Below are positions 1 through 64,000 of a stretch of 64,000 nt of DNA, one piece after another; position 1 is the stretch's first letter; each line of letters begins with the position of its first letter. A program made the translations under genes and the position numbers. Origin of the DNA: Mesorhizobium terrae. Its GTDB lineage: Bacteria > Pseudomonadota > Alphaproteobacteria > Rhizobiales > Rhizobiaceae. The notes under the pieces are model-generated. The model was given only the letters and a program-made list of their open reading frames with translations, did no database searches and was not told where the DNA came from. The stretch spans positions 1,116,001 to 1,180,000 of the forward strand of contig NZ_CP044218.1 in assembly GCF_008727715.1 (NCBI RefSeq), written 5' to 3'.

Positions 1-106
1 TGCGATCGGGATGGAACTGCATAGCGAGCTTGCGGAAGGCGCTCTTGAGTTCCTTCTCGTCGGCGCTTTTTTGCACGCCGAGCGTTTCGTAGAAATCAGC
101 TTTCAT
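1..106 (-). CDS. dnaJ: Chaperone DnaJ, N-terminal fragment cut by the window edge
   Basis: The reverse strand reads a start codon at 106-104 followed by 35 codons that give the first half of a J domain. The start [11 protein letters not shown] and the HPD motif near residue 33 are the usual DnaJ landmarks; HPD is the site that stimulates DnaK ATPase. It lies downstream of dnaK on the same strand, the usual dnaK-dnaJ order, but a strong terminator at 274-304 separates them, so dnaJ probably has its own promoter in 107-273. Only the N-terminus is visible, so a different J-domain protein is possible but less likely given the neighbour. Confidence 0.85.
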
Positions 107-273
107 CGAGAGCCTGTTCCAATCCCGCTGACTAATGGCTCAAGCAACAGCCAACGTCCTTGCGCATTGTTTTGACCAGTCAACTAAAGAAGACTGATCT
201 CCGATTTAGTAACGATGCGGTGGCAATGCCAGTACCGGCAAGGAGACGCCGCAATTTTCCAGTGCATGGTTGC

Positions 274-304
274 AAAAAAGCCCGGCTTGGCGCCGGGCTT
301 TTCT
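274..304 (-). terminator. Rho-independent terminator of dnaK
   Basis: A GCCCGGC/GCCGGGC stem with a short loop is flanked by an A-run on one side and a T-run on the other, so it can work in both directions. It sits about 22 bp past the dnaK stop codon, between dnaK and dnaJ. Confidence 0.85.
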
Positions 305-326
305 GAATTTTGGGCCGTCAGGCCAC

Positions 327-2249
<1,923 letters not shown>

Positions 2250-2370
2250 CTTGTCTAGTCTCTCCACTAAGCAGGCTTTCAAGGACCCTGTCAGGCGTTC
2301 CGGCGAAAGCCCCTGTTCACAGAAATTCCGCGCCAGACCGCCTTCAGGGGCGGGCCGCACGGTTGCGGCG

Positions 2371-2400
2371 TATATAAGAACAGGTCGCCCGGCACGCAAG
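2371..2400 (-). promoter_or_regulatory. Sigma-32 (RpoH)-type heat-shock promoter of dnaK
   Basis: On the reverse strand CTTG (2400-2397) is followed after 18 bases by CTTATATA (2378-2371). This fits the alphaproteobacterial RpoH consensus (CTTG, 17-18 bases, CYTATNT). It lies about 120 bases before the dnaK start codon, leaving room for a leader. Assignment is by consensus only. Confidence 0.7.
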
Positions 2401-2555
2401 CATTCTGCGTTGTGGCTTTTCCACTGCCTGTCGCGGCCGGAAAGATACCGCCCTCACCATACAACGGCCGGTGATAACCCAGCAAACCAAATGGACGTGG
2501 ACAACGGGCTAGGATAGGGTCCGGCGATCTCAGCAACGTCTTCCCGCCCTTGGAA

Positions 2556-3452
2556 ATGCCCTCCCAGCCCGTTTCGCGCCTGTTCGCCCTCGCCCAGAAA
2601 TGCATCTACGCGCTCGCCATCGTGACGTTCGTGGCCGGCTGTACGACGGCGACGCCGCCCGAACAGCTGCTGGCCGTGCCGGCTCCCGCGCAAAAATATG
2701 CCGCCATCGTGGTCGACGCCAAAACCGGCGGCACGCTGTTCGAGGCCAATTCGACGACGCCGCGTTTTCCGGCCTCGCTGACCAAGATGATGACGCTCTA
2801 TTTGCTGTTCGAAGCCTTGGAGAGCGGCCGCGTCACCAAGCAGACGCAGATACCGGTCTCGGCCAATGCCGCCTCGCAGCCGCCGACCAAGCTGCGCTTC
2901 CGGCCGGGCGAGACGATCGACGTCGATTCCGCCATCCGGGCGCTGGTGGTGAAATCCGCCAATGACGTCGCCGTCTCGGTGGCGGAATATCTGGGCGGCA
3001 GCGAAGAAGCTTTCGCCGGCACCATGACCGCCAAGGCGCGCCAGATCGGCATGCGTGCGACCACATTCCGCAATGCATCGGGCCTGCCTGACGATGGCCA
3101 GCAGACCACGGCGCGCGACATGGCGGTGCTGGGACTGGCGCTCAGGGCGCGTTTCCCGCAGCACTATCACTACTTCTCCGCCTCCGACTTCATGTTCCGT
3201 GGCAAGCTGGTGCGCGGCCACAACGACATGCTGGGGCGTGTGCGCGGCGTCGACGGCATCAAGACCGGCTATATCCGCGCCTCCGGCTTCAACATCGTCA
3301 CCTCCTACGACGCCGACGGCAAACGCTTCGTCATCGTGGTGATGGGGGCCGATACCGCACGCCAGCGCAACGCCCATGTCGAAACCCTGTTGCAACGGGC
3401 CCTTTCCCCTTCGTCCGACAAGGCGAAGCTGGTGTTCAACGGCGCGCAATAG
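2556..3452 (+). CDS. D-alanyl-D-alanine carboxypeptidase family protein (PBP5-like, S11), predicted lipoprotein
   Basis: The product of about 298 residues belongs to the serine D,D-peptidases that trim peptidoglycan stem peptides in the periplasm. All three active-site motifs are visible: SLTK (SxxK) near residue 77, SAN (SxN) near 134, and KTG near 235. The N-terminus is hydrophobic and ends in VAGC, which fits a lipobox, so the protein may be lipid-anchored rather than held by a C-terminal amphipathic helix as in E. coli PBP5. A TTG six bases upstream could be an alternative start. It is transcribed divergently from dnaK and convergently with ccoS. Confidence 0.85.
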   Translation: MPSQPVSRLFALAQKCIYALAIVTFVAGCTTATPPEQLLAVPAPAQKYAAIVVDAKTGGTLFEANSTTPRFPASLTKMMTLYLLFEALESGRVTKQTQIPVSANAASQPPTKLRFRPGETIDVDSAIRALVVKSANDVAVSVAEYLGGSEEAFAGTMTAKARQIGMRATTFRNASGLPDDGQQTTARDMAVLGLALRARFPQHYHYFSASDFMFRGKLVRGHNDMLGRVRGVDGIKTGYIRASGFNIVTSYDADGKRFVIVVMGADTARQRNAHVETLLQRALSPSSDKAKLVFNGAQ

Positions 3453-3524
3453 CGCCTGACGCAACATCTGAGCCTCCGTATCTTCGCCTGTGACGGGCCA
3501 AACGGGCGCGTCCGGCACCTGTCG

Positions 3525-3680
3525 TTAGCTCCGATCGGCACCATCCTCATCGATGAGGATGCGTTCGGCGCTGCCCTCGATATCGTCGTACTGACCGCTG
3601 CGCAGCGCCCACAGGAAGGCGGCAAGGCCGAGCCCGCCGAGAAAGAGCGCAACCGGGATCAGCACGACAAGGTTGCTCAT
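3525..3680 (-). CDS. ccoS: cbb3-type cytochrome oxidase assembly protein CcoS (FixS)
   Basis: This 51-residue protein starts MSNLVVLIPVALFLGG, has one membrane helix, then WALRSGQYDDIEGSAERIL. The aromatic/acidic 'QYDD.EG.A.RIL' stretch is typical of CcoS/FixS. The family is needed for cofactor insertion into the cbb3 oxidase. The start codon overlaps the ccoI stop codon (ATGA), so it is the last gene of a translationally coupled ccoGHIS operon. Confidence 0.9.
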   Translation of the reverse strand: MSNLVVLIPVALFLGGLGLAAFLWALRSGQYDDIEGSAERILIDEDGADRS

Positions 3681-5959
3681 GAGGCGGACCTTTCGGCCAA
3701 TCCGACCATCGCCGGAGCAGCGGTCCGCCCCTCGCCCGCGACAACCGAACGCCCGCCATGCAACCGCATGGCGTTGGCGACGACGATGATCGACGACAAC
3801 GACATGGCGATCGCCGCGATCAGCGGCGTGACATAGCCGAGCACGGCGATGGGCACGGCAACGAAATTATAGGCGATGGCGAAAGCGAGATTCAGGCGGA
3901 TCAACCGGCCGGCCTTACGAGAGATGTCCAGCGCGAAGGGGATCGCCGACAGGCTTTCGCGCAGGAAAACGAAATCAGCAGCGTTGCGACCGACATCGGC
4001 GGCGGTGGCCGGCGCCATCGAGACGCGGGCAGCAGCGAGCGCGGGGGCATCGTTCAAGCCGTCACCCACCATCAGCACCTCGTGGCCATCCTTCGCGAGT
4101 TCGGCGATCCGCGCCACTTTCTCGCCGGGCAGCATGCCGAAACGATAGTTGGCGATGCCGGCCTGTGCTGCAGTCGCTTCGGCGTTACGCCGATGGTCGC
4201 CGGTCAGCATCTCGACCGCGAGGCCTTGGCCCAACAGGTCACTCACCGTGCCTGTGGCGCCGGCGCGCAGCTGGTCCTCGCAGACAAAGCGCGCCCGCAG
4301 GACACCGTCGCGGGCAAGCACGGTGCCATCGTCCGCCGCGCCTGCCGCATCGCCAAGCGCCCATTGCGCGCGGCCCAACCGCCAGACCGAACCGTCGATT
4401 TGCGCCTCCAGCCCGTAGCCGGGAACTTCGGTGACCGTATCGAATGGACCGGACCGCGGGGAGCCGTCTTGATTGGCCTGCACGATGGCGCGCGCGACGG
4501 GATGGCGGGAATGCGCCACCAGCTGCGCCGCGACAGTCATGTCGACCGGCGCGATCTCGCCGCCATTGGTCAGCCGCAGCGCGCCTAGGGTCAGCGTCCC
4601 GGTCTTGTCGAAGACGACCGTGTCGATGACGGCGAGCCGTTCCATCGCCGAACCGTCCTTGACCATGATGCCGTTCTCGAACAGCCGGCGCGCCGCCACC
4701 ACCTGCACGATCGGCACGGCGAGGCCAAGCGCGCAGGGGCAGGTGATGATGAGGACGGCAATGGCGATGGTGATCGAGCGGTGCCAGTCGCCGGAGGCCA
4801 GCATCCAGCCGGCGAAGGTCAACAGCGCCGTCAAATGGACCACGGGCGAATAGAGCGCCGACGCGCGGTCGGCGATGCGGCGGTAGCGCGCGCGGCCACC
4901 TTCGGCGACCTCCATCAGGCGCACCATCTCGGCCAGGAAGGAATCCTTTGCGGCGGCGATCGCTTCCACGGTCAAAGCGCCGGTAAGATTGAGCGCGCCC
5001 GCCTGCAGCAGCGAACCCTCGCGCACCGCTTCCGGCTCGCTTTCGCCACTGACCAGCGAGCGATCGACCTCGGAGGCACCTTTCACGACACGCGCGTCGA
5101 CCGGCACGCGTTCGCCCGCTGCCAAAAGAAGCATGTCACCCTCGGCGATCTCCTCGACCGGCACATAAATGTGGCTGCCGTCCTTGGCGATCACCATGGC
5201 GCCGCGCGCGGCCAGCCGCCTCAGGCCGGAAACGGCGGTGCGTGCCTTTTCGCGCATGACATGGTCGAGCGTGCGGCCGATTAGCAGGAAGAACAGCAAC
5301 GATACCGAGGCGTCGAAATAGGCGTGCGGGCCGTGATTGATCGTTTCGTAAAGGCTCATGCCATAGGCGAGGCCGACGCCGACGGCGATCGGCACATCCA
5401 TGTTCATGCGGCCATGGCGAAGCGCGTTCCAGGCCGAGCGGAAATAGATGCGGCCGGCAAAGACCAGAACGGGAATGGCGATCAACGCCGAGATCCAGTG
5501 GAACAGGTCGCGCGTGGCGTCCGTCGCTCCGGACCACACCGAAACCGACAAAAGCATGATGTTGCCGGCGGCGAAACCGGCCACGGCGACGGCGCGGATG
5601 AGTTCGGCAAGGATAGGGTCCTTGCCGTCGCCGCCTTCGGCATCGAACAGATGCGCTTCGTAGCCCAGCCCGGCGAGCGACGCCACTAGAGGCGGCACCT
5701 CACCCTCGCGAAAGCGAACCGATACACGCCGGGTCGACAAATTGACGCGCGCGCCAACCACTCCCGGCAGTTTCCGCAGGCCGCCTTCGACCGAACGGAT
5801 GCAGGCGGCGCAATGCACGCCGGGAACGGCGAGATCGACCTGCGACAGCCCGCCGCCAAGTGAGCGGCTGGCCAGCCTGATCTCATCGTCCGACGGGTCG
5901 GCACTGGCGTCGCGATCCAGATCGAGCGCGGATTCGGCGCCCGGCGCACAGCAGCTCAT
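3677..5959 (-). CDS. ccoI: Copper-translocating P1B-type ATPase CcoI (FixI)
   Basis: The 760-residue membrane ATPase exports copper for assembly of the cbb3 oxidase. An N-terminal heavy-metal domain has a CAAC site at residues 50-53, with a further Cys pair at residues 3-4. Then come membrane helices, the CPC metal-channel motif (TCPCALGLA), the phosphorylation site DKTGT, and the hinge motif GDGLNDAPAL. Length and motifs fit the FixI type of P1B ATPase. The stop codon overlaps ccoS and the start codon overlaps the ccoH stop, so all four assembly genes are probably translated as one coupled unit. Confidence 0.95.
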   Translation of the reverse strand: MSCCAPGAESALDLDRDASADPSDDEIRLASRSLGGGLSQVDLAVPGVHCAACIRSVEGGLRKLPGVVGARVNLSTRRVSVRFREGEVPPLVASLAGLGYEAHLFDAEGGDGKDPILAELIRAVAVAGFAAGNIMLLSVSVWSGATDATRDLFHWISALIAIPVLVFAGRIYFRSAWNALRHGRMNMDVPIAVGVGLAYGMSLYETINHGPHAYFDASVSLLFFLLIGRTLDHVMREKARTAVSGLRRLAARGAMVIAKDGSHIYVPVEEIAEGDMLLLAAGERVPVDARVVKGASEVDRSLVSGESEPEAVREGSLLQAGALNLTGALTVEAIAAAKDSFLAEMVRLMEVAEGGRARYRRIADRASALYSPVVHLTALLTFAGWMLASGDWHRSITIAIAVLIITCPCALGLAVPIVQVVAARRLFENGIMVKDGSAMERLAVIDTVVFDKTGTLTLGALRLTNGGEIAPVDMTVAAQLVAHSRHPVARAIVQANQDGSPRSGPFDTVTEVPGYGLEAQIDGSVWRLGRAQWALGDAAGAADDGTVLARDGVLRARFVCEDQLRAGATGTVSDLLGQGLAVEMLTGDHRRNAEATAAQAGIANYRFGMLPGEKVARIAELAKDGHEVLMVGDGLNDAPALAAARVSMAPATAADVGRNAADFVFLRESLSAIPFALDISRKAGRLIRLNLAFAIAYNFVAVPIAVLGYVTPLIAAIAMSLSSIIVVANAMRLHGGRSVVAGEGRTAAPAMVGLAERSAS

Positions 5960-6453
5960 TCGATCGCTCCGTTGCGCACGATCACACGCCGCACCTGCCG
6001 ATAGGGACGCTCGCGCCCGGTTTGGGCGTCGACCTCAACGATCCAGACGCCGTCGCTTATGGTCTGTTGCGAACTGAAGCCTCCATCCGCCTGGCGAACG
6101 AGGTCGATCACCCGGTCTTCCGCGTCATAGGCGGGATGGCGGAATGCCACTTTCACGCCCGTGGGCAAGATCGCCTTGCCCGCGGCGTCGGCAAGTTCGT
6201 AGCGAAGGGTGCCGTCCGCCAGCGTCAGCTTGCCCTGCCAATGCAGCGCCGCCTGCGCGCGTCCCTCCTCGGCCTTGCGGTTGAACTCCTGGCTGGCGAC
6301 ATAGGTGTTTTGCACGACCAGTCCCGTCCAGCTCGTCCGCGCCAGCGTCGCCATCGTCAGATTGACGGCGATGATGACGCCGAAGAAGGCGAGGATGAGT
6401 GCCAGCATGTGGTAGCCGGTGAACTCGCGAGGCGAATGGCGGCGCGTCGTCAT
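5956..6453 (-). CDS. ccoH: cbb3 oxidase accessory protein CcoH (FixH)
   Basis: A 165-residue protein with one N-terminal membrane helix (about residues 16-38) and a periplasmic domain. The segment MATLARTSWTGLVVQNTYVASQEFN is typical of FixH. FixH proteins are needed for stable cbb3 oxidase assembly; the exact biochemical role is less clear than for FixI. It overlaps both neighbours by 4 bases (ccoG upstream, ccoI downstream). Confidence 0.9.
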   Translation of the reverse strand: MTTRRHSPREFTGYHMLALILAFFGVIIAVNLTMATLARTSWTGLVVQNTYVASQEFNRKAEEGRAQAALHWQGKLTLADGTLRYELADAAGKAILPTGVKVAFRHPAYDAEDRVIDLVRQADGGFSSQQTISDGVWIVEVDAQTGRERPYRQVRRVIVRNGAIE

Positions 6454-8009
6454 CTTGATGCCTCCGGAGCGATGAAAGTGGCGGCGTAGCTGGCTGTTTC
6501 GGCGCCGGCGGCATCCTTGGCGACGAACCGGAAGACGGTGTTCGTGCCGGCGACGCGATCGCGCGGCAGCCGCACATAGACCTTGACCGATCTCAACCTG
6601 TCCGGTTCGACCTCGATCGCCAGCGGTTCCGCCTCGATCTGCTCGACACCGACCGCGGTGATGGCAGCATCCGGCAAGCCGTCGACCGAGAGCTGGATGG
6701 TGCGCGGCTCGGGGATCATGTTGAGCAGTTTCACCGTGTAGCCGTTGCGGATCGCCCCATCCGACAAAACGACGAATTGCGGGTTGCGGTCGTGCAGGAC
6801 ATTGAGCTGCAACCGCTCGCGGGTCATGAGCGCGTAGAGCATGGCAAGGCCGATCAGCGCCCAGACGGCGGTGTAGATGAAGGTGCGCGGCCTGAAGATC
6901 TTGCCGGGATGGAACTGCGCGACCTTTTCAGACAGGCGCCCGTCAGCCTGCCGTATCGAAGCCGGATCGGGCACATGCGCGCCGTTGCCGGTGGCGAGCG
7001 CCATATTGGCGTTGTAGTCGTTCAGCGTCGCATAGGAGATCAGGCCGCGTTCCTTGCCGATCTTGTCCATGACGCCGTCGCAAGCGTCGATGCACAACGC
7101 GCAGGTGATGCATTCGAGCTGCTGGCCGTCGCGAATATCGATGCCCATCGGGCAGACGGCGACGCAGGCGTTGCAGTCGACGCAGTCGCCGATGCTGTGG
7201 CCGGCGGCGGCCGCCTTCTTGGCATGGCGCGAACGCGGCTCGCCGCGCCAGTCATTATAGGTGACTGTCAGCGAATTCTCGTCGAGCATCGCCGCCTGGA
7301 TGCGCGGCCACGGGCACATATAGGTGCAGACCTGCTCACGCATCAGCCCGCCGAAGACATAAGTCGTGGCGGTGAGAACGGCGACGGTGATGTAGGCAAC
7401 GGCCGCGGCCTGACCGGTCACGACGTCGGCCAACAGCGTCGGCGCATCGGCGAAATAGAAGATCCAGGCGCCGCCGGTGGCGACCGCGATCAACAGCCAG
7501 ATGGCGTGCTTGGTCAGCCGCAGCACCGATTTGCGGGCCGTCCACGGGCTCTCGTCGAGTTTGATGCGCGCATTGCGGTCGCCCTCGACGGCGCGCTCGA
7601 CCACGAGGAAGAGGTCGACCCAGACGGTCTGCGGGCAGGCGTAGCCACACCAGGCGCGGCCGACGGTGGAGGTGATGAGAAACAGGCCGATGCCCGCCAT
7701 CACCAAAAGGCCGGCTACGAAGAAGAATTCCTGCGGCCAGATTTCGATAAAGAAGAAATAGAAGCGACGGTTGGCGAGGTCGATCAGAACGGCCTGGTCG
7801 GGCGCGTAGGGACCACGGTCCCAGCGCAGCCACGGCGTCAGATAATAGATGCCCAGCGTGACCGCCATGACGATCCATTTGAAGGAGCGGAAACGCCCGG
7901 CAGCGCGCTTGGGAAATATCTTCCTGCGCGACGCATAGAGGGGCTGGCGGACCTTGGCGGAATTGACCGCCTCCGCCTCCAGCGTTTCAACCTGCCCGAT
8001 ATCAAGCAT
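6450..8009 (-). CDS. ccoG: cbb3 oxidase accessory ferredoxin-type protein CcoG (FixG)
   Basis: A 519-residue membrane protein with several helices and two 4Fe-4S clusters. The ferredoxin part shows CVDCNACVAVCPMGID and then CITCALCIDACD. Further cysteine motifs CGYACPQ and CTYMCPW lie in the membrane part, as in the FixG/RdxA family. A C-terminal Ig-like domain follows. FixG is thought to reduce copper on its way to CcoN. It is the first gene of ccoGHIS, and an anaerobox is centred 66 bases before its start codon. Confidence 0.95.
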   Translation of the reverse strand: MLDIGQVETLEAEAVNSAKVRQPLYASRRKIFPKRAAGRFRSFKWIVMAVTLGIYYLTPWLRWDRGPYAPDQAVLIDLANRRFYFFFIEIWPQEFFFVAGLLVMAGIGLFLITSTVGRAWCGYACPQTVWVDLFLVVERAVEGDRNARIKLDESPWTARKSVLRLTKHAIWLLIAVATGGAWIFYFADAPTLLADVVTGQAAAVAYITVAVLTATTYVFGGLMREQVCTYMCPWPRIQAAMLDENSLTVTYNDWRGEPRSRHAKKAAAAGHSIGDCVDCNACVAVCPMGIDIRDGQQLECITCALCIDACDGVMDKIGKERGLISYATLNDYNANMALATGNGAHVPDPASIRQADGRLSEKVAQFHPGKIFRPRTFIYTAVWALIGLAMLYALMTRERLQLNVLHDRNPQFVVLSDGAIRNGYTVKLLNMIPEPRTIQLSVDGLPDAAITAVGVEQIEAEPLAIEVEPDRLRSVKVYVRLPRDRVAGTNTVFRFVAKDAAGAETASYAATFIAPEASR

Positions 8010-8068
8010 GACATGCGCTCGTTTGCTGTTCCAGCAATCGTACTTGCATCTTCGAGGCGCGACCCGCC

Positions 8069-8082
8069 TTGACCCAGGTCAA
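8069..8082 (-). promoter_or_regulatory. FNR/FixK-type anaerobox upstream of ccoG
   Basis: TTGACCCAGGTCAA is a perfect TTGA-N6-TCAA dyad, the consensus for FnrN/FixK-type regulators in rhizobia. It lies 60 bases upstream of the ccoG start codon in the 161-bp gap between ccoP and ccoG. This suggests ccoGHIS has its own oxygen-regulated promoter besides any readthrough from ccoNOQP. Confidence 0.85.
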
Positions 8083-8170
8083 GACCGGGCCCGCTCGATG
8101 CATGTCGGGGCCCGCCGCCATGAGACGGGCCCCGTCGCCGGGCGGGGAGAATGTCCCCCTTTGCAAGTCT

Positions 8171-9034
8171 CTATTCTCCGCCGCCCAGCGAATGCACGTA
8201 GACCGACAATTCCTTGACCTTGACGTCGCCGAGGCGAGCGCCCCAGGCCGGCATGACGCCATTCTTCGGCGCCCGCACCTGCGCGGCGATCGCCCGCTCG
8301 CCGGAGCCGTAGAGCCAGATCGCGTCGGTCAGGTTCGGCGCGCCGAGATCGCGGTTGCCCCTGGCATCGCCGCCATGGCAGGCCGCGCAATTGTCGGTGT
8401 AGACCTTGGCACCGTCGGCCACCCGGGACGCATCGCTGACCGGCCCGGACAGGCTCGCGACATAGATGCTGACATCAGTGATCTGCCCGGCATTGAGCAC
8501 GTCGCCGAATGGCGGCATCTCGGAGGTGTGGGTGTCGGAATCGTCGGCAAAGCGGATGCCGTGGGTGATCGTCTTGTAGATCTGTTCGGCGGAACCGCCC
8601 CATAGCCACTCGTCGTCATTGAGGTTGGGGAAGCCCGGTGAGCCTTGCGCGCCCGAGCCGTGGCACTGGACGCAGTTGACGCGAAATGTAGCGGCGCCCG
8701 CCGCCGAAGCGAATTCCCGCAGCTTCTCGTCGGCATCGATCTCGGCGACCGTCTTCGACTGGATCGCGGCCAGGTATTTTTCCTGGGCGGCGCCGGCCGC
8801 GGCCATTTCCTGTTTGATCTCGCCGCGGCTCGAATAGTTGAGCACGCCCTTGGTTGCGGAGGTCAGCAGCGGCCATGCCGGATAAGCGACCGTGTAGGCG
8901 ATCGCCCAGACAATGGTGGCGTAGAAGGTCCACAGCCACCAGCGCGGCATCGGATTGTCGAGTTCGCGAATGCCGTCCCATTCGTGGCCGGTGGTGGCGA
9001 CGCCGGAGACATCATCTATGTGCTTGTCGGTCAT
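8171..9034 (-). CDS. ccoP: cbb3 cytochrome c oxidase diheme subunit III, CcoP (FixP)
   Basis: The 287-residue subunit passes electrons from the bc1 complex to the cbb3 oxidase. An N-terminal helix follows the family motif WDGIRELDNPMPRWW. Two class I cytochrome c domains follow, each with a CXXCH heme site (CVQCH and CAACH) and distal methionines (for example in SEMPPFG). Its start codon overlaps the ccoQ stop (ATGA). Confidence 0.96.
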   Translation of the reverse strand: MTDKHIDDVSGVATTGHEWDGIRELDNPMPRWWLWTFYATIVWAIAYTVAYPAWPLLTSATKGVLNYSSRGEIKQEMAAAGAAQEKYLAAIQSKTVAEIDADEKLREFASAAGAATFRVNCVQCHGSGAQGSPGFPNLNDDEWLWGGSAEQIYKTITHGIRFADDSDTHTSEMPPFGDVLNAGQITDVSIYVASLSGPVSDASRVADGAKVYTDNCAACHGGDARGNRDLGAPNLTDAIWLYGSGERAIAAQVRAPKNGVMPAWGARLGDVKVKELSVYVHSLGGGE

Positions 9035-9189
9035 GGCGTGTCGTCCTCGAGTGGGATCCTGGCGGCGGCATCAGCCTGCTTTCGGCTGCCCGGACGAAGG
9101 GTGAAGAGCACGGCGCCGACGAAGAATACGGCCATGGCCAGCAGGCCCCAGCTGTCGGCGAAATGACGCATGGCGGTGTAGGTTTCCAT
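9031..9189 (-). CDS. ccoQ: cbb3 oxidase small subunit CcoQ (FixQ)
   Basis: A 52-residue single-helix protein beginning METYTAMRHFADSWGLL, followed by a hydrophobic stretch and a polar tail. Position between ccoO and ccoP, size and the N-terminal 'Y..MR.FADSWGL' pattern all fit CcoQ, which helps stabilise the oxidase complex. The stop codon overlaps the ccoP start. Confidence 0.92.
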   Translation of the reverse strand: METYTAMRHFADSWGLLAMAVFFVGAVLFTLRPGSRKQADAAARIPLEDDTP

Positions 9190-9201
9190 GGTGCGACTCC
9201 G

Positions 9202-9933
9202 TCAGCGGTAACCGGCGGCATCGTCATAGGTCGAGAAATCGACCAGCGTGCCGAGCATCTGCAGATAGGCAACCAGCGCGTCCATCTCGGTCACCTGGCT
9301 TCGATTGCCGTCGAAATCGCCAACCTTCACCTTCGGATAGCGCTTGGTGAGGCCCGACGTATCGGCGTTCGGATCGGCCTGCGCGATCAGGTCGGCCTCG
9401 GCATTGGCAATCATGTCCTTGGTGTAGGGAACGCCGACATCGACATTGGCAACCAGTTGCGTGGAGAAGCCCTTCGGCGACAGCGGCACGTCCTTCAGGA
9501 AGGCGTAGCGGGGCATGATCGATTCCGGCACCACCGAGCGCGGGTCGCTCAGATGCTGGACATGCCATTCGTTGGAATAGCGGTCGCCGACGCGGGCGAG
9601 ATCCGGACCGGTTCGCTTCGATCCCCATTGGAAGGGATGGTCGTACATGGACTCCGCGGCCAGGCTGTAATGCCCGTAGCGCTCGACCTCGTCGCGGAAG
9701 GGGCGGATCATCTGACTGTGGCACAGATAGCAGCCTTCGCGGACGTAGATGTTGCGCCCCGCCAGCTCCAGCGGCGAGTAGGGGCGCATGCCCTCGACCT
9801 TCTCGATGGTGTTCTGGAGATAGAACAGCGGGGCGATCTCGACGATGCCGCCGATGGTGACGACCAGGAAGGAGCCGACGAGCAGGAGCGTGGCGTTGCG
9901 CTCGATGAGGGCGTGTTTGTCCAGGAGAGACAT
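9202..9933 (-). CDS. ccoO: cbb3 cytochrome c oxidase monoheme subunit II, CcoO (FixO)
   Basis: The 243-residue subunit has an N-terminal membrane anchor (about residues 15-40) and one c-type heme site, CYLCH, near residue 68, followed by SQMIRPF and the methionine-bearing YAFLKD region. It lies 12 bases after ccoN and 12 bases before ccoQ in one operon. Confidence 0.96.
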
Positions 9934-9945
9934 TTTTGGGAACTC

Positions 9946-11556
9946 CTATTCGGCCGGCTGCAAAGCGGGAGCGACGCCCGTCGTCGGGGCTTCCTCGCGC
10001 AGATGGCCGCGTATGGTCATGAAGATGTTCCAGGCCATCACCAGCGCGCCGGCCAGATAGAGCCCGCCGCCGAGTGCGCGCGTCACGTAATAGGGGTGCA
10101 TGGCTGCGACGGACTCGGCGAAGGAATAGACCAGGAAGCCCTGCTCGTCGTATTCGCGCCACATCAGGCCCTGCATGATGCCCGACACCCACATGACGGC
10201 CGCGTAGACAACGATGCCCAGCGTCGCCAGCCAGAAGTGCCAGTTGACCATGCGCACCGAATAGAGCCGCTCGCGGTTCCACAGGCGCGGCACCATGAAA
10301 TAGACCGCCCCGAAGGAGATCAGCCCGACCCAGCCAAGGGCGGCGGAATGCACGTGGCCGATGGTCCAGTCGGTGTAGTGGGACAGCGAGTTGACCGCCT
10401 TGATCGACATCATCGGCCCCTCGAAGGTCGACATGCCGTAGAAGGCGACCGCCGTCACCATCATGCGCACGATCGGGTCGGTGCGCAGCTTGTCCCAGGC
10501 GCCCGACAGCGTCATCAGGCCGTTGATCATGCCGCCCCAGGACGGCATCCACAGCATGATCGAAAAGACCATGCCCAGCGTCTGCGCCCAGTCAGGCAGC
10601 GCGGTGTAATGGAGATGGTGCGGACCCGCCCAGATATAGAGGAAGATCAGCGCCCAGAAGTGGATGATCGACAGCCGGTAGGAATAGACCGGCCGGTTCA
10701 CCTGCTTGGGGATGAAATAATACATCATCCCTAGGAAGCCGGCGGTCAGGAAGAAGCCCACCGCGTTGTGGCCGTACCACCATTGGGTCAGCGCGTCCTG
10801 CACACCCGAAAACAGCGAATAGCTTTTCGATCCGACGAAGGAGACCGGCACCGCCAGATTGTTGACCACATGCAGCATCGCGATGGTGACGATGAAGGAC
10901 AGATAGAACCAGTTGGCGACGTAGATATGCGGTTCCTTGCGCTTCAGGATCGTGCCCAGGAACACAACGAGATAGGCGACCCAGACGACGGTGAGGAACA
11001 CGTCGACATACCATTCGGGCTCGGCATATTCGCGGCTCTGGGTGATGCCGAGCAGGTAACCAGTGGCCGCCATCACGATGAACAGCTGGTAGCCCCAGAA
11101 CACATACCAGGCGAGATTGCCGCCGAAGAGGCGCGCGCGGCAGGTACGCTGCACGACATAGAAGGATGTCGCCATCAGCGCGTTGCCGCCGAAGGCGAAG
11201 ACGACCGCCGAAGTGTGCAGCGGCCGCATGCGGCCGAAATTGAACCAGGGCTCGAGATTGAGGTCGGGATAGGCGAGCTGCATGGCAATGACCAGGCCGG
11301 CCAGAAGGCCGACGACCGCCCACAACACCGTCGCGACCGAGCCGTAGCGTATCGGCCCGTCCATGTAGGTGGACGGATCGACCGGCTGCTCCGGCTCGAA
11401 ACTGACATTGCGCAACAGAACGATCGTGCCGATCGCCAATACGGCGAACAGCACCCACATATGCGCTCTGAACAGATCGTCGGCGGCAAAGCCGGCACCC
11501 AGCAACGCCAGGAACGTCGCCAGGCTCATCCAGACAATTTCAGCGCCGTATCTCAT
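9946..11556 (-). CDS. ccoN: cbb3 cytochrome c oxidase catalytic subunit I, CcoN (FixN)
   Basis: The 536-residue polytopic subunit holds the heme b and heme b3-CuB centre that reduces oxygen with high affinity. Many membrane helices are visible, and the heme and CuB ligands sit in motifs such as [36 protein letters not shown] and HVHSAALGW. It is the first gene of ccoNOQP. An anaerobox lies 90 bases upstream of the start codon. Confidence 0.97.
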
Positions 11557-11645
11557 TGGGCGACCCCATGGATTGGTTGCTTCGGATCCCGCATCCCCAT
11601 GCGTTCCTTGACGCCTTCATCTCCACCAGCGCGCGACGCTTTGCC

Positions 11646-11659
11646 TTGATCCAGGTCAA
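11646..11659. promoter_or_regulatory. FNR/FixK-type anaerobox between ccoN and the hemerythrin gene
   Basis: TTGATCCAGGTCAA is a perfect TTGA-N6-TCAA dyad. It is centred 96 bases from the ccoN start (minus strand) and 67 bases from the hemerythrin-like start (plus strand), so one site could serve both divergent promoters. Confidence 0.85.
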
Positions 11660-11719
11660 AGCCTTCCGAGGTTCGATTTGTCAGCCTTCGTGACTGGCGA
11701 GAGGCGGAGAGGCTGACCT

Positions 11720-12229
11720 GTGCGGTGCGAGCAATTCCTGAAATCCATCGCGGTCGGCCCGTCGCCTGGCCCGCTCGCGGCCATACCGGGGCAAGACCGG
11801 TCGAGACATCCCGCTTTGGAGATGCAGCGCATCCATGAAGACAAGCTCACGCTGTGCGCGGCGCTGGAAACGATCGCCGACACCTTGCCGGATGCTGTGT
11901 GCCGGCTCGAATGCCTGCGTATCGCCAGTATCCTGGTGCCGATGCTGCGCGACGCGCACAACTACGAGGGCGACGTCATCTTCCCCGCCTTTGCCAGTGC
12001 GACCGGGCGGAGCGACACCGACCCCACCCTTCACCGGCTACGCGTCGAACATGTCGAGGACGAAAGTTTTGCCGACGAAGTGACGGAGGTGCTGCTGGCG
12101 GTCGGCCACGGCAAGCCGATCGAGAACCCCGAAGCGTTCGGCTTCATGTTGCGCGGCCTGTTCGAAACGCTGCGGCGCCACATCGCCTTCGAACGCGAGC
12201 ATGTACTGCCGGTGATTGTGGGGGACTAG
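11720..12229 (+). CDS. Hemerythrin HHE-like domain protein
   Basis: A 169-residue protein starting at GTG with a GGAGAGG ribosome site upstream. The His/Glu pattern (RIHEDKL, RDAHNYEGDVIFPAF, LRVEHVEDE, LRRHIAFEREHVLPV) fits a four-helix hemerythrin-like fold that binds a di-iron centre. Such proteins sense or bind oxygen or nitric oxide, or help iron-centre repair. The position facing ccoN across a shared anaerobox suggests induction at low oxygen. The exact function cannot be told from sequence. Confidence 0.8.
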   Translation: MRCEQFLKSIAVGPSPGPLAAIPGQDRSRHPALEMQRIHEDKLTLCAALETIADTLPDAVCRLECLRIASILVPMLRDAHNYEGDVIFPAFASATGRSDTDPTLHRLRVEHVEDESFADEVTEVLLAVGHGKPIENPEAFGFMLRGLFETLRRHIAFEREHVLPVIVGD

Positions 12230-12367
12230 TGCGTTCTTGGGCCGGTTCTGGCATCGTCGCTGTTCGCTGGAAAGCGATCTGGGTTGAGCGGAAAGGCTCC
12301 AAAACGCGGACGCCGCTTAGGGAAGGCTGCGGTTTATCGATCTACCCCGACCACTTTATCCCGCCCC

Positions 12368-13096
12368 TTAATGCCCGGCCCTTGCCTCCAGCCGATCGCG
12401 CCGCGCCACGCTGACATGGCGGTTGTTTTCGATCGAGATGACACCTTCGGCGCGCAGCTTGGACAATTGCCGCGAGACGGTCTCGATGGTCAGGCCGAGG
12501 AAGTCGGCGATAGCCGCGCGGGTCAGCGGCAGGTCGAACGTTGTCGCGCGCCCCTCGTCGCCCGAGCTCGGATCAATATGATTTGCGATGAGCAGGAGGA
12601 AACTGGCCACTTTCTCCGCCGCGGTCTTGCGGCCAAGCGTCACCATCCAGTCCCGGGCCTCGTCCAGTTCTTTCAGTGTCTGCCGCAGCAGCCGGTTCTC
12701 CAGTCCCGGGCTCTCCCGCATCATCCGCTCGATGGCGCCTTTGGGAAACGAGCACAGCGACACATTCGTCGCCGCTTCGGCATTGACCGCACTTTCCGAC
12801 TTGAACGGGCGGCCGAGGAAGTCCGGCGCGAATTGCAGGCCGACAATCTGCTGGCGGCCGTCGGACAAGGTCTTGGTCAGCTTCACCACGCCGGCGAGCA
12901 CATTGGAATAGTGATCGACCGTTTCCATATCGCCGACCAGTTCGGCTCCGGCTTCGATCGTCTGTTTCGAGGAGGCTTTCGCCAGCGTCACCAGTTGGTT
13001 CGGATCGAGCGCGCCGCAGACACCGCGATGCCGGGCCTCGCATGCCTGGCACAGGACCGGAATTCCCGCCGTATGAACATCTTCTCGCAGGTTCAT
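12368..13096 (-). CDS. fnrN: Crp/Fnr-family oxygen-responsive regulator FnrN
   Basis: The 242-residue regulator has an N-terminal cluster C16-X2-C19-X7-C27 and a further C115, matching the four cysteines that hold the oxygen-labile 4Fe-4S cluster in FNR. A cyclic-nucleotide-type beta barrel follows, then a C-terminal helix-turn-helix with IETVSRQLSKL, the recognition helix type (E..SR) that reads TTGA half sites. An anaerobox 85 bases upstream suggests autoregulation. It probably controls hemN, ccoNOQP and ccoGHIS in this window. Cysteines distinguish it from cysteine-free FixK. Confidence 0.92.
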   Translation of the reverse strand: MNLREDVHTAGIPVLCQACEARHRGVCGALDPNQLVTLAKASSKQTIEAGAELVGDMETVDHYSNVLAGVVKLTKTLSDGRQQIVGLQFAPDFLGRPFKSESAVNAEAATNVSLCSFPKGAIERMMRESPGLENRLLRQTLKELDEARDWMVTLGRKTAAEKVASFLLLIANHIDPSSGDEGRATTFDLPLTRAAIADFLGLTIETVSRQLSKLRAEGVISIENNRHVSVARRDRLEARAGH

Positions 13097-13180
13097 GCCA
13101 CTCGCACCCCGCCTTGCCTATGCCCTTGTTCTATCCCCTCCGGCTCGAGAAATCCCGCGTCAGTTTGTCTCCACCGCAAG

Positions 13181-13194
13181 TTGATCTGGGTCAA
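13181..13194. promoter_or_regulatory. FNR/FixK-type anaerobox between fnrN and hemN
   Basis: TTGATCTGGGTCAA is a TTGA-N6-TCAA dyad between the divergent fnrN and hemN genes. It is centred about 70 bases before the preferred hemN start (GTG 13258) and 91 bases before fnrN. An ATG at 13201 would be only 7 bases from the box, which argues against it as the hemN start. Confidence 0.85.
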
Positions 13195-13257
13195 AGGCCA
13201 ATGCCGGCCAATGCGCCATTGTTGCCAGCGTGTCGAACTCATGATTTCGGAGGCACC

Positions 13258-14604
13258 GTGCAAGAAGCGCTTCTGCGTCGATACCGCGCACCCGTGCCGC
13301 GCTATACGAGCTATCCCACCGCCCCGCATTTTCACCCAAGCGTGTCGGCGGCCACCTACAAGGCCTGGTTGCAGGCGCTTCCGGTCAAAAGCGCCGTGTC
13401 GCTTTACGTGCATGTTCCCTATTGCGACCGGCTTTGCTGGTTCTGCGCCTGTCATACCAAGCAGACCCTGTCCTATGCGCCCGTCAGCCGCTACGTCGGC
13501 GCGCTGCTCAGGGAAATCGAAACGGTTGCCGCCCTGCTCGACAGCGGCATCACGATCAGTGCCCTGCACTTTGGCGGCGGCTCGCCCACCTTGCTCAGCC
13601 CGCGCGACATGATCACGCTCAATGCGGCGCTGCGCGGCGCATTCCATTTCCGGGCCGACGCCGAGGTCAGCGTCGAGATCGACCCCAACGACATGGACGA
13701 AGCGCGCTTCGACGCGCTGGCACGCATGGCGATGACGCGCGCCAGCCTCGGCGTGCAGGATTTCAACCCGAAGGTACAAGAGGCGATCAATCGCGAGCAG
13801 AGTTTCGAGAAAACCCGCTGGGTGGTCGAGAACCTCAGGGCCCGCGGCATCGGCTCGATCAATCTCGACATGCTCTATGGCCTGCCGCATCAGACCCGGC
13901 ATTCGCTCACTGAGACCGTGAAGAAGGCGCTTTCGTTGCAGCCGGACCGCATCGCGCTGTTCGGCTACGCACATGTGCCCTGGTTCAAGAAACATCAGCG
14001 GCTGATCGACGAGACGGCGCTCCCCGACGCCACCGAACGGTTGGCACAACTGCAATTGTCGGCGGAAATGATCGCGGGTGCCGGCTATGCGGCGATCGGG
14101 CTCGATCATTTCGCCCGGCCCGAAGATGGCATGGCGCTGGCGCTGGCCGACGGTTCGCTGAAGCGGAACTTCCAGGGTTACACGGTCGACGAGGCCGATG
14201 CCCTGATCGGGCTGGGCGCATCGTCGATCGGCCGACTGCCGCAAGGCTATGTGCAGAACATGCCGGCAACCGGCGAATATCAAAAAATGGCGGGGAAAGA
14301 CGAGCTGGCCGTGGTGCGCGGCATCGCCTTCACCCCACAAGACCGGGTTCGCGCCTGGATCATCGAGCGGCTGATGTGCGATTGCGCGTTTTCGCGGACT
14401 GAACTGCGCGCCCGGTTCGGGCCGGACGCCAAAAGCGCTCTCGAAGATGCCCTGCTTCTCGCCGCCGACCCATCGAGCGGTTTTGTCCTCGACGGCGATC
14501 GTTTTCATATCGCGGAAGTGGCCAAACCGTTCGTACGCTCGATCGCCGCCCATTTCGATACCTATCTCTCAGCCGGCCCCGCCCGCCATTCCACGGCGGT
14601 GTGA
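13258..14604 (+). CDS. hemN: Oxygen-independent coproporphyrinogen III oxidase HemN
   Basis: The 448-residue radical-SAM enzyme converts coproporphyrinogen III to protoporphyrinogen IX without oxygen, supplying heme under microaerobic conditions. The cluster motif CDRLCWFCAC (CX3CX2CXC) is present near residue 60, preceded by the family start RYTSYPTAPHF. I chose GTG 13258 because GGAGG lies at 13248-13252 and the product then starts MQEALLRRY as in the family. It is divergent from fnrN across an anaerobox. Confidence 0.95.
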   Translation: MQEALLRRYRAPVPRYTSYPTAPHFHPSVSAATYKAWLQALPVKSAVSLYVHVPYCDRLCWFCACHTKQTLSYAPVSRYVGALLREIETVAALLDSGITISALHFGGGSPTLLSPRDMITLNAALRGAFHFRADAEVSVEIDPNDMDEARFDALARMAMTRASLGVQDFNPKVQEAINREQSFEKTRWVVENLRARGIGSINLDMLYGLPHQTRHSLTETVKKALSLQPDRIALFGYAHVPWFKKHQRLIDETALPDATERLAQLQLSAEMIAGAGYAAIGLDHFARPEDGMALALADGSLKRNFQGYTVDEADALIGLGASSIGRLPQGYVQNMPATGEYQKMAGKDELAVVRGIAFTPQDRVRAWIIERLMCDCAFSRTELRARFGPDAKSALEDALLLAADPSSGFVLDGDRFHIAEVAKPFVRSIAAHFDTYLSAGPARHSTAV

Positions 14605-14621
14605 TGGAGCCGGCCGCCAAC

Positions 14622-15623
14622 TCACACGGCGTAGCCGACCTTCTGCCGAAGCCGGCGGGCTTTGAGATAGCCGGCGATCGGCTTTTCCAGGAATTCATGG
14701 CAGGCAATGCCGATGGCGACGCCGGCGGCGATCGACAGGGCAATGGCGGTCGCGGCAGGCAGAGACAGAAGCCCGCTCGCCTTCATGACCACCGAGATCG
14801 CCAGCGTGTGCCACAGATAGATCGAATAAGAGGCGTCGCCGAGATAAGCGAGCGGGATGAAGCGGAAGAGCCACTTGCCCTGCTCCAGCGCCAGCACGCC
14901 GACAAGCAGCATCGCCGACAGCGGGCCCAGCACGAGCGGATTGAAACCGGCAAGACCGGCCGCGACCAGCACGAAGCCAGCGATCGCGGCGACGACAAGC
15001 AGTGCACCAAACGCTGGCCGAGGCATGGCGCCCGCCAGCCATAATTTGCCAATGCCGATGCCGATCAGGAATTCGGCGAGCAGCGGGCTGGTATAGGTGC
15101 GCAGCGCTGCGCCTTCCGGCTGCAGCAAAAGACCCAGGCACACGAGCGCGCCGAATATCGCCACCAGTGCCGGCAGACGTCGCGCCGGCGGCAGGAACAG
15201 GACCGCCGCGAACACCAGGTAGAAGAACATTTCGTAGTTCAGCGTCCAGCCCTGCACCAGCACCGGCCAGGTGCCGCCATCGCTCGGCGAGACATGCGGG
15301 ACAAAGGCGAACGAGGCCGCGACATGGAAGGCGGTGAGGTGCATGTTGGGGAAAAGCCCAACCAGGCCGCCGGCGACCATCACCGCGGTCGCCGCCCAAT
15401 AGAGCGGCACCACGCGTTCGGCGCGTTCGCGCAGGAATGTCAGCGGCGACGGCTGCCGCGTCTCGGCCAGCACCCACATGATGAAGCCGCTGACGACGAA
15501 GAAAACGTCGACGCCGGCCGCGCCGATGGTGAAATGGCTGCCGTTGCGCTCGGCGGCGTGGAAGACGACCACGCCGAGGGCGGCAATCGCCCGCAGATAT
15601 TGTACGCCGTAGAGCCTGGTCAT
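14622..15623 (-). CDS. exoZ: Exopolysaccharide O-acetyltransferase (acyltransferase 3), ExoZ-like
   Basis: A 333-residue polytopic membrane protein of the acyltransferase-3 family. It starts MTRLYGVQYLRAIAALGVVVFH, where the R...H pair is the family hallmark, followed by GVDVFFVVSGFIM. In S. meliloti, ExoZ adds acetyl groups to succinoglycan and its gene sits next to exoQ, as here. The open frame extends upstream to 16004 inside exoQ, but the ATG at 15623 overlaps the exoQ stop codon (ATGA) and gives the right N-terminus. The name rests on family plus gene order. Confidence 0.85.
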   Translation of the reverse strand: MTRLYGVQYLRAIAALGVVVFHAAERNGSHFTIGAAGVDVFFVVSGFIMWVLAETRQPSPLTFLRERAERVVPLYWAATAVMVAGGLVGLFPNMHLTAFHVAASFAFVPHVSPSDGGTWPVLVQGWTLNYEMFFYLVFAAVLFLPPARRLPALVAIFGALVCLGLLLQPEGAALRTYTSPLLAEFLIGIGIGKLWLAGAMPRPAFGALLVVAAIAGFVLVAAGLAGFNPLVLGPLSAMLLVGVLALEQGKWLFRFIPLAYLGDASYSIYLWHTLAISVVMKASGLLSLPAATAIALSIAAGVAIGIACHEFLEKPIAGYLKARRLRQKVGYAV

Positions 15624-16879
15624 GTCGCGTTCCGCAACACGAGGCGCGGCGCCGGCTCGGACTGCCCAGCGCGCTGCGGCAAAGCGAGTTGGCCGGCGGC
15701 GTAATAAATGAGGAAGGAGCCGACCACATAAGGATTGATGACATCGACCTCGACGAAGGAGCGGATGAGGAACATCACCGCGATGCCGAAAAGCGTGAAA
15801 GTGGCGGGATCGCGCCGGGCATCGACGAGCCGCAAGAGCAGGCCGAACGGCACGCGCAGCATCAGCAGCGCCAGCGCGGCCAGGCCGAACGCCCCCATCT
15901 CCACCAGCACCTCGATATAGGTGTTGTGGAAATGGAAGCCGCTTCTGGTGCCGATGTAGAACTCGTCCCACAGCCGCTCGGCCTCGGAGAAGCCCTGAAC
16001 CCAATAGGCCTGGTAGCCGACGCCGAAATAGGGAGTTTCAGCAGCGGCCGCCCAGCCCTGCGACCACAGATAGGTGCGGCCGGTCAGCGTCGAATCCTTG
16101 CCGAAAGCGCCCAGCACAAGATCGGCGGCGCCGAGATTGAGTGCGGCGAAAACCGCGACCAGCGCCAGCGTGACGCCGACGACCAGCGCCGCCTTGCGGG
16201 TCTTCGGCGAAAACAGCATGGCGAGCTTCAGGCAGACCATCAGCGCAAGGGTCGCCGCGATCGCCAGAACCGAGGTGGCCGATTGCGCGGCGTGCAGCGT
16301 GTAGACGCAGAGCACGCCGCAAGCCAGCGCCAGAAGCCGCCACGGGCCGCGCTCGTGCAGGACGAGGATGGCGGTAAAGGCGAAATAGATGCCAAGCGAG
16401 GAAAACAGGCCGAGCTGGTTCTTCGAGCCGAAGGCCCCGACAAAACTGTAAGTGCCGTCGAGCGGGTCGTAATTGTACTGGCCGAAGGCCACCGAAAACA
16501 GCACCACGGCCAGGATGCCGACCAGTGCGCCGAGGTTCAGCGTGCGCACCGAAACCGTGCGGGCCGCGATCAGCGCGCAGACGATATGCGACAATAATTG
16601 CAGGGCGGCACGCGCGGTGACGCCGGGCGCCGCCGACCAGAACACCGACAGGCAGGCAAGAACCGCGAAAGCGATGATCCACAAGAAGCGGCGGTAGTCG
16701 CCGAGCACGCGCCGATAGTCGACAAGGATGAGCGGCAGCCAGCAGGCGTAAAAGGCCATGATCGAGGCCTGGCCGAAGCGGCTCGAATAGGCAAAGACGA
16801 AGATCGACAGCGCAACCGCCAGCGCGCCGTACCAGAAATTGCGGTCGGGGCTGATGAGGGCGGCCTTGGCTATCTTCAT
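15620..16879 (-). CDS. exoQ: Exopolysaccharide polymerase/O-antigen ligase family protein, ExoQ-like
   Basis: A 419-residue protein with about ten hydrophobic segments and a large loop carrying FGSKNQLG and later FHNTYIEVLVEMG, typical of the O-antigen ligase/Wzy polymerase fold. ExoQ polymerises succinoglycan repeat units into long chains in S. meliloti. It lies between exoZ (4-base overlap) and exoF, the same order as in the S. meliloti exo cluster. Confidence 0.88.
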   Translation of the reverse strand: MKIAKAALISPDRNFWYGALAVALSIFVFAYSSRFGQASIMAFYACWLPLILVDYRRVLGDYRRFLWIIAFAVLACLSVFWSAAPGVTARAALQLLSHIVCALIAARTVSVRTLNLGALVGILAVVLFSVAFGQYNYDPLDGTYSFVGAFGSKNQLGLFSSLGIYFAFTAILVLHERGPWRLLALACGVLCVYTLHAAQSATSVLAIAATLALMVCLKLAMLFSPKTRKAALVVGVTLALVAVFAALNLGAADLVLGAFGKDSTLTGRTYLWSQGWAAAAETPYFGVGYQAYWVQGFSEAERLWDEFYIGTRSGFHFHNTYIEVLVEMGAFGLAALALLMLRVPFGLLLRLVDARRDPATFTLFGIAVMFLIRSFVEVDVINPYVVGSFLIYYAAGQLALPQRAGQSEPAPRLVLRNAT

Positions 16880-16979
16880 GGCGTGGTTTCCATGGCGCGA
16901 CCGGCGGTGTGCGGAAGCGCCGCCGTCGACAGCGCATCACGGCGCCGGCCCGCGCCTGTCATTGGCGACATGACGGCCC

Positions 16980-18254
16980 TCAGTTGGACGTCACGCTCGG
17001 GCCAGCGATCTCGATCTTGACCACGTCGCCCGGCAGCACCGGCGTGTTTTCGTCGGCGCTGACCTGGCCGGTCTTGCCGTCCGCGTCGGTGCGGACGATG
17101 GCGTAGCGAATGGTCGGCGCGGTGCCGTTGGCCGGATTGCGGGCGGCATCGGGTGCCCGCGCGACAGCCTCGGTCATCAGGCCGGAATACATGCCCATCT
17201 TCAGGTCCATTTCCCTGAGATCGGCCTCGGTCTGCTGACGATCCTGCGCGATCTCGGTATCTCGGTCGTTCTGCAGGCTGATGGCGTCCTGCGTTGCCTT
17301 GGCGATGTCCTGCTTGGCGCGCAGGCTGGCGGTCTCCATGTCGAGCGCCTTGCCTTCCTGCTCGGCATTCGTCTGTTCCAGCGTCAGGATGCGCTGGTTG
17401 ACGACAAGACCCTTTTCGGCGAGCTCGCCGAGGCTCTTCAGTTCCGTGCGCGAAAGTTCGAGCTGCCGGTTCTGCGTGACCATCTTCTGGTCGAGCGTTT
17501 CGATCTCGGACTGGAGCAGCTTCTTGAGGTCGTCGAGCGCGCCCAGCTGCAGGCGCAGGCGCTTCTGGCGCGCCGCCATCAATGCGCTCTCGTCGCTGAC
17601 CAGCTTGCGGCCCTGTTCGGTCTTGTTCAATTCCTCGGGGAAGTCGATCTGGTCCTTGCCTTCGGTTTCGGCAGCCAGCCTGGCGCGCCGCGCCAGCAAC
17701 CCGTTTCGCTGCGCAACCAGCACGTCGTAATTGCCTTGCGCCATGATGAAGTCGCGCGGCCCGCCCTGGCCGCCATTGTCGGAGCGGCGCAGGCCGCCGC
17801 CGAGGCTCAAGGCCTTCAGGACGGTCAGGCCGGGCGCATAGGCATATTTGCCGGGCGTCTGCACGTCGCCGGCAAGGAACAGTGGGCGGAACTCCGAGAT
17901 CTCTACCGAAGCTTCGGGCTTGTCGGGCAGGCCGAGCTTCTGCTGCAGGCCGGCGGCGATCGCGGCAGCCACCTCGACGGTCGTCTTGCCCTTCACCGCG
18001 AGCTCGCCAATGAACGGCAACGAGACGTCGCCCGACGGACTTACGCCATAGTCGCCGCTAATCGTCGCCCAGTCGCGGACAGCGCCTTCCGCGCTCTGCC
18101 ACTCGGCGACACGGATGCGCAGCTTGTCCATCGCGTCCAGCCGGTAGGAATCCGAAGCGGCAGCAGCGGTGATGCCCGCCATCGTCAGGAGAGCCAGACA
18201 TGCGATGGCGCGCAGAAGGCGCGCGCGACGCGACATAAAGCGGATATCTTTCAC
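16980..18254 (-). CDS. exoF: Polysaccharide biosynthesis/export protein (OMA type), ExoF-like
   Basis: The 424-residue protein has a signal peptide (about residues 8-33). A polysaccharide export domain follows (YRLDAMDKLRIRV; SGDYGVSPSGDVSLPFIGEL), then a SLBB-like region (FLAGDVQTPGKYAYAPGLTV) and a long predicted coiled coil (about residues 190-350). ExoF is periplasmic and is needed with ExoY for the first sugar step and for export. The start is GTG at 18254 with AAGGA upstream; an ATG seven codons in is possible. Confidence 0.88.
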   Translation of the reverse strand: MKDIRFMSRRARLLRAIACLALLTMAGITAAAASDSYRLDAMDKLRIRVAEWQSAEGAVRDWATISGDYGVSPSGDVSLPFIGELAVKGKTTVEVAAAIAAGLQQKLGLPDKPEASVEISEFRPLFLAGDVQTPGKYAYAPGLTVLKALSLGGGLRRSDNGGQGGPRDFIMAQGNYDVLVAQRNGLLARRARLAAETEGKDQIDFPEELNKTEQGRKLVSDESALMAARQKRLRLQLGALDDLKKLLQSEIETLDQKMVTQNRQLELSRTELKSLGELAEKGLVVNQRILTLEQTNAEQEGKALDMETASLRAKQDIAKATQDAISLQNDRDTEIAQDRQQTEADLREMDLKMGMYSGLMTEAVARAPDAARNPANGTAPTIRYAIVRTDADGKTGQVSADENTPVLPGDVVKIEIAGPSVTSN

Positions 18255-18313
18255 CAGGAGCCGTCCTTTGCTGTGGCGGTTTGCTTGAAGTGTCGGGCCG
18301 CCAATTGCCGGCG

Positions 18314-18991
18314 TCAGTAGCTGCCGCGCGAGGAGAACACCGCCGGAACCGTGCGCACGAGGATCTTCAGGTCGAAGATGAAGGACCAGTTCTCGACATA
18401 GTGCTGGTCGAAGGCGACGCGAGCACCGTAGGAAACGTCATTGCGGCCGCTGACTTGCCACAGGCCGGTCAGACCCGGGCGCGACTGCAGATAAAAGGCG
18501 GCGGCGTTGCCATAGAGTTCGAGTTCATCCCGCACCACCGGACGCGGGCCGACCAGGCTCATCTCGCCGCGCAAAATGTTGACGATCTGCGGCAGCTCGT
18601 CGAGGCTGAGCTTGCGCAGCACGACGCCGACGCGGGTGACGCGCGGATCGTTCTGCAATTTGCGGGTGGCATTCCATTCGTCGCGATCTTGCGGATTGCT
18701 GGCGAAATGGGCGGCGAGAACCTCCTCGCCATTCTCGACCATCGTCCGAAATTTCCAACATCGGAAGACGGCGCCGTTGCGGCCGATTCGCGGGTGGCCG
18801 TAAAGGATGCTGCCGCCGTCGGTGGCCTTCACCAAAGCCGCCAGCATGAGCAGCAGCGGGCTCAGCAGGGCAATTCCCGCCAATACGCCGACAATGTCGA
18901 AACCGCGCTTGATGACACCGCCGATCGCCGGCGGCGCTTCGCCGTCCGACCGTGACGACAACCTGTTGGCCAATCGGGCGGCATATCTCAT
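18314..18991 (-). CDS. exoY: Undecaprenyl-phosphate sugar (galactose) phosphotransferase ExoY
   Basis: A 225-residue priming glycosyltransferase of the bacterial sugar transferase family. One N-terminal helix is followed by the cytoplasmic catalytic part with KFRTM, LRKLSLDELPQ and MSLVGPRP, then GLTGLWQVSGRN. It starts succinoglycan repeat synthesis by putting galactose 1-phosphate on the lipid carrier. GGAG lies 8 bases before the ATG. It is the first gene of the minus-strand exoYFQZ run and faces exoX. Confidence 0.92.
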   Translation of the reverse strand: MRYAARLANRLSSRSDGEAPPAIGGVIKRGFDIVGVLAGIALLSPLLLMLAALVKATDGGSILYGHPRIGRNGAVFRCWKFRTMVENGEEVLAAHFASNPQDRDEWNATRKLQNDPRVTRVGVVLRKLSLDELPQIVNILRGEMSLVGPRPVVRDELELYGNAAAFYLQSRPGLTGLWQVSGRNDVSYGARVAFDQHYVENWSFIFDLKILVRTVPAVFSSRGSY

Positions 18992-19610
18992 TTTGTTGCT
19001 CCGCGAAAAATGGTCAGGTCAACGTTGCTGCACCGCAACATACGAACAATAGAGCGTTGGATATGTCACCTCTGTGATGAAAATCGGTCACGAAAACCGA
19101 CCGACAGTCATATTTTGTAACGAATCGAAACATTGCGGGTCCAGCAATGTTCATGCCCTTCATGGAGGGCAACTTTTGCGTTTGATTTCCTTTGTGTTTT
19201 CAATAATGAACTATATTAATCACGGTACGTATCATCCCATAATCGAGTTGTATTGCGTTTCTCCATGAAAATGTCGCGATCATTACCAGTAAACCTTAAA
19301 CAAAGGCACAGTGCTCATTTGGGCTAGCCCAATCGGAACCGTTCTCCCCGGCCCTCCGCTACAATATTTCGAGCGGACGTAAGGTAATTCCCGGACGTGC
19401 CGGGAGCCGCGTCTCGTATTGCGCAGTGTTGCCGAAATTCTTATATTTGTCGGTGCGCGGGTAAATGTCGGATCAGGGCTTCAGGCCTCGAAGAAGTCGA
19501 GTCTTGATCTCGTTGGTGGTGGTGTAAGACCAACGCTCGTCGCGGCGGGAGACAGGTCTTGCGTGGGTATTTTAGAACCAGATCAAGTATGACCGGCAAG
19601 AAGGGATAGA
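18992..19610. promoter_or_regulatory. Divergent exoY-exoX control region, locally AT-rich
   Basis: No convincing gene is present in these 619 bases. Much of the region (about 19080-19320) is clearly AT-richer than its surroundings. Small dyads are visible: CATTGC...GCAATG at 19131-19149 and TCCCGG-ACGTG-CCGGGA at 19389-19405. It must hold the promoters of exoY and exoX. In S. meliloti the matching region is a major point of exo control, but I cannot assign a protein site here. Confidence 0.6.
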
Positions 19611-19907
19611 ATGTCCTTTCTGCTTTTCCTTCGCGGTCTTATCGGGGTGCTGGTCGTATTCGCCATCGCCACCTACGCGATTACCCAGTCGGCCTGGACA
19701 ACCTTCATCAACACGCTGATCTGCGCCGTCATCATCCAGGTCGGCTATTTCATCGCCATCCTGTTTATGATCGGGCACACAAAGCCGGCCGCCAAAAGCG
19801 CCGAAGCCGTTGCGCGCAACGAGATCGTGCCCGCCGCCGCCAAGGAGAATCAGCCGGAAAGCGAAGTCGCGCCGCTGCCGGGCGTGCGGCGTTCGCCCCT
19901 GCCCTGA
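19611..19907 (+). CDS. exoX: Exopolysaccharide production repressor ExoX
   Basis: A 98-residue protein with two N-terminal membrane helices (about residues 2-23 and 33-54) and a polar cytoplasmic tail. The start MSFLLFLRG and the pattern FAIATYAITQSAWTTFINTLICAVIIQVGYF fit ExoX, which lowers exopolysaccharide synthesis after translation, probably through ExoY. Length and its place facing exoY match S. meliloti exoX. Confidence 0.9.
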   Translation: MSFLLFLRGLIGVLVVFAIATYAITQSAWTTFINTLICAVIIQVGYFIAILFMIGHTKPAAKSAEAVARNEIVPAAAKENQPESEVAPLPGVRRSPLP

Positions 19908-20053
19908 CTTTTCCACACATCGTCAGCTGTCATCAAATCGCCTTGCGCCTGTGGCAACTGGCGCCGCGACGCTGAGCCGTGGCGGTGCCGCGTCGCCGAA
20001 CAGGGCATGGGGATAAACAGGCCGAAAGCGAGCGGCCCAGCTGGAGTGTGGCG

Positions 20054-21061
20054 ATGGCTTCCACGACCACCGTCTGCGTTATCATCGCGGCCAAGAATGC
20101 CGAGAGAACCATCGGCCGCGCGATCGCCTCGGCGCTGCGCGAAACGGCGGTTTCCGAAGTCGTCGTGGTCGATGACGGTTCCGACGATTCTACACCGCAG
20201 GCGAGCATCGAGGCCGATGACGCCAGCGGCCGCCTCCAGATCCTGAAGCTCGATCGCAATCACGGGCCGGCCTTCGCCCGCAACCGGGCGATCGCGCAGT
20301 CCAGCGCGCCGCTGATCGCCATTCTGGATGCGGACGATTTCTTTCTCCCTGGCCGATTCGACAGCCTGCTTGCCGGCGCCGACGACTGGGATTTCATCGC
20401 CGACAACATCGTCTTCATCGACAGCCGCAACGTGCCAGGAACTGCACCGCAGGTGCCGCATTTCGAGCCGGCGCCACGCTTCCTCAACATCAAGGGTTTC
20501 ATCGACGGCAACATCTCCCGGCGCGGCGCCTCGCGCGGCGAGATCGGCTTCCTGAAACCGGTGATGCGGCGCGCCTTTCTCGACGCGCACGGCCTGCGCT
20601 ACGACGAGAAGCTGCGCCTCGGCGAAGACTACGAACTCTATGCGCGCGCTCTGCTCAAGGGTGCCCGCTACAAGGTCGTCCATGGCTGCGGCTACGGCGC
20701 GGTCGTGCGCCCCGATTCGCTCAGCGGCAAGCACCGCACCGAGGATCTGAAACGTCTCTACGAGGCCGACCGCGCCATGCTCTCGGGCGCATTGTTGCAG
20801 GATACCCGGACGGCGCTGCAGAACCACGAGCGGCACATTCGCGCCCGCTACGAGCTGCGGCATTTCCTCGACATCAAGGCCGCGCGCGGACTGGCGGCGG
20901 CCGGCGCCCATGCGCTCGGCCATCCGGGCGCGCTACCGGCAATCGTCAGGGGCGTGCTCGGCGACAAGCTCGAGGCGTTCGGCGCGCGCGGGAAAGCCGC
21001 CGGCAACGAACCGGCGGCACCGCGCTATCTGCTTCCCGCACGCGCCGACGTTCAGAGATAG
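20054..21061 (+). CDS. exoU: Glycosyltransferase family 2, ExoU-like
   Basis: The 335-residue product has the GT-A opening VCVIIAAKN, then VVVDDGSDD and the DxD-type metal site LDADDFF, all hallmarks of inverting GT2 enzymes. By gene order (after exoX, before exoV) it matches ExoU, which adds the sixth sugar (a glucose) of the succinoglycan repeat. The ATG at 20054 has GGAG 7 bases upstream. Its last 10 bases overlap the 3' end of the convergent exoV. Confidence 0.85.
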   Translation: MASTTTVCVIIAAKNAERTIGRAIASALRETAVSEVVVVDDGSDDSTPQASIEADDASGRLQILKLDRNHGPAFARNRAIAQSSAPLIAILDADDFFLPGRFDSLLAGADDWDFIADNIVFIDSRNVPGTAPQVPHFEPAPRFLNIKGFIDGNISRRGASRGEIGFLKPVMRRAFLDAHGLRYDEKLRLGEDYELYARALLKGARYKVVHGCGYGAVVRPDSLSGKHRTEDLKRLYEADRAMLSGALLQDTRTALQNHERHIRARYELRHFLDIKAARGLAAAGAHALGHPGALPAIVRGVLGDKLEAFGARGKAAGNEPAAPRYLLPARADVQR

Positions 21062-22002
21062 TCGCGCCGCACCCCGGCCAGAACCTCGCGAAAACGGTCC
21101 TTTTTCTCCGCCAGCATTGCCGCATCGCTGAGCTGCGGTTTTGCCCGGCGCGCTTGCCATAATGCCAGTGTCGAGGGGGCGGCCAGCACCTGCTTGGCCA
21201 TGGCGCGTAGCGATGACGGGGCGGGGTCGTCGCGCGTCAGCACCAGCGTTTCATGCGCGTCGTGGCGGCCTGTCTCGTCCGCCTTCGTCGCGGGCGCCTC
21301 GAAATTGACGCCCCAGAAGCGCGCGCCCTTGGTCACCGCCTCGGCGCGCGAGGAGATCGGCACATGCCGCGGCTTGTACTCGACCCCAAGCGAATTCGCC
21401 CAGTCGCGCCATTTGAAGGAGTTGATGGAGCGCGAAGTGGTGACGGCCACCCAGGGCACCCGGAAGGCATCGGCCAGGATCGCGGCATGCATGGATTCGG
21501 CCACCACCAGCTCGGCCTGGGCAATCGCCTTGATGACCGCCTTGGCCTCGCCGCAGGGATCTACATAGCCCAGCCCGGCGGCCTGGCAGACCATCGGCCA
21601 GATGCCGCCGATGGTCGATTCCCAATGCGGCACGAAGATCGCGCCGCCGGTTCTCGGCAGGTTCCGGAATTCCGGCATCTCGGCCACCATCACCGCGGGG
21701 TCGATGATGCCGAGCGCGGCGTCGAGCCCAAGCTTGTCGGCCGTCAGCGGCCCGCGCACCGCACGCACGTCCCACTCCTTGGCGTCGGAGAGATCGGGCT
21801 GCTTGCCATAGCCGAAGCCGCTGCCGACAACGAGTTTCTTGATCCCCGCCGGCAACAGCGCCTGGTTGAGCACGGTGCCGACACCGACCAGGAGTACCTC
21901 CGGGTGAACCTCGCGGAACCCCGGCAGCAGGAAATCCCAGAGCCACAGGTTGAGGTCGTCGCCGAAATTGCCGTGCGCGGATTCCCAATAGAAAGGCTGC
22001 AT
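21052..22002 (-). CDS. exoV: Polysaccharide pyruvyl transferase ExoV
   Basis: A 316-residue protein of the polysaccharide pyruvyl transferase family. It starts MQPFYWESAHGNFGDDLN, where the NFGDDLN motif is typical, and has VAESMHAAILADAFRVPWVAV near the C-terminal half. ExoV is needed for the pyruvyl ketal on the terminal glucose in S. meliloti. The open frame extends further upstream into exoW, but the ATG at 22002 gives the family start. exoW lies 11 bases upstream on the same strand. Confidence 0.88.
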   Translation of the reverse strand: MQPFYWESAHGNFGDDLNLWLWDFLLPGFREVHPEVLLVGVGTVLNQALLPAGIKKLVVGSGFGYGKQPDLSDAKEWDVRAVRGPLTADKLGLDAALGIIDPAVMVAEMPEFRNLPRTGGAIFVPHWESTIGGIWPMVCQAAGLGYVDPCGEAKAVIKAIAQAELVVAESMHAAILADAFRVPWVAVTTSRSINSFKWRDWANSLGVEYKPRHVPISSRAEAVTKGARFWGVNFEAPATKADETGRHDAHETLVLTRDDPAPSSLRAMAKQVLAAPSTLALWQARRAKPQLSDAAMLAEKKDRFREVLAGVRRDYL

Positions 22003-22013
22003 GTGGCGCGTCC

Positions 22014-22973
22014 TTATTTCGACATCTTGGAAACGGCGAGACCGACGGCGCTGCGCAGCAGCTTCGGATCGCGCCAGGCCCATTGCGCCAATTGCCGGAG
22101 CTGCGGCGCCTTGCGCGCCCGCACCAGCCTCGCCTGCCCCCACAGCGCCTGATTTCGCGCCGTCTGCTTGTAGGCCTCGATGGAGGCCTTTTCGTCGGGA
22201 CGATGCGGGAACCGGCTCTGCAGCCGGTCCAGCGCCACCCAGGTGTTGAACTGCTGCTTCAGGAACAGCGGCGAATCGCTGCCCATGCCGTGGAAGATGT
22301 TGATGCCCTCGCCGCGCACCGCGCCGATGCCCTCGGAGAGGACGACGCGGCGGGCGTTGCGCACGCAATCGTAGAAGAACAGCACATCCTCCGCCGCCAG
22401 CCGCAGCGACGCGTCGAACCGCATTTGGCGAAACAGCGCCGGTCCGATCACCATGCAGGACAGATGCAGAAAGCTCCAGTTTTTCAACATGGTAGCGGCG
22501 AGTTCCGGGATCTCGACGATCGGCGGATTATCCCCCAGCCGCACCACTTCGGTGACGTCGGCGAGATCGGCCACGCCGAAATGATAGTAGAATTCCGCGC
22601 CGCCCTTGATCGAGGCCCAGTAACAATCTGCATCAAAAAGTGAGAGCGCGCCCACAGCATTCTTCAGATGGTTGGGTGCCCACTCATCGTCGGAATCGAG
22701 GAAGGCCGCATAGGCGCTGTCGGCCCCGATATGGTCGAGCCCCATGTTGCGCGCGCCGCCCGGCCCGGCATTCGGTTGTTTTATAACGGCAATCCGCGCC
22801 CGTTCGGCGAGCGAGAACATTTGCAGATCGTCTTCCGCCGGCGACGGAGACGCGTCGTCGACGACGATCACGTCGAAATCGGAATGCGTTTGCGCGAACA
22901 CGGATGTGAGCGCGCGAGCGAGAATTCCGGGCTCTCGCTGGTAGTAGGGAATGATAACCGTGCACTTCGTCAT
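22014..22973 (-). CDS. exoW: Glycosyltransferase family 2, ExoW-like
   Basis: A 319-residue GT2 enzyme. The N-terminus CTVIIPYYQREPGILARAL, VIVVDDASPS and FLDSDDEW (metal site) define the fold, and SFLHLSCMVIGPALFR with LRLAAEDVLFF carry the acceptor and base region. ExoW adds a late glucose (seventh sugar) in succinoglycan. I chose ATG 22973; the frame upstream lacks the family start. It is divergent from exoT and followed by exoV. Confidence 0.87.
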   Translation of the reverse strand: MTKCTVIIPYYQREPGILARALTSVFAQTHSDFDVIVVDDASPSPAEDDLQMFSLAERARIAVIKQPNAGPGGARNMGLDHIGADSAYAAFLDSDDEWAPNHLKNAVGALSLFDADCYWASIKGGAEFYYHFGVADLADVTEVVRLGDNPPIVEIPELAATMLKNWSFLHLSCMVIGPALFRQMRFDASLRLAAEDVLFFYDCVRNARRVVLSEGIGAVRGEGINIFHGMGSDSPLFLKQQFNTWVALDRLQSRFPHRPDEKASIEAYKQTARNQALWGQARLVRARKAPQLRQLAQWAWRDPKLLRSAVGLAVSKMSK

Positions 22974-23098
22974 TTTTTTGCGCCTTCGGGAGTTTAGGGG
23001 GACCACTTCGCAGGGTCCCGATGAATTCCGGTCGGTGCCCCCCGTCCAAGGGCTCGCTGACGACATGGCCCGCTCGTCCCAACAAACGGTGCCTGCCC

Positions 23099-24592
23099 AT
23101 GCCAACTGCAGTTAACCTGAAAAGCGTGACAAACAATGTCGGCTGGAGCGTGCTTTCCAAAACCAGCACATTCGGGCTGAAATTTGTCACCGTCCCGATC
23201 CTGGCGCGCATCCTGTCGCCGCAGGAGTTCGGTGTGGTGGCGGTGGCGCAGACCGTGGTCATGTTCCTGACCATGATCGGCTCGGCCGGACTGTCGGCTT
23301 CGCTCATCCTGGAGGCGGAGGAAGACGACGAAACGGTGCATTCGGTGTTCTGGGTCAATCTGGCCGTCGCTATCGCCATGGCGGCCTGCATCTATCTATG
23401 GGCCGATTCCTTTGCCGGCTTCCTTGGTGCGGCGGATGCCGGTTACCTGCTCAAGATCATGGCCTTCCTCATTCCGCTGCAGCTCGCCGGCGATGTCGCC
23501 TATTCGCTCTTGGCGCGCCGGCTGGCCTTCCAGAAGGATGCCGCATGGAGCGTGGTTTCCGAATCAATCGGCGCGCTGACCGCCGTCGGCATGGCGCTGG
23601 CCGGCTTCGGCGTCTGGTCTCTGATCGGCCAATTGTTCGTCTCGGCCATCGTGCGGCTTGGCGGGCTCTTCTACGCTAGCGGCTACCGGCCGCGTTTTGT
23701 CTTGTCGATGGCGAAGGTGGGTGCGCTGACCAAATACAGCCTCGGCATCATGGGCTCGGAAATCTTCAACTTCATCACCTTCCAGTCGCCGCTGGTGGTG
23801 GTCTCGCGCCATCTCGGCCTCGCCGACGCCGGCGCCTATTCGGCCGCGAACCGCTTCTCCAGCATTCCCAACCAGGTGCTTTTGGCCGGCCTGATGGGCG
23901 TGCTGTTTCCCGTCTTCAGCCATATGAGCAACGACACGCGCCGCCGCTCCGACGCGCTGATGCTGAGCACGCAGGTCTCGACCGTGGTGCTGGCGCCGAT
24001 GATGTTCGGCATATGGGCGATCGCGGAGCCCGGCATGCTGCTGATCTTCGGCCAGCAATGGGCCTATGCCTGGCCGGTCCTCGGCCTTCTCGCCGTCTCC
24101 AAGGGCATCATGTCGCCCTGCAGCACCTACATTCCCTTCCTCAAGGGAGCCGGCCGTTCCGGCGTGCTGTGGTGGGTGGCGGTGCTGCGCGCCGGCCTCG
24201 TCTACGGCCTGGTCAGCTATGGCGTCATGACCGGCGGTCTGGTCGCGGCCATGGTCTGGCTCTGCGTCGCCAACGCCATCACGCTGGTGTTCTATTCCTG
24301 GGCTGTGTTCCGCACCAACGGCACCGCCTTCCTGTCGGGGCTCTATGTCACGACACGGCCGATGATCGCCGCGATCATCATGGCGGTGGCCGTGCGCTTC
24401 CTCATCGACCACATCAAGACCGGCCTGCCAGGCGGTGCCTCGGCGAATGCCATCTGGCAAGTCCTGGTCGGAGCTGCGGCCGGTGCGGCCATCTATGGCG
24501 TGCTCCTGCTGCTCACCGAACGCGACCTGCTGAGGAAGCTGGTCGAGCTGATCCGCCAGCGCAAGGCGCAACCCGCGGGCGCCGGAAGCTAG
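23099..24592 (+). CDS. exoT: Polysaccharide flippase/transport protein ExoT
   Basis: A 497-residue protein with about 12 to 14 membrane segments of the MOP (Wzx-like) flippase fold. The N-terminus KSVTNNVGWSVLSKTSTFGLKF and LARILSPQEFGVVAVAQTVV are typical of lipopolysaccharide-type exporters such as ExoT, which works with ExoP and ExoQ in transport. A clear ribosome site is not visible before ATG 23099. exoB follows 47 bases downstream. Confidence 0.88.
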   Translation: MPTAVNLKSVTNNVGWSVLSKTSTFGLKFVTVPILARILSPQEFGVVAVAQTVVMFLTMIGSAGLSASLILEAEEDDETVHSVFWVNLAVAIAMAACIYLWADSFAGFLGAADAGYLLKIMAFLIPLQLAGDVAYSLLARRLAFQKDAAWSVVSESIGALTAVGMALAGFGVWSLIGQLFVSAIVRLGGLFYASGYRPRFVLSMAKVGALTKYSLGIMGSEIFNFITFQSPLVVVSRHLGLADAGAYSAANRFSSIPNQVLLAGLMGVLFPVFSHMSNDTRRRSDALMLSTQVSTVVLAPMMFGIWAIAEPGMLLIFGQQWAYAWPVLGLLAVSKGIMSPCSTYIPFLKGAGRSGVLWWVAVLRAGLVYGLVSYGVMTGGLVAAMVWLCVANAITLVFYSWAVFRTNGTAFLSGLYVTTRPMIAAIIMAVAVRFLIDHIKTGLPGGASANAIWQVLVGAAAGAAIYGVLLLLTERDLLRKLVELIRQRKAQPAGAGS

Positions 24593-24639
24593 CTCAAACC
24601 GATACCCACCCTTCGTCATCACCGAAAGGATTGATCCCA

Positions 24640-25626
24640 GTGACCAATGTTCTTGTCGTCGGCGGCGCCGGATATATCGGTTCCCACACCTGCCTCAATC
24701 TGGCCGAACGCGGGTTCACCCCGGTTGTCTACGACAATCTGAGCAACGGCCACGCCGAATTCGTCAAATGGGGACCGCTGGAGCACGGCGATATCCGCGA
24801 CCGGCAACGCCTGGCCGCGGTCATCGAGACCTACCGGCCGCAAGCCATCGTGCATTTCGCGGCGCTGATCGAGGTCGGCGAATCGGTGAAGGCGCCGGCG
24901 GCGTTTTTCGACAACAACGTGGCCGGCACACTCTCGCTGCTGCTCGCCGCGCAGCAGGCCGGCATCGACAAGCTGGTCTTCTCCTCGACCTGCGCCACCT
25001 ATGGCCTGCCGGTCGACGTGCCGATGCGCGAGACGCATCCGCAAAACCCGATCAACCCCTATGGCCGCTCCAAGCTGATCGTCGAGCAGATGCTGGCCGA
25101 TCTCGACCGTCATCAGGGCTTCCGTTCCGTGGTGCTGCGCTATTTCAACGCCGCCGGGGCCGATCCCGAAGGGCGCATCGGCGAGCGCCACTCGCCCGAA
25201 ACCCATGCCGTGCCGCTTGCCATCGAGGCCGCACTCGGCCGTCGCGCCGGCTTCAGCGTGTTCGGCACCGACTACGACACGCGCGACGGCACCTGCGTGC
25301 GCGATTTCATTCATGTCTGCGACCTTGCCGATGCCCATGGCCGCGCCGTCGAGCATTTGCTGAAGGGTGGCGACAGCGTCGCCCTCAATCTCGGCACCGG
25401 CACCGGAACCACCGTTCGTGAACTGCTCGCAGCGGTGGCGCATCAGTCAGGAAAGCCGTTCCCGGTTCGCTACGAAGGCCGCCGCGCCGGCGATGCGCCC
25501 GTTCTGGTTGCCGATAATGCGCAAGCCAGGGATGTGCTAGGATGGAGCCCCAGGCACGATCTCGAATCAATCGTGGCAAGTGCTTGGAACTGGCATGCCG
25601 GCGCCGACCGAGCGGCGGCCGAATAG
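24640..25626 (+). CDS. exoB: UDP-glucose 4-epimerase ExoB (GalE)
   Basis: The 328-residue enzyme interconverts UDP-glucose and UDP-galactose for exopolysaccharide and other glycans. It has the NAD-binding start VVGGAGYIGSH, the catalytic Ser in FSSTCATYG and the YGRSK tyrosine/lysine pair. GTG 24640 is the start, with AAAGGA upstream and the Rossmann motif directly after. In S. meliloti exoB sits at the end of the cluster next to exoZ; here it lies between exoT and exoK, where exoI and exoH would be expected. Confidence 0.93.
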   Translation: MTNVLVVGGAGYIGSHTCLNLAERGFTPVVYDNLSNGHAEFVKWGPLEHGDIRDRQRLAAVIETYRPQAIVHFAALIEVGESVKAPAAFFDNNVAGTLSLLLAAQQAGIDKLVFSSTCATYGLPVDVPMRETHPQNPINPYGRSKLIVEQMLADLDRHQGFRSVVLRYFNAAGADPEGRIGERHSPETHAVPLAIEAALGRRAGFSVFGTDYDTRDGTCVRDFIHVCDLADAHGRAVEHLLKGGDSVALNLGTGTGTTVRELLAAVAHQSGKPFPVRYEGRRAGDAPVLVADNAQARDVLGWSPRHDLESIVASAWNWHAGADRAAAE

Positions 25627-25658
25627 ATATCGCTATAAGGCAGGAGAAGGGATCCGCC

Positions 25659-26057
25659 ATGGCTTTGTTCAGATTCCGTGCCCGTAACCCGTTCCGCGTA
25701 AGAAGCGTTCACCGCGACGGCGAGACCGACGCCGCGCGGCTGGCGCGCCTGCTTGCCCTGCTCGACGACCTGGGTCGCGAGATCGCGCGCGAACGCAACG
25801 GCTTGCGCGATCGCCACGAAAGCGTGGCGGCGCGGGCGGCCTTCTCGCAGCAGGCGCTGGAGGACGATCAGGCCGCTGGCATGTCGCCGGTGATCGATGA
25901 TCTGACCACGGCGATGATGCGCTACACGGCGCGCATCGCCACACTCGAGCAGCAGATCGATTTCGTTACCGGACTGCGCGACCGGGCCACGGCGTTTCCC
26001 CATGAAAATGAACAGGTCGCGCCAAACGACGTCGTCCCAAGCCGACGGCTGGCTTAA
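25659..26057 (+). CDS. Small conserved-looking protein of unknown function between exoB and exoK
   Basis: A 132-residue product starting at ATG 25659 with a strong AGGAGAAGG ribosome site. It has a basic N-terminus (MALFRFRARNPFRVR), then a mostly helical, charged middle (about residues 25-110) that could form coiled coils. No membrane segment or catalytic motif is visible. It lies 32 bases after exoB and so is probably cotranscribed. I do not recognise a family. Confidence 0.65.
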   Translation: MALFRFRARNPFRVRSVHRDGETDAARLARLLALLDDLGREIARERNGLRDRHESVAARAAFSQQALEDDQAAGMSPVIDDLTTAMMRYTARIATLEQQIDFVTGLRDRATAFPHENEQVAPNDVVPSRRLA

Positions 26058-26214
26058 CCGGCGATCATAAAAAGTTACCGGACGCCCACCGGGAATGTGC
26101 CCACGCGTCACATTCTGATCCGCTAATCCATCATATGTGCATTGCAACATTCGCCCGAAATTGACGCGGGTCCGCCACCGGAAGGGGCGGTCCAAAACGA
26201 AAGTAGCAAGCGGT

Positions 26215-27063
26215 ATGGCTGTGATTTTGAGGACACCGGCGCGAGCCGGTCTGGTGTGGTTTTTGACTGCGGGAACCGCGCTGACGGCAATGGCTGCGGG
26301 CATCGTTTCGGCGCAGGCCCAGGAACAGCAGAAGCCCGAACAGCAGAAGCCGGGCAAATCCTTCGTCGAGACCTTCGACACGCTCGACAAGAAACTCTGG
26401 TACGTTTCCGACGGCTGGTCGAATGGCGACCATCAGAACTGCACCTGGTCGGCCAAGCAGGTCAGCGTCTCCGGCGGCACGCTGAAGCTCGGCTTCGCGG
26501 CCGGCGAGAGCAAGGGCCGCAAATATGTCTGCGGCGAAGTGCAGACAAACCAGCGCTTCGGCTACGGCGCCTTCGAAGTGCGCATGAAGGCGGTGGCGGG
26601 CTCTGGCCTCAACACCGGCTTCTTCAGCTATATCGGCCCAGTCCACAAACAGCCGCATGACGAGATCGATTTCGAGGTGCTCGGCAAGGACCCCTCCAAG
26701 GTGCAGGTCAACCAGTATGTCAACGCCAAGAGCGTCGGCTCGGCCAAGCTGGTCGAGGTGCCCGGCGGCGCCGACAAGGGCTTCCACAACTATGCCTTCG
26801 TCTGGGAGAAGGACCGCATTCGCTGGTATGTAGACGGCAAACTTGTCGACGAAGCGACCGATCCCGCCAAGCTGCCCAGCCACCCGGCCAAGATCTATCT
26901 GAGTATCTGGGGTTCGGACACGCTGAAATCCTGGATGGGTCCGTTCGTCGATCCGGGCAAGCCGATCGCCGCCGAGGTCGACCGCGTCGCCTTCACCGCG
27001 CCGGGCGATGCCTGCCAGTTCCCCGATTCCATCGTCTGCAAGCTGAACAAGGGCACGCAATGA
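26215..27063 (+). CDS. exoK: Endo-beta-1,3-1,4-glycanase ExoK (GH16)
   Basis: The 282-residue secreted enzyme has a signal peptide (about residues 1-36) and a GH16 domain. The catalytic motif DEIDFEVLG gives E150, D152 and E154, the usual nucleophile, helper and acid/base residues. ExoK cuts nascent succinoglycan into shorter chains outside the cell. The ATG at 26215 places the signal peptide at the very start; the longer frame from 26137 would put 26 polar residues before it. Confidence 0.92.
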   Translation: MAVILRTPARAGLVWFLTAGTALTAMAAGIVSAQAQEQQKPEQQKPGKSFVETFDTLDKKLWYVSDGWSNGDHQNCTWSAKQVSVSGGTLKLGFAAGESKGRKYVCGEVQTNQRFGYGAFEVRMKAVAGSGLNTGFFSYIGPVHKQPHDEIDFEVLGKDPSKVQVNQYVNAKSVGSAKLVEVPGGADKGFHNYAFVWEKDRIRWYVDGKLVDEATDPAKLPSHPAKIYLSIWGSDTLKSWMGPFVDPGKPIAAEVDRVAFTAPGDACQFPDSIVCKLNKGTQ

Positions 27064-27114
27064 GCATTGCCGCTTACACGCGCCCCAAAGCGCACCGACA
27101 ATCGCGCTGACGGC

Positions 27115-28296
27115 ATGAGCATGCTGAACATCCTCTACCTGGTCCATGATCTTTGCGACCCGGCGGTGCGCCGCCGCGTGACGATGCTGCGGGCCGGCGG
27201 CGCCTCGGTGACGCTGGCCGGTTTCCGGCGCACCGAGACCGTGCCGGATTTCGACGGCCTGTCGCCGATCGACCTTGGCCCGACCAGTGACCGTGCCTTC
27301 GCGCAGCGCCTGGCGGCGATCGCCAGGGCAGCCCTTTCGCTCGGCGCCAAGCTTGCGACCATCGAAAAGCCGGACATCATCATCGGCCGCAATCTCGAGA
27401 TGCTGGCGCTGGCCAACCGGGCCAAGGCGCTGTTCGGCGGCTCCGCCCCTGTCGTCTATGAGTGCCTGGACATCCACCGCCTGCTTTTGAGCGACGGCGC
27501 CGTCGGCCGCGCCATGCGCGGCGCCGAGCGCCTGTTCGGACGCGAGACCGCGCTGCTCCTGACCAGCTCGCCGGCCTTCGTTCGCGACTATTTCGAGGCG
27601 TATGGCCAGATCAGGGCTCCGGCCGTGCTCTTACAGAACAAGATCCTCGACCTCAGCGGCAAACCACCCGGCCAGGCGAAACTGCCGCGGCCCCCAACGG
27701 CCAACGAGCCCTGGAAAATCGGCTGGTTCGGGGCGCTGCGCTGCCGCAAATCGCTGGAGCTGCTCGCCGCCTTCACCCGCCAGATGCAGGGACGGTTCGA
27801 GGTCGTGTTGCGCGGTCGCCCGGCGCATGTCGAATTCGAGGATTTCGACGGTTTCGTCCGCGCCGAACCTTACCTCTCCTTCCACGGCGCCTATCGCAAT
27901 CCGGACGAGCTCGCCGCCATCTATGGCGAGGTGCATTTTTCCTGGGCGATCGATTTCTTCGAGGAAGGCCTGAATTCGAGCTGGCTCCTGCCCAACCGGC
28001 TCTACGAAGGCTGCCGCTTCGGCGCCGTGCCGATTGCGATGAAAGGAACGGAGACCGCCCGCTTCCTCGCCGACCGCCATATCGGCCTGCTGCTCTCGGA
28101 AGCGTCGGTCGACAATCTTGTCGCGCTTGTGGGCGGCATCGACACCGACGGCTATATCGTGCGCCGCCGCAAGATCACCGTTCAGGATCTCGGCACCTGG
28201 ATTTGCGACGCGGCCGACTGCCGCGCGCTGGTCGAGCGGCTTGGCCGCCTTGCCGGCATCGCGCGCCAGGACGTGCCGCTGGAGGTGGCGGCATGA
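27115..28296 (+). CDS. exoL: Glycosyltransferase ExoL-like
   Basis: A 393-residue GT-B-type protein. The start MSMLNILYLVHDLCDPAVRRRVTML and the later APAVLLQNKILDL, GWFGALRCRKSLELL and EGCRFGAVPIAM fit the fold and the ExoL family. In succinoglycan synthesis ExoL adds the third sugar. Starts at 27115 and 27121 are both possible. The stop codon overlaps the exoA start (ATGA). Confidence 0.85.
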   Translation: MSMLNILYLVHDLCDPAVRRRVTMLRAGGASVTLAGFRRTETVPDFDGLSPIDLGPTSDRAFAQRLAAIARAALSLGAKLATIEKPDIIIGRNLEMLALANRAKALFGGSAPVVYECLDIHRLLLSDGAVGRAMRGAERLFGRETALLLTSSPAFVRDYFEAYGQIRAPAVLLQNKILDLSGKPPGQAKLPRPPTANEPWKIGWFGALRCRKSLELLAAFTRQMQGRFEVVLRGRPAHVEFEDFDGFVRAEPYLSFHGAYRNPDELAAIYGEVHFSWAIDFFEEGLNSSWLLPNRLYEGCRFGAVPIAMKGTETARFLADRHIGLLLSEASVDNLVALVGGIDTDGYIVRRRKITVQDLGTWICDAADCRALVERLGRLAGIARQDVPLEVAA

Positions 28297-29342
28297 CGGC
28301 ACTGGCAATCGAGATACCAACTGTTGACGCGGTGGAGCTTCCGCAGACGACATCGCGGCCGGTCGAACGCTGCATGGTGGTGATCCCCTGCCTCAACGAG
28401 GCCAAGCATATCGGCGCACTGCTCGGCGAACTCGCGGATCCGGCCGAGCGGCTTGGCCTTCGCATCGTCGTCGCCGACGGCGGCAGCACCGACGGCACGC
28501 GCGATATCGTGCGCGATATCGCCGCCCGAAATCCGTGCGTCGTTTTGCTCGACAATCCGCGCCGCCTGCAAAGCGCGGCCGTCAACCTGGCCGTGGCCGT
28601 TTTCGGCGACAACGTCGACGGCTTCATTCGCATCGACGCCCATGGCGGCTATCCGGCCGACTATTGCGAACGGCTGATCGAGGAGGCCTCGGTCACTGGC
28701 GCCGATTCCGTCGTCGTCTCGATGGCGACGAAAGGTTTCGGCCTGTTCCAGAAGGCGACAGCGGCGGCGCAGAATTCCAAGCTCGGCAATGGCGGTTCGC
28801 CGCATCGCGAAGGCGCGCCGGGCCATTGGACCGACCATGGCCATCACGCCTTCATGCGCATCGACGCCTTCCGCGCCGTCGGCGGCTATGACGAGAGCTT
28901 CAGCCACAATGAGGACGCCGAACTCGACTTCCGGCTTCGCGCTGCCGGCCATCGCATCTGGATGACCGACAAGACCTTCATGACCTATTATCCGCGCGCG
29001 ACGGCGACCGCGCTGTTTCGCCAATATCTTGGCTACGGGCGCGGCCGGGCCCGCAACATCCTCAAGCACGGCACCTGGCCGCGGCTGAGACAAGCCATCC
29101 CGCTGCTGGTCTTCCCGGTGGTGGTGGGCACGTCGCTCGCCTTCCTCAGCCTGTCGGCGCTGGTTCCGGCCGGCCTGTGGATCGCTGCATGTCTCGGCTA
29201 CGGCATCTGGATGGCGGTCGGCCAGCGCAATCCATACGGACCGCTCGCCGCCGTCTCAGCGATGATCATGCACCTCGGCTGGTCGATGGGATTCTGGCTG
29301 CAGCTCTTCGGATCGTGGAAACGGAGGGCGGCCGCGTCATGA
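28293..29342 (+). CDS. exoA: Glycosyltransferase family 2 ExoA
   Basis: The 349-residue membrane-associated GT2 enzyme adds the second sugar (beta-1,3-glucose to the lipid-linked galactose). The catalytic part has MVVIPCLNEAKHI, VVADGGSTDGT, the metal-site region IRIDAHGGYP, and SHNEDAELDFRLRAAG. Two or three C-terminal membrane helices follow (about residues 270-335). Coupled by ATGA overlaps to exoL and exoM. Confidence 0.9.
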   Translation: MTALAIEIPTVDAVELPQTTSRPVERCMVVIPCLNEAKHIGALLGELADPAERLGLRIVVADGGSTDGTRDIVRDIAARNPCVVLLDNPRRLQSAAVNLAVAVFGDNVDGFIRIDAHGGYPADYCERLIEEASVTGADSVVVSMATKGFGLFQKATAAAQNSKLGNGGSPHREGAPGHWTDHGHHAFMRIDAFRAVGGYDESFSHNEDAELDFRLRAAGHRIWMTDKTFMTYYPRATATALFRQYLGYGRGRARNILKHGTWPRLRQAIPLLVFPVVVGTSLAFLSLSALVPAGLWIAACLGYGIWMAVGQRNPYGPLAAVSAMIMHLGWSMGFWLQLFGSWKRRAAAS

Positions 29343-30298
29343 GCCTGTCCGTCCCCACTGCCGCCTCCGCGAAAACCCTGGTCGATCTGTGCGTGTGCAC
29401 CTATCGCCGGCCCTACCTCGAAGAGACGCTGCGCTCGCTGGCGATGCTCGACATGCCGGCCGGCGTTGCTGCCCGCATCGTCGTCGCCGACAACGACATC
29501 ACCGACAGCGCGCGGCAGCTGGTGCAGTTGCTGGCGCCGTCGCTGCCGTTCGAAGTCCAGTACATCCACTGCCCCGCCGCCAACATCTCGCTGGCGCGCA
29601 ATACCTGCCTCGATGCCGCGCGCGGCGATTTCCTCGCCTTCGTCGACGACGATTCGACCGTGACGCCGCCCTGGCTGACAGCGCTGGTCGCGACCGCCGA
29701 GGCCACCGGCGCCGATGCGGTGCTGGGGCCGGTCGAGGCCGTCTATGCCGATGCCGCCCCCGGCTGGATGCGGCGCGGCGATTTCCACTCCACCCGCCCC
29801 GTCTGGGTCGATGGGCAGATCCGCACCGGCTACAGCGGCAATGTGCTGCTGCGCCGCGCATCCGCCCATGTTGCCGGCCGGCGCTTCAATCTGGCGCTGG
29901 GCAAGACCGGCGGCGAGGACACCGAATATTTCTCGCAGCTGCACGAGGCCGGCGGCCGCATCGCCTACGCGGCCGAGGCGGTTGTGCTGGAGCCGGTGAT
30001 GCCAGAACGGGCGCGGCTGCAATGGCTGGCCAAGCGGCGTTTCCGCTCGGGCCAGACCCACGGCCGGCTGCTGGCGGCGCAACATCGGGGCCGGGCGCTG
30101 AAGCAGGTCGGCATGGCGGCCGCCAAAGCCGCCTACTGTTTCGCCAGCGCCGCCGCTTTGCTTGCCGTGCCGCATCGCCGCAACCGCGAGGCCCTACGTG
30201 GCCTGATGCATGTCGGTGCCATCAGCGGCCTGCTCGGCGTCCGCGAAATCCGCCTTTATGGCGACAGCCAGGCGGGAGGGCGGCCCCATGCAGCCTGA
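29339..30298 (+). CDS. exoM: Glycosyltransferase family 2 ExoM
   Basis: A 319-residue GT2 protein with VDLCVCTYRRPYLEETL, VVADNDITD, FVDDDSTVTPPW (metal site) and GKTGGEDTEYF. ExoM adds the fourth sugar (a beta-1,4 glucose) of the succinoglycan repeat in S. meliloti. The start codon overlaps the exoA stop, and the 3' end overlaps exoO by 11 bases, so exoLAMO form one coupled unit. Confidence 0.9.
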   Translation: MSLSVPTAASAKTLVDLCVCTYRRPYLEETLRSLAMLDMPAGVAARIVVADNDITDSARQLVQLLAPSLPFEVQYIHCPAANISLARNTCLDAARGDFLAFVDDDSTVTPPWLTALVATAEATGADAVLGPVEAVYADAAPGWMRRGDFHSTRPVWVDGQIRTGYSGNVLLRRASAHVAGRRFNLALGKTGGEDTEYFSQLHEAGGRIAYAAEAVVLEPVMPERARLQWLAKRRFRSGQTHGRLLAAQHRGRALKQVGMAAAKAAYCFASAAALLAVPHRRNREALRGLMHVGAISGLLGVREIRLYGDSQAGGRPHAA

Positions 30299-31250
30299 CG
30301 TCTCCTTCGTCATCGCCGCCTACAATGCGGAAGCTTCGATCGCGCGCGCCATCGACAGCGCGCTGGCACAGCGCGGCGTCTCGACCGAAGTCGTCGTCGT
30401 GGACGACCGCTCCAGCGACGGCACAGTGGAACTGGCGCGCGCCTATCCGCCCGAACAGGTGCGGGTGATCGCGCTTGACTGCAATCGCGGCCCGGGCGGT
30501 GCCCGCAATGCCGGCCTCGATGCCGCCACCGGCCGCTGGGTCGCCGTGCTCGATTCCGACGACAGCGTGCATCCCGAGCGCCTGCGCCGCATGATCGGCC
30601 GCGCCGAGGCGCGGGGCGCCCGGATCGTCGTCGACAATCTCGAAGTGGTACGCGACGGCAGCGCGGCCCGCGAGCCGATGTTCGCGCCGCAGATCCTCGA
30701 AGCCCGCCCCGAAATCACGCTGGCCGATTTCATCGCCGCCAACATCATGTTCGAAGGAACGTTCTCGTACGGCTATTTGAAACCCGTCTTCGAACGTGCC
30801 TTCCTGGAAAGACACCGCATCCGCTACGACGAGGCGCTGCGCATCGGCGAAGACTACATCCTGTTTGCCTCGGCGCTGGCCCGTGGCGGCCGCTGCGCGG
30901 TGGAACCCAGCGTCGGCTATGCCTATCACATTCGCGAAGGGTCGATCTCGCGCGTGCTCGAGCCCGCCCATGTCGAGGCGATGCTGAAGGCGGACGCGGC
31001 TTTCCTTGAGAACCATGCGCTCGATGCCGAGGCGCTCGACGCACAGGCGCGACGCACCCGCAGCCTGCGGCGGGCGGCTTCCTTTCTGCAACTGGTCGGC
31101 CATCTCAAGGATCGCGCGCCGATGCGTGCCGTCCGTACGGCGCTGCGCGATCCGGCGGCGCTGCGCCATCTGCGCATGCCGATCGAAGCCCGGCTGCGCC
31201 GGCTGGTGTCATCCTTGCCGCTCGGCAAGGCAGCAATCGGACCGGGCTGA
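30288..31250 (+). CDS. exoO: Glycosyltransferase family 2 ExoO
   Basis: A 320-residue GT2 enzyme: [42 protein letters not shown] (metal site) and [12 protein letters not shown]. By order after exoM it is ExoO, which adds the fifth sugar (a beta-1,6 glucose that starts the side chain). It resembles exoU in domain plan. The ATG at 30288 follows a GGGAGGG ribosome site inside the end of exoM. Confidence 0.88.
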
Positions 31251-31302
31251 CAAGGAGTTTTTTGAAATCGGCGGGGGCTCGATCTCAAACAGGGATAACG
31301 CG

Positions 31303-32199
31303 ATGAAAAAGGTGAGAAAAGCGGTGATACCGGTTGCCGGTCTCGGCACACGGTTTCTGCCAGCCACGAAGGCGATGCCGAAGGAAATGTTGACGGTGGT
31401 GGATCGCCCCGTCGTGCAATATGCCGTCGACGAGGCACTGGAGGCTGGCATCGAGCACATCGTCTTCGTCACCGGTCGCAACAAGCATGTGATCGAGGAC
31501 TATTTCGACATCCAGCCGGAGCTGGTGGAGACGCTGGCCCGTTCGGGCAAGAACGAGCAGCTCGCCTCGCTGACCCGTATGCAGCCGCAGCCGGGAACCG
31601 TCTCGTTCACCCGCCAACAGGCGCCGCACGGCCTCGGCCACGCCGTCTGGTGCGCGCGCGACATCGTCGGCGACGAGCCTTTTGCCCTGTTGTTGCCCGA
31701 CATGGTCTCCTTCGGCGAACGCGGCTGTCTTGCCGGCGTCATCGACCTCTACAACGAGACCGGCGGCAATGTCGTCGCCGTCGAGCAATGCGACCCGCTG
31801 GAGACCGGCAGCTACGGCATCGTCGGCAAGGGCGCCAACGTCGGCGACGGCTTCGTCATCACGGAGATGGTCGAGAAGCCGGCACCCGAGGTCGCCCCTT
31901 CCAACCATTACATCAACGGCCGCTACGTGCTGCAGCCGGAAGTGTTCGACATTCTGGCCACGCAGGAACGCGGCAAGGGCAACGAGATCCAGCTTACCGA
32001 CGCCATGGTGCGGCTGTCGGCCAGCCAGAAATTCTACGCATCCCCATTCGAGGGCCGCATGTTCGATTGCGGCTCGAAGGACGGCTTCATCCAGGCCAAC
32101 GTCGCCTTCGCGCTGGCCCGCGAGGACATGCGCGACCTGGTCTTCGAGCCGATCGAGGAGATGATCGCCTTGCAGGCACGCAGCCGCCGGGCGGCCTGA
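31303..32199 (+). CDS. exoN: UTP-glucose-1-phosphate uridylyltransferase ExoN (GalU type)
   Basis: The 298-residue cytoplasmic enzyme makes UDP-glucose, the precursor for seven of the eight sugars in a succinoglycan-type repeat. The nucleotide-binding motif [17 protein letters not shown] is complete, and [19 protein letters not shown] and [12 protein letters not shown] match GalU proteins. AGGGA lies about 10 bases before ATG 31303. A terminator follows at 32229-32258. Confidence 0.93.
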
Positions 32200-32228
32200 C
32201 CCGAAACCGCCCGACACATAATCATCGC

Positions 32229-32258
32229 GCCACGGCCACGCGCCGTGGCCGGCTTTTT
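32229..32258 (+). terminator. Rho-independent terminator between exoN and exoP
   Basis: GCCACGGC (32229-32236), a 5-base loop and GCCGTGGC (32242-32249) are followed by CCGGC and a T-run (32254-32258). It lies 30 bases before exoP, so exoP is either transcribed from a promoter not recognised here or by partial readthrough. Confidence 0.65.
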
Positions 32259-32287
32259 CTTCATCGAGACAGAACACCGGAACAGAC

Positions 32288-34648
32288 ATGAACCAGGGAA
32301 GTTTTCCGTTGAACAACAGGGTTCCCATGCCCCCGGAAGCTAGGTCCGATTTCATCGACCTCGACGCCTTGCTGGCGGCGGCGCGCCGTCAGGCACGGCT
32401 GGCCGGACTGTTCGCGCTGGCCGGCCTGATACTCGGCGTCGCCTATCTGGTGGTGACGCCGCCGCAATACACGGCCTCGACACGCATTTTGCTGGACGAC
32501 AGCCTGACCCGTTTCGCGCAGGACAAGCAGCCGACGCAGGCCGGTACCCAGGCCGATTCCATGGTGCTGTCGGAGGTGGAAATCCTGAAATCCAGTCGCC
32601 TCGCCCGTGCTGTCGTGGTCGCGGAGAAGCTGCAAGCCAATGAAGCCTTCCTCAACCCACCGCGCTCGCCGCTCGGCTGGCTGAAGTCGACTGCAAAGAG
32701 CCTTGCCGGCTTCTTCTCCTCGGGCTCGGAGGACGAGCCCGGTTCCGTCGAGAACGCCAAGATCGGCCGTGCCATCGGCCTGTTGCAGGACGGGCTCAAC
32801 GCCGAACGCGTCGGGCGCAGCCTCGTTATCGACCTGTCGTTTACCGCCAGCGACCCCAAGCTCGCCGGCTCGATCGCGCGCGCCTATGCCAACGCCTATC
32901 TGTCGGACCATCTCGACGCCAATTTCGATGCCACCCAGCGCGCCACGGTCTGGCTGCAGGGCCGCCTCGACGAGCTGCGCCAGAATTCCCAGAAGGCGGC
33001 GCTGGAGGTGGAACAGTTCCGCACCGCCCATGGGCTGACCGCCGCCAGCGGCCAGCTGATGTCGGACCAGCAGCTCTCCGACCTGAACAAGCAGCTCATC
33101 CTGGCGCAGGCCGACACCGCCAACGCCTTCGCCCGCTACAACCAGTTCAAGTCGATCGTCGACAGCGGGTCCGACAACGCCGTCAAGAACGCCACGATCC
33201 CGCAGGAGAAAGGCGCCGGCGGCAACAACAGCAGCGTCATCAACGACATGAAGTCGCGCTATCTCAACATCAGCAAGCGCGAGCAGGACATCTCCAGCCG
33301 CTTCGGCCAGGACCATCCGCAGGCGGTGGCGCTGCGCCGCGAACAGGCCGACCTGACCAACCAGATCTTCGCCGAGCTGCAGCGCCTGACCGAGAGCTAC
33401 CGCAACGAATATCAGGTCGCCAAGTCGCGCGAGGATTCGCTGCGCAGCAATGTCGGCGACCTCGCCGGACAGAATTCGCAGACGAGCGAAGCGCAGGTCG
33501 AATTGCGCGACCTCGAACAGAAATCGCAGGCGCTGAACACCCTCTACCAATCCTTCCTGTCGCGTTACCAGGAAGCCTCGCAGCAGCGTTCCTTCCCGAT
33601 CGCCGAGGCGCGCGTCATCTCGCAGGCCGGCAATCCTGTCTCGGCCTCCAGCCCGCGCAAGGCGATGGTGCTCGGCCTGTCGGTGGTGCTCGGCCTGTTC
33701 GCCGGCGCGCTGGCCGGTGCCGTGCAGGAATTCCGCGAACGCTTTTTCCGCACCGGCGAGGACGTGCGCGATGTGCTCGATCTCAATTTCCTCGGCTATT
33801 TGCCGGCGATCGGCGGGCAATATGCCGACGCGCGCCCGAGAGCCCAGCCGGCGGAGGATGACACGGCCCGGCCGGCCAGCGCCGAGACCGTCACCCCGCG
33901 CATCCTGCGGGTCGCCATCAACCAGCCGGCCTCGTCTTTCGCCGAGACGCTGCGCAGCGTCAAACTGGCGTCCGACGTGGTGCTGCACCGCACCGCCGGC
34001 AAGGTGATCGGCTTCGTCTCCGTGCTGCCGCGCGAGGGCAAGACCACGGTTGCCGCCAATTTCGCCGGCCTGCTCGCCGCCAATGGTTCGCGTACCTTGC
34101 TGATCGATGCCGATCTGCGCAATCCGGGGCTGAGCCGCGGCCTGTCGCTGACGCCCGACAAGGGCCTGGTCGAGGCGCTGGTCGGCGAACAGCGCTGGCA
34201 AAGCGCCTGCCTGGTCGACCGCAAGACCAAGCTGGTCATTCTCCCGGCGGTGGTGCGCCGGCGCATGTCGCACACCAGCGAGCTGATTTCCGGCCCGGCC
34301 ATGGCCAGCCTCATCGAGGAAGCGCGCAAATCCTTCGATTATGTGGTGGTCGACCTGCCGCCGCTTGGACCTGTCGTCGACGCCAAGGCCTTCGCGCCGC
34401 TGGCCGACGGTTTCGTGCTGGTTGCCGAATGGGGGGCGACGCCGCGCGTTTTGGTGCGTTCCGCCCTGCAGGCCGACCGCCAGATCGCGGCCAAGACACT
34501 CGGCGTGGTGCTGAACCGGACCGATATGAAGAAGCTCGCCCACTACGGCCTGTTCGGCGGCGCCGAGCACTATCTCGACCGCTACGCCTCCTATTATGTC
34601 GAGCAGACGGTTGCCGAACCGGACCCGAAACGCATGGAGACGGCCTGA
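32288..34648 (+). CDS. exoP: Polysaccharide co-polymerase/tyrosine autokinase ExoP
   Basis: The 786-residue inner-membrane protein controls chain length and export. Domains: a Wzz-type N-terminus with a membrane helix at about 35-57, a long periplasmic coiled-coil region (about 190-440), a second helix near 460-480, and a cytoplasmic BY-kinase. The kinase shows Walker A PREGKTT, Walker A' LLIDADLR and Walker B YVVVDLPPL. The C-terminus has a tyrosine-rich cluster (HYGLFGGAEHYLDRYASYY) where autophosphorylation occurs in this family. Confidence 0.93.
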   Translation: MNQGSFPLNNRVPMPPEARSDFIDLDALLAAARRQARLAGLFALAGLILGVAYLVVTPPQYTASTRILLDDSLTRFAQDKQPTQAGTQADSMVLSEVEILKSSRLARAVVVAEKLQANEAFLNPPRSPLGWLKSTAKSLAGFFSSGSEDEPGSVENAKIGRAIGLLQDGLNAERVGRSLVIDLSFTASDPKLAGSIARAYANAYLSDHLDANFDATQRATVWLQGRLDELRQNSQKAALEVEQFRTAHGLTAASGQLMSDQQLSDLNKQLILAQADTANAFARYNQFKSIVDSGSDNAVKNATIPQEKGAGGNNSSVINDMKSRYLNISKREQDISSRFGQDHPQAVALRREQADLTNQIFAELQRLTESYRNEYQVAKSREDSLRSNVGDLAGQNSQTSEAQVELRDLEQKSQALNTLYQSFLSRYQEASQQRSFPIAEARVISQAGNPVSASSPRKAMVLGLSVVLGLFAGALAGAVQEFRERFFRTGEDVRDVLDLNFLGYLPAIGGQYADARPRAQPAEDDTARPASAETVTPRILRVAINQPASSFAETLRSVKLASDVVLHRTAGKVIGFVSVLPREGKTTVAANFAGLLAANGSRTLLIDADLRNPGLSRGLSLTPDKGLVEALVGEQRWQSACLVDRKTKLVILPAVVRRRMSHTSELISGPAMASLIEEARKSFDYVVVDLPPLGPVVDAKAFAPLADGFVLVAEWGATPRVLVRSALQADRQIAAKTLGVVLNRTDMKKLAHYGLFGGAEHYLDRYASYYVEQTVAEPDPKRMETA

Positions 34649-34676
34649 GCCGGGAAGACCGGGAGCCTCGCCGCTC

Positions 34677-35468
34677 TCAGGCGTCCTGCGGCAGATTGCT
34701 GAAATAGCGGCCCTTGTCCTGCCAGATGCGCAGCGCCGTCAGCCGGCCGCTGAAGAAGGCGCCGGTGTCGAGATTGACATGCATGCCGTCGCGCCGGGCT
34801 TCCTCGACCGGCGTATGGCCGTGCACGACATAGCGCGTCATCAGGTCGGCCCGCTCGTAAAAGGCCTTGCGGATGGAGACGAGATCCTCGTCGGTCTGTT
34901 TGTCCAGCGGCACGCCCGGCCGCAGGCCGGCATGCACGAACAGATAACGCGCCGTTTCCACCAGCACCGGCAGCGTGCGCAGGAACGCCAGGTGCGTCGC
35001 CGGGATCGACTTGCGGATGGTGTCGTCGACCTGGCGGTCGTCGCGGCAGATCTCGACCAGCCGCCGATGGTCGATGCCATAGGACAGAAGCGTGCTTTCG
35101 CCGCCGATACGCAGCCAGGGGAAGCGCCCGCGCCGCCCTTCGAGATAATCCAGCATGGCGAGTTCGTGGTTGCCGGCCAGGCAGATCCGCTCCAACCCCG
35201 CCGGCGGCGGCGCGACCAGGTGATCGATGACCTGTGCCGATGCCGGCCCGCGATCGACATAGTCGCCCAGCATGACGACGACCTTGCGGCCCGGCAGCGT
35301 CGCGGCGTCCGCCGCGATCACATCTTCCAGCGCCAGCAATTCGTCGAGGCAGCCATGGATATCGCCGACCGCGTAGACGGCGGTGTCGGCCATGTCGAGG
35401 CGCAGGCGCGGCAGCCTTGGCCGCGCAAAACCGGCCTTCAGGCCGAGAAACCGCGCGACGGCCTTCAT
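34677..35468 (-). CDS. PPP-family metallophosphatase (serine/threonine or diadenosine tetraphosphate type)
   Basis: A 263-residue calcineurin-like phosphoesterase. The two-metal motifs are all present: GDIHG near residue 36, GDYVDRG near 69 and GNHE near 100, with later histidines in LFVHAGLRPG and VVHGHTP. This set is typical of small bacterial PPP phosphatases and ApaH-like enzymes; the substrate cannot be told. ATG 35501 is an alternative start. It is convergent with exoP, 28 bases apart, so any role in ExoP dephosphorylation is only a guess from position. Confidence 0.82.
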   Translation of the reverse strand: MKAVARFLGLKAGFARPRLPRLRLDMADTAVYAVGDIHGCLDELLALEDVIAADAATLPGRKVVVMLGDYVDRGPASAQVIDHLVAPPPAGLERICLAGNHELAMLDYLEGRRGRFPWLRIGGESTLLSYGIDHRRLVEICRDDRQVDDTIRKSIPATHLAFLRTLPVLVETARYLFVHAGLRPGVPLDKQTDEDLVSIRKAFYERADLMTRYVVHGHTPVEEARRDGMHVNLDTGAFFSGRLTALRIWQDKGRYFSNLPQDA

Positions 35469-35680
35469 CGCGCACCGTGTTTCAAACGAACCCGAACGCA
35501 TGCGGCGACCGGATGCCCGGCGCCATCAGCCGTCGTCCTGTTATGCCGGGTAGCATTTTGTGAACCCGCCGGGTGCATCGAATCCCCTAGGTTTGTCGCC
35601 GGACCTCGTCCGTCGCCCTAGACACCACTTCGCGTCTCCGTGCTCCGCCTCCTGAGAGACCGCGTCACGAGCCGCTCCGC

Positions 35681-36916
35681 ATGCCGGGGCGGCCAGATTC
35701 GAGGAGACGAATCCTGAAAACCGCTGTTTCCCACGCCCCGGCCGTTCCACCCATTCCGCCGTTAGTGTCCGACCGTGTCAGAATTGCGCGCGTGCTGTGC
35801 ATCTTCTTCATGATGTTCGTTCACGTGCAGCCCGGCATCGCCGAGAATGTGCATGATCGCGACCCCGGCTTCTTCGACCTCGTCTATTTCACCCTGTCGC
35901 GCCTTGTCGGGCTGAGCTCGGTTTCGCTGCTCAGCATCGTCTCGGGCTATTTCATCGTCGCCAGCCTGATGAAGGCCGGCACGCTGTCGCTGGCGAAGTC
36001 CAAATTCAAGACGCTCATCGTCCCGCTCGTCGCCTGGAACATGGCGATGCTGGTGCTGCTGACCGCCTATGGGCTGATATCGGGCAAATGGCAGGACATG
36101 CCCGACAACACGTTGCTCGGCTGGTCAAACGCCTTTTTCGCCGTCACCGGATGGCCGCTGGACGTGCCGCTGTGGTTCCTGCGCGACCTCTTCATCTGCA
36201 GCCTGTTGTCGCCGCTTCTGCTGTTCGGGCTGCGGCGCTTCGCGCTGCCCACCATCGCGCTTTTGGTCGTCTACACGCTGTTCGGCGAGGATCTTTATCT
36301 GCTGCAGCGCCCGCAGCTGATGCTGTTTTTCGGCCTCGGCATGTGGCTGCGCATCGCCGGGACGAGCGCTCAGTTCCTCGACCGGCTGGCGCTGGCGCTG
36401 ACCGCCGGGCTCGTGGTGATGGTCGCTGTCTTCATCACCATCCGGGTCGAACGCATCCTGCTTGCCGAAATGGACGCCGTGCTCAGGCTGACCCTCGACA
36501 CCTCGCTGCGCATCACCATGGCCGGCGGCTTCTGGGCGCTCACCGGCCTGATCCGGCACGCGGGGCTGGCGCCAGCCTTCAGCCGGCTCGAACCCTGTGC
36601 CTTCCTCCTGTTCTGCAGCCACGCCATCCTCTTCAACTTCGCCGGTATCGTCTTCAGGCGCTTCTTCGGCAATTACGGCTCGGACCTCTTCCCGATCACC
36701 TTCTTCACGCTGCCCGCGCTGGCGATGGTCTCGGCCGTCATCGGCCTCCAGCTCATCCGCCGATCCTCACTGCTGCTCTTCCTGTTCAACGCCGGCCACG
36801 GCGTGCCACCGCTGCGCGAGGCGCCGCCGCTACGAAACGGCTGCGCTACCGAGGAAAGGAAAAAGCCCGGCCAACTAGGCGCGCGGCCGCTGCCGTCTGA
36901 AAGCGGGGGAGGTTAG
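35681..36916 (+). CDS. Acyltransferase-3 family membrane protein, possible ExoH-like succinyltransferase
   Basis: A 411-residue polytopic protein. The first helix region (RIARVLCIFFMMFVHVQPG) has the Arg...His pair of acyltransferase 3, followed by VSGYF and about nine more membrane segments. The C-terminal 30 residues are polar and look poorly conserved. It lies 1 kb after exoP, next to a cluster that lacks exoH at its usual place, so it may fill that role. The start is uncertain: a GAGGAG site at 35701-35706 stands before a CTG at 35714. Confidence 0.7.
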   Translation: MPGRPDSRRRILKTAVSHAPAVPPIPPLVSDRVRIARVLCIFFMMFVHVQPGIAENVHDRDPGFFDLVYFTLSRLVGLSSVSLLSIVSGYFIVASLMKAGTLSLAKSKFKTLIVPLVAWNMAMLVLLTAYGLISGKWQDMPDNTLLGWSNAFFAVTGWPLDVPLWFLRDLFICSLLSPLLLFGLRRFALPTIALLVVYTLFGEDLYLLQRPQLMLFFGLGMWLRIAGTSAQFLDRLALALTAGLVVMVAVFITIRVERILLAEMDAVLRLTLDTSLRITMAGGFWALTGLIRHAGLAPAFSRLEPCAFLLFCSHAILFNFAGIVFRRFFGNYGSDLFPITFFTLPALAMVSAVIGLQLIRRSSLLLFLFNAGHGVPPLREAPPLRNGCATEERKKPGQLGARPLPSESGGG

Positions 36917-37019
36917 AGCGCGACTGGTGGAGAATGAAGATCGGCTCTGGAAATATGCAGTTTAGTGCGACCCAACTCTTTCTAGAAAGGGCATGTGCCA
37001 TCTAACTTATTGAAATCAT

Positions 37020-37064
37020 TGGCGCACCCGACAGGATTCGAACCTGTGACCTCTGCCTTCGGAG
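37020..37064 (-). other. Attachment site: 3' fragment of tRNA-Arg(CCG)
   Basis: Read on the minus strand, these 45 bases run from the anticodon loop (CTCCGAA, anticodon CCG) through the 3' anticodon arm, variable loop, T arm (GGTTCGAATCC) and acceptor 3' strand to an encoded CCA. The 5' half of a tRNA is missing: the sequence beyond 37064 does not form the D arm or the 5' acceptor strand. This is the usual footprint of integration into a tRNA 3' end. The integrase gene begins 185 bases away. The intact tRNA should lie at the other end, to the right; I did not find it in this window. Confidence 0.85.
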
Positions 37065-37191
37065 CAATTTAGCCTGCCTATCCTAAATGCACGATAGGGC
37101 ACGCTACAATGCGATATGTTACTGAAGTCGCTAGACAATTCGGATTTCCGCGCCGAACTGTCTATCCAGAAATTCGCTCCGATATCCATCC

Positions 37192-37224
37192 GGTTGCTTC
37201 CGTGGTGCTTCCGCGGAAGCAACC
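37192..37224. repeat. 11-bp inverted repeat upstream of the integrase gene
   Basis: GGTTGCTTCCG (37192-37202) and its exact reverse complement (37214-37224) are separated by 11 bases. There is no T-run, so it is not a terminator. It may be an operator for the integrase or an arm-type recombination site. Confidence 0.6.
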
Positions 37225-37248
37225 CCGCACTAGCGAGGGGAACGCCTC

Positions 37249-38610
37249 ATGGCAAAGCTGACCAAGCGGATCGTGGATGCTGCCGATGTCCGCGAGAAGG
37301 ACTATTTCATCTGGGACGACGAACTGCCCGGCTTCGGCCTCCGCGTGTTCGCTTCCGGCAAACGCAGCTACCTCATTCAATATCGCGCTGCTGGACGCAC
37401 GCGACGCTACACCATCGGCCTGCATGGCGTGTGGACGCCAGAGACAGCCCGGCAAGAAGCGAAGGTCCAACTGGGTCGCGTCGCGCGCGGAGACAACCCT
37501 TCCGAGGAACGTCAGCTCGATCACAAGGCCATCACGGTCAAGGAGCTTTGCGCTCTCTATACCGCCGACCTGAACGCTGGCCTCATCCTGGGTAAGGGCG
37601 GGAGATCGAAAAAGCCGACCACCATCGTCACCGACACTGGCCGTATCGAGCGACACATCATCCCGCTGATCGGCGCACGCCGCGTCAAGGATCTCACCAA
37701 GGCCGACATCAACAAAGTCTTGAAGGACATCATGGCCGGCAAGACGCGCGTCGCCGTCAAGACGAAGAAGCTGCGAGGAAAGGCCATTGTTCGTGGTGGC
37801 GCGGGCACGGCCACGCGCACCGTCGGCCTATTGGGCGGAATCCTCACCTACGCTGTCGATGCTGGGATCATCGAGGTCAATCCGGCGCACGGCATCAAGA
37901 AGCCCAAGGACAATGTTCGGAATCGTCGGCTGACCGAGGCGGAGTATCGCACCCTCGGGCAAATGCTTCGCGATGCCGCGGCGAACGAAAAATACGCCAT
38001 GACCGTGGACATCATCCGGCAGATCGCGCTCACCGGCTGCCGCCGCTCGGAAATGATCTCGCTAATGTGGATCGAGGCTGACACCGACGCGAGTTGCATG
38101 CGCCTGGTGGACAGCAAGGAAGGTGAGTCCATTCGTCCAATCGGATTGCCCGTCGTCGAGTATCTGGAGGAACGGCGCAAGACCGCAGCGGGCACCTATG
38201 TCTTCCCAGGTCAGGGCGAGGACAATGCGTTCGGCAGCTTCCCGAACCATTGGGAACAGATTTTCAACGACAGCCCGCTCGCCGGCGTCACGCCGCACGT
38301 CCTGCGTCACAGCTTTGCCAGCATCGCCAACGATCTCGGTTTCACCGAGGTGACGATCGCGGCGCTCGTCGGCCATTCCAAGGGCTCGGTGACGAGCAAA
38401 TACATTCACACGCTCGACACTGCGCTCATCATGGCGGCCGACACGATCTCGGGCTACATCAACGGGCTGCTTGAGGGCATCGAATTCAAGCAGACGGCCT
38501 ACGCGCTGGATCGCGATTCCCGGCGCGCTGCACTCGATCTCTTCCTGAGCAAAGCGGTGGGAGAGCCGGCGAACGAAGCGGAGGACGAGGAGCGTCGTCT
38601 GGCTGCCTGA
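37249..38610 (+). CDS. Tyrosine recombinase/integrase (P4-like)
   Basis: The 453-residue integrase has the N-terminal DUF4102-like arm-binding domain (DDELPGFGLRVFASGKRSYLIQYR) and a core-binding domain (about 100-220). The catalytic domain carries Arg in TGCRRSE, HVLRHSFA (HxxR) and the nucleophile Tyr in KYIHTLD. It would move the element into and out of the adjacent tRNA-Arg site. The product ends in a polar tail after YINGLLEG. Confidence 0.93.
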   Translation: MAKLTKRIVDAADVREKDYFIWDDELPGFGLRVFASGKRSYLIQYRAAGRTRRYTIGLHGVWTPETARQEAKVQLGRVARGDNPSEERQLDHKAITVKELCALYTADLNAGLILGKGGRSKKPTTIVTDTGRIERHIIPLIGARRVKDLTKADINKVLKDIMAGKTRVAVKTKKLRGKAIVRGGAGTATRTVGLLGGILTYAVDAGIIEVNPAHGIKKPKDNVRNRRLTEAEYRTLGQMLRDAAANEKYAMTVDIIRQIALTGCRRSEMISLMWIEADTDASCMRLVDSKEGESIRPIGLPVVEYLEERRKTAAGTYVFPGQGEDNAFGSFPNHWEQIFNDSPLAGVTPHVLRHSFASIANDLGFTEVTIAALVGHSKGSVTSKYIHTLDTALIMAADTISGYINGLLEGIEFKQTAYALDRDSRRAALDLFLSKAVGEPANEAEDEERRLAA

Positions 38611-38636
38611 GATCTCTGTGCGGAGCGCCATTAGGA

Positions 38637-39776
38637 CTAGGAGAACATCCGATCCGCGAAGTCCGCCGGGATATGCGGAACACCCAGCGCTTCGAGCAGG
38701 CGGGTGCTCATCACCAGGTTGATGCCAGTCGCTTGCATCGGGTTGCCGGCGTCGATCATCCGGTGGAAGACCTCGCGGAGCGGCTTTTCGATGCGCCCCT
38801 TCCGCGCCTTGCCGTCCCGCGCGAAACGCATCGCGCAGCCCGCAAGGATGTCGGCTGCCTGGAGGCAGGGTTCGATCTTCCCTGTCGCAAAGATGAGATC
38901 GCCACGCCCTCGCAAACGATAGTCGGCGAACGGAACGATCGGCAGAGCCGCCTCAGCCGCGAGTTGCTCCATGAGCGTCTTGGAGTCCTCGAGTACCTTT
39001 GCGTACTGCATCTGCCCGTCGTGAACGAGTTGGGCGCCGTCGAGGCTCGCAGGGCGGGACTGGTTGAGACGAGCGTAGATGTTCGTGAGGCACTGGAGGT
39101 TGGGCAGCATCCAAACCTTCTTCCCGGTGGCTGACTCATCAGCGATTGGCAGAAATTCCTCGGCCTTCGCCGACGATTTCCGCACGCGGTCCCGCGCGAA
39201 CATCGTCAGCATCTGTGCGGTTCGGGCGATCTCGGCGTCGGAGCGATCCAGCCAGTCCCAGAGCAGATCGATGACGGCCGCCACGGATGTCACCGAGAGT
39301 GTCTCGCAGGCGTTAATATAGGCCAGCAGCACCGCGTCGGAATCCTCGTCCGAGAGGAACTCGGCGATCATATTGCGGCTCGCCATGTCGACATCATCGA
39401 GTCCGTAGGAGCCGCAAAGCAGGTGGTTAACGATGTGGATCGCGACGAAGAACCGCTTGTCCACCAGCTTCACGAAGAGCGGCCATCGATGCCGGCCAAG
39501 GAAGGTGATCAGCTCACCCGCGATTGGCGTCAGCTTCTTTCCCAACTTGGTCGATTTCAGCTCGCCTTCACCGCAGGCGTAATGCACACGCAGCCGATCC
39601 AGCTCCGCGGCCAACAGCGCAGCATCCGCAGCGCCGACACAGGCCAGCGCGAAGAATGGTTGCCCAGCGAAATCGGGCGCTTTCGCCGAGGCTAGATCGC
39701 CGCTATGGCCGCTTTCGTCGAGGAAATAGCGGTCTACAGCAACGCTCGATGATGGGTGTTTGCTGTCGTCGGTCAT
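38637..39776 (-). CDS. DUF3800 domain protein, last gene of the defence block
   Basis: A 379-residue protein with YFLDESGHSGD near its start, the signature of DUF3800, a family with an RNase H-like fold and predicted nuclease activity. Later acidic residues (for example EDSKTLMEQL and CLQAADILAG) fit that fold. DUF3800 genes are common in mobile elements and near defence genes. ATG 39776 puts the motif near residue 20; the frame is open to 39929, which would overlap the CoiA-like gene. Its 3' end is convergent with the integrase. Confidence 0.75.
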   Translation of the reverse strand: MTDDSKHPSSSVAVDRYFLDESGHSGDLASAKAPDFAGQPFFALACVGAADAALLAAELDRLRVHYACGEGELKSTKLGKKLTPIAGELITFLGRHRWPLFVKLVDKRFFVAIHIVNHLLCGSYGLDDVDMASRNMIAEFLSDEDSDAVLLAYINACETLSVTSVAAVIDLLWDWLDRSDAEIARTAQMLTMFARDRVRKSSAKAEEFLPIADESATGKKVWMLPNLQCLTNIYARLNQSRPASLDGAQLVHDGQMQYAKVLEDSKTLMEQLAAEAALPIVPFADYRLRGRGDLIFATGKIEPCLQAADILAGCAMRFARDGKARKGRIEKPLREVFHRMIDAGNPMQATGINLVMSTRLLEALGVPHIPADFADRMFS

Positions 39777-39885
39777 CGGCCGTGACACTGCTTGAAGTTC
39801 CGGTCTGACTGGCACTGACACCGCTGGTTTCGACCGACCTTGGTTCGACTTCGTGGGGGCCGCGCCGCTCGATACGAGTAGTTCG

Positions 39886-40587
39886 TCAAGCAGCACCATC
39901 CTCCCAGCGGACGGCCCGCAAAAACTCATCGCGTGTCAGAGCGCAAAGGGCGAACTCGCCACGCTTCAATGGACTGCCGAGGCGGGCGGCCACGCCAGGA
40001 CCGGCGAGGTAGAAGATGTATGGACCGGCATGGAAGAAGACGTGGGCAGCAGCGCGCTTCCATTTCTCAATGAACTGCTTGTTCGGTCCCATCCACCGCA
40101 TGATCGCGAATTCCTTGCCGTCGAGATTGACGACACGCGATTTGAAATCGAGCGACATGCCGAAATAGGTTCCCAGGAACGAGCTTTCGCTATGGATGTG
40201 GACCAGCCAGAACATCCGATGCCCGCGGCGATAAAAAGCTTCCCGCGCGTTGCGCTCGTCCTCGCTGATTGAGGAGTGCTGCAGCTCCAGCACCGTCGCC
40301 CTGGGGGTGCCGCTACCGACCAGAACATCGGCGCGATGCAATTCTCCGGTCGCCGGATCGCGCAAAGCGATCTCACGGCACGCCATGTCGAAAAGTTCTT
40401 TCCAGCCGAGGTGCCAAGGCCCCTCGGGCTCGCTCCAAGGATCGCAGTCACCCGCCTTGTGCCGCCAATGGGGCGTGTTCTCGACAGGCATGACAGCGGT
40501 GAGCAAGCCGCCGCAGTCGCGGCAGGTCGTGCGCTCTCCCTTCGCGAAGGGCGCGCGCTTCTGGTCGTCGACCCAGGCATAGAGCAT
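39886..40587 (-). CDS. CoiA-like nuclease family protein
   Basis: A 233-residue protein. It opens with a zinc-ribbon-like segment (CRDCGGLLTAV...HWRHKAGDCD), followed by HRADVLVG and then ATVLELQHSSISEDERNAREAFY. The D...ExQ pattern with HSxIS is the hallmark of competence CoiA-like nucleases (PD-(D/E)XK fold). Its substrate is unknown. It starts 15 bases after the hamB stop codon, so it is probably cotranscribed with the Hachiman genes. Confidence 0.75.
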   Translation of the reverse strand: MLYAWVDDQKRAPFAKGERTTCRDCGGLLTAVMPVENTPHWRHKAGDCDPWSEPEGPWHLGWKELFDMACREIALRDPATGELHRADVLVGSGTPRATVLELQHSSISEDERNAREAFYRRGHRMFWLVHIHSESSFLGTYFGMSLDFKSRVVNLDGKEFAIMRWMGPNKQFIEKWKRAAAHVFFHAGPYIFYLAGPGVAARLGSPLKRGEFALCALTRDEFLRAVRWEDGAA

Positions 40588-40602
40588 AGCTACGGCTTCC
40601 TT

Positions 40603-43600
40603 TTACGCATCGGCTGTCGGCCAGCGCAGTTTCCCGCGGCCGACACGCAAGGCCTCCACCAGCCTGGTGCCGCCGGGCAATCGGCCTGAAAAGAGGCTGG
40701 GCTTGGGATCGACCGCTGGCTTCTTGAAAGCAGCGACCCGCTGATAGTCGGGCGTCGTCAGCCAGGTTCGCCCGTCGCCCTCGTCGGTGACGATCCGATA
40801 GAGGCCGGAAGGCGGGGCGGCCGCGACGTCGAGCAAGCGCTTGTAGTGTTCGACCGACCACTTCTGGATGCCGCCGCTGAGGGCTTCGGTTCGGAACCGT
40901 GCCCATAGCGCGGCGGTGTCGGGCGTCGGCCAGTCGCCGGCATCCGTGTAGGCTGTGATCTCGTCGGATTCGAGCCAGGCCCTCATCTCGGCGGGCGTGA
41001 CGAAAACCGGCTTGGCATCCTCGATCGCCGCCATGGCCGCGCGCCGTGACGGAAGGCCCGCGCGGATCAACATCGACATCATGAATTGCGGGACGCCGGT
41101 TTCGACCGCCGCCGCGGCGCCACCCGCCACCGTTTCCGGTGACCAGCCGAGGGACATGCGACGAGTGCGGACAGCTTCCAGCGCCCAGACCAGGCGATAG
41201 GTGAAGGCCTCTTCCACGGCCCGCATGTTCTGCGGTCCGATCTTGGCCACATCCTCGCCGGACACCCAACTGCGCAGAATAGCCTTCCAATTCGCCGGCA
41301 GCGCGTTCGCCTTGTCGGGGATGAAGGGCCGCATGAACAGCAGGCGCTCGCCAAGACCGCCGAGCGCCTCGACAAGTGCGTCAACGTCGCCGCTCAACGC
41401 CGCATCGTCAGCCCGGTCCAGAAGTTCGGCCAGCTCGTCGGCCATGGCGTCGATGGTGAGTCCAGCCTCAAGCCCAACGCCCATGGCGAAATGTCCGCGC
41501 CGCGCCTGCGCCGTGGTGGTCCTCCAGATGAGATCCGCACGCGCCTCGAACACCTTTTTGTGCAGCGGGGCGACATCCTCGTCTTCGCGGGCGATCTGGC
41601 GCGCCCAGAGCGATCCCTTGAGCGCTTCGTCCAAGAGCTTCGGCAGGTCGGCGCGATCGGAATCGAGTGCTTCGATCAGACCGAACACTGTCGCGTCGAG
41701 GCGTTCGACGATCTGCGACAGCGGCTCCTCGTCGATGGTTTCTTCCTCGTCCTCGCCGCCGCCTTCATCATCATCGCCGTCAGCGTCGTACTCCGCGCCG
41801 GCCGCCAGGCGCTCGGCGACCGCGGCTTCCTCCTCGGGCGATCTCCAGGCTTCACGGGCGTTGGCCAGATATTCCCAGGCATCGTCGCGATCCAGGACAC
41901 CTTCGCGGGACAGGCGCTCAAGGATCTCGGCGACGATCTGGATGAGACCGCTCTTCAGCGTGCGGGCCTTGGCGGAAGCGACCAGCTTCCCCCATTCCTT
42001 CTTTCGCCAATCGACCTTATCGAACATGACATGGACGATGAGGCCTTCGACGTCCACGAAGGCGCGCCCGGCGCGGCCGGCGACGTTCGCAAACTCCTCG
42101 CCTTTGATCTTCTCGGACGCCCGATATAGCGCCGGCACCAACAGGACGGCGGCGTTGAGGTTGAGACCCTGCGAGAGTGTCGGCGACGCGACGATGACCT
42201 TCAGGACACCCTCGGACAACAGGGCTTCCAGCTCACGCAGGAACGGGCTCGGCAGCCGGCCGTGGTGGATGGCAACGCCGGCCTTCAGGCAGGCGACGGC
42301 GGGATGGTCTTCGCCCAACCATTCTTTGCCGACCTCCAGAGCGCGGGCGATGGAGGCCTCATCCTCCAACAGTGAGTCCAGATAGCCGCGCTTGCAGAGG
42401 TCCACGACCTGTTTGCCGTAGCTCTCGACCCAATTCGCCTGGGTGGAGAAAATCAGCGTCCGCTTGCCCTGGCCCGCGAATTCCCATGCCGCGAACAGGG
42501 CGAGATGTGAGTTCTTGCGCGGATAGGGCTTCTTCTCTTTCCCCCGCGCAGGTTTCTGCACGACGAATTTGTCGAGGAACGGACCATCATCGTCGAGATC
42601 CAGTCGCAGCCGCGCGTCCTTGCCCCGCCAGGTGAGTGCGCCGAACCGCTGGCGCGTGGGGCGCCAGTCGGAGCGCACCGGCTCGCCCGGTTCGTCAGAG
42701 CGTATCCACGCGGTGAGATCATCGAGTTCGTCGCCGCTGGGCAGGATCGCGGACAGACAGACGATGCGGCGTTCGCCCGCGTCCGCACGTCGAAGCAAAC
42801 GCTGCACCAGCGTCTCGTATCGGATCTCGCGTTCGCTCGGGCCGATCATGTGGCCTTCGTCGAGGACGATCAGGCCGACATCGTCGATCAGCGACGGGTC
42901 GCTTCTCAGCGCGAAGTCGAGTTTCTCGGGCGTCGCGATGATGATCTCGCGGGAGCGCAGCGCGTCTTCATCGCCAGCCGAAAGGCCGCTGGCGCCGTAG
43001 AGGGAGGAGACGCTGAAGCCGAGCGGCGCAAACGTCTTTCTGAACGATCGCTCGGTCTGGGCGGACAGCGCGCGCAGCGGCGTCACGATCAGCACCCGGC
43101 GCGCCGACGACAGGGTCATCAGCGCGGCGATCTCGGCCACGCGGGTCTTGCCGGCACTGGTCGGCAGGGCGACGACCAGATCGTCGGTGACGTCCGTGGA
43201 GCGCCGGGCCGCTTCGCGCTGCGATGGCCATAGCTCCACCTCGGACGTCTTGCGGGCGTAGAGCGACGAGATGAATAGACGGCGCAGGTCCGGGTATTTT
43301 TCCTCCGTTCCCTCCGGCGGCTCGGTGGGCAGGTTCTCGTGCAGCGAATGCTGCCAAAGGTCATCGATCAGGTGACGACAGAGATTCGAGATCCACCACA
43401 GCGGAACATTCTCGGCGTTGTCCGCCAGGCTGACCGCGGTGCCGAGCAGCATCCGCGCGGTTTCGATCGGCTCGGGTTCGCCCGTCTCGAGCGCGAAGTC
43501 AAAATGCGCGAGAGCTCGGCAGATCGTCGTGTTGAGGATCGTCGATAGGGCCTCGTCGATGTCCGGCTCTTCGCCCGTCAGCGCCTCGGCGATCTGCTCA

Positions 43601-44106
43601 TCTCTGTGAGCCTCATCGTCCAACCACTCGCGAACGAACCCGCGCAACTGGCCAAGATCGCGCAGGATCAGATGCCGGATCGCCGTTTCGCCGGGTGAGG
43701 CATTGAGATCGTCCGCGGTCTCGTTGAAGAGCGAATAGGCGACGGCCGAGAAGCCGGCCAGGTGATAGGCCGCTGCGGCGATCGTCCGGCGGAAACCGCG
43801 ATCGGGAGACTCAGGATCGCCGTTGCGCACCAGGGCTTCGAAGGCGTTGGCGGCGCGCTCGAACGCCTTGCTGGTCAGATCCGACGCACCGGCCTGAGCG
43901 CGCAGGGCCATCGCCCCACGAAGCAGGGCAAAGCCGTGTTCGGCAAGATCAGTTTCGATCGTCGCACCGAGCGGCGGCGCGTTCGCCGGCAACACGCCTT
44001 CCTCACGCATCAGCGACCAGGCGGCGCCACGATAGAGCAGGCGCCCGAGGATGCCGTCGACGGTCGCGGTCGCCAGGAACGCGGTCAGTTCGTCAATCGT
44101 CTCCAA
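40603..44106 (-). CDS. hamB: Superfamily 2 DEAD/DEAH helicase, HamB of a Hachiman defence system
   Basis: A 1167-residue Ski2-like helicase. A roughly 290-residue helical N-terminus is followed by the motor: Walker A LPTSAGKT (about 314-321), motif Ib region VTPLRALSAQTE, motif II DEGH (416-419), motif III LSAILPSG, VIVASPTLSQGLNLNA and motif VI NVAGRAGRAF. An acidic linker (DADGDDDEGGGEDEEE) separates it from the C-terminal third. Its start overlaps the end of the HamA-like gene by 14 bases. In Hachiman, HamB senses DNA damage or foreign DNA and releases HamA nuclease activity. Assignment rests on the HamA partner and the large Ski2-type architecture. Confidence 0.85.
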   Translation of the reverse strand: METIDELTAFLATATVDGILGRLLYRGAAWSLMREEGVLPANAPPLGATIETDLAEHGFALLRGAMALRAQAGASDLTSKAFERAANAFEALVRNGDPESPDRGFRRTIAAAAYHLAGFSAVAYSLFNETADDLNASPGETAIRHLILRDLGQLRGFVREWLDDEAHRDEQIAEALTGEEPDIDEALSTILNTTICRALAHFDFALETGEPEPIETARMLLGTAVSLADNAENVPLWWISNLCRHLIDDLWQHSLHENLPTEPPEGTEEKYPDLRRLFISSLYARKTSEVELWPSQREAARRSTDVTDDLVVALPTSAGKTRVAEIAALMTLSSARRVLIVTPLRALSAQTERSFRKTFAPLGFSVSSLYGASGLSAGDEDALRSREIIIATPEKLDFALRSDPSLIDDVGLIVLDEGHMIGPSEREIRYETLVQRLLRRADAGERRIVCLSAILPSGDELDDLTAWIRSDEPGEPVRSDWRPTRQRFGALTWRGKDARLRLDLDDDGPFLDKFVVQKPARGKEKKPYPRKNSHLALFAAWEFAGQGKRTLIFSTQANWVESYGKQVVDLCKRGYLDSLLEDEASIARALEVGKEWLGEDHPAVACLKAGVAIHHGRLPSPFLRELEALLSEGVLKVIVASPTLSQGLNLNAAVLLVPALYRASEKIKGEEFANVAGRAGRAFVDVEGLIVHVMFDKVDWRKKEWGKLVASAKARTLKSGLIQIVAEILERLSREGVLDRDDAWEYLANAREAWRSPEEEAAVAERLAAGAEYDADGDDDEGGGEDEEETIDEEPLSQIVERLDATVFGLIEALDSDRADLPKLLDEALKGSLWARQIAREDEDVAPLHKKVFEARADLIWRTTTAQARRGHFAMGVGLEAGLTIDAMADELAELLDRADDAALSGDVDALVEALGGLGERLLFMRPFIPDKANALPANWKAILRSWVSGEDVAKIGPQNMRAVEEAFTYRLVWALEAVRTRRMSLGWSPETVAGGAAAAVETGVPQFMMSMLIRAGLPSRRAAMAAIEDAKPVFVTPAEMRAWLESDEITAYTDAGDWPTPDTAALWARFRTEALSGGIQKWSVEHYKRLLDVAAAPPSGLYRIVTDEGDGRTWLTTPDYQRVAAFKKPAVDPKPSLFSGRLPGGTRLVEALRVGRGKLRWPTADA

Positions 44107-44875
44107 GGTCTTCCGCCTCCTGATACATGGCTGCGATGAAGTCCTGATGGTCCTCGACGTGGACGTTCACGACATAGTGGTCCCGGTTGGTTCCGGTGGC
44201 GTCGAGATCCTCCTTCAGCAAGGCGTGCGGGCCGTTGCCCGACACCGTGAAGAGCATATGGTCGATGCGATCGGCGCGGAGGGACTTCAGGCCCACTTCG
44301 TCACGCAGGCTGCGGCCTAGCGCGTTGTCGTCCGGGTCGTTGCTCTCCAACAGGCGGTTGGCGACGAACAGCAGGGAATCGGGCGTGCAACGGCCGCTAT
44401 CGCGGTTGAGCACCTTGCGGGCGCTCGTGACCGTGGCCTTGCCGAGCACCTTGTTGCTCTTAGCTTCGCCCTTCAGGAGCCAGAGCTTCTCGCCGGCCGC
44501 ATCGTATCCAGCGCCGATGAAGTCGTCGCCGCGCATGGCCATGTTGCGGCCGTCCTTGTAGCGGAGGCGGCGCACAGGGACGCGCAGGCCGATCTCTTCC
44601 TCGACCAGCTCGGTCGCGAGAATTTCACCGAGATCGCCGGAACGGCCCTTTGGCGTCTGGGGCATCGCCTCGCTGAGGATCTTCGCGGCGACCTTGTAGC
44701 CGAGCCGCTCCACGTCCTCGGCGATGCGTTCGAGCCGGTCGTAGTGCGAGCGGATAGTCTCGGCGAGGTCATCGCGAATCTCGTCGCGGCCGCCGTCCTT
44801 CTCGACATAGGTCCAGTAGCGCTTGCGCTTGTCCTTTTCCCTGGTGGCATCACACCACTTCTTATACAGCCCCAC
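44093..44875 (-). CDS. hamA: DUF1837 nuclease-like protein, HamA of a Hachiman defence system
   Basis: A 260-residue protein. From GTG 44875, conserved features are GDLGE (80-84), RGDDFIG (about 115-121) and KGEAK (135-139). The D...ExK arrangement fits a PD-(D/E)XK nuclease, as described for HamA. GTG 44875 has a GGAG site about 11 bases upstream; the longer frame to 44935 would run back into the AbiEii gene. It sits 17 bases after AbiEii and overlaps hamB by 14 bases. Confidence 0.82.
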   Translation of the reverse strand: MGLYKKWCDATREKDKRKRYWTYVEKDGGRDEIRDDLAETIRSHYDRLERIAEDVERLGYKVAAKILSEAMPQTPKGRSGDLGEILATELVEEEIGLRVPVRRLRYKDGRNMAMRGDDFIGAGYDAAGEKLWLLKGEAKSNKVLGKATVTSARKVLNRDSGRCTPDSLLFVANRLLESNDPDDNALGRSLRDEVGLKSLRADRIDHMLFTVSGNGPHALLKEDLDATGTNRDHYVVNVHVEDHQDFIAAMYQEAEDLGDD

Positions 44876-44892
44876 GCTTTCCCCAACTCCTG

Positions 44893-45909
44893 TTATTCCG
44901 CCGCGCGGTTCGCCCGTTCGGCGACGTCTGCGCATCGCTCGATCAGCGCCTCGAACGGCTCTGCGTCTTCCAGCAGCAACCCGTCTTCGACCATGCGCGC
45001 ATAGTCCGTAGCCAATGCCGCGCGCGCCTCACCACTCGGTGCGAGCTGTAATTTCCCGCCGACGGCGGCTTCGTAATCAATAGTCTCGCCATCGGCCGCC
45101 TTCTCGGCGAAGAACATGCTCTTATGGCGGGCGACGGCGTTGGCGAGGTCGCGGTCGGCCAATGCGGCGGTGGCGATCCCCGCATCATCCAGTCGAACAA
45201 CATCATGCCAGTGGCGGGCGAAGCGTTCGCCACGGAGCCGTTCCTGCAGGCAGAAGACGTGCATGGCCGTCGCCTTCTCCCAGAAGGTCCGCTCGGCGTG
45301 CATCACGCGCGGATGCGCCGTTGGAAATTCGACACCTTCGATCAGCCCGGCCGCGTCGCACACGACATTCCGCGGACTTGCCGGCTCGCCGGTCGAGCGG
45401 GCGCCGAACTCCAGCATCACGCTTGGAGCCACATAGCCCGACCCCGCCGAGGTCGCCTCATAGTCGACGAACAGCTTGTCGCCTTCGACCCGGAGCGCTG
45501 CGGGGAGCGATAGTGCTTTGATCGCGCCGGCAAGAAGGGGCTGGACCGTTCCGTCGACCCACTCGGGCAGGCGGTGCCGGACAGCCTTCGACCACCGCTT
45601 CTCCTCGCTGCGATTTTTCGGCAGGGCCTCGCCGTTCTCGCCCACCAGGTCGGGGGCGATGGCGCGGATGTCGTAGGTGAGATCCACGTCTTCGGAAAAC
45701 CGCCGGATGACATGATACGCTTTCGACAGCGACGTGCCGCCCTTGAACACGAGATGCACGCCAAGGTCGGACCCGAACAGCGTCGCGAGGGTCCAGACGA
45801 TCCAGACATCCTTCTCCAGCAGATGGAGCGGTCGCCCGGATCGATCGGCGGCGACGGCCAGAGCCTCGCGCCGATCGTCCGCCGACAATGTCAGGAACGC
45901 CTCAGCCAT
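44893..45909 (-). CDS. abiEii: AbiEii-type nucleotidyltransferase toxin
   Basis: The 338-residue protein has the DUF1814 signature: LLEKDVWIVWTL, then VFKGGTSLSKAYHVIRRFSEDVDL, with the GS/D-x-D nucleotidyltransferase core (GGTSLSK and SEDVDL). AbiEii toxins are type IV toxins that modify nucleic acid or nucleotide targets and block growth after phage infection. The start overlaps the antitoxin gene by 8 bases. HamA follows 17 bases downstream. Confidence 0.9.
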   Translation of the reverse strand: MAEAFLTLSADDRREALAVAADRSGRPLHLLEKDVWIVWTLATLFGSDLGVHLVFKGGTSLSKAYHVIRRFSEDVDLTYDIRAIAPDLVGENGEALPKNRSEEKRWSKAVRHRLPEWVDGTVQPLLAGAIKALSLPAALRVEGDKLFVDYEATSAGSGYVAPSVMLEFGARSTGEPASPRNVVCDAAGLIEGVEFPTAHPRVMHAERTFWEKATAMHVFCLQERLRGERFARHWHDVVRLDDAGIATAALADRDLANAVARHKSMFFAEKAADGETIDYEAAVGGKLQLAPSGEARAALATDYARMVEDGLLLEDAEPFEALIERCADVAERANRAAE

Positions 45910-46495
45910 GCGCGACTTTGCCCACCGTCCTGGCGAGCCAGCTCGGAAGCTGGGGCGCGGCCGCGACGAGTTCGCCGAAGGTGGAAGACGGCAACTTGCG
46001 CTTCAACGTCTTCAAGGCGGCTTCCGCCTTCTCCGGCCCCAACCAGGCGAGCGCACGTACGGCCTGACCGGCGGGCCGATCGGCCAGCGCCAACTGCCAG
46101 CGCGGCGCATGCCGCAGCTCGACGACCTGCTGACCGAGATTCATCGTCCGGCTACGGCCCGATGTCAGATAGACCGACCGGACCGGCACCTGGGTCGTGA
46201 GGCCGAGCGCGTTGGCGGCGGCGGCGCCGTTCGACACGATGGTTTCGCCGCGCTGGAGCGCGAGGGCTTCGACGGCCTTCTCGACGGACGGCGCGCGAGA
46301 GCCGAACCGGCTGGAAACCGGGCGCAGATAGACGCCGCGCCCGGCGCGCATCAGCCGGCCACGTTCAGCCAGTCGCGACAAGGCCTGGTCCACCGCGGCG
46401 CGATTGCCGAGATGGAGTAGGCTCTTCGCCGCGATCGGAGCGCCCTCGGGCAAGCCCTCAGTATGCGCCAGAATCTGTTCGGTCAGTCGCTGCAC
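45902..46495 (-). CDS. abiEi: AbiEi-type antitoxin/transcriptional regulator (DUF6088-like)
   Basis: The 197-residue protein has an N-terminal winged helix (about 20-60, ALSRLAERGRLMRAGRGVYLRP) and a C-terminal domain with VRSVYLTSGRSRTMNLG typical of AbiEi/DUF6088 antitoxins. These bind inverted repeats in their own promoter and repress the operon. A perfect 10-bp inverted repeat lies 10 bases before its start codon, which fits autoregulation. Confidence 0.88.
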   Translation of the reverse strand: MQRLTEQILAHTEGLPEGAPIAAKSLLHLGNRAAVDQALSRLAERGRLMRAGRGVYLRPVSSRFGSRAPSVEKAVEALALQRGETIVSNGAAAANALGLTTQVPVRSVYLTSGRSRTMNLGQQVVELRHAPRWQLALADRPAGQAVRALAWLGPEKAEAALKTLKRKLPSSTFGELVAAAPQLPSWLARTVGKVAHG

Positions 46496-46504
46496 GATAA
46501 TCTC

Positions 46505-46534
46505 CTGTCAGAAATATACGCAGTTTTCTGACAG
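46505..46534. promoter_or_regulatory. Inverted-repeat operator of the AbiE/Hachiman block
   Basis: CTGTCAGAAA (46505-46514), a 10-base AT-rich spacer and TTTCTGACAG (46525-46534) form a perfect 10-bp inverted repeat directly upstream of the AbiEi start. Size and place match AbiEi-type operators, and no other promoter-sized gap occurs before the six downstream genes except the 109-base gap before the DUF3800 gene. Confidence 0.75.
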
Positions 46535-46587
46535 TTTTCAATCTCCCCAAAACCGGCTGGAAGGGCCAGCGATTGAGAGGGGCCTGG

Positions 46588-46655
46588 AGGGGAAAGCCTT
46601 CCCCTGCGGCCGAGCCCAGGGTCTCGGCCGACCCCTTCTGCGGGGAGACCCCGCA
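46588..46655. repeat. Three tandem hairpins in the intergenic region
   Basis: Three perfect stem-loops stand in a row: AGGGGAA/TTCCCCT (46588-46605, 4-base loop), CGGCCGAG/CTCGGCCG (46607-46630, 8-base loop) and TGCGGGG/CCCCGCA (46639-46655, 3-base loop). No T-runs follow. They lie between the AbiE operator and the DUF932 leader. Function unknown. Confidence 0.6.
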
Positions 46656-46665
46656 ACGCCCCCAT

Positions 46666-46740
46666 TAGAGTGAGAGTGTGGACCGGATTTCCGTGACGGG
46701 TTGAGGGTCGGGAGAGAGTCTTCCGACGCCCGTCATGGAG
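46666..46740 (+). promoter_or_regulatory. Structured 5' leader, family 1, copy 1 (DUF932 gene)
   Basis: This 75-base block aligns without gaps to 48033-48107; I count 56 identical positions. It starts TAGAGTGAGAG and carries GACGGG (46695-46700) and CCCGTC (46729-46734), able to pair, with a GGGAGAGAG purine run between them. It ends in GGAG, the ribosome site for ATG 46750. Confidence 0.7.
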
Positions 46741-46749
46741 TTTGATCCC

Positions 46750-47943
46750 ATGAACATGCAGGTTCTCGATGCCCGGCGCGACGTGAGTGGCGGCTGGAAG
46801 GTGGACGTCAACCGCGGCGAGCGCATCGGCCGCGTTTCCTCGGAGTGGTTCTCGCGGCCCGACGACGAGCGCTATCTCTCGCTCGCCGAACTCGGCCGGA
46901 CCGTCCGCGAGCGGACTGAGCGCAGCCGGACGCGCGTCGTCGAATCCGCGCTCATCCATGTCGAAGCCAGCCGCACCGATCCCGAACGGCTTGCCCTGAT
47001 CCTACCAGGCGCCGACAAGCCCATCGCGCCGACGCACTGGAGCTTCGGCCAGCTCGCCAGCCAGGTCGGCGCGCCGGCCGCCTATCTGCGGCAGCTCCCC
47101 GCCGCGCTCGCCGGCATCAACCTGCAATATGGCCTGACCGCTCACCGCGCCGAGCAGATCAAGACGCTCGAGACCGACGACGGCCGCGTCGAGCTGCGCG
47201 CCGTGACCGGCCCTGATTACGGCCGGATCTACGACCACGAGCTGGTCGAAGCCGTGCAGCGCATCGCCGGCAACGGCACCGGCGACACCCGATGGAAAGT
47301 GCCGGGCGTCCTCGACTGGTCGACCGGCGTCTATAATCCGCGCGTCGATATCACCAAGGACACCACGACGCTCTACGCCTCCGATCGCGACGTCTTCCTC
47401 TTCCTTGTCGACGATCTGAATCCGATCGAGGCCGGCAAGCTCGCGGACGGATCGCCCGATCTCTATTTCCGGGGCTTCTATGCCTGGAACAGCGAGGTGG
47501 GCGCGAAAACGCTCGGCATCGCGTCCTTTTATCTCAGGGCCGTGTGCCAGAATCGCAATTTGTGGGGCGTCGAGGATTTCGAGGAGATCTCCATCCGCCA
47601 CTCCAAATACGCCGCCTCGCGCTTCGCCCATGAGGCGGCGCCGGCGTTGCTCTCCTTCGCGGACTCCTCGCCGCAGCCGTTCATCAACGGCATCAAGGCG
47701 GCGCGCGAACGCATCGTCGCGCACAAGGACGAGGAACGCACCGAATTCCTGCGCCGCCGGGGTTTCTCGAAGGCCGAGACCGGCAAGATCATCGACGCGG
47801 TGCTGGCCGAGGAAGGCCGTCCGCCGGAGAGCATCTTCGATTTCGTGCAGGGCATCACCGCCGTCGCCCGCGACAAGCCGCATCAGGACGCGCGGCTCGA
47901 ACTCGAAGGCAAGGCCAAGAAGCTCCTCGATCGCGCCGCCTGA
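46750..47943 (+). CDS. DUF932 domain protein
   Basis: A 397-residue protein of the DUF932 family, found on plasmids, phages and integrative elements. Visible landmarks are RRDVSGGWKVDVNRGERIG, FGQLASQVGAPAAYLRQLP, GPDYGRIYDHELVEAV and SVYNPR/NRNLWG-type segments (here RAVCQNRNLWGVEDF). The family's molecular role is unknown. ATG 46750 has GGAG 9 bases upstream; ATG 46735 is less well placed. It has its own family 1 leader and a strong terminator at 47950-47994, so it is probably a single-gene unit. Confidence 0.88.
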   Translation: MNMQVLDARRDVSGGWKVDVNRGERIGRVSSEWFSRPDDERYLSLAELGRTVRERTERSRTRVVESALIHVEASRTDPERLALILPGADKPIAPTHWSFGQLASQVGAPAAYLRQLPAALAGINLQYGLTAHRAEQIKTLETDDGRVELRAVTGPDYGRIYDHELVEAVQRIAGNGTGDTRWKVPGVLDWSTGVYNPRVDITKDTTTLYASDRDVFLFLVDDLNPIEAGKLADGSPDLYFRGFYAWNSEVGAKTLGIASFYLRAVCQNRNLWGVEDFEEISIRHSKYAASRFAHEAAPALLSFADSSPQPFINGIKAARERIVAHKDEERTEFLRRRGFSKAETGKIIDAVLAEEGRPPESIFDFVQGITAVARDKPHQDARLELEGKAKKLLDRAA

Positions 47944-47949
47944 TTCCCA

Positions 47950-47994
47950 CAAAGCCGGAGATGCGGTTGTCCGTGTCTCCGGCTTTGCGTTTTT
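47950..47994 (+). terminator. Rho-independent terminator after the DUF932 gene
   Basis: A 12-bp perfect stem CAAAGCCGGAGA/TCTCCGGCTTTG (47950-47961 and 47976-47987) is followed by CG and five T residues. It begins 6 bases after the stop codon. Confidence 0.88.
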
Positions 47995-48032
47995 CCTCCA
48001 GCGTTTCCCCGACCCTCGATGCGCTGCCCTCC

Positions 48033-48107
48033 TAGAGTGAGAGGGCGGTGCTTCGCTTCGTGACGGGTTTAGGATCGAGAGAGAGGCTCTCGGCGCCCGT
48101 CGCGGAG
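48033..48107 (+). promoter_or_regulatory. Structured 5' leader, family 1, copy 2 (parB-like gene)
   Basis: Same length and layout as 46666-46740: TAGAGTGAGAG at the start, GACGGG at 48062-48067, a GAGAGAGAG run, CCCGTC at 48096-48101 and GGAG at the end, 8 bases before ATG 48116. Confidence 0.7.
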
Positions 48108-48115
48108 TAAGTCTC

Positions 48116-50254
48116 ATGGCAACTGCCATTCAGAAGATCACCCTGTCGTCGGCGCAGGACATCCCCTTCAACAAACTGGTGCTGAGCCAGTCGAACGTCC
48201 GCCGCGTCAAGGCCGGCGTCTCGATCGACGAGCTGGCCGAATCGATCGCCCGGCGCGGTCTCATCCAGTCCCTCCACGTCCGGCCGGTGCTCGATGCCGA
48301 AGGACAGGAAACCGGCATGTACGAAGTGCCGGCGGGCGGGCGTCGCTTCCGCGCGCTGCAACTCCTCGTCAAGCAGAAGCGCCTCACCAAGACCTCCAAG
48401 GTGCCGTGCGTGGTGTCGGACGCCAATGCCGACATCCTCGTCGACGAGGTGTCGCTGGCCGAGAATATCGAACGCGCCCCGCTGCATCCTCTCGACCAGT
48501 TCCGCGCGTTCCAGGCGATGCGCGAGAAGGGCATGACCGAGGAGGCGATTGCGGCAGCATTCTTCGCGCCCGTCCAGGTCGTGAAGCAGCGGCTTCGCCT
48601 CGCGGCCGTCTCGCCGGCACTGCTCGATATCTATGCCGAGGACGGCATCACGCTCGAACAGCTCATGGCGTTCACCGTCACCGACGATCATGCGCGACAG
48701 GAGCAGGTCTGGGAGTCGGTTCGCAATAGCTGGCAGAAGGAACCCTACCAGATCCGGCGCATGCTGACCGAGAGCGCCGTCCGCGCATCCGACAAGCGGG
48801 CCGTATTCGTCGGTATCGATGCCTATGAAACCGCCGGCGGCTGCGTGCTGCGCGATCTCTTCCAGGATGACGACGGCGGCTGGCTGCAGGATCCTGCGCT
48901 GCTCGATCGCCTGGTCGCCGACAAGCTGAAGGCCTCCGCCGAAGCGATCGCCGGCGAAGGCTGGAAATGGATCGAGGTGGCGATGAGCTTCCCCTATGGC
49001 GCCACCCACGGCCTGCGCGAGATCGTGGGCACGCCGCTCGACCTGACGGCTGACGAACAGGCGACCATCGAGGCGCTCAACGCCGAGTACGCCAAGCTGG
49101 AGGCCGAATATGAGCACGCCGACGAGTTGCCGGACGAGATCGATCAGCGCCTTGGCGAAATCGAAACCGCGCTCGCCAGCTTCGACGAGCGGCCGGTCCA
49201 CTACGAGCCCGCAGACATCGCGATCGCAGGTGTCTTCGTCAGCTTGGATGCCGACGGCACGCTGTCGATCGACCGCGGCTATGTCCGCCCCGACGACGAG
49301 CCCGCCAACCAGTTGGACGGCGGCGAAGGGGATGAGCAGGATGATGGCGAACATGACGCTGACCATCCGATGACGCCTTCGGTCCAGCGTGCGGTCATCA
49401 CCATCGGCGGCAAACCCGCCGGGTCCGAGGAGGAGGACGAGGACGACACGATCAAGCCGCTCCCTGATCGCCTCATCACCGAGCTGACCGCCGATCGCAC
49501 CCTCGCGCTGCGCGACAAACTCGCCAGCGATCCCTCGGTCGCCTTCGTCGCCGTCCTGCACAAGTTCTGCCAGGACGTGTTCTACGGCGGCAGCCAGTAT
49601 GGCTTCGCGATGGAGGTCAGCGTGCGCGGCACGACCTTCCATTCGCAGCCCGAAGGGTTGCGTGACAGCGTCTATGCCAAGGCGATCGAGGCCCGGCATG
49701 ATGGCTGGCGCAAGCGGCTCCCGGGCAAGGTGGCTGATCTCTGGGATGGGCTGGCCGCACTGACTGGCCCCGAACAGGCGGAACTCTTCGCCCATTGCGC
49801 TTCATTCGGCGTCAATGCGCTCTACGAGAAGGCCGATCGCTATGGTGGCCGCGTCTCGGCGCACAGCATTGACCAGCGTATCGCCGAGGCCGATCGCCTG
49901 TCGCTCGCAGTCGGGCTCGACATGGCCGAAGCGGGCTGGCGGCCGACGGTTGCCAATTATCTCGGTCGCGTCACCAAGCCCCGCATCCTCGAAGCCGTGC
50001 GTGAAGGCGTCGGCGAGCGTGCCGCCCACCTCATCGAGCATCTGAAGAAGGGCGATATGGCGACCGAAGCGGAACGCCTCCTTGTCGAGACAGGCTGGCT
50101 GCCCGAGCCGCTGCGCAATTCCGGCATCGATGCTGGAACCATCGAGGCGGATGCTGGCGAGGGCGACGACGCGTTGCCGGACTTCCTCGCTGGCGATGAC
50201 GAGGAGACCGTTGCCGACGATGACGAGGAACAGCACCTCGCCGCCGCCGAGTGA
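48116..50254 (+). CDS. ParB/RepB/Spo0J-family nuclease-like partition protein, large
   Basis: A 712-residue protein, about twice the size of classic ParB. The N-terminal ParB domain shows NKLVLSQSNVRRVKAGVSIDELAESIARRGLIQSL, VPAGGRRFRALQLL (the GxRR nucleotide-binding box) and VSLAENIERAPLHPLDQFRAF. A helix-turn-helix follows (MTEEAIAAAFFAPVQVVKQRLRLA). The rest is element-specific, with acidic linkers near 415-450 and at the C-terminus (GDDEETVADDDEEQ). No ParA is adjacent, so the role may be regulation or element maintenance. A terminator follows at 50280-50313. Confidence 0.88.
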   Translation: MATAIQKITLSSAQDIPFNKLVLSQSNVRRVKAGVSIDELAESIARRGLIQSLHVRPVLDAEGQETGMYEVPAGGRRFRALQLLVKQKRLTKTSKVPCVVSDANADILVDEVSLAENIERAPLHPLDQFRAFQAMREKGMTEEAIAAAFFAPVQVVKQRLRLAAVSPALLDIYAEDGITLEQLMAFTVTDDHARQEQVWESVRNSWQKEPYQIRRMLTESAVRASDKRAVFVGIDAYETAGGCVLRDLFQDDDGGWLQDPALLDRLVADKLKASAEAIAGEGWKWIEVAMSFPYGATHGLREIVGTPLDLTADEQATIEALNAEYAKLEAEYEHADELPDEIDQRLGEIETALASFDERPVHYEPADIAIAGVFVSLDADGTLSIDRGYVRPDDEPANQLDGGEGDEQDDGEHDADHPMTPSVQRAVITIGGKPAGSEEEDEDDTIKPLPDRLITELTADRTLALRDKLASDPSVAFVAVLHKFCQDVFYGGSQYGFAMEVSVRGTTFHSQPEGLRDSVYAKAIEARHDGWRKRLPGKVADLWDGLAALTGPEQAELFAHCASFGVNALYEKADRYGGRVSAHSIDQRIAEADRLSLAVGLDMAEAGWRPTVANYLGRVTKPRILEAVREGVGERAAHLIEHLKKGDMATEAERLLVETGWLPEPLRNSGIDAGTIEADAGEGDDALPDFLAGDDEETVADDDEEQHLAAAE

Positions 50255-50279
50255 CGATGTACCTTTCCTGATCTGATCA

Positions 50280-50313
50280 GCCCGGCGTCCCTTCGAAGGC
50301 GCCGGGCTTTTTT
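50280..50313 (+). terminator. Rho-independent terminator after the parB-like gene
   Basis: GCCCGGCG (50280-50287) pairs with CGCCGGGC (50300-50307); the loop contains a second small dyad, CCTTCGAAGG. Six T residues follow. Confidence 0.88.
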
Positions 50314-50323
50314 CATGCGAGGC

Positions 50324-50420
50324 GATCGAGAGGGAGAGTTTGGCCCGGACGAGGCGAGCCAGACCTGGAGGAGAGAGCGCCTGCCGGCTCTCCCGTTCCC
50401 TGCTCTCTGGGAGAGGCCGC
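50324..50420 (+). promoter_or_regulatory. Structured 5' leader, family 1, divergent copy 3
   Basis: It shares the GAGAGGGAGAG start, the central GGAGAGAGCGCC and the CCCGTTCC...GCTCTC segment with the leader at 51571-51665. Purine-rich GGAGAGAG can pair with CTCTCC. It ends at ATG 50421 with GGGAGAGG as ribosome site. Confidence 0.55.
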
Positions 50421-50834
50421 ATGGCCGAATACTTCACCCATTTCTCATGCCTGCTCGACGTCCGCACGGCTGACAACGCCGCTCGCGCGCTCGACCTCTA
50501 CAACCAACTGTCCGAGGACGGAGCATCCGAGGATCCACCCTCCGATAACTTTCTCCTTTCCATTCAGCCCGAACATGGCGGCACGAAGCTATGGATGCGC
50601 GACGACGTCACCGGCGATCCAGAGCGGCTGATCCAGTTCGTCAAACGCTGCGCCGCCGAATTCCAGCTCACCGGGCGCTGGGGATTCCAGTACGCCAACA
50701 CATGCTCGCGGCCGCGTCTCGACGGTTTCGGCGGCGGCGCGCATGTCCTTGATCTCGCAACCGGCGCGACTGTGGCGTGGACCTATACCGATGGCTGGCT
50801 TGCGACCATGCTCGCCGAGGGAGCTGCATCATGA
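50421..50834 (+). CDS. Hypothetical protein of the element module (137 aa)
   Basis: A soluble 137-residue product beginning MAEYFTHFSCLLDVRTADNAARAL. It has no membrane segment. Aromatic and acidic residues are spread through RWGFQYANTCSRPRLDGFGGGAHVLDL and TVAWTYTDGWL. I do not recognise a characterised family. The family 1 leader, a good ribosome site and the ATGA overlap with the next gene support it as real. Confidence 0.7.
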   Translation: MAEYFTHFSCLLDVRTADNAARALDLYNQLSEDGASEDPPSDNFLLSIQPEHGGTKLWMRDDVTGDPERLIQFVKRCAAEFQLTGRWGFQYANTCSRPRLDGFGGGAHVLDLATGATVAWTYTDGWLATMLAEGAAS

Positions 50835-51061
50835 GCATTCCCGATCATGCCCGCGCCAATTTCCAGACGTTGCTGCGCGCCGCCGAGAACGGTCATCTAG
50901 CTCTGATGGAATGCGCTGATGCCGTGACAGGCGAACCCCGCTACGTCATTTGCGCCGTAAGCCGCGATGGCGATTATCTGTTCACGCCATTCGGACACCT
51001 CGCCGACGGCAATCCCTATGAGGCCTATGTTCCGCCCGGCAGCGAGCCGGCATCCCGATAG
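50831..51061 (+). CDS. Small protein, DUF6117-like (76 aa)
   Basis: The 76-residue product starts MSIPDHARANFQTLLRAAENG and continues ALMECADAVTGEPRYVICAV and TPFGHLADGNPYEAYVPP. This looks like the DUF6117 family of element-borne small proteins; function unknown. The start codon overlaps the stop of the preceding gene, so the two are translationally coupled. Confidence 0.7.
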   Translation: MSIPDHARANFQTLLRAAENGHLALMECADAVTGEPRYVICAVSRDGDYLFTPFGHLADGNPYEAYVPPGSEPASR

Positions 51062-51064
51062 CGG

Positions 51065-51424
51065 CTACCAGACGGCCACTTCCCATTGCCCGTTGACGCG
51101 CGCGAAGCCGATCGGCCGGTTTTGCGGCGTCGCGTTCGGCTTGGTCGAATCCATGACGAGCTGCGTCATGCAGGTGACACCAGGGCCGACCCCACCAGGG
51201 GAGCAGTCGCCGAGCTTCAGCGTTGCGTTGGCGAGCGACGTTCCCGTGAACAGCCGGTGGCGCCGAACCGCGTCGGTCGCCTCTGCCTCAGTCGGCTGCG
51301 CTACGCCGGCCGCCGCTGCCGGCGACGCCGCTACCGGTAACAATGCGGGCCGCAGGGCGAACCCGGCTCCAAATCCCACCACCAGGCATCCCGCCGCGAC
51401 GATGCCGACCACGCTTCCCTTCAT
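51065..51424 (-). CDS. Small membrane-anchored or secreted protein (119 aa)
   Basis: The product starts MKGSVVGIVAAGCLVVGFGAGFALRPALL, a signal anchor with GG-type small residues, then an Ala-rich linker. The soluble C-terminal part has two cysteines (LGDCSPG and VTCMTQL) that could form a disulfide, ending RPIGFARVNGQWEVAVW. Ribosome site GGAAGG is present. It opposes its neighbours and starts 4 bases past the upstream stop, convergent with it. Function unknown. Confidence 0.65.
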   Translation of the reverse strand: MKGSVVGIVAAGCLVVGFGAGFALRPALLPVAASPAAAAGVAQPTEAEATDAVRRHRLFTGTSLANATLKLGDCSPGGVGPGVTCMTQLVMDSTKPNATPQNRPIGFARVNGQWEVAVW

Positions 51425-51570
51425 GCCGCTGCTTCCTTCCTCTCCCGCCGCAGCGCGGCGGAAATCATCCGAGGCGCGGCGGCATCCTGCCTTTGCGTTG
51501 GATGCCGGAGTCTAGCGGGGCGCCTCGCGCGGTGGAAGGCCAAGCGATGAGCCGGGATACGGTCGCGGCA

Positions 51571-51665
51571 GAGTGAGAGGAAGGCCGGGACGGGTTTGAG
51601 CCCGTCCGGTCCGAGAGAGAGCGCCGGCGGGCATCCCCGTTTCCGCTCTCCCGAGGACCTCTTCC
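51571..51665 (+). promoter_or_regulatory. Structured 5' leader, family 1, copy 4 (strawberry-notch gene)
   Basis: GAGTGAGAGG opens the block as in copies 1 and 2. Here GACGGG and CCCGTC form a tight hairpin: GGACGGG (51588-51594), a 6-base loop and CCCGTCC (51601-51607). A GAGAGAGAG run and CCCCGTTTCC follow before ATG 51666. Confidence 0.65.
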
Positions 51666-54600
51666 ATGAACGCTCACACGCTAGCGTCGGCGCTGCCGAT
51701 CGGTGCCGATCAGCCGACTGATGCCGCCGCCATCCATGCCGCGGCACACCTCCTTCTTCCTCACATTGAGCGCGGCGAGCGCATCGACGCCGCGATCCTG
51801 CGCACCGCCATGGAGATCACCTTCGGCGCGTCCGACACGTCTGGCGCCTGGGACTGGAAGGCCGCCTACGAAGCCTGCGAGGCCGCCACCGTCCTCATGC
51901 TCCGCAAATACGGAAAGGCGCTTTTGCGCAAAGCCGGTTCTCCGGCCGCGGCCATTCCCCAGCTCAGCAAGATCGCGGGTTTGCTGCCCACCCACACGCG
52001 ACGCTCCGAAGAGGCCCAGGCTTTCCAGCAATTCTCGACGCCGATCCCGCTCGGCTTGGCCGCGATCACGGCGGCGGCCATCACCCCGTCGATCGCGTGC
52101 TCGAACCATCGGCCGGCACCGGCCTTCTCGCCATCCTCGCCGAGATCGCGGGCGGCACGCTCGTCCTCAACGAACTCGCCGAGACCCGGGCTGAGATTCT
52201 CTCCTCCCTCTTTCCGGCCATCCCCGTCACCCGCTTCGACGCCGCGCAGATCGACGATCATCTCGATCCGGCGACCGTCCCGACCGTCGTGGTGATGAAC
52301 CCGCCATTCTCGGTGCTCGCCAATGTCGAGGGACGCATCGCCGACGCGGCCTATCGCCATCTCGCATCCGCGCTCGCCCGGCTCGCCGATGGCGGGCGCC
52401 TGGTCGCGATCACCGGCGCGAACTTCGGCCCGGACATGCCGGCCTGGCGCGACGCCTTCGTTCGCCTGCAGGAGCGAGGCCGCGTCGTGTTCACCGCTGC
52501 CGTCCACGGCTCGGTCTACGCCAAGCACGGCACGACCGTCGAAACCCGGCTGACCGTGATCGACAAGATCCCGGCCGACGATCCGCTCTCCTTTCCGGCA
52601 TCCCCCGGCACGGCGCCGGACATCGCCACGCTGATGACGTGGATCGCCGAGCATGTGCCGCCGCGCTTGGCCCTTGCGCCCGCTGTTCAGGTCATGCCGA
52701 TCAGCGCTGCACCGCGCACCGTTCGCGGCTATCTCGCGCGCACCGCGGCGACATCATCGACCCGCGCGAGCCTCGCCGATCCTCAAGGCGCACCACTCGC
52801 CTATGAGACCGTCGACTGGACCCCGGCCGAGGGCGCGCGGCTCAGCGATGCGATCTACGAGCAATACGGATTGCAGACGATCCGCATTCCCGGCTCTAAG
52901 GCCCATCCCACCAAGCTCGTGCAGTCCGCCGCCATGGCTTCGGTCGCTCCGCCGAAGCCGAGCTATCGGCCGACGCTTCCTGCGACCATCCTGAACTCGC
53001 TTTCCGATGCCCAGCTCGAAACCCTGATCTTCGCGGGCGAAGCCCATTCCGATTTTCTCGCGGGCTCCTGGACGGTCGACGACACGTTCGACGTCGTGGC
53101 GGCCGCCGCCGATGATGCCAGCGGTGTCGTCCGCTTCCGTCGCGGCTTCTTCATCGGCGACGGCACGGGCGTTGGAAAGGGGCGCGAGTCCGCCAGCATC
53201 GTGCTCGACAACTGGATGCAGGGCCGGCGCAAGGCGGTCTGGATCTCCAAATCCGACAAGCTGATCGAGGACGCGCAGCGCGACTGGTCCGCCCTCGGCA
53301 TGGAGCGCCTCTTGGTCACGCCGCTCTCGCGCTTCCCGCAGGGCAAGTCGATCACGCTGCCGGAAGGCGTCCTATTTACAACCTATGCCACGCTGCGCTC
53401 CGACGACCGCGGCGAGAAGGTTTCGCGGGTCAAGCAGATCGTCGAATGGTTGGGCTCCGATTTCGACGGAGTGATCATTTTCGACGAGGCGCACGCGATG
53501 CAGAACGCCGGCGGCGGCAAGGGAGAACGCGGCGACGTCACGCCCTCGCAGCAAGGGCGCGCGGGACTGCGCCTGCAGCACGCCTTGCCCAATGCGCGTG
53601 TCGTCTATGTCTCGGCGACCGGCGCCACCACGGTCCAGAACCTTGCCTATGCGCAGCGGCTGGGCCTGTGGGGTGGCGACGATTTCCCCTTTCCGACCCG
53701 GGCGGAGTTCGTCGAGGCGATCGAGGCCGGCGGCGTCGCGGCGATGGAGGTGCTGGCCCGCGACCTGCGCGCGCTCGGTCTCTACACCGCCCGGTCGCTC
53801 TCCTTCGACGGCGTGGAATATGAGCTGGTCGAGCACGAGCTGACGCCCGAGCAGCGGCGCATCTACGATGCCTATGCCGGCGCCTTCGCCATCATCCATA
53901 ACCATCTCGACGCGGCCATGCAGGCGGCAAACATCACCGGCTCGACCGGGACGTTGAACCGCCAGGCCAAATCCGCCGCACGCTCGGCCTTCGAAAGCTG
54001 CAAGCAACGCTTCTTCGGTCACCTGCTGACCTCAATGAAGACGCCGACGCTGATCCGCTCGATCGGGCAGGATCTGGAGGCCGGCCATTCCGCCGTCATC
54101 CAGATCGTCTCGACCGGCGAGGCCCTGATGGAACGGCGCCTAGCCGAAGTCCCGACCGAGGAATGGAACGACATTCGCGTCGACATCACGCCGCGTGAGT
54201 ACGTTCTGTCCTACCTCGAAACCGGCTTCCCGGTGCAGCTCTATGAGCCCTTCGCCGACGGCGAGGGCAACATGTCCTCCCGTCCGGTCTATCGCGATGG
54301 CCAGCCCGTCGAGAGCCGCGAGGCGGTCGCACGCCGCACCGAGCTGATCGAGAAGCTCGCCAGCCTCCCACCGGTCCCCGGCGCGCTCGACCAGATCGTC
54401 CAGCATTTCGGCGCGGACATGGTGGCCGAGGTCACCGGCCGCTCGCGCCGCATCGTGCGCAAGGGGCAGCGCCTTGCGGTCGAGACCCGCGCGGCCTCCG
54501 CTAACCTCGCCGAGACGCAGGCCTTCATGGATGACATGAAGCGCGTGCTCGTCTTCAGCGATGCCGGCGGCACCGGCCGCAGCTACCATGCCGAGCTGTC

Positions 54601-55978
54601 GGCGCGGAACACGCGGCTGCGCGTCCACTATCTCCTCGAACCGGGCTGGAAGGCTGACGCCGCGATCCAGGGCCTCGGCCGCACCCACCGCACCAATCAG
54701 GCGCAGCCCCCGCTGTTCCGTCCGATCGCGACCAACGTGAAGGCGGAGAAGCGCTTCCTTTCGACCATCGCGCGCCGGCTCGACACGCTGGGCGCAATCA
54801 CGCGCGGCCAGCGCCAGACCGGCGGCCAAGGCCTGTTCCGGCCCGAGGACAATCTGGAGAGCCACTATGCGCGCGATGCACTGCGCCAGCTCTACATCCT
54901 GATCGTCCGCGGCAAGGTCGAGGGATGCTCGCTCCAGCGGTTCGAGGAAACGACCGGCCTGAAGCTGATGGACGACAACGGCATCAAGGACGAGCTGCCG
55001 CCGATCACGACCTTCCTCAATCGCCTTCTCGCGCTGACCATCGACCTGCAGGACATCTTGTTCGCCGCCTTCGAGCAGCTCCTGACCGCTAAGGTCGAGG
55101 GCGCGATCGCCGCCGGCATCTACGACGTCGGGCTGGAAACGCTACGCGCGGAGAGCTTCGTCGTCACCGAGCGCCAGACCATCTACACCCATCCCGGCAC
55201 CGGCGCGGAAACCAGCCTGCTCACCATCCAGCAACGCGAACGCAACCGGCCGATGACCGCCGAGGAGGCGATGGCGTGGCTCGATGATCCGGCCGCCATG
55301 CTGCTGGTCAACGAGCGTTCCCACCGCGCCGCCGTTCAGCTTCCAGCGCCATCGCTGATGCTCGACGATGGCGAGATCGAACGCCGCGTGCGGCTGATCC
55401 GGCCGATGGAGCATCATCATGCATCGCTCCGCATGATGGACGAGAGCCATTGGATCGCCGCCAGCCGGGCCGAGTTCACCGCCGCCTGGAACGCCGAGGT
55501 CGCGGAGGTGCCGGCCTATTCCGACTCCACCATCCACATCGTCGCCGGCCTGCTGCTGCCGATCTGGAAGCGGCTGCCCAACGAATCGAGCCGCGTCTAT
55601 CGGCTCCAGACCGACGACGGGGAACGGATCATCGGCCGCCGCGTGTCGCCCGCCTGGGTCGCCAACGCCACCACGGTCGGAACGACGAGCCTGTCGGCAG
55701 GCCATGCCTATGCCGCGCTGGTCGAGGGCAAGACGATCCTCGACCTGGCCGAAGGCCTCCAGCTCCGCCGCGTGCGCGTCATGGGCGCCGATCGCATCGA
55801 ACTCTCAGGTTTCATCGACGCGATGCGTGAGCGCCTGCGCGCCTATGGTCTCTTCAGCGAGATCATCTCGTGGAAGCTCCGCTTCTTCGTGCCCGTGGGC
55901 GCGGATGGTGCGGCTATCATCGGCAAGCTGATCGGCACCTATCCGATCCAGCGCGTCGGCGAACGGGAGGCTGCGTGA
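51666..55978 (+). pseudogene. Strawberry notch-like helicase with N-terminal methyltransferase-like domain, split by a frameshift
   Basis: Two frames together make one protein of about 1,436 residues. The first (from ATG 51666) runs to about 52088 and ends in QQFSTPIPLGLAAITAAAITP. The second continues DRVLEPSAGTGLL (GTG 52097 is its first start) and VVVMNPPFS, both adenine-methyltransferase-like motifs. It then has GDGTGVGKGRESASI (Walker A), IIFDEAHAM (DEAH box) and GLGRTHRTNQAQPP (motif VI), as in strawberry-notch helicases. One extra C in the run 52084-52087 would join the frames as ITPVDRVLEPSAG. It may be a sequencing error or a real inactivating deletion. The 1293-residue second part keeps the whole helicase. 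Confidence 0.85.
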
Positions 55979-57015
55979 TGGTTCGTCTCGACGCATCCGA
56001 TCTCGCGCAGCGTCTCGGCCGACAGGCCGAGGCGGTGTGCCGCCACTATCTCGGCAACGGCCATCGCCAGGGCAATTACTGGCAGGTCGGAGACGCCCGC
56101 AACACCAAGGGTCGCTCGATGTATGTCCGCCTCAAGGACTCGCCCAAAGGCCCCGCCGGGAAATGGACCGATGCCGCGACGGGCGAACATGGCGACCTCC
56201 TCGACGTGATCCGCGAAAGCTGCGGCCTCATCGACTTCAAGGATGTCGCTGAAGAGGCGCGGCTGTTCCTCAGTATGCCACCACCCGAGCCGGAACCGTC
56301 CGCGTTCCAGCCTCTGGCGCCTGCACCGCATGGATCGCCCGAAGCCGCACGGCGTCTCATCCGCATGTCACAGCCGATTGCGGGCACAATCGTCGCGGCG
56401 TATCTCCGGAAACGCGGCATTACGGATCTCCGTGGAACCGGAAATCTGCATTTCCACCCACGCTGCTATTATCGGTCTGACGAACACGCGCCGACCGAGA
56501 CATGGCCGGCGATGATCGCCGCCGTCACCGATCTTGCGGGCAGGATCACCGGGGCGCATCGCACCTGGCTCGACCCTCAACGCCTGGACAAGGCGCCCCT
56601 CGACACCCCGCGCCGGGCGATGGGCGATCTCCTCGGCAACGTGGTTCGCTTTGGCGTCGGCGGCGACGTGATGGCGGCCGGCGAAGGCATCGAGACGGTC
56701 CTCTCGGTCCGACAAGTCGTCCCCAACATGCCGATGGTGGCGGCGCTCTCCGCAGCACATCTCGCCGCCATCCTCTTCCCCGACACGCTACGGCGGCTCT
56801 ACATCTTGCGCGATGACGATCCGGCCGGTGACGGAGCGCGTGACAGCCTGGTCGAACGGGCGAACGCGGCCGGGATCGAGGCGATCGTGATCTCGCCACA
56901 GCTCGGCGACTTCAACGAGGATCTCCGCGCCCTCGGCCTCGCGACGCTGCGCAGCCAGACGCGGGTGCAGCTCGGGCCGCAGGACGTCGCACGCTTCATG
57001 GCGCCGGCGGCATAG
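55978..57015 (+). CDS. Toprim domain protein (primase-like)
   Basis: A 345-residue protein. The N-terminal half has a DUF7146-like region with a compact domain (RHYLGNGHRQGNYWQVGD, YVRLKDS...GKWTDAATGEHGDLLDVI). The C-terminal Toprim domain shows the catalytic Glu in AAGEGIETVLS and the acidic DxD in LRDDDPAGDGA. This plan is common in plasmid and integrative-element primases. The start codon shares one base with the upstream stop (TGATG), so it is coupled to the helicase gene. Confidence 0.85.
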   Translation: MVRLDASDLAQRLGRQAEAVCRHYLGNGHRQGNYWQVGDARNTKGRSMYVRLKDSPKGPAGKWTDAATGEHGDLLDVIRESCGLIDFKDVAEEARLFLSMPPPEPEPSAFQPLAPAPHGSPEAARRLIRMSQPIAGTIVAAYLRKRGITDLRGTGNLHFHPRCYYRSDEHAPTETWPAMIAAVTDLAGRITGAHRTWLDPQRLDKAPLDTPRRAMGDLLGNVVRFGVGGDVMAAGEGIETVLSVRQVVPNMPMVAALSAAHLAAILFPDTLRRLYILRDDDPAGDGARDSLVERANAAGIEAIVISPQLGDFNEDLRALGLATLRSQTRVQLGPQDVARFMAPAA

Positions 57016-57326
57016 CCGGCAAAGAAGCTGTGGGACGGCATCGACGCCGTGTTCACGCAGATGCAGGGGATCGGAGAGGACCGCGCCTCGGCCTTCGAGA
57101 GGGCGATCGGCCCACAGGCGGGCCGGCCCGGCAATGGCTGCGGCCGACTATTTTCCGGCGCGGCCCTAAGGGGCCGCTTTCCATCGCGAGGCAAAATAGC
57201 CGGCCTGCGCCATCCTCCGCTGACGCTCCGGCCCCTCGCTTGCGCTCCGGGTGCAGCGCCGTCCCGCCGGTGGGCTTCGTCGCCATGAAGGCCGCGACGG
57301 TCGCGGTCCAACCGACGGAGCATCCC
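57016..57326 (+). promoter_or_regulatory. Structured 5' leader, family 2, copy 1 (DUF2493 gene)
   Basis: No gene is seen in these 311 bases. At 57143-57204 an outer stem (GCCG-A-CTATTTT with AAAATAG-C-CGGC, one mismatch) encloses a 7-bp hairpin GCGGCCC/GGGCCGC (57160-57177). A stretch with ATCCTCCGC and GCTCCGG follows, then CGCCATGAAGGCCGCGACGG. The same order of elements recurs at 60130-60314 before DUF736. Confidence 0.65.
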
Positions 57327-58250
57327 ATGCACGAGCACGACGACTACGAACCGCACCACGAATCCTCAGCAACCGACCATGTCCTCAACGAACTGCAGCT
57401 CCACGGCTACCGGCCCTTCGCCGATGAACCAGACCAGCGGCTTCTGCCAGACGGCAACGCGGTAGCGGGCGCGATCGCCGATATCTTCGACGCGCTGATC
57501 GTGACCTTGGAGGACTCACGCCTCGAACCCGACCTCGACGATCTCCTCTGGTCGACCGTTAACGTCTTCCATCGCGCCGCCGAGCGGATCAACCGCGAAC
57601 TCGACGATAACGAGCAGGCGCAAAAGCGCTCCCAGCGCGAACAGGACGGCAGCGAGGTGAAGTCAGTCGATCTCGAGCGCCTCACCGCCGAGGGCATGAC
57701 ACTGGTCGAGCGCCAGACCGCCTTCGAACTAATGCGCGACCAGGCCGCCGAGCACTATGAACGCCAGATCGGCAAACCCTGGCTTCCGCGCTCGGGATCG
57801 AAGGTCAACCACCGCAACCTCACCTCGGCGATGATCGACAGCCGCGACTTCCTCATGGCGAAGAAGCGCGCCGAGCAGGAGGTGCTCCTGCCGCCTGGCC
57901 CGAAGATCGCCGTCACCGGCGGGCTCGATTTCGACAACCATCGTCTGATCTGGGCGAAGCTCGACCAGGTCCACGAGAAGCACCCCGACATGGTGCTGAT
58001 CCACGGCAAATCGCCGAAGGGCGCCGAAAAGATCGCGTCTCTCTGGGCCAAGAATCGCAATGTCCCGCAAATCGGCTTCGCACCCGACTGGACGAAGCAC
58101 GGCCGGGCTGCGCCCTTCAAGCGCAACGATGAGATGCTGCAGATCGTGCCGAAGGGCGTGCTGCACTTCCCGGGCACCGGCATCAACGACAACCTCGCCG
58201 ACAAGGCCAAGAAGCTCGGCATCCCGGTCTGGAAGTTCGGCGGCGCGTAA
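57327..58250 (+). CDS. DUF2493 domain protein (SLOG-like)
   Basis: A 307-residue protein. The N-terminal half is helical and charged. The C-terminal DUF2493 domain begins PGPKIAVTGGLDFDNHRLIWAKLDQ and has VLIHGKSPKGAEKIASLWAKNR and a DWTKHGRAAPFKRND segment, typical of a Rossmann-like SLOG fold that may bind nucleotides. Function is unknown, but it is a regular member of the DUF932/ParB/helicase/Toprim/DUF736 module. ATG 57327 has GGAG 6 bases upstream. Confidence 0.85.
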   Translation: MHEHDDYEPHHESSATDHVLNELQLHGYRPFADEPDQRLLPDGNAVAGAIADIFDALIVTLEDSRLEPDLDDLLWSTVNVFHRAAERINRELDDNEQAQKRSQREQDGSEVKSVDLERLTAEGMTLVERQTAFELMRDQAAEHYERQIGKPWLPRSGSKVNHRNLTSAMIDSRDFLMAKKRAEQEVLLPPGPKIAVTGGLDFDNHRLIWAKLDQVHEKHPDMVLIHGKSPKGAEKIASLWAKNRNVPQIGFAPDWTKHGRAAPFKRNDEMLQIVPKGVLHFPGTGINDNLADKAKKLGIPVWKFGGA

Positions 58251-58317
58251 GCGCCGCCTCATCAATTCGCTATCCGCAATAAACCGAGCGCATGGCATAG
58301 CGTAATCCACGCCACGA

Positions 58318-58749
58318 TTGACGCCACTTCCGGTCCCCGCACGTTCGGACGCCGTACTCGCCCAGGTTCTCTTGGAAAATGCCGCCGTAAAAGTTGAAGC
58401 CGCTGAGTGGGCGGCGAGTCGCGGATTGGACAATGAGGCCCTGCATGCGATGGCCATCGCCATCGAGCTGCTCCTGAAATCGTATCTTCTCAATGTCGCG
58501 ACCAATGACGATTGGAACCGCGCGAATATCGGGCACGATCTCGCCAGGGCACTCTATTATTCGACCCAAGCCGGCTTGGCCCCACCTTCACGTGTCGAAT
58601 GGGTTATCGGTTACCTCCATCCGCACTTTCAAGGTGGCGGGTTTCAGCGAGAGTCGTCGACACCATGGCCACCAGGTCTTGCATACGACGCATGTGAGGT
58701 CGGGCGTCAGCTTGTCCAAGCAATACGGCTTCACGTTCTTCACGCTTGA
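58318..58749 (+). CDS. Small helical HEPN-like protein (143 aa), uncertain
   Basis: A 143-residue product whose only possible start after the upstream stop is TTG 58318. The sequence AAEWAASRGLDNEALHAMAIAIELLLKSYLL and the following IGHDLARALY resemble the helical core of HEPN-type proteins, though an RX4-6H motif is not clear. No good ribosome site is visible. It could be a real small gene of unknown function or a decayed one. Confidence 0.45.
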   Translation: MTPLPVPARSDAVLAQVLLENAAVKVEAAEWAASRGLDNEALHAMAIAIELLLKSYLLNVATNDDWNRANIGHDLARALYYSTQAGLAPPSRVEWVIGYLHPHFQGGGFQRESSTPWPPGLAYDACEVGRQLVQAIRLHVLHA

Positions 58750-58929
58750 ATCGTTCCGGCTCCTCGCTCGGAGACGACCACCTCCCGCTGAATGGCGCTA
58801 ATCCTTGGTCCAGCCGATGGCCTAACGCCATCAACCCGTGAAGGGTCGGACTACGCTTACGCGTGCCGCCGCTTCGGCTCTGCCTGCGCGGTGATTGCAG
58901 CCCTCGGCCGAACACATCGGGCACCTGTC

Positions 58930-58950
58930 AGCGGGGGATGGTCCCCCGCT
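58930..58950 (+). repeat. Stable hairpin upstream of the 55-aa gene
   Basis: AGCGGGGGA and TCCCCCGCT form a perfect 9-bp stem with a 3-base loop, 20 bases before ATG 58970. No T-run follows, so it may act on translation or mRNA stability rather than termination. Confidence 0.6.
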
Positions 58951-58969
58951 CCAAACAGGAGCCGGATCG

Positions 58970-59137
58970 ATGTCCTTCCCCGACGCACACGCCTTCGCCT
59001 TCAGCCTCGCCACCAGCCTGATGGTCGCCATCGTAATCTTCCGCGCCGGTGACGGCACCCTCTCGGTCACCCCTGCCACCGAATTCGACGGCGACGACTC
59101 GGAAATCGTCCACGAAATCGATCCCTTCGCCCCATGA
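58970..59137 (+). CDS. Very small protein with one hydrophobic segment (55 aa)
   Basis: ATG 58970 has AGGAG 9 bases upstream. The 55 residues run MSFPDAHAFAFSLATSLMVA, then a short hydrophobic stretch and an acidic tail (FDGDDSEIVHEIDPFAP). It may be a small membrane protein. I do not recognise a family. Confidence 0.55.
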   Translation: MSFPDAHAFAFSLATSLMVAIVIFRAGDGTLSVTPATEFDGDDSEIVHEIDPFAP

Positions 59138-59279
59138 CTGGGGCGAAGATCGCCACAGCCGCAGCGGAAACCTTGCCGGTTTCCGCTCCCGCCAGTGATC
59201 ATCTTTTGCTATGCTCGGCACCGCGCCGTGGTGGTGGTGGAGGCGCAACCGTTCGAGCATTGCTTACGGAGACACCACC

Positions 59280-59717
59280 ATGATCTTTATCGGCATCCTT
59301 CTTTCCATTGCGGCGATCGGCTTCTTCTGCTGGCTGCTGTTCACACTCGCCGTCTTCGCATTGCCCTTCTTCGCGGGCGTAACCGCGGGAACGTGGGCCT
59401 ACACCGGCGCCGGCTGGCTCGGCGCGATCATCGTTGGCGCACTTGCAGCCGGCCTGACCTTCGGCATCGGCCAACTTCTGCTCGTCTTCGTGCGACCGCT
59501 CTGGGCACGTATCGCCATCGCGCTGGCCTTCGTCGCGCCGGCGGCGATCGCCGGCTATCACGCCACGCATGGTATCGTGAAACACACCATGCCGTCGGAG
59601 GGCTGGCAGCTCGCCTTTTCCGTTGTTGGGGCCATCGCTGTCGGTGTCACCGCCCTTACACGGATGGTTGCAATGGCCACACCCGGTTCGACCGGACAGG
59701 GCCTGGCGCAAGGTTGA
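59280..59717 (+). CDS. Hypothetical membrane protein with about four helices (145 aa)
   Basis: The product starts MIFIGILLSIAAIGFFCWLL, with GGAG 9 bases before ATG 59280. Hydrophobic segments lie at about 2-30, 32-70, 72-100 and 112-130. Many Gly and Ala residues are present, and no catalytic motif is seen. It is probably an inner-membrane protein of the element. Function unknown. Confidence 0.7.
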   Translation: MIFIGILLSIAAIGFFCWLLFTLAVFALPFFAGVTAGTWAYTGAGWLGAIIVGALAAGLTFGIGQLLLVFVRPLWARIAIALAFVAPAAIAGYHATHGIVKHTMPSEGWQLAFSVVGAIAVGVTALTRMVAMATPGSTGQGLAQG

Positions 59718-60314
59718 GCCCCACGATGCGGCCGAGGCAGACGCGGAGCTGATTGTGACCTTGCGCTTCCCTCATCATCGGGGGTGTCGGCAAACGTCTT
59801 GATGACACTGACCAGCAGTGGAGCCGGACACGCGCAACCGCGTTAGAGAATGCTGTGAAGTCAGGCGGCGCACGAAACTCGGCCAACATCAGGGTGTCGC
59901 CGTTCGTGTCTTTGAGCAATGTGGTCGGCAACGGCGTTCGGACTTTCATGAGGCCTGCACGAAGGAAAGATCGCCGTCGGCGACGTCGTTGCCGGGTCCT
60001 GGCGGTTATGACGATGTCGCCAGGTTCTCCGTTGATGCATCTCTGTCAGGTCGACCGCTCCAAAACGGCCTCTTCAATGGGCTGATCTGGCCGAAGGTCG
60101 GCTGCGCCTCGATCGCCTATGCCGCAACGGCGCGTCTCGACTTTCTTCCCCTGACGGCTGCGCCGTCATTCCTCGCGAGACAAGAAAGTCGTGTCCACGC
60201 CGTCCTCCGCGTTGCTCCGGTCGCAAGCGATGCCGCGTCGATCGCCTCCGGCCCACCGATCGCCATCGAGGCCGCAATGGTGCGGGCTCGGAACAGAGTT
60301 CAAGGAGAACTATC
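59718..60314 (+). promoter_or_regulatory. Gene-poor stretch ending in structured leader family 2, copy 2 (DUF736 gene)
   Basis: No convincing gene is seen in 597 bases. In its last part, an outer 10-bp stem (60138-60147 CGACTTTCTT with 60182-60191) encloses GACGG-CTGCG-CCGTC (60153-60167). A competing stem GTCTCG/CGAGAC (60134-60139, 60176-60181) overlaps it, so two folds are possible. Downstream GTCCTCCGC, GCTCCGG and CGCCATCGAGGCCGCAATGG match the leader before DUF2493 in order and sequence. Confidence 0.6.
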
Positions 60315-60644
60315 ATGGCGACCATCGGCACCTTCAAGAAAACCGGCAACAACGAGTTCACCGGCGAAATCGTCACCCTCTCGCTCCAGACCAAGAACGT
60401 CCGCGTCGTGCCCGAGGCCAACCGCTCCGGCGACAACGCCCCCAGCCACCGCGTCTTCGTCGGCCGGGTCGAGATCGGCGCCGCCTGGGCCAAGCGCTCC
60501 AACGAGGGTCGCGATTATCTCGGCCTGAAGCTGGACGATCCGAGCTTCACCGCTCCGATCTATGCCAACCTCTTCGACGACGAGGAAGGCGAAGGCTACA
60601 GCCTCATCTGGTCCCGCCCCAACGGCCGCCGCAGCGGGGAGTGA
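60315..60644 (+). CDS. DUF736 domain protein
   Basis: The 109-residue product starts [22 protein letters not shown] and continues [45 protein letters not shown] and [12 protein letters not shown], which fit DUF736. The family is nearly always carried by rhizobial and sphingomonad plasmids and integrative elements; its function is unknown. AAGGAG lies 8 bases before the ATG. A long hairpin follows the stop. Confidence 0.92.
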
Positions 60645-60654
60645 TCCCCGGGCC

Positions 60655-60687
60655 AAGGCCCCGCCCGGTCGAACCGGGTGGGGCCTT
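60655..60687 (+). repeat. Long hairpin after the DUF736 gene
   Basis: AAGGCCCC (60655-60662) and GGGGCCTT (60680-60687) enclose CCCGGT/ACCGGG (60664-60669 and 60673-60678) with one G-T pair between. No T-run follows on the plus strand, so it is a weak intrinsic terminator at best; it may protect the mRNA 3' end. Confidence 0.65.
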
Positions 60688-60866
60688 CCCGCGTCGCTGG
60701 CGGCGCGCCAGCGGGCGACCGAATCAGTCGCCCGTGAGGCGCGGTGCGAATCGACGCTCAGCCTCGATTTTCCTCGCGCACGTTGCCAAGAACGACTATT
60801 ATAGATGGGGTATTCGGGCACTCCCTAGCCAACAAAGTCGTGGATGTTCCTGAATTCCTCAGCGAT

Positions 60867-61280
60867 TCAGGGGGCATCATGCGAGTTGGGTGAGTCAGCT
60901 AAAACTTCTATGATCCGGCACGATGCGACTTTCCCATTGTCGCACGATTTGATCATCCGAGTGAGCTCGCTCTTAAGTCCGAGAAGGCGTCGGATCCGCA
61001 CCTCGACGGCTTCGAGCTGATCGGTGGCAATTCGGCTCACCTGCTCACAAGAGGACTCTGGCCTTTCCTGCAGAGCGAGCATCGTCTTAATAGCCGGGAT
61101 GTCGAAGCCGAGATCCCTGGAATGGCGTATGAACGTCAGTCGCCGAACATCCTCTGCTTCATAGAGGCGCCGCCTGCTCTCTGTGCGGGGCGGCGGCGGG
61201 ATGAGATTGATCCGCTCGTAGTAGCGGATTGTCTCGATATTGACGCCTGTCCGTTGTGACAAGGCTCCGATGGTGATCAT
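60867..61280 (-). CDS. MerR-family transcriptional regulator, metal-sensing type
   Basis: A 137-residue protein with the MerR winged helix at the N-terminus (MITIGALSQRTGVNIETIRYYERINLI) and a dimerisation helix. It has C78, C113 and C121. This three-cysteine layout is close to MerR and PbrR (about 35 residues, then 8 to 9), so it probably senses a thiophilic metal ion. ATG 61280 gives the family start. A MerR-type promoter stands at 63548-63578 beyond nadE. Confidence 0.88.
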   Translation of the reverse strand: MITIGALSQRTGVNIETIRYYERINLIPPPPRTESRRRLYEAEDVRRLTFIRHSRDLGFDIPAIKTMLALQERPESSCEQVSRIATDQLEAVEVRIRRLLGLKSELTRMIKSCDNGKVASCRIIEVLADSPNSHDAP

Positions 61281-61394
61281 GGCGAATTCATTCCGTAACG
61301 GTGGTTCGAGTAGGGATAACAACTGGGCGGAAGCGTCATCGGCATCCGTGCGCCGATTGCCGTTGGCCGCTGAGCGCCAACCCTCAGGGCACGT

Positions 61395-63440
61395 TCATTC
61401 CGACGGCGTGTGAGCGCGCAACTCCTCCAACCAGAGGCGGGCGTTGCCATCCGACGGAGCGCGCCAATCGCCGCGCGGCGACAGCGAGCCGCCAGCAGTG
61501 ACTTTGGGGCCGTTCGGCGACGCCGAGCGCTTGAACTGGCTGATCGTGAAGAAGCGATAGAGGAACACCTCCATCCACGATCTGATTGTGGGCAGATCAT
61601 ATGCGCGACGGCGCTCTTCCGGATACTGTGGAGGCCAAGCTCCGGCGGTGGCGTCACGCCAGGCATGGAAGGCCAGGAAAGCGATCTTCGATGGCTTCAG
61701 GCCATAGCGCGTCAAATAAAACAGGGTAAAATCCTGCAGTTCATAAGGCCCAATCTTCTCCTCCGTACTTTGTAAGGCGCCGCCTTCGCCGGCCGGCACG
61801 AGTTCTGGCGAAATCACAGTGTCAAGAATGGAGAGCAACGTGCCGTTCGTTGCCTCATCGAAGGCGGCTGACTGTGCCACCCAGCGGATCAAATGCTGGA
61901 TGAGTGTTTTCGGCACCGACGCGTTGACGTTGTAGTGGCTCATATGGTCGCCGACACCGTAGGTCGACCAGCCGAGCGCGATTTCGGACAGATCGCCAGT
62001 GCCAAGCACCATGGCGCCTCGCTGGTTGGCTGCACGGAACAAGATGTCCGTGCGCAGGCCCGCCTGCACGTTCTCGAACGTCACGTCGTAAACCGGCTCG
62101 CCTTGCGCGAACGGATGCTGAAGTGACGCCAGCATCTGCTGCGCCAACGGCTTGATGTCGATCTCCTCGGCGGTGACGCCGAGACTACGCATCAGCGTCC
62201 AGGCATTTGCCTTGGTGGCCTCCCCCGTCGCGAAGCCCGGCATCGTGAAGCCGAGAATGTCGGACCGGGGCCAGCCTAGCCGGTCGAACGCTTTCGCCGC
62301 CACGATCAGCGCGTGAGTGGAGTCCAGACCACCGGAGACCCCGATGCAGACGCGGCGGATGCCCGTCGCCTGAAGGCGCTTCATCAACCCCTGGACCTGG
62401 ATGCTGTAGGCCTCATAACAGTCCTGGTCGAGGCGTGCCGGATCGGCTGGAGCATAGGGGAAGCGCGCGACGGCCCTGCGCAGCCCGAGGTCCGTCATCG
62501 ACGGCTCGAACCGGAAGCCGATACGCCGGAACCTGTCTTCAGGCATAGCTTGTGCGATGGCCGCCTCGTTGAAGGTGCCGGTGCGCAGGCGCTCCAGTCT
62601 GAGCCTATCAACGTCGACATCGGCGATGGCCATTTGCGAGTCCTGCGGGAACCGTTCGGTCTCTGCCAGCAGCTGCCCGAGTTCATAAATGCAGGCTTGA
62701 CCGTCCCAAGCGAGGTCCGTCGTCGACTCGCCCGGACCGGCCGCGGAATAGATGTATGCAGCCCAGCACCGCGCCGATTGGGTTGCGCAGAGCAGCCGGC
62801 GGGTTTCGGCCTTGCCGACAGTGATGTTGCTGGCCGAGAGGTTGGTAAGGATGAGAGCGCCAGCGAGCGCGGCAAAGTCGCTGGGCGGAGCCGGTCCCCA
62901 TACGTCCTCGCACAGCTCGACGTGGAAGACGAAGCCTGGCAAATCCTCGGCCGCGAAAATCATATCCATTCCGAAGGGGACGGACTGACCAGCGATCTCG
63001 ATGGTAGCGCCTTTCAAGTTTCGGCCCGAAGCGAACCAACGCTTTTCGTAGAATTCCCGATAATTCGGCAGATGTCCTTTGGGAACAACACCCAAAATGC
63101 GCCCACGATGGACGGCGACAGCGCAATTGTAGAGTCGTCCTTCCCGCACCAGCGGCGCGCCGATGAGCAGAACCGGCGAAAGCTCGCGGCTCGCGGCCGC
63201 GACTTCCTCGATCGCTTGTTCCACCCGCTGCAGCAACGCGGCTTGGCCGAGAAGATCGTCAATCGCGTAACCGCAGAGGCCCAATTCCGGGAACACCATC
63301 AGCGCAACACCCTGGCGCGCACCGTCGCGGGCGAGCGCGAGCGTCTCAGCGACATTGTAGCTGGGATCGGCGACTTCGCATTTCGGTGTACAGGCAGCCA
63401 CGCGAACGAAACCCTGCTGATAAATCGAATAGAAGCTCAT
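61395..63440 (-). CDS. nadE: Glutamine-dependent NAD(+) synthetase NadE
   Basis: The 681-residue two-domain enzyme makes NAD from deamido-NAD using glutamine. The nitrilase-type amidase domain shows the catalytic triad E52 (FPELGLCGY), K121 ([12 protein letters not shown]) and C177 (ELCEDVW). The synthetase domain has the PP-loop [11 protein letters not shown] and later [16 protein letters not shown]. Length and residues match the long M. tuberculosis-type NadE. A gene next to a MerR regulator and a MAPEG gene is unusual, and it could be a second NAD synthetase carried as cargo. Confidence 0.95.
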
Positions 63441-63547
63441 CCGCCGGTCTCATCTCGTGTTCTTGCGGTGCCCGATCTCGGCACCAAGTGGCCGTGACCG
63501 CTGTTACGGCGACCGGGTTCAGTCACGGCCTCGACCCCTCGCAAGGG

Positions 63548-63578
63548 TTGATTCTGTAGTTACTACAGGATTTATATA
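63548..63578 (+). promoter_or_regulatory. MerR-type promoter/operator upstream of the MAPEG gene
   Basis: TTGATT (63548-63553) and TATATA (63573-63578) are separated by 19 bases, longer than the usual 17. The spacer holds the perfect dyad CTGTAGTTACTACAG (63554-63568). This is the exact layout of MerR-family target promoters, in which the regulator untwists a 19-bp spacer. It reads toward the gene at 63677. The MerR gene at 60867-61280 is the likely regulator. Confidence 0.8.
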
Positions 63579-63676
63579 CCTATGATCGGGGCGTGTGAAC
63601 CCACGCGCGATGAGTGGTCGCCCCCGGTCTTTCATCACCACAGGCAGGCGGCGGAGGACGACAAGGAGCAAGGACA

Positions 63677-64000
63677 GTGTTCAAGAGGCTCAGTTCTGAC
63701 CAGGTGGGCATTGTCCGAGCCTCAGCCGTCGCGCTCGCCTTCGCGGCGGTCGTCCTTGTGGTTGGCTATGCCTGGCTGCCTCCTGAATTGTTCGGCCTCA
63801 GCCCAGAGATGGACTTCGGTGAGCGGATCGCGTTCACGTTGAAGGCGAGTATTCTCATGTTTCTCTGGCTGGCCGGCTGCGTCGGCGCGGTGAGCAGAGG
63901 CAGGTTCTATTCGCCGGCGGATATACGGGGCTCGGCGTTCGGCAAACCCAGCCCGGCAATCGCCGTGCGTGCCGCGGTGCTGCAGAATTCATTGGAGCAG
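63677..64000 (+). CDS. MAPEG-family membrane protein, N-terminal part cut by the window edge
   Basis: From GTG 63677 (AAGGAG upstream) 108 residues are visible. A first helix (about 14-33) and a second (about 58-72) are followed by GRFYSPADIRGSAFG and AIAVRAAVLQNSLEQ. The 'DI.GS...' and 'A.LQN.LEQ' stretches are the MAPEG signature (membrane-associated proteins in eicosanoid and glutathione metabolism). Bacterial substrates are mostly unknown; glutathione conjugation is a possibility. It stands 99 bases after a MerR-type promoter. Confidence 0.8.
   Translation, partial: MFKRLSSDQVGIVRASAVALAFAAVVLVVGYAWLPPELFGLSPEMDFGERIAFTLKASILMFLWLAGCVGAVSRGRFYSPADIRGSAFGKPSPAIAVRAAVLQNSLEQ

Follow-up and report, generated by a model that had tools for sequence, protein, structure and literature searches.

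A putative AbiE-headed Hachiman operon in Mesorhizobium terrae and the partner exchange among its blocks

Sensing by the helicase HamB and activation of the nuclease HamA constitute the mechanism described for Hachiman (PMC12278908). In HamMAB loci the system has recruited an extra nuclease, HamM, and virtually all protease-HamA fusions described lack the GEAK site (PMC12799240). In the AbiE toxin-antitoxin pair of S. agalactiae, AbiEi acts on inverted repeats to repress the operon that encodes it (PMC3985639). How hosts silence costly suicide nucleases and yet activate them promptly is a largely open question for helicase-nuclease systems, Hachiman and Gabija among them. The portions of the open-licence PMC literature covered held nothing that we recognised on AbiE-headed defence operons or on a Hachiman-CoiA set, which is a weak negative.

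Gene content and promoter region of the locus

The window analysed here is a 64,000-nt stretch of Mesorhizobium terrae (GCF_008727715.1, contig NZ_CP044218.1, positions 1,116,001-1,180,000). Its minus strand carries, from 46495 to 38637 and in this order, the genes for AbiEi, AbiEii, HamA, HamB, a CoiA-like protein and a DUF3800 protein, all six present and open. The features of the locus are as follows:

46735-47943, plus strand: DUF932-like backbone gene of the carrying element, reading away from the operon (under the cut-off of Pfam DUF932, E 0.0015)
46513-46541, minus strand: sigma-70-like promoter (-35 TTGAAA at 46541-46536, 17-base spacer, -10 TATATT at 46518-46513)
46506-46533, no strand assigned: palindrome TGTCAGAAA-N10-TTTCTGACA, a perfect inverted repeat lying across the -10 box and spacer, where AbiEi presumably binds
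45902-46495, minus strand: AbiEi, DUF6088-type antitoxin/repressor, 197 aa, GTG start (Pfam DUF6088, 87.8 bits; PADLOC PDLC02226, 226 bits)
44893-45909, minus strand: AbiEii, nucleotidyltransferase toxin, 338 aa (PADLOC, 332 bits; Pfam PF08843, E 1.5e-36)
44093-44875, minus strand: HamA nuclease, 260 aa, GTG start (PADLOC PDLC00159, 378 bits)
40603-44106, minus strand: HamB SF2 (Ski2-like) helicase, 1167 aa, TTG start (PADLOC PDLC00174, 1674 bits, full length)
39886-40587, minus strand: CoiA-like protein, 233 aa, with a CxxC...HWRH N terminus and a PD-(D/E)XK-like core
38637-39776, minus strand: DUF3800 protein, 379 aa, ATG start (Pfam, 26.5 bits, cut-off 21)
37249-38610, plus strand: tyrosine integrase belonging to the carrying element and reading towards the operon (Pfam Phage_integrase and Arm-DNA-bind_3)

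AbiEi and AbiEii overlap by 8 bases and HamA and HamB by 14, gaps of 17 and 15 bases precede HamA and the CoiA-like gene, and 109 bases separate the latter from DUF3800 when the ATG at 39776 is taken; a longer DUF3800 frame, from 39929, would overlap the CoiA-like gene. These coordinates confirm the order, strand, overlaps and gaps given by a first-pass annotation, and Pfam and PADLOC profiles bear out its gene identities, with CoiA_nuc (PF06054) under cut-off at 16.9 against 20.3 bits. The operon-like spacing it had pointed to is also kept in intact relatives, lying between -14 and 17 bases down to CoiA. The HamB-CoiA gap is 14-15 bases in most loci and 2 bases in one subgroup, and the 109-base gap recurs in two Sphingobium genomes. 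Ka/Ks against the compared relatives is 0.03-0.11, for DUF3800 from one relative only.

The single operator proposed ahead of AbiEi coincides with a sigma-70-like site and an inverted repeat. This was the only such site found in a scan of the minus strand over 38400-46900 (8.5 kb), which returned no second one, before hamA or the CoiA-like gene or elsewhere; in relatives, similar sequence precedes AbiEi. The pattern TGTCAGAAA-N10-TTTCTGACA has one match in the 6.02-Mb genome, at 46506-46533, and its arms are identical or carry one or two changes in the AbiE loci examined, both those of the window's type and those of Mrr-Hachiman. No Rfam family reached its gathering score in 37000-48200.

An AbiEi antitoxin followed by an AbiEii nucleotidyltransferase, with an inverted repeat within the promoter, is the arrangement of an AbiE system. 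AbiEi scores 33.3 bits against the NCBIfam equivalog TAA_AbiEi, below the curated cut-off of 150, and therefore represents another subfamily, the DUF6088 type. AbiEii has the motifs GGTS (at 57) and DVDL (at 74); a sequence search for solved relatives gave none at E 1. As for the core, a HamA (DUF1837) nuclease adjoins a HamB helicase of the Ski2-like SF2 kind, as in Hachiman. HamA matches PDB 8vx9_A (E 8.7e-35) and HamB matches 8vx9_B over residues 3-1098 (E 3.5e-247). HamA has GEAK at 136, E137/K139 aligning with E138/K140 of ECOR31 in the D-GEXK pattern. By homology, HamAB is an ordinary type I Hachiman with its catalytic residues kept.

Exchangeable blocks and the partners of AbiE

The expectation that the gene set would be found outside this strain was borne out in part. 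Among 41 loci with a CoiA-like gene, the five-gene order is intact in nine, and it occurs on one plasmid as well, so the set does recur; its composition is not fixed, with HamB in 18/41, a head AbiE in 12/41 and DUF3800 in 3/41. A search at E 1e-50 across 397 genomes of the order found this DUF3800 protein in the window's own genome alone, and together with the 3/41 count this led us to reject a fixed six-gene system. Seen from HamB, three of nine fetched loci (HamB about 80% identical or more) have CoiA and three have AbiE, one of the nine contigs stopping short of the AbiE place. The CoiA-like gene thus accompanies HamAB in many loci without being a constant partner.

When loci are aligned, their similarity often stops at one of four places: the -35 box (46541-46546; L015, L025, L026, L027, L031, L035, L036, L039), the HamA start (44875-44877; L018, L030, L034, L038, L040, L041, L065, L075, L076), the vicinity of the CoiA end (39893-39917) and the DUF3800 end (38644; L026, L027). 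In most differently surrounded loci similarity begins at the -35 box; in L029, L032, L033, L037 and L066 it extends outward past it. On the other side, the surrounding sequence shared around the integrase stops near 37010-37050 in several relatives, and the DUF932-like gene occurs together with ParB in L057, L071 and L075, where neighbouring genes differ. Judged from these alignments, the operon is made of exchangeable blocks, namely an AbiE head, a HamAB core and a nuclease-like tail.

The first-pass annotation, made from one sequence alone, could not reveal that AbiE is an exchangeable head that stands before other defence systems too. Close relatives of the promoter-AbiEi-AbiEii block also head Gabija, SIR2-HerA and DruE/DpdE-like genes, among others of defence type; of the 19 AbiE loci without Hachiman that were examined, 11 have such genes behind AbiE. 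Mrr-Hachiman is likewise preceded by an AbiE, a distant one. In all, 389 plasmid records match this AbiE family. A DUF4238 gene (L090) has no PADLOC model and was left out of the defence counts. The idea that AbiE strictly leads defence genes was weakened by the four last-sampled plasmid loci, of which one has a defence gene behind AbiEii.

These blocks might simply have been stacked, with AbiE, Hachiman, CoiA-like and DUF3800 independent of one another, lying head to tail and sharing a transcript by accident. Every block does occur alone (23/41 CoiA-like loci lack HamAB of the operon kind, and HamAB occurs without AbiE), and the remaining 8/19 non-Hachiman AbiE loci have no recognised defence gene behind AbiE. 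Against this, the same-strand order, the near-constant spacing and the edges at gene boundaries argue for association, as does the AbiE-Hachiman pairing in two distant clades. In addition, in a nine-locus AbiE set, a PADLOC match lies behind AbiE in five of six scanned loci (one weak) and in front of it in one of nine (weak). We regard stacking as rather doubtful.

A second alternative is that AbiE is chiefly an addiction module guarding the cassette, with no part in regulating defence. In this regard, a toxin-antitoxin pair heads the cargo, most of the AbiE-Hachiman plasmid records fetched are typed conjugative and an integrase adjoins the M. terrae operon; addiction, however, has no need of a first, same-strand place with a regulated promoter reading into defence genes, and we find this reading unlikely.

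As a possibility that we advance tentatively, the alphaproteobacterial AbiE family may be a portable switch (promoter, operator, repressor-antitoxin and toxin) set before unrelated defence systems, on which it would impose infection-responsive antitoxin control while making the host dependent on retention. The block would end at the AbiEii stop codon or close to it, its partners being Hachiman with CoiA, Gabija, SIR2-HerA, DruE/DpdE-like and others, and the distant AbiE would play the same part for Mrr-Hachiman.

The operon as phage cargo was not supported: among 50,697 phage records neither the CoiA-like protein (E 1e-10) nor HamB (E 1e-30) had a match, a pattern search of viral contigs, which sees close relatives only, gave no HamB relative, and PHROGs held no family for CoiA-like or DUF3800 at E 0.01.

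The nuclease-like tail

Precomputed PF06054 annotation is present on one of the 120 homologs of the CoiA-like protein listed (P0055), and no PADLOC model matches the M. terrae protein at E 0.1. The predicted structure weakly resembles solved PD-(D/E)XK nucleases and nuclease-like residues are conserved among homologs; the protein is probably a PD-(D/E)XK nuclease. A sequence search for its solved relatives gave only viral capsid chains, which align over a short stretch at E 0.003-0.3 and were put down to chance. The DUF3800 protein exceeds the PF12686 cut-off, its model has an RNase HII-like fold into which a helical segment is inserted, the match standing clearly above unrelated rows, and D20-E21-S22-G23 is invariant. 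Its subfamily is not rare: the proteins scored include 205 homologs, many of them at 80-94% identity; the best plasmid matches are less than 40% identical.

HamA, HamB and the CoiA-like protein could form one machine in which the last acts as an additional effector; HamM offers a parallel in principle and is a precedent for an extra nuclease in Hachiman. The CoiA-like proteins of the cassette do form one clade (99/100), mostly at the short gap from HamB given above and with the residues just mentioned. Yet close HamAB relatives lack CoiA (L016-L018, L065, L067, L075, L076), its presence requires at least five changes on the HamB tree, and HamA keeps the GEAK that virtually all protease-HamA fusions have lost. 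A single machine seems to us quite improbable.

Proposed model and comparison with known systems

We lean slightly towards a modular phage-defence operon beside a mobile-element integrase, with an AbiEi-controlled head, a Hachiman core, a nuclease-like tail and AbiEii as back-up and addiction. It is supported by the lone promoter, the unique palindrome, the tight spacing, the block edges, the HamAB homology and the low Ka/Ks, and made less sure by the HamB-side counts, by the loci whose similarity extends beyond the -35 box and by the fact that ECOR31 HamAB has a native promoter; the first-pass interpretation as a whole is partly supported.

In this operon the head would supply the sole recognisable promoter, and AbiEi, bound to the repeat that overlaps the -10 box, would hold the entire transcript, hamAB included, low. 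HamB would patrol DNA, sense free ends or damage from infection and activate HamA, destroying the cell's DNA. The CoiA-like nuclease and, in M. terrae and Sphingobium, the RNase HII-like DUF3800 protein may complete the destruction of substrates left by HamA and so add protection. As infection shuts off host expression AbiEi would drop, and because of this fall the operon would be derepressed and AbiEii would arrest growth as a back-up. The AbiEi-AbiEii pair may also punish loss of the cassette.

If one antitoxin-repressor indeed heads several systems, a single short operator gives a direct test, and toxin-antitoxin addiction and the control of defence genes, usually treated apart, become joined.

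Compared with type I Hachiman of E. coli ECOR31 (PDB 8VX9; PMC12278908), both proteins are homologous nearly end to end; the locus described there has two genes, whereas the M. terrae pair lies inside an AbiE-headed five- or six-gene operon. The AbiE type IV pair of S. agalactiae shares the gene order and a promoter with inverted repeats directly upstream, but it is described as bicistronic and its repeat sequence and AbiEi type differ, while in M. terrae further defence genes follow (PMC3985639). HamMAB likewise adds a nuclease gene to a Hachiman locus; HamM, however, is an upstream MBL-fold nuclease activated by a HamA-fused protease (PMC12799240), and in M. terrae HamA is unfused and the CoiA-like gene lies downstream. 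Nuclease-like genes have been added to Hachiman in at least two arrangements: in M. terrae CoiA-like and RNase HII-like genes follow it, and in another clade an Mrr-type nuclease precedes it. A CoiA-type domain has been tied to phage defence by a protein from an E. coli functional selection (PMC9519451), to which ours is likened by description only. TPR-DUF3800 proteins accompanying Cas12 share the RNase H-type fold and the defence context, theirs in CRISPR loci and that of M. terrae following the CoiA-like gene of a Hachiman operon (PMC10910872).

Operon genes and the Hachiman core

All six frames that the first-pass annotation had proposed are correctly placed, open and of the kinds named, as judged by coordinates and by Pfam and PADLOC, the CoiA-like protein scoring below the cut-off of the CoiA_nuc profile. 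Their extents and spacing are as follows.

46495-45902, minus, AbiEi; 8-base overlap with AbiEii
45909-44893, minus, AbiEii; 17-base gap to HamA
44875-44093, minus, HamA; 14-base overlap with HamB
44106-40603, minus, HamB; 15-base gap to the CoiA-like gene
40587-39886, minus, CoiA-like; 109-base gap to DUF3800
39776-38637, minus, DUF3800

In intact relatives the AbiEii-HamA gap is 15-18 bases and the HamB-CoiA gap 14-15 bases, or 2 in L029, L032 and L066 (L032 and L066 being, judging by length, one contig), and the 109-base gap is also found in both Sphingobium genomes. Each gene has a Ka/Ks of 0.03-0.11 against the relatives compared, a single relative in the case of DUF3800.

Residues 3-1098 of HamB match the solved ECOR31 HamB (E 3.5e-247). 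HamA likewise matches its solved counterpart (E 8.7e-35); its E137/K139 fall opposite E138/K140, the residues mutated in one deposited structure. The core of the operon is thus, judging by its sequence, an ordinary Hachiman, and should act likewise: according to the accessible part of PMC12278908, Hachiman senses DNA ends or damage and degrades DNA, and the same is predicted for this HamAB. A second HamAB copy in the same genome (L065, C2:1281000-1299000; HamB at C2:1289146-1292658, 84% identical) is preceded by an AAA-DUF4143 gene and has another integrase next to it; AbiE and CoiA are absent from the fetched stretch.

Conservation of the gene set

Genome contigs scanned with a CoiA-like alignment, sensitive to fairly close relatives, yielded 41 loci. 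In this sample, selected through CoiA, HamB of the window kind is present in 18 of 41 and an AbiEi-AbiEii heading in 12. The five-gene set from AbiEi to the CoiA-like gene is intact in nine (L024, L025, L026, L027, L029, L031, L032, L035 and L037) and also occurs on the Sinorhizobium fredii plasmid pSF45436d (L015), adjoining a Tn3 transposase. Protein for protein, L024 and the window agree at 99-100% identity, which makes them effectively one element; two Sphingobium species supply L026 and L027 (DUF3800 89% identical), and the six-gene order is therefore known from two lineages. The suggested search for this order thus succeeded beyond the strain, in Sphingobium, but DUF3800 is present in only 3 of the 41 loci.

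From the Hachiman side, nine fetched loci with HamB about 80% identical or more were compared (both G000 copies, G243, G086, G435, G944 and the plasmid matches H1, H2/H3 and H5; ten if the near-identical H2/H3 are tallied as two). The window, G243 and S. fredii are the three of the nine with CoiA and also the three with AbiE, the G086 contig stopping short of the AbiE place. The CoiA-like gene consequently accompanies HamAB frequently but not consistently, and 23 of the 41 CoiA-like loci lack HamAB of the window kind. CoiA-like proteins of the cassette form a single clade (99/100) that includes the HamB-less copies L028 (6024-6728) and L048 (near 10001-10685); as HamAB is absent from both fetched stretches, the CoiA-like gene can separate from Hachiman. 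In L033, L036, L039, L040, L041 and L060 at least one of HamA, HamB, CoiA and AbiE is disrupted or missing and others are open; some of these cassettes may be assembly errors.

Exchange of AbiE, Hachiman and neighbouring blocks

Nucleotide similarity begins at the -35 box (46541-46546) in L015, L025, L026, L027, L031, L035, L036 and L039, extends to 46749 in L029, L032, L033 and L066, and reaches 47987 in L037, which shares the element backbone. AbiE-less HamAB loci share sequence from the HamA start (44875-44877; 44884 in L016 and L017). Their HamAB is preceded by an AAA-DUF4143 gene with a 14-base overlap (L065, L075), by DUF4143 and a large SMC-like ATPase (L034, L038) or by Fic (L019). The right edge lies near the CoiA end in most loci and at the DUF3800 end in Sphingobium. 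A quick HamB tree puts the changes needed within the window-type clade at 5 or more for the presence of CoiA (26 rows) and at 6 or more for that of AbiE (25 rows, L067 excluded and the L060 remnant scored as AbiE).

The carrying element comprises 37010-38610 and 46581-58250, sequence common to relatives stopping near 37020 beside the integrase. Its backbone encodes DUF932-like, ParB, strawberry-notch helicase, Toprim and SLOG proteins; the DUF932-ParB pair recurs in L057, L071 and L075, adjoined by other genes. At 46581-46734, a stretch of some 155 bases that seems to be non-coding is 86-94% identical in L025, L031, L039, L042 and L065, where it has different neighbours, and matches no Rfam family at gathering score. 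Related genes for a 992-aa SMC-like ATPase lie in L121 (4237-7215, behind a shortened AbiEii) and L034 (2701-5679, between DUF4143 and HamAB), and are, from these settings, a putative further exchanged block. In L018 (10604-14910) an OLD-family ATPase and a helicase-looking gene come after HamB, both on its strand, as a further stacked arrangement.

Window-type AbiE also heads other systems. Plasmid records matching AbiEii number 389 (E 1e-8) and those matching HamB 62 (E 1e-30); of the 60 best rows out of the 389 for AbiEii, one also appears among the HamB matches. In 397 genomes of the order, window-type AbiE occurs at 16 places in 15 genomes, and nine are left after removal of the window and G243, both with Hachiman, and five broken copies. 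A defence-type gene follows on the same strand in six of the nine, and in five of ten plasmid loci fetched, not at random, from the 60 AbiEii rows listed.

Genes behind window-type AbiE
G031, G101 (genomes): Gabija; GajA and GajB 790-904 bits
G244 (genome): SIR2-HerA; 796 and 1020 bits
G261 (genome): SIR2-HerA by appearance, unscanned
G050 (genome): DruE-like helicase and DpdE; 265 and 643 bits
G1014 (genome): SMC-like ATPase behind a 3'-shortened AbiEii; weak Ppl match, 95 bits
L091 (plasmid): Gabija-like
L092 (plasmid): SIR2-HerA
L093, L094, L130 (plasmids): UvrD-type helicase, from a scan in L093 and from the annotation in L094 and L130; standing alone, such a helicase points only weakly to defence

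The total is 11 of 19. No defence-type gene comes next in G171, G217 (plasmid RepA) and G023, nor behind AbiE in four of the ten plasmid loci; L090, with DUF4238, was left out of the defence count. For comparison, the closest called genes ahead of AbiEi, taken from nine loci as a control, produced a single PADLOC match, a weak one; another plasmid locus carries an annotated Shedu gene at that place. Nucleotide comparison of 15 of these loci puts the start of the shared block at 46533-46543 (46725-46734 in L092, L115, L116 and L117) and its end in the range 44894-45182, close to the stop of AbiEii at 44893. In an AbiEii tree of 30 chosen loci, partners change at least 10 times among 9 states, and the Hachiman-CoiA pairs form a single clade (82/97, not starred).

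A HamAB clade sharing about 40% identity with the window has AbiEi-AbiEii-restriction endonuclease-HamA-HamB as the annotated order on plasmids L022, L080, L083 and L086. This order recurs on plasmid L085 with AbiEii unannotated, in L088 with a gene named hypothetical in the nuclease place, in the unannotated L084 by tblastn, and in genome G034 (L070); Pfam confirms Mrr_cat in L022 and L070. These loci are mostly on conjugative-type plasmids. Among 20 HamB plasmid records fetched, of 62, AbiE stands ahead of HamAB in eight, S. fredii included. Since the AbiE of this Mrr-Hachiman clade lies far from the window type in the AbiEii tree, the AbiE-Hachiman pairing has, on tree evidence, at least two origins or is very old.

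Proposed regulation and comparison with known systems

Scanning 38400-46900 turned up two promoter-like sites, where shuffled sequence would give 1.1; one of the two lies on the strand of the operon.

46541-46513, minus, promoter-like site, TTGAAA-N17-TATATT

The inverted repeat TGTCAGAAA-N10-TTTCTGACA covers its spacer and -10 box and is the sole match to this pattern in the 6.02-Mb genome (reversed control 0). Its arms, in some loci with 1-2 changes, recur upstream of AbiEi in the window-type loci examined and also in the Mrr-Hachiman operons, whose AbiE is distant. In the accessible text of PMC3985639, the AbiEi of S. agalactiae autorepresses via inverted repeats, and we infer that the window AbiEi binds this one.

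The likely reading is that AbiEi would repress the whole operon, presumably a single transcript. Hachiman would be the main effector, followed by the CoiA-like and DUF3800 products as putative additional nuclease-like proteins, while AbiEii may serve as a growth-arresting back-up and addiction part. Its main rival is plain stacking of mobile blocks. Against the AbiEi-repressed operon stand the AbiE loci lacking a defence partner, the HamAB relatives lacking AbiE or CoiA, and the native promoter of ECOR31 HamAB.

Every component of the operon is already known; in the accessible text of the open-licence literature searched, we found no description of AbiE-headed defence operons or of the Hachiman-CoiA set. 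On the Sphingobium cloacae and Sphingomonas sanxanigenens plasmids (L081, L082), a separate trypsin-like peptidase gene ahead of HamA is reminiscent of the HamMAB protease, although it is not annotated as fused. For accessory nucleases with Hachiman, the closest precedent, as far as the available part of its description goes, is HamMAB (PMC12799240).
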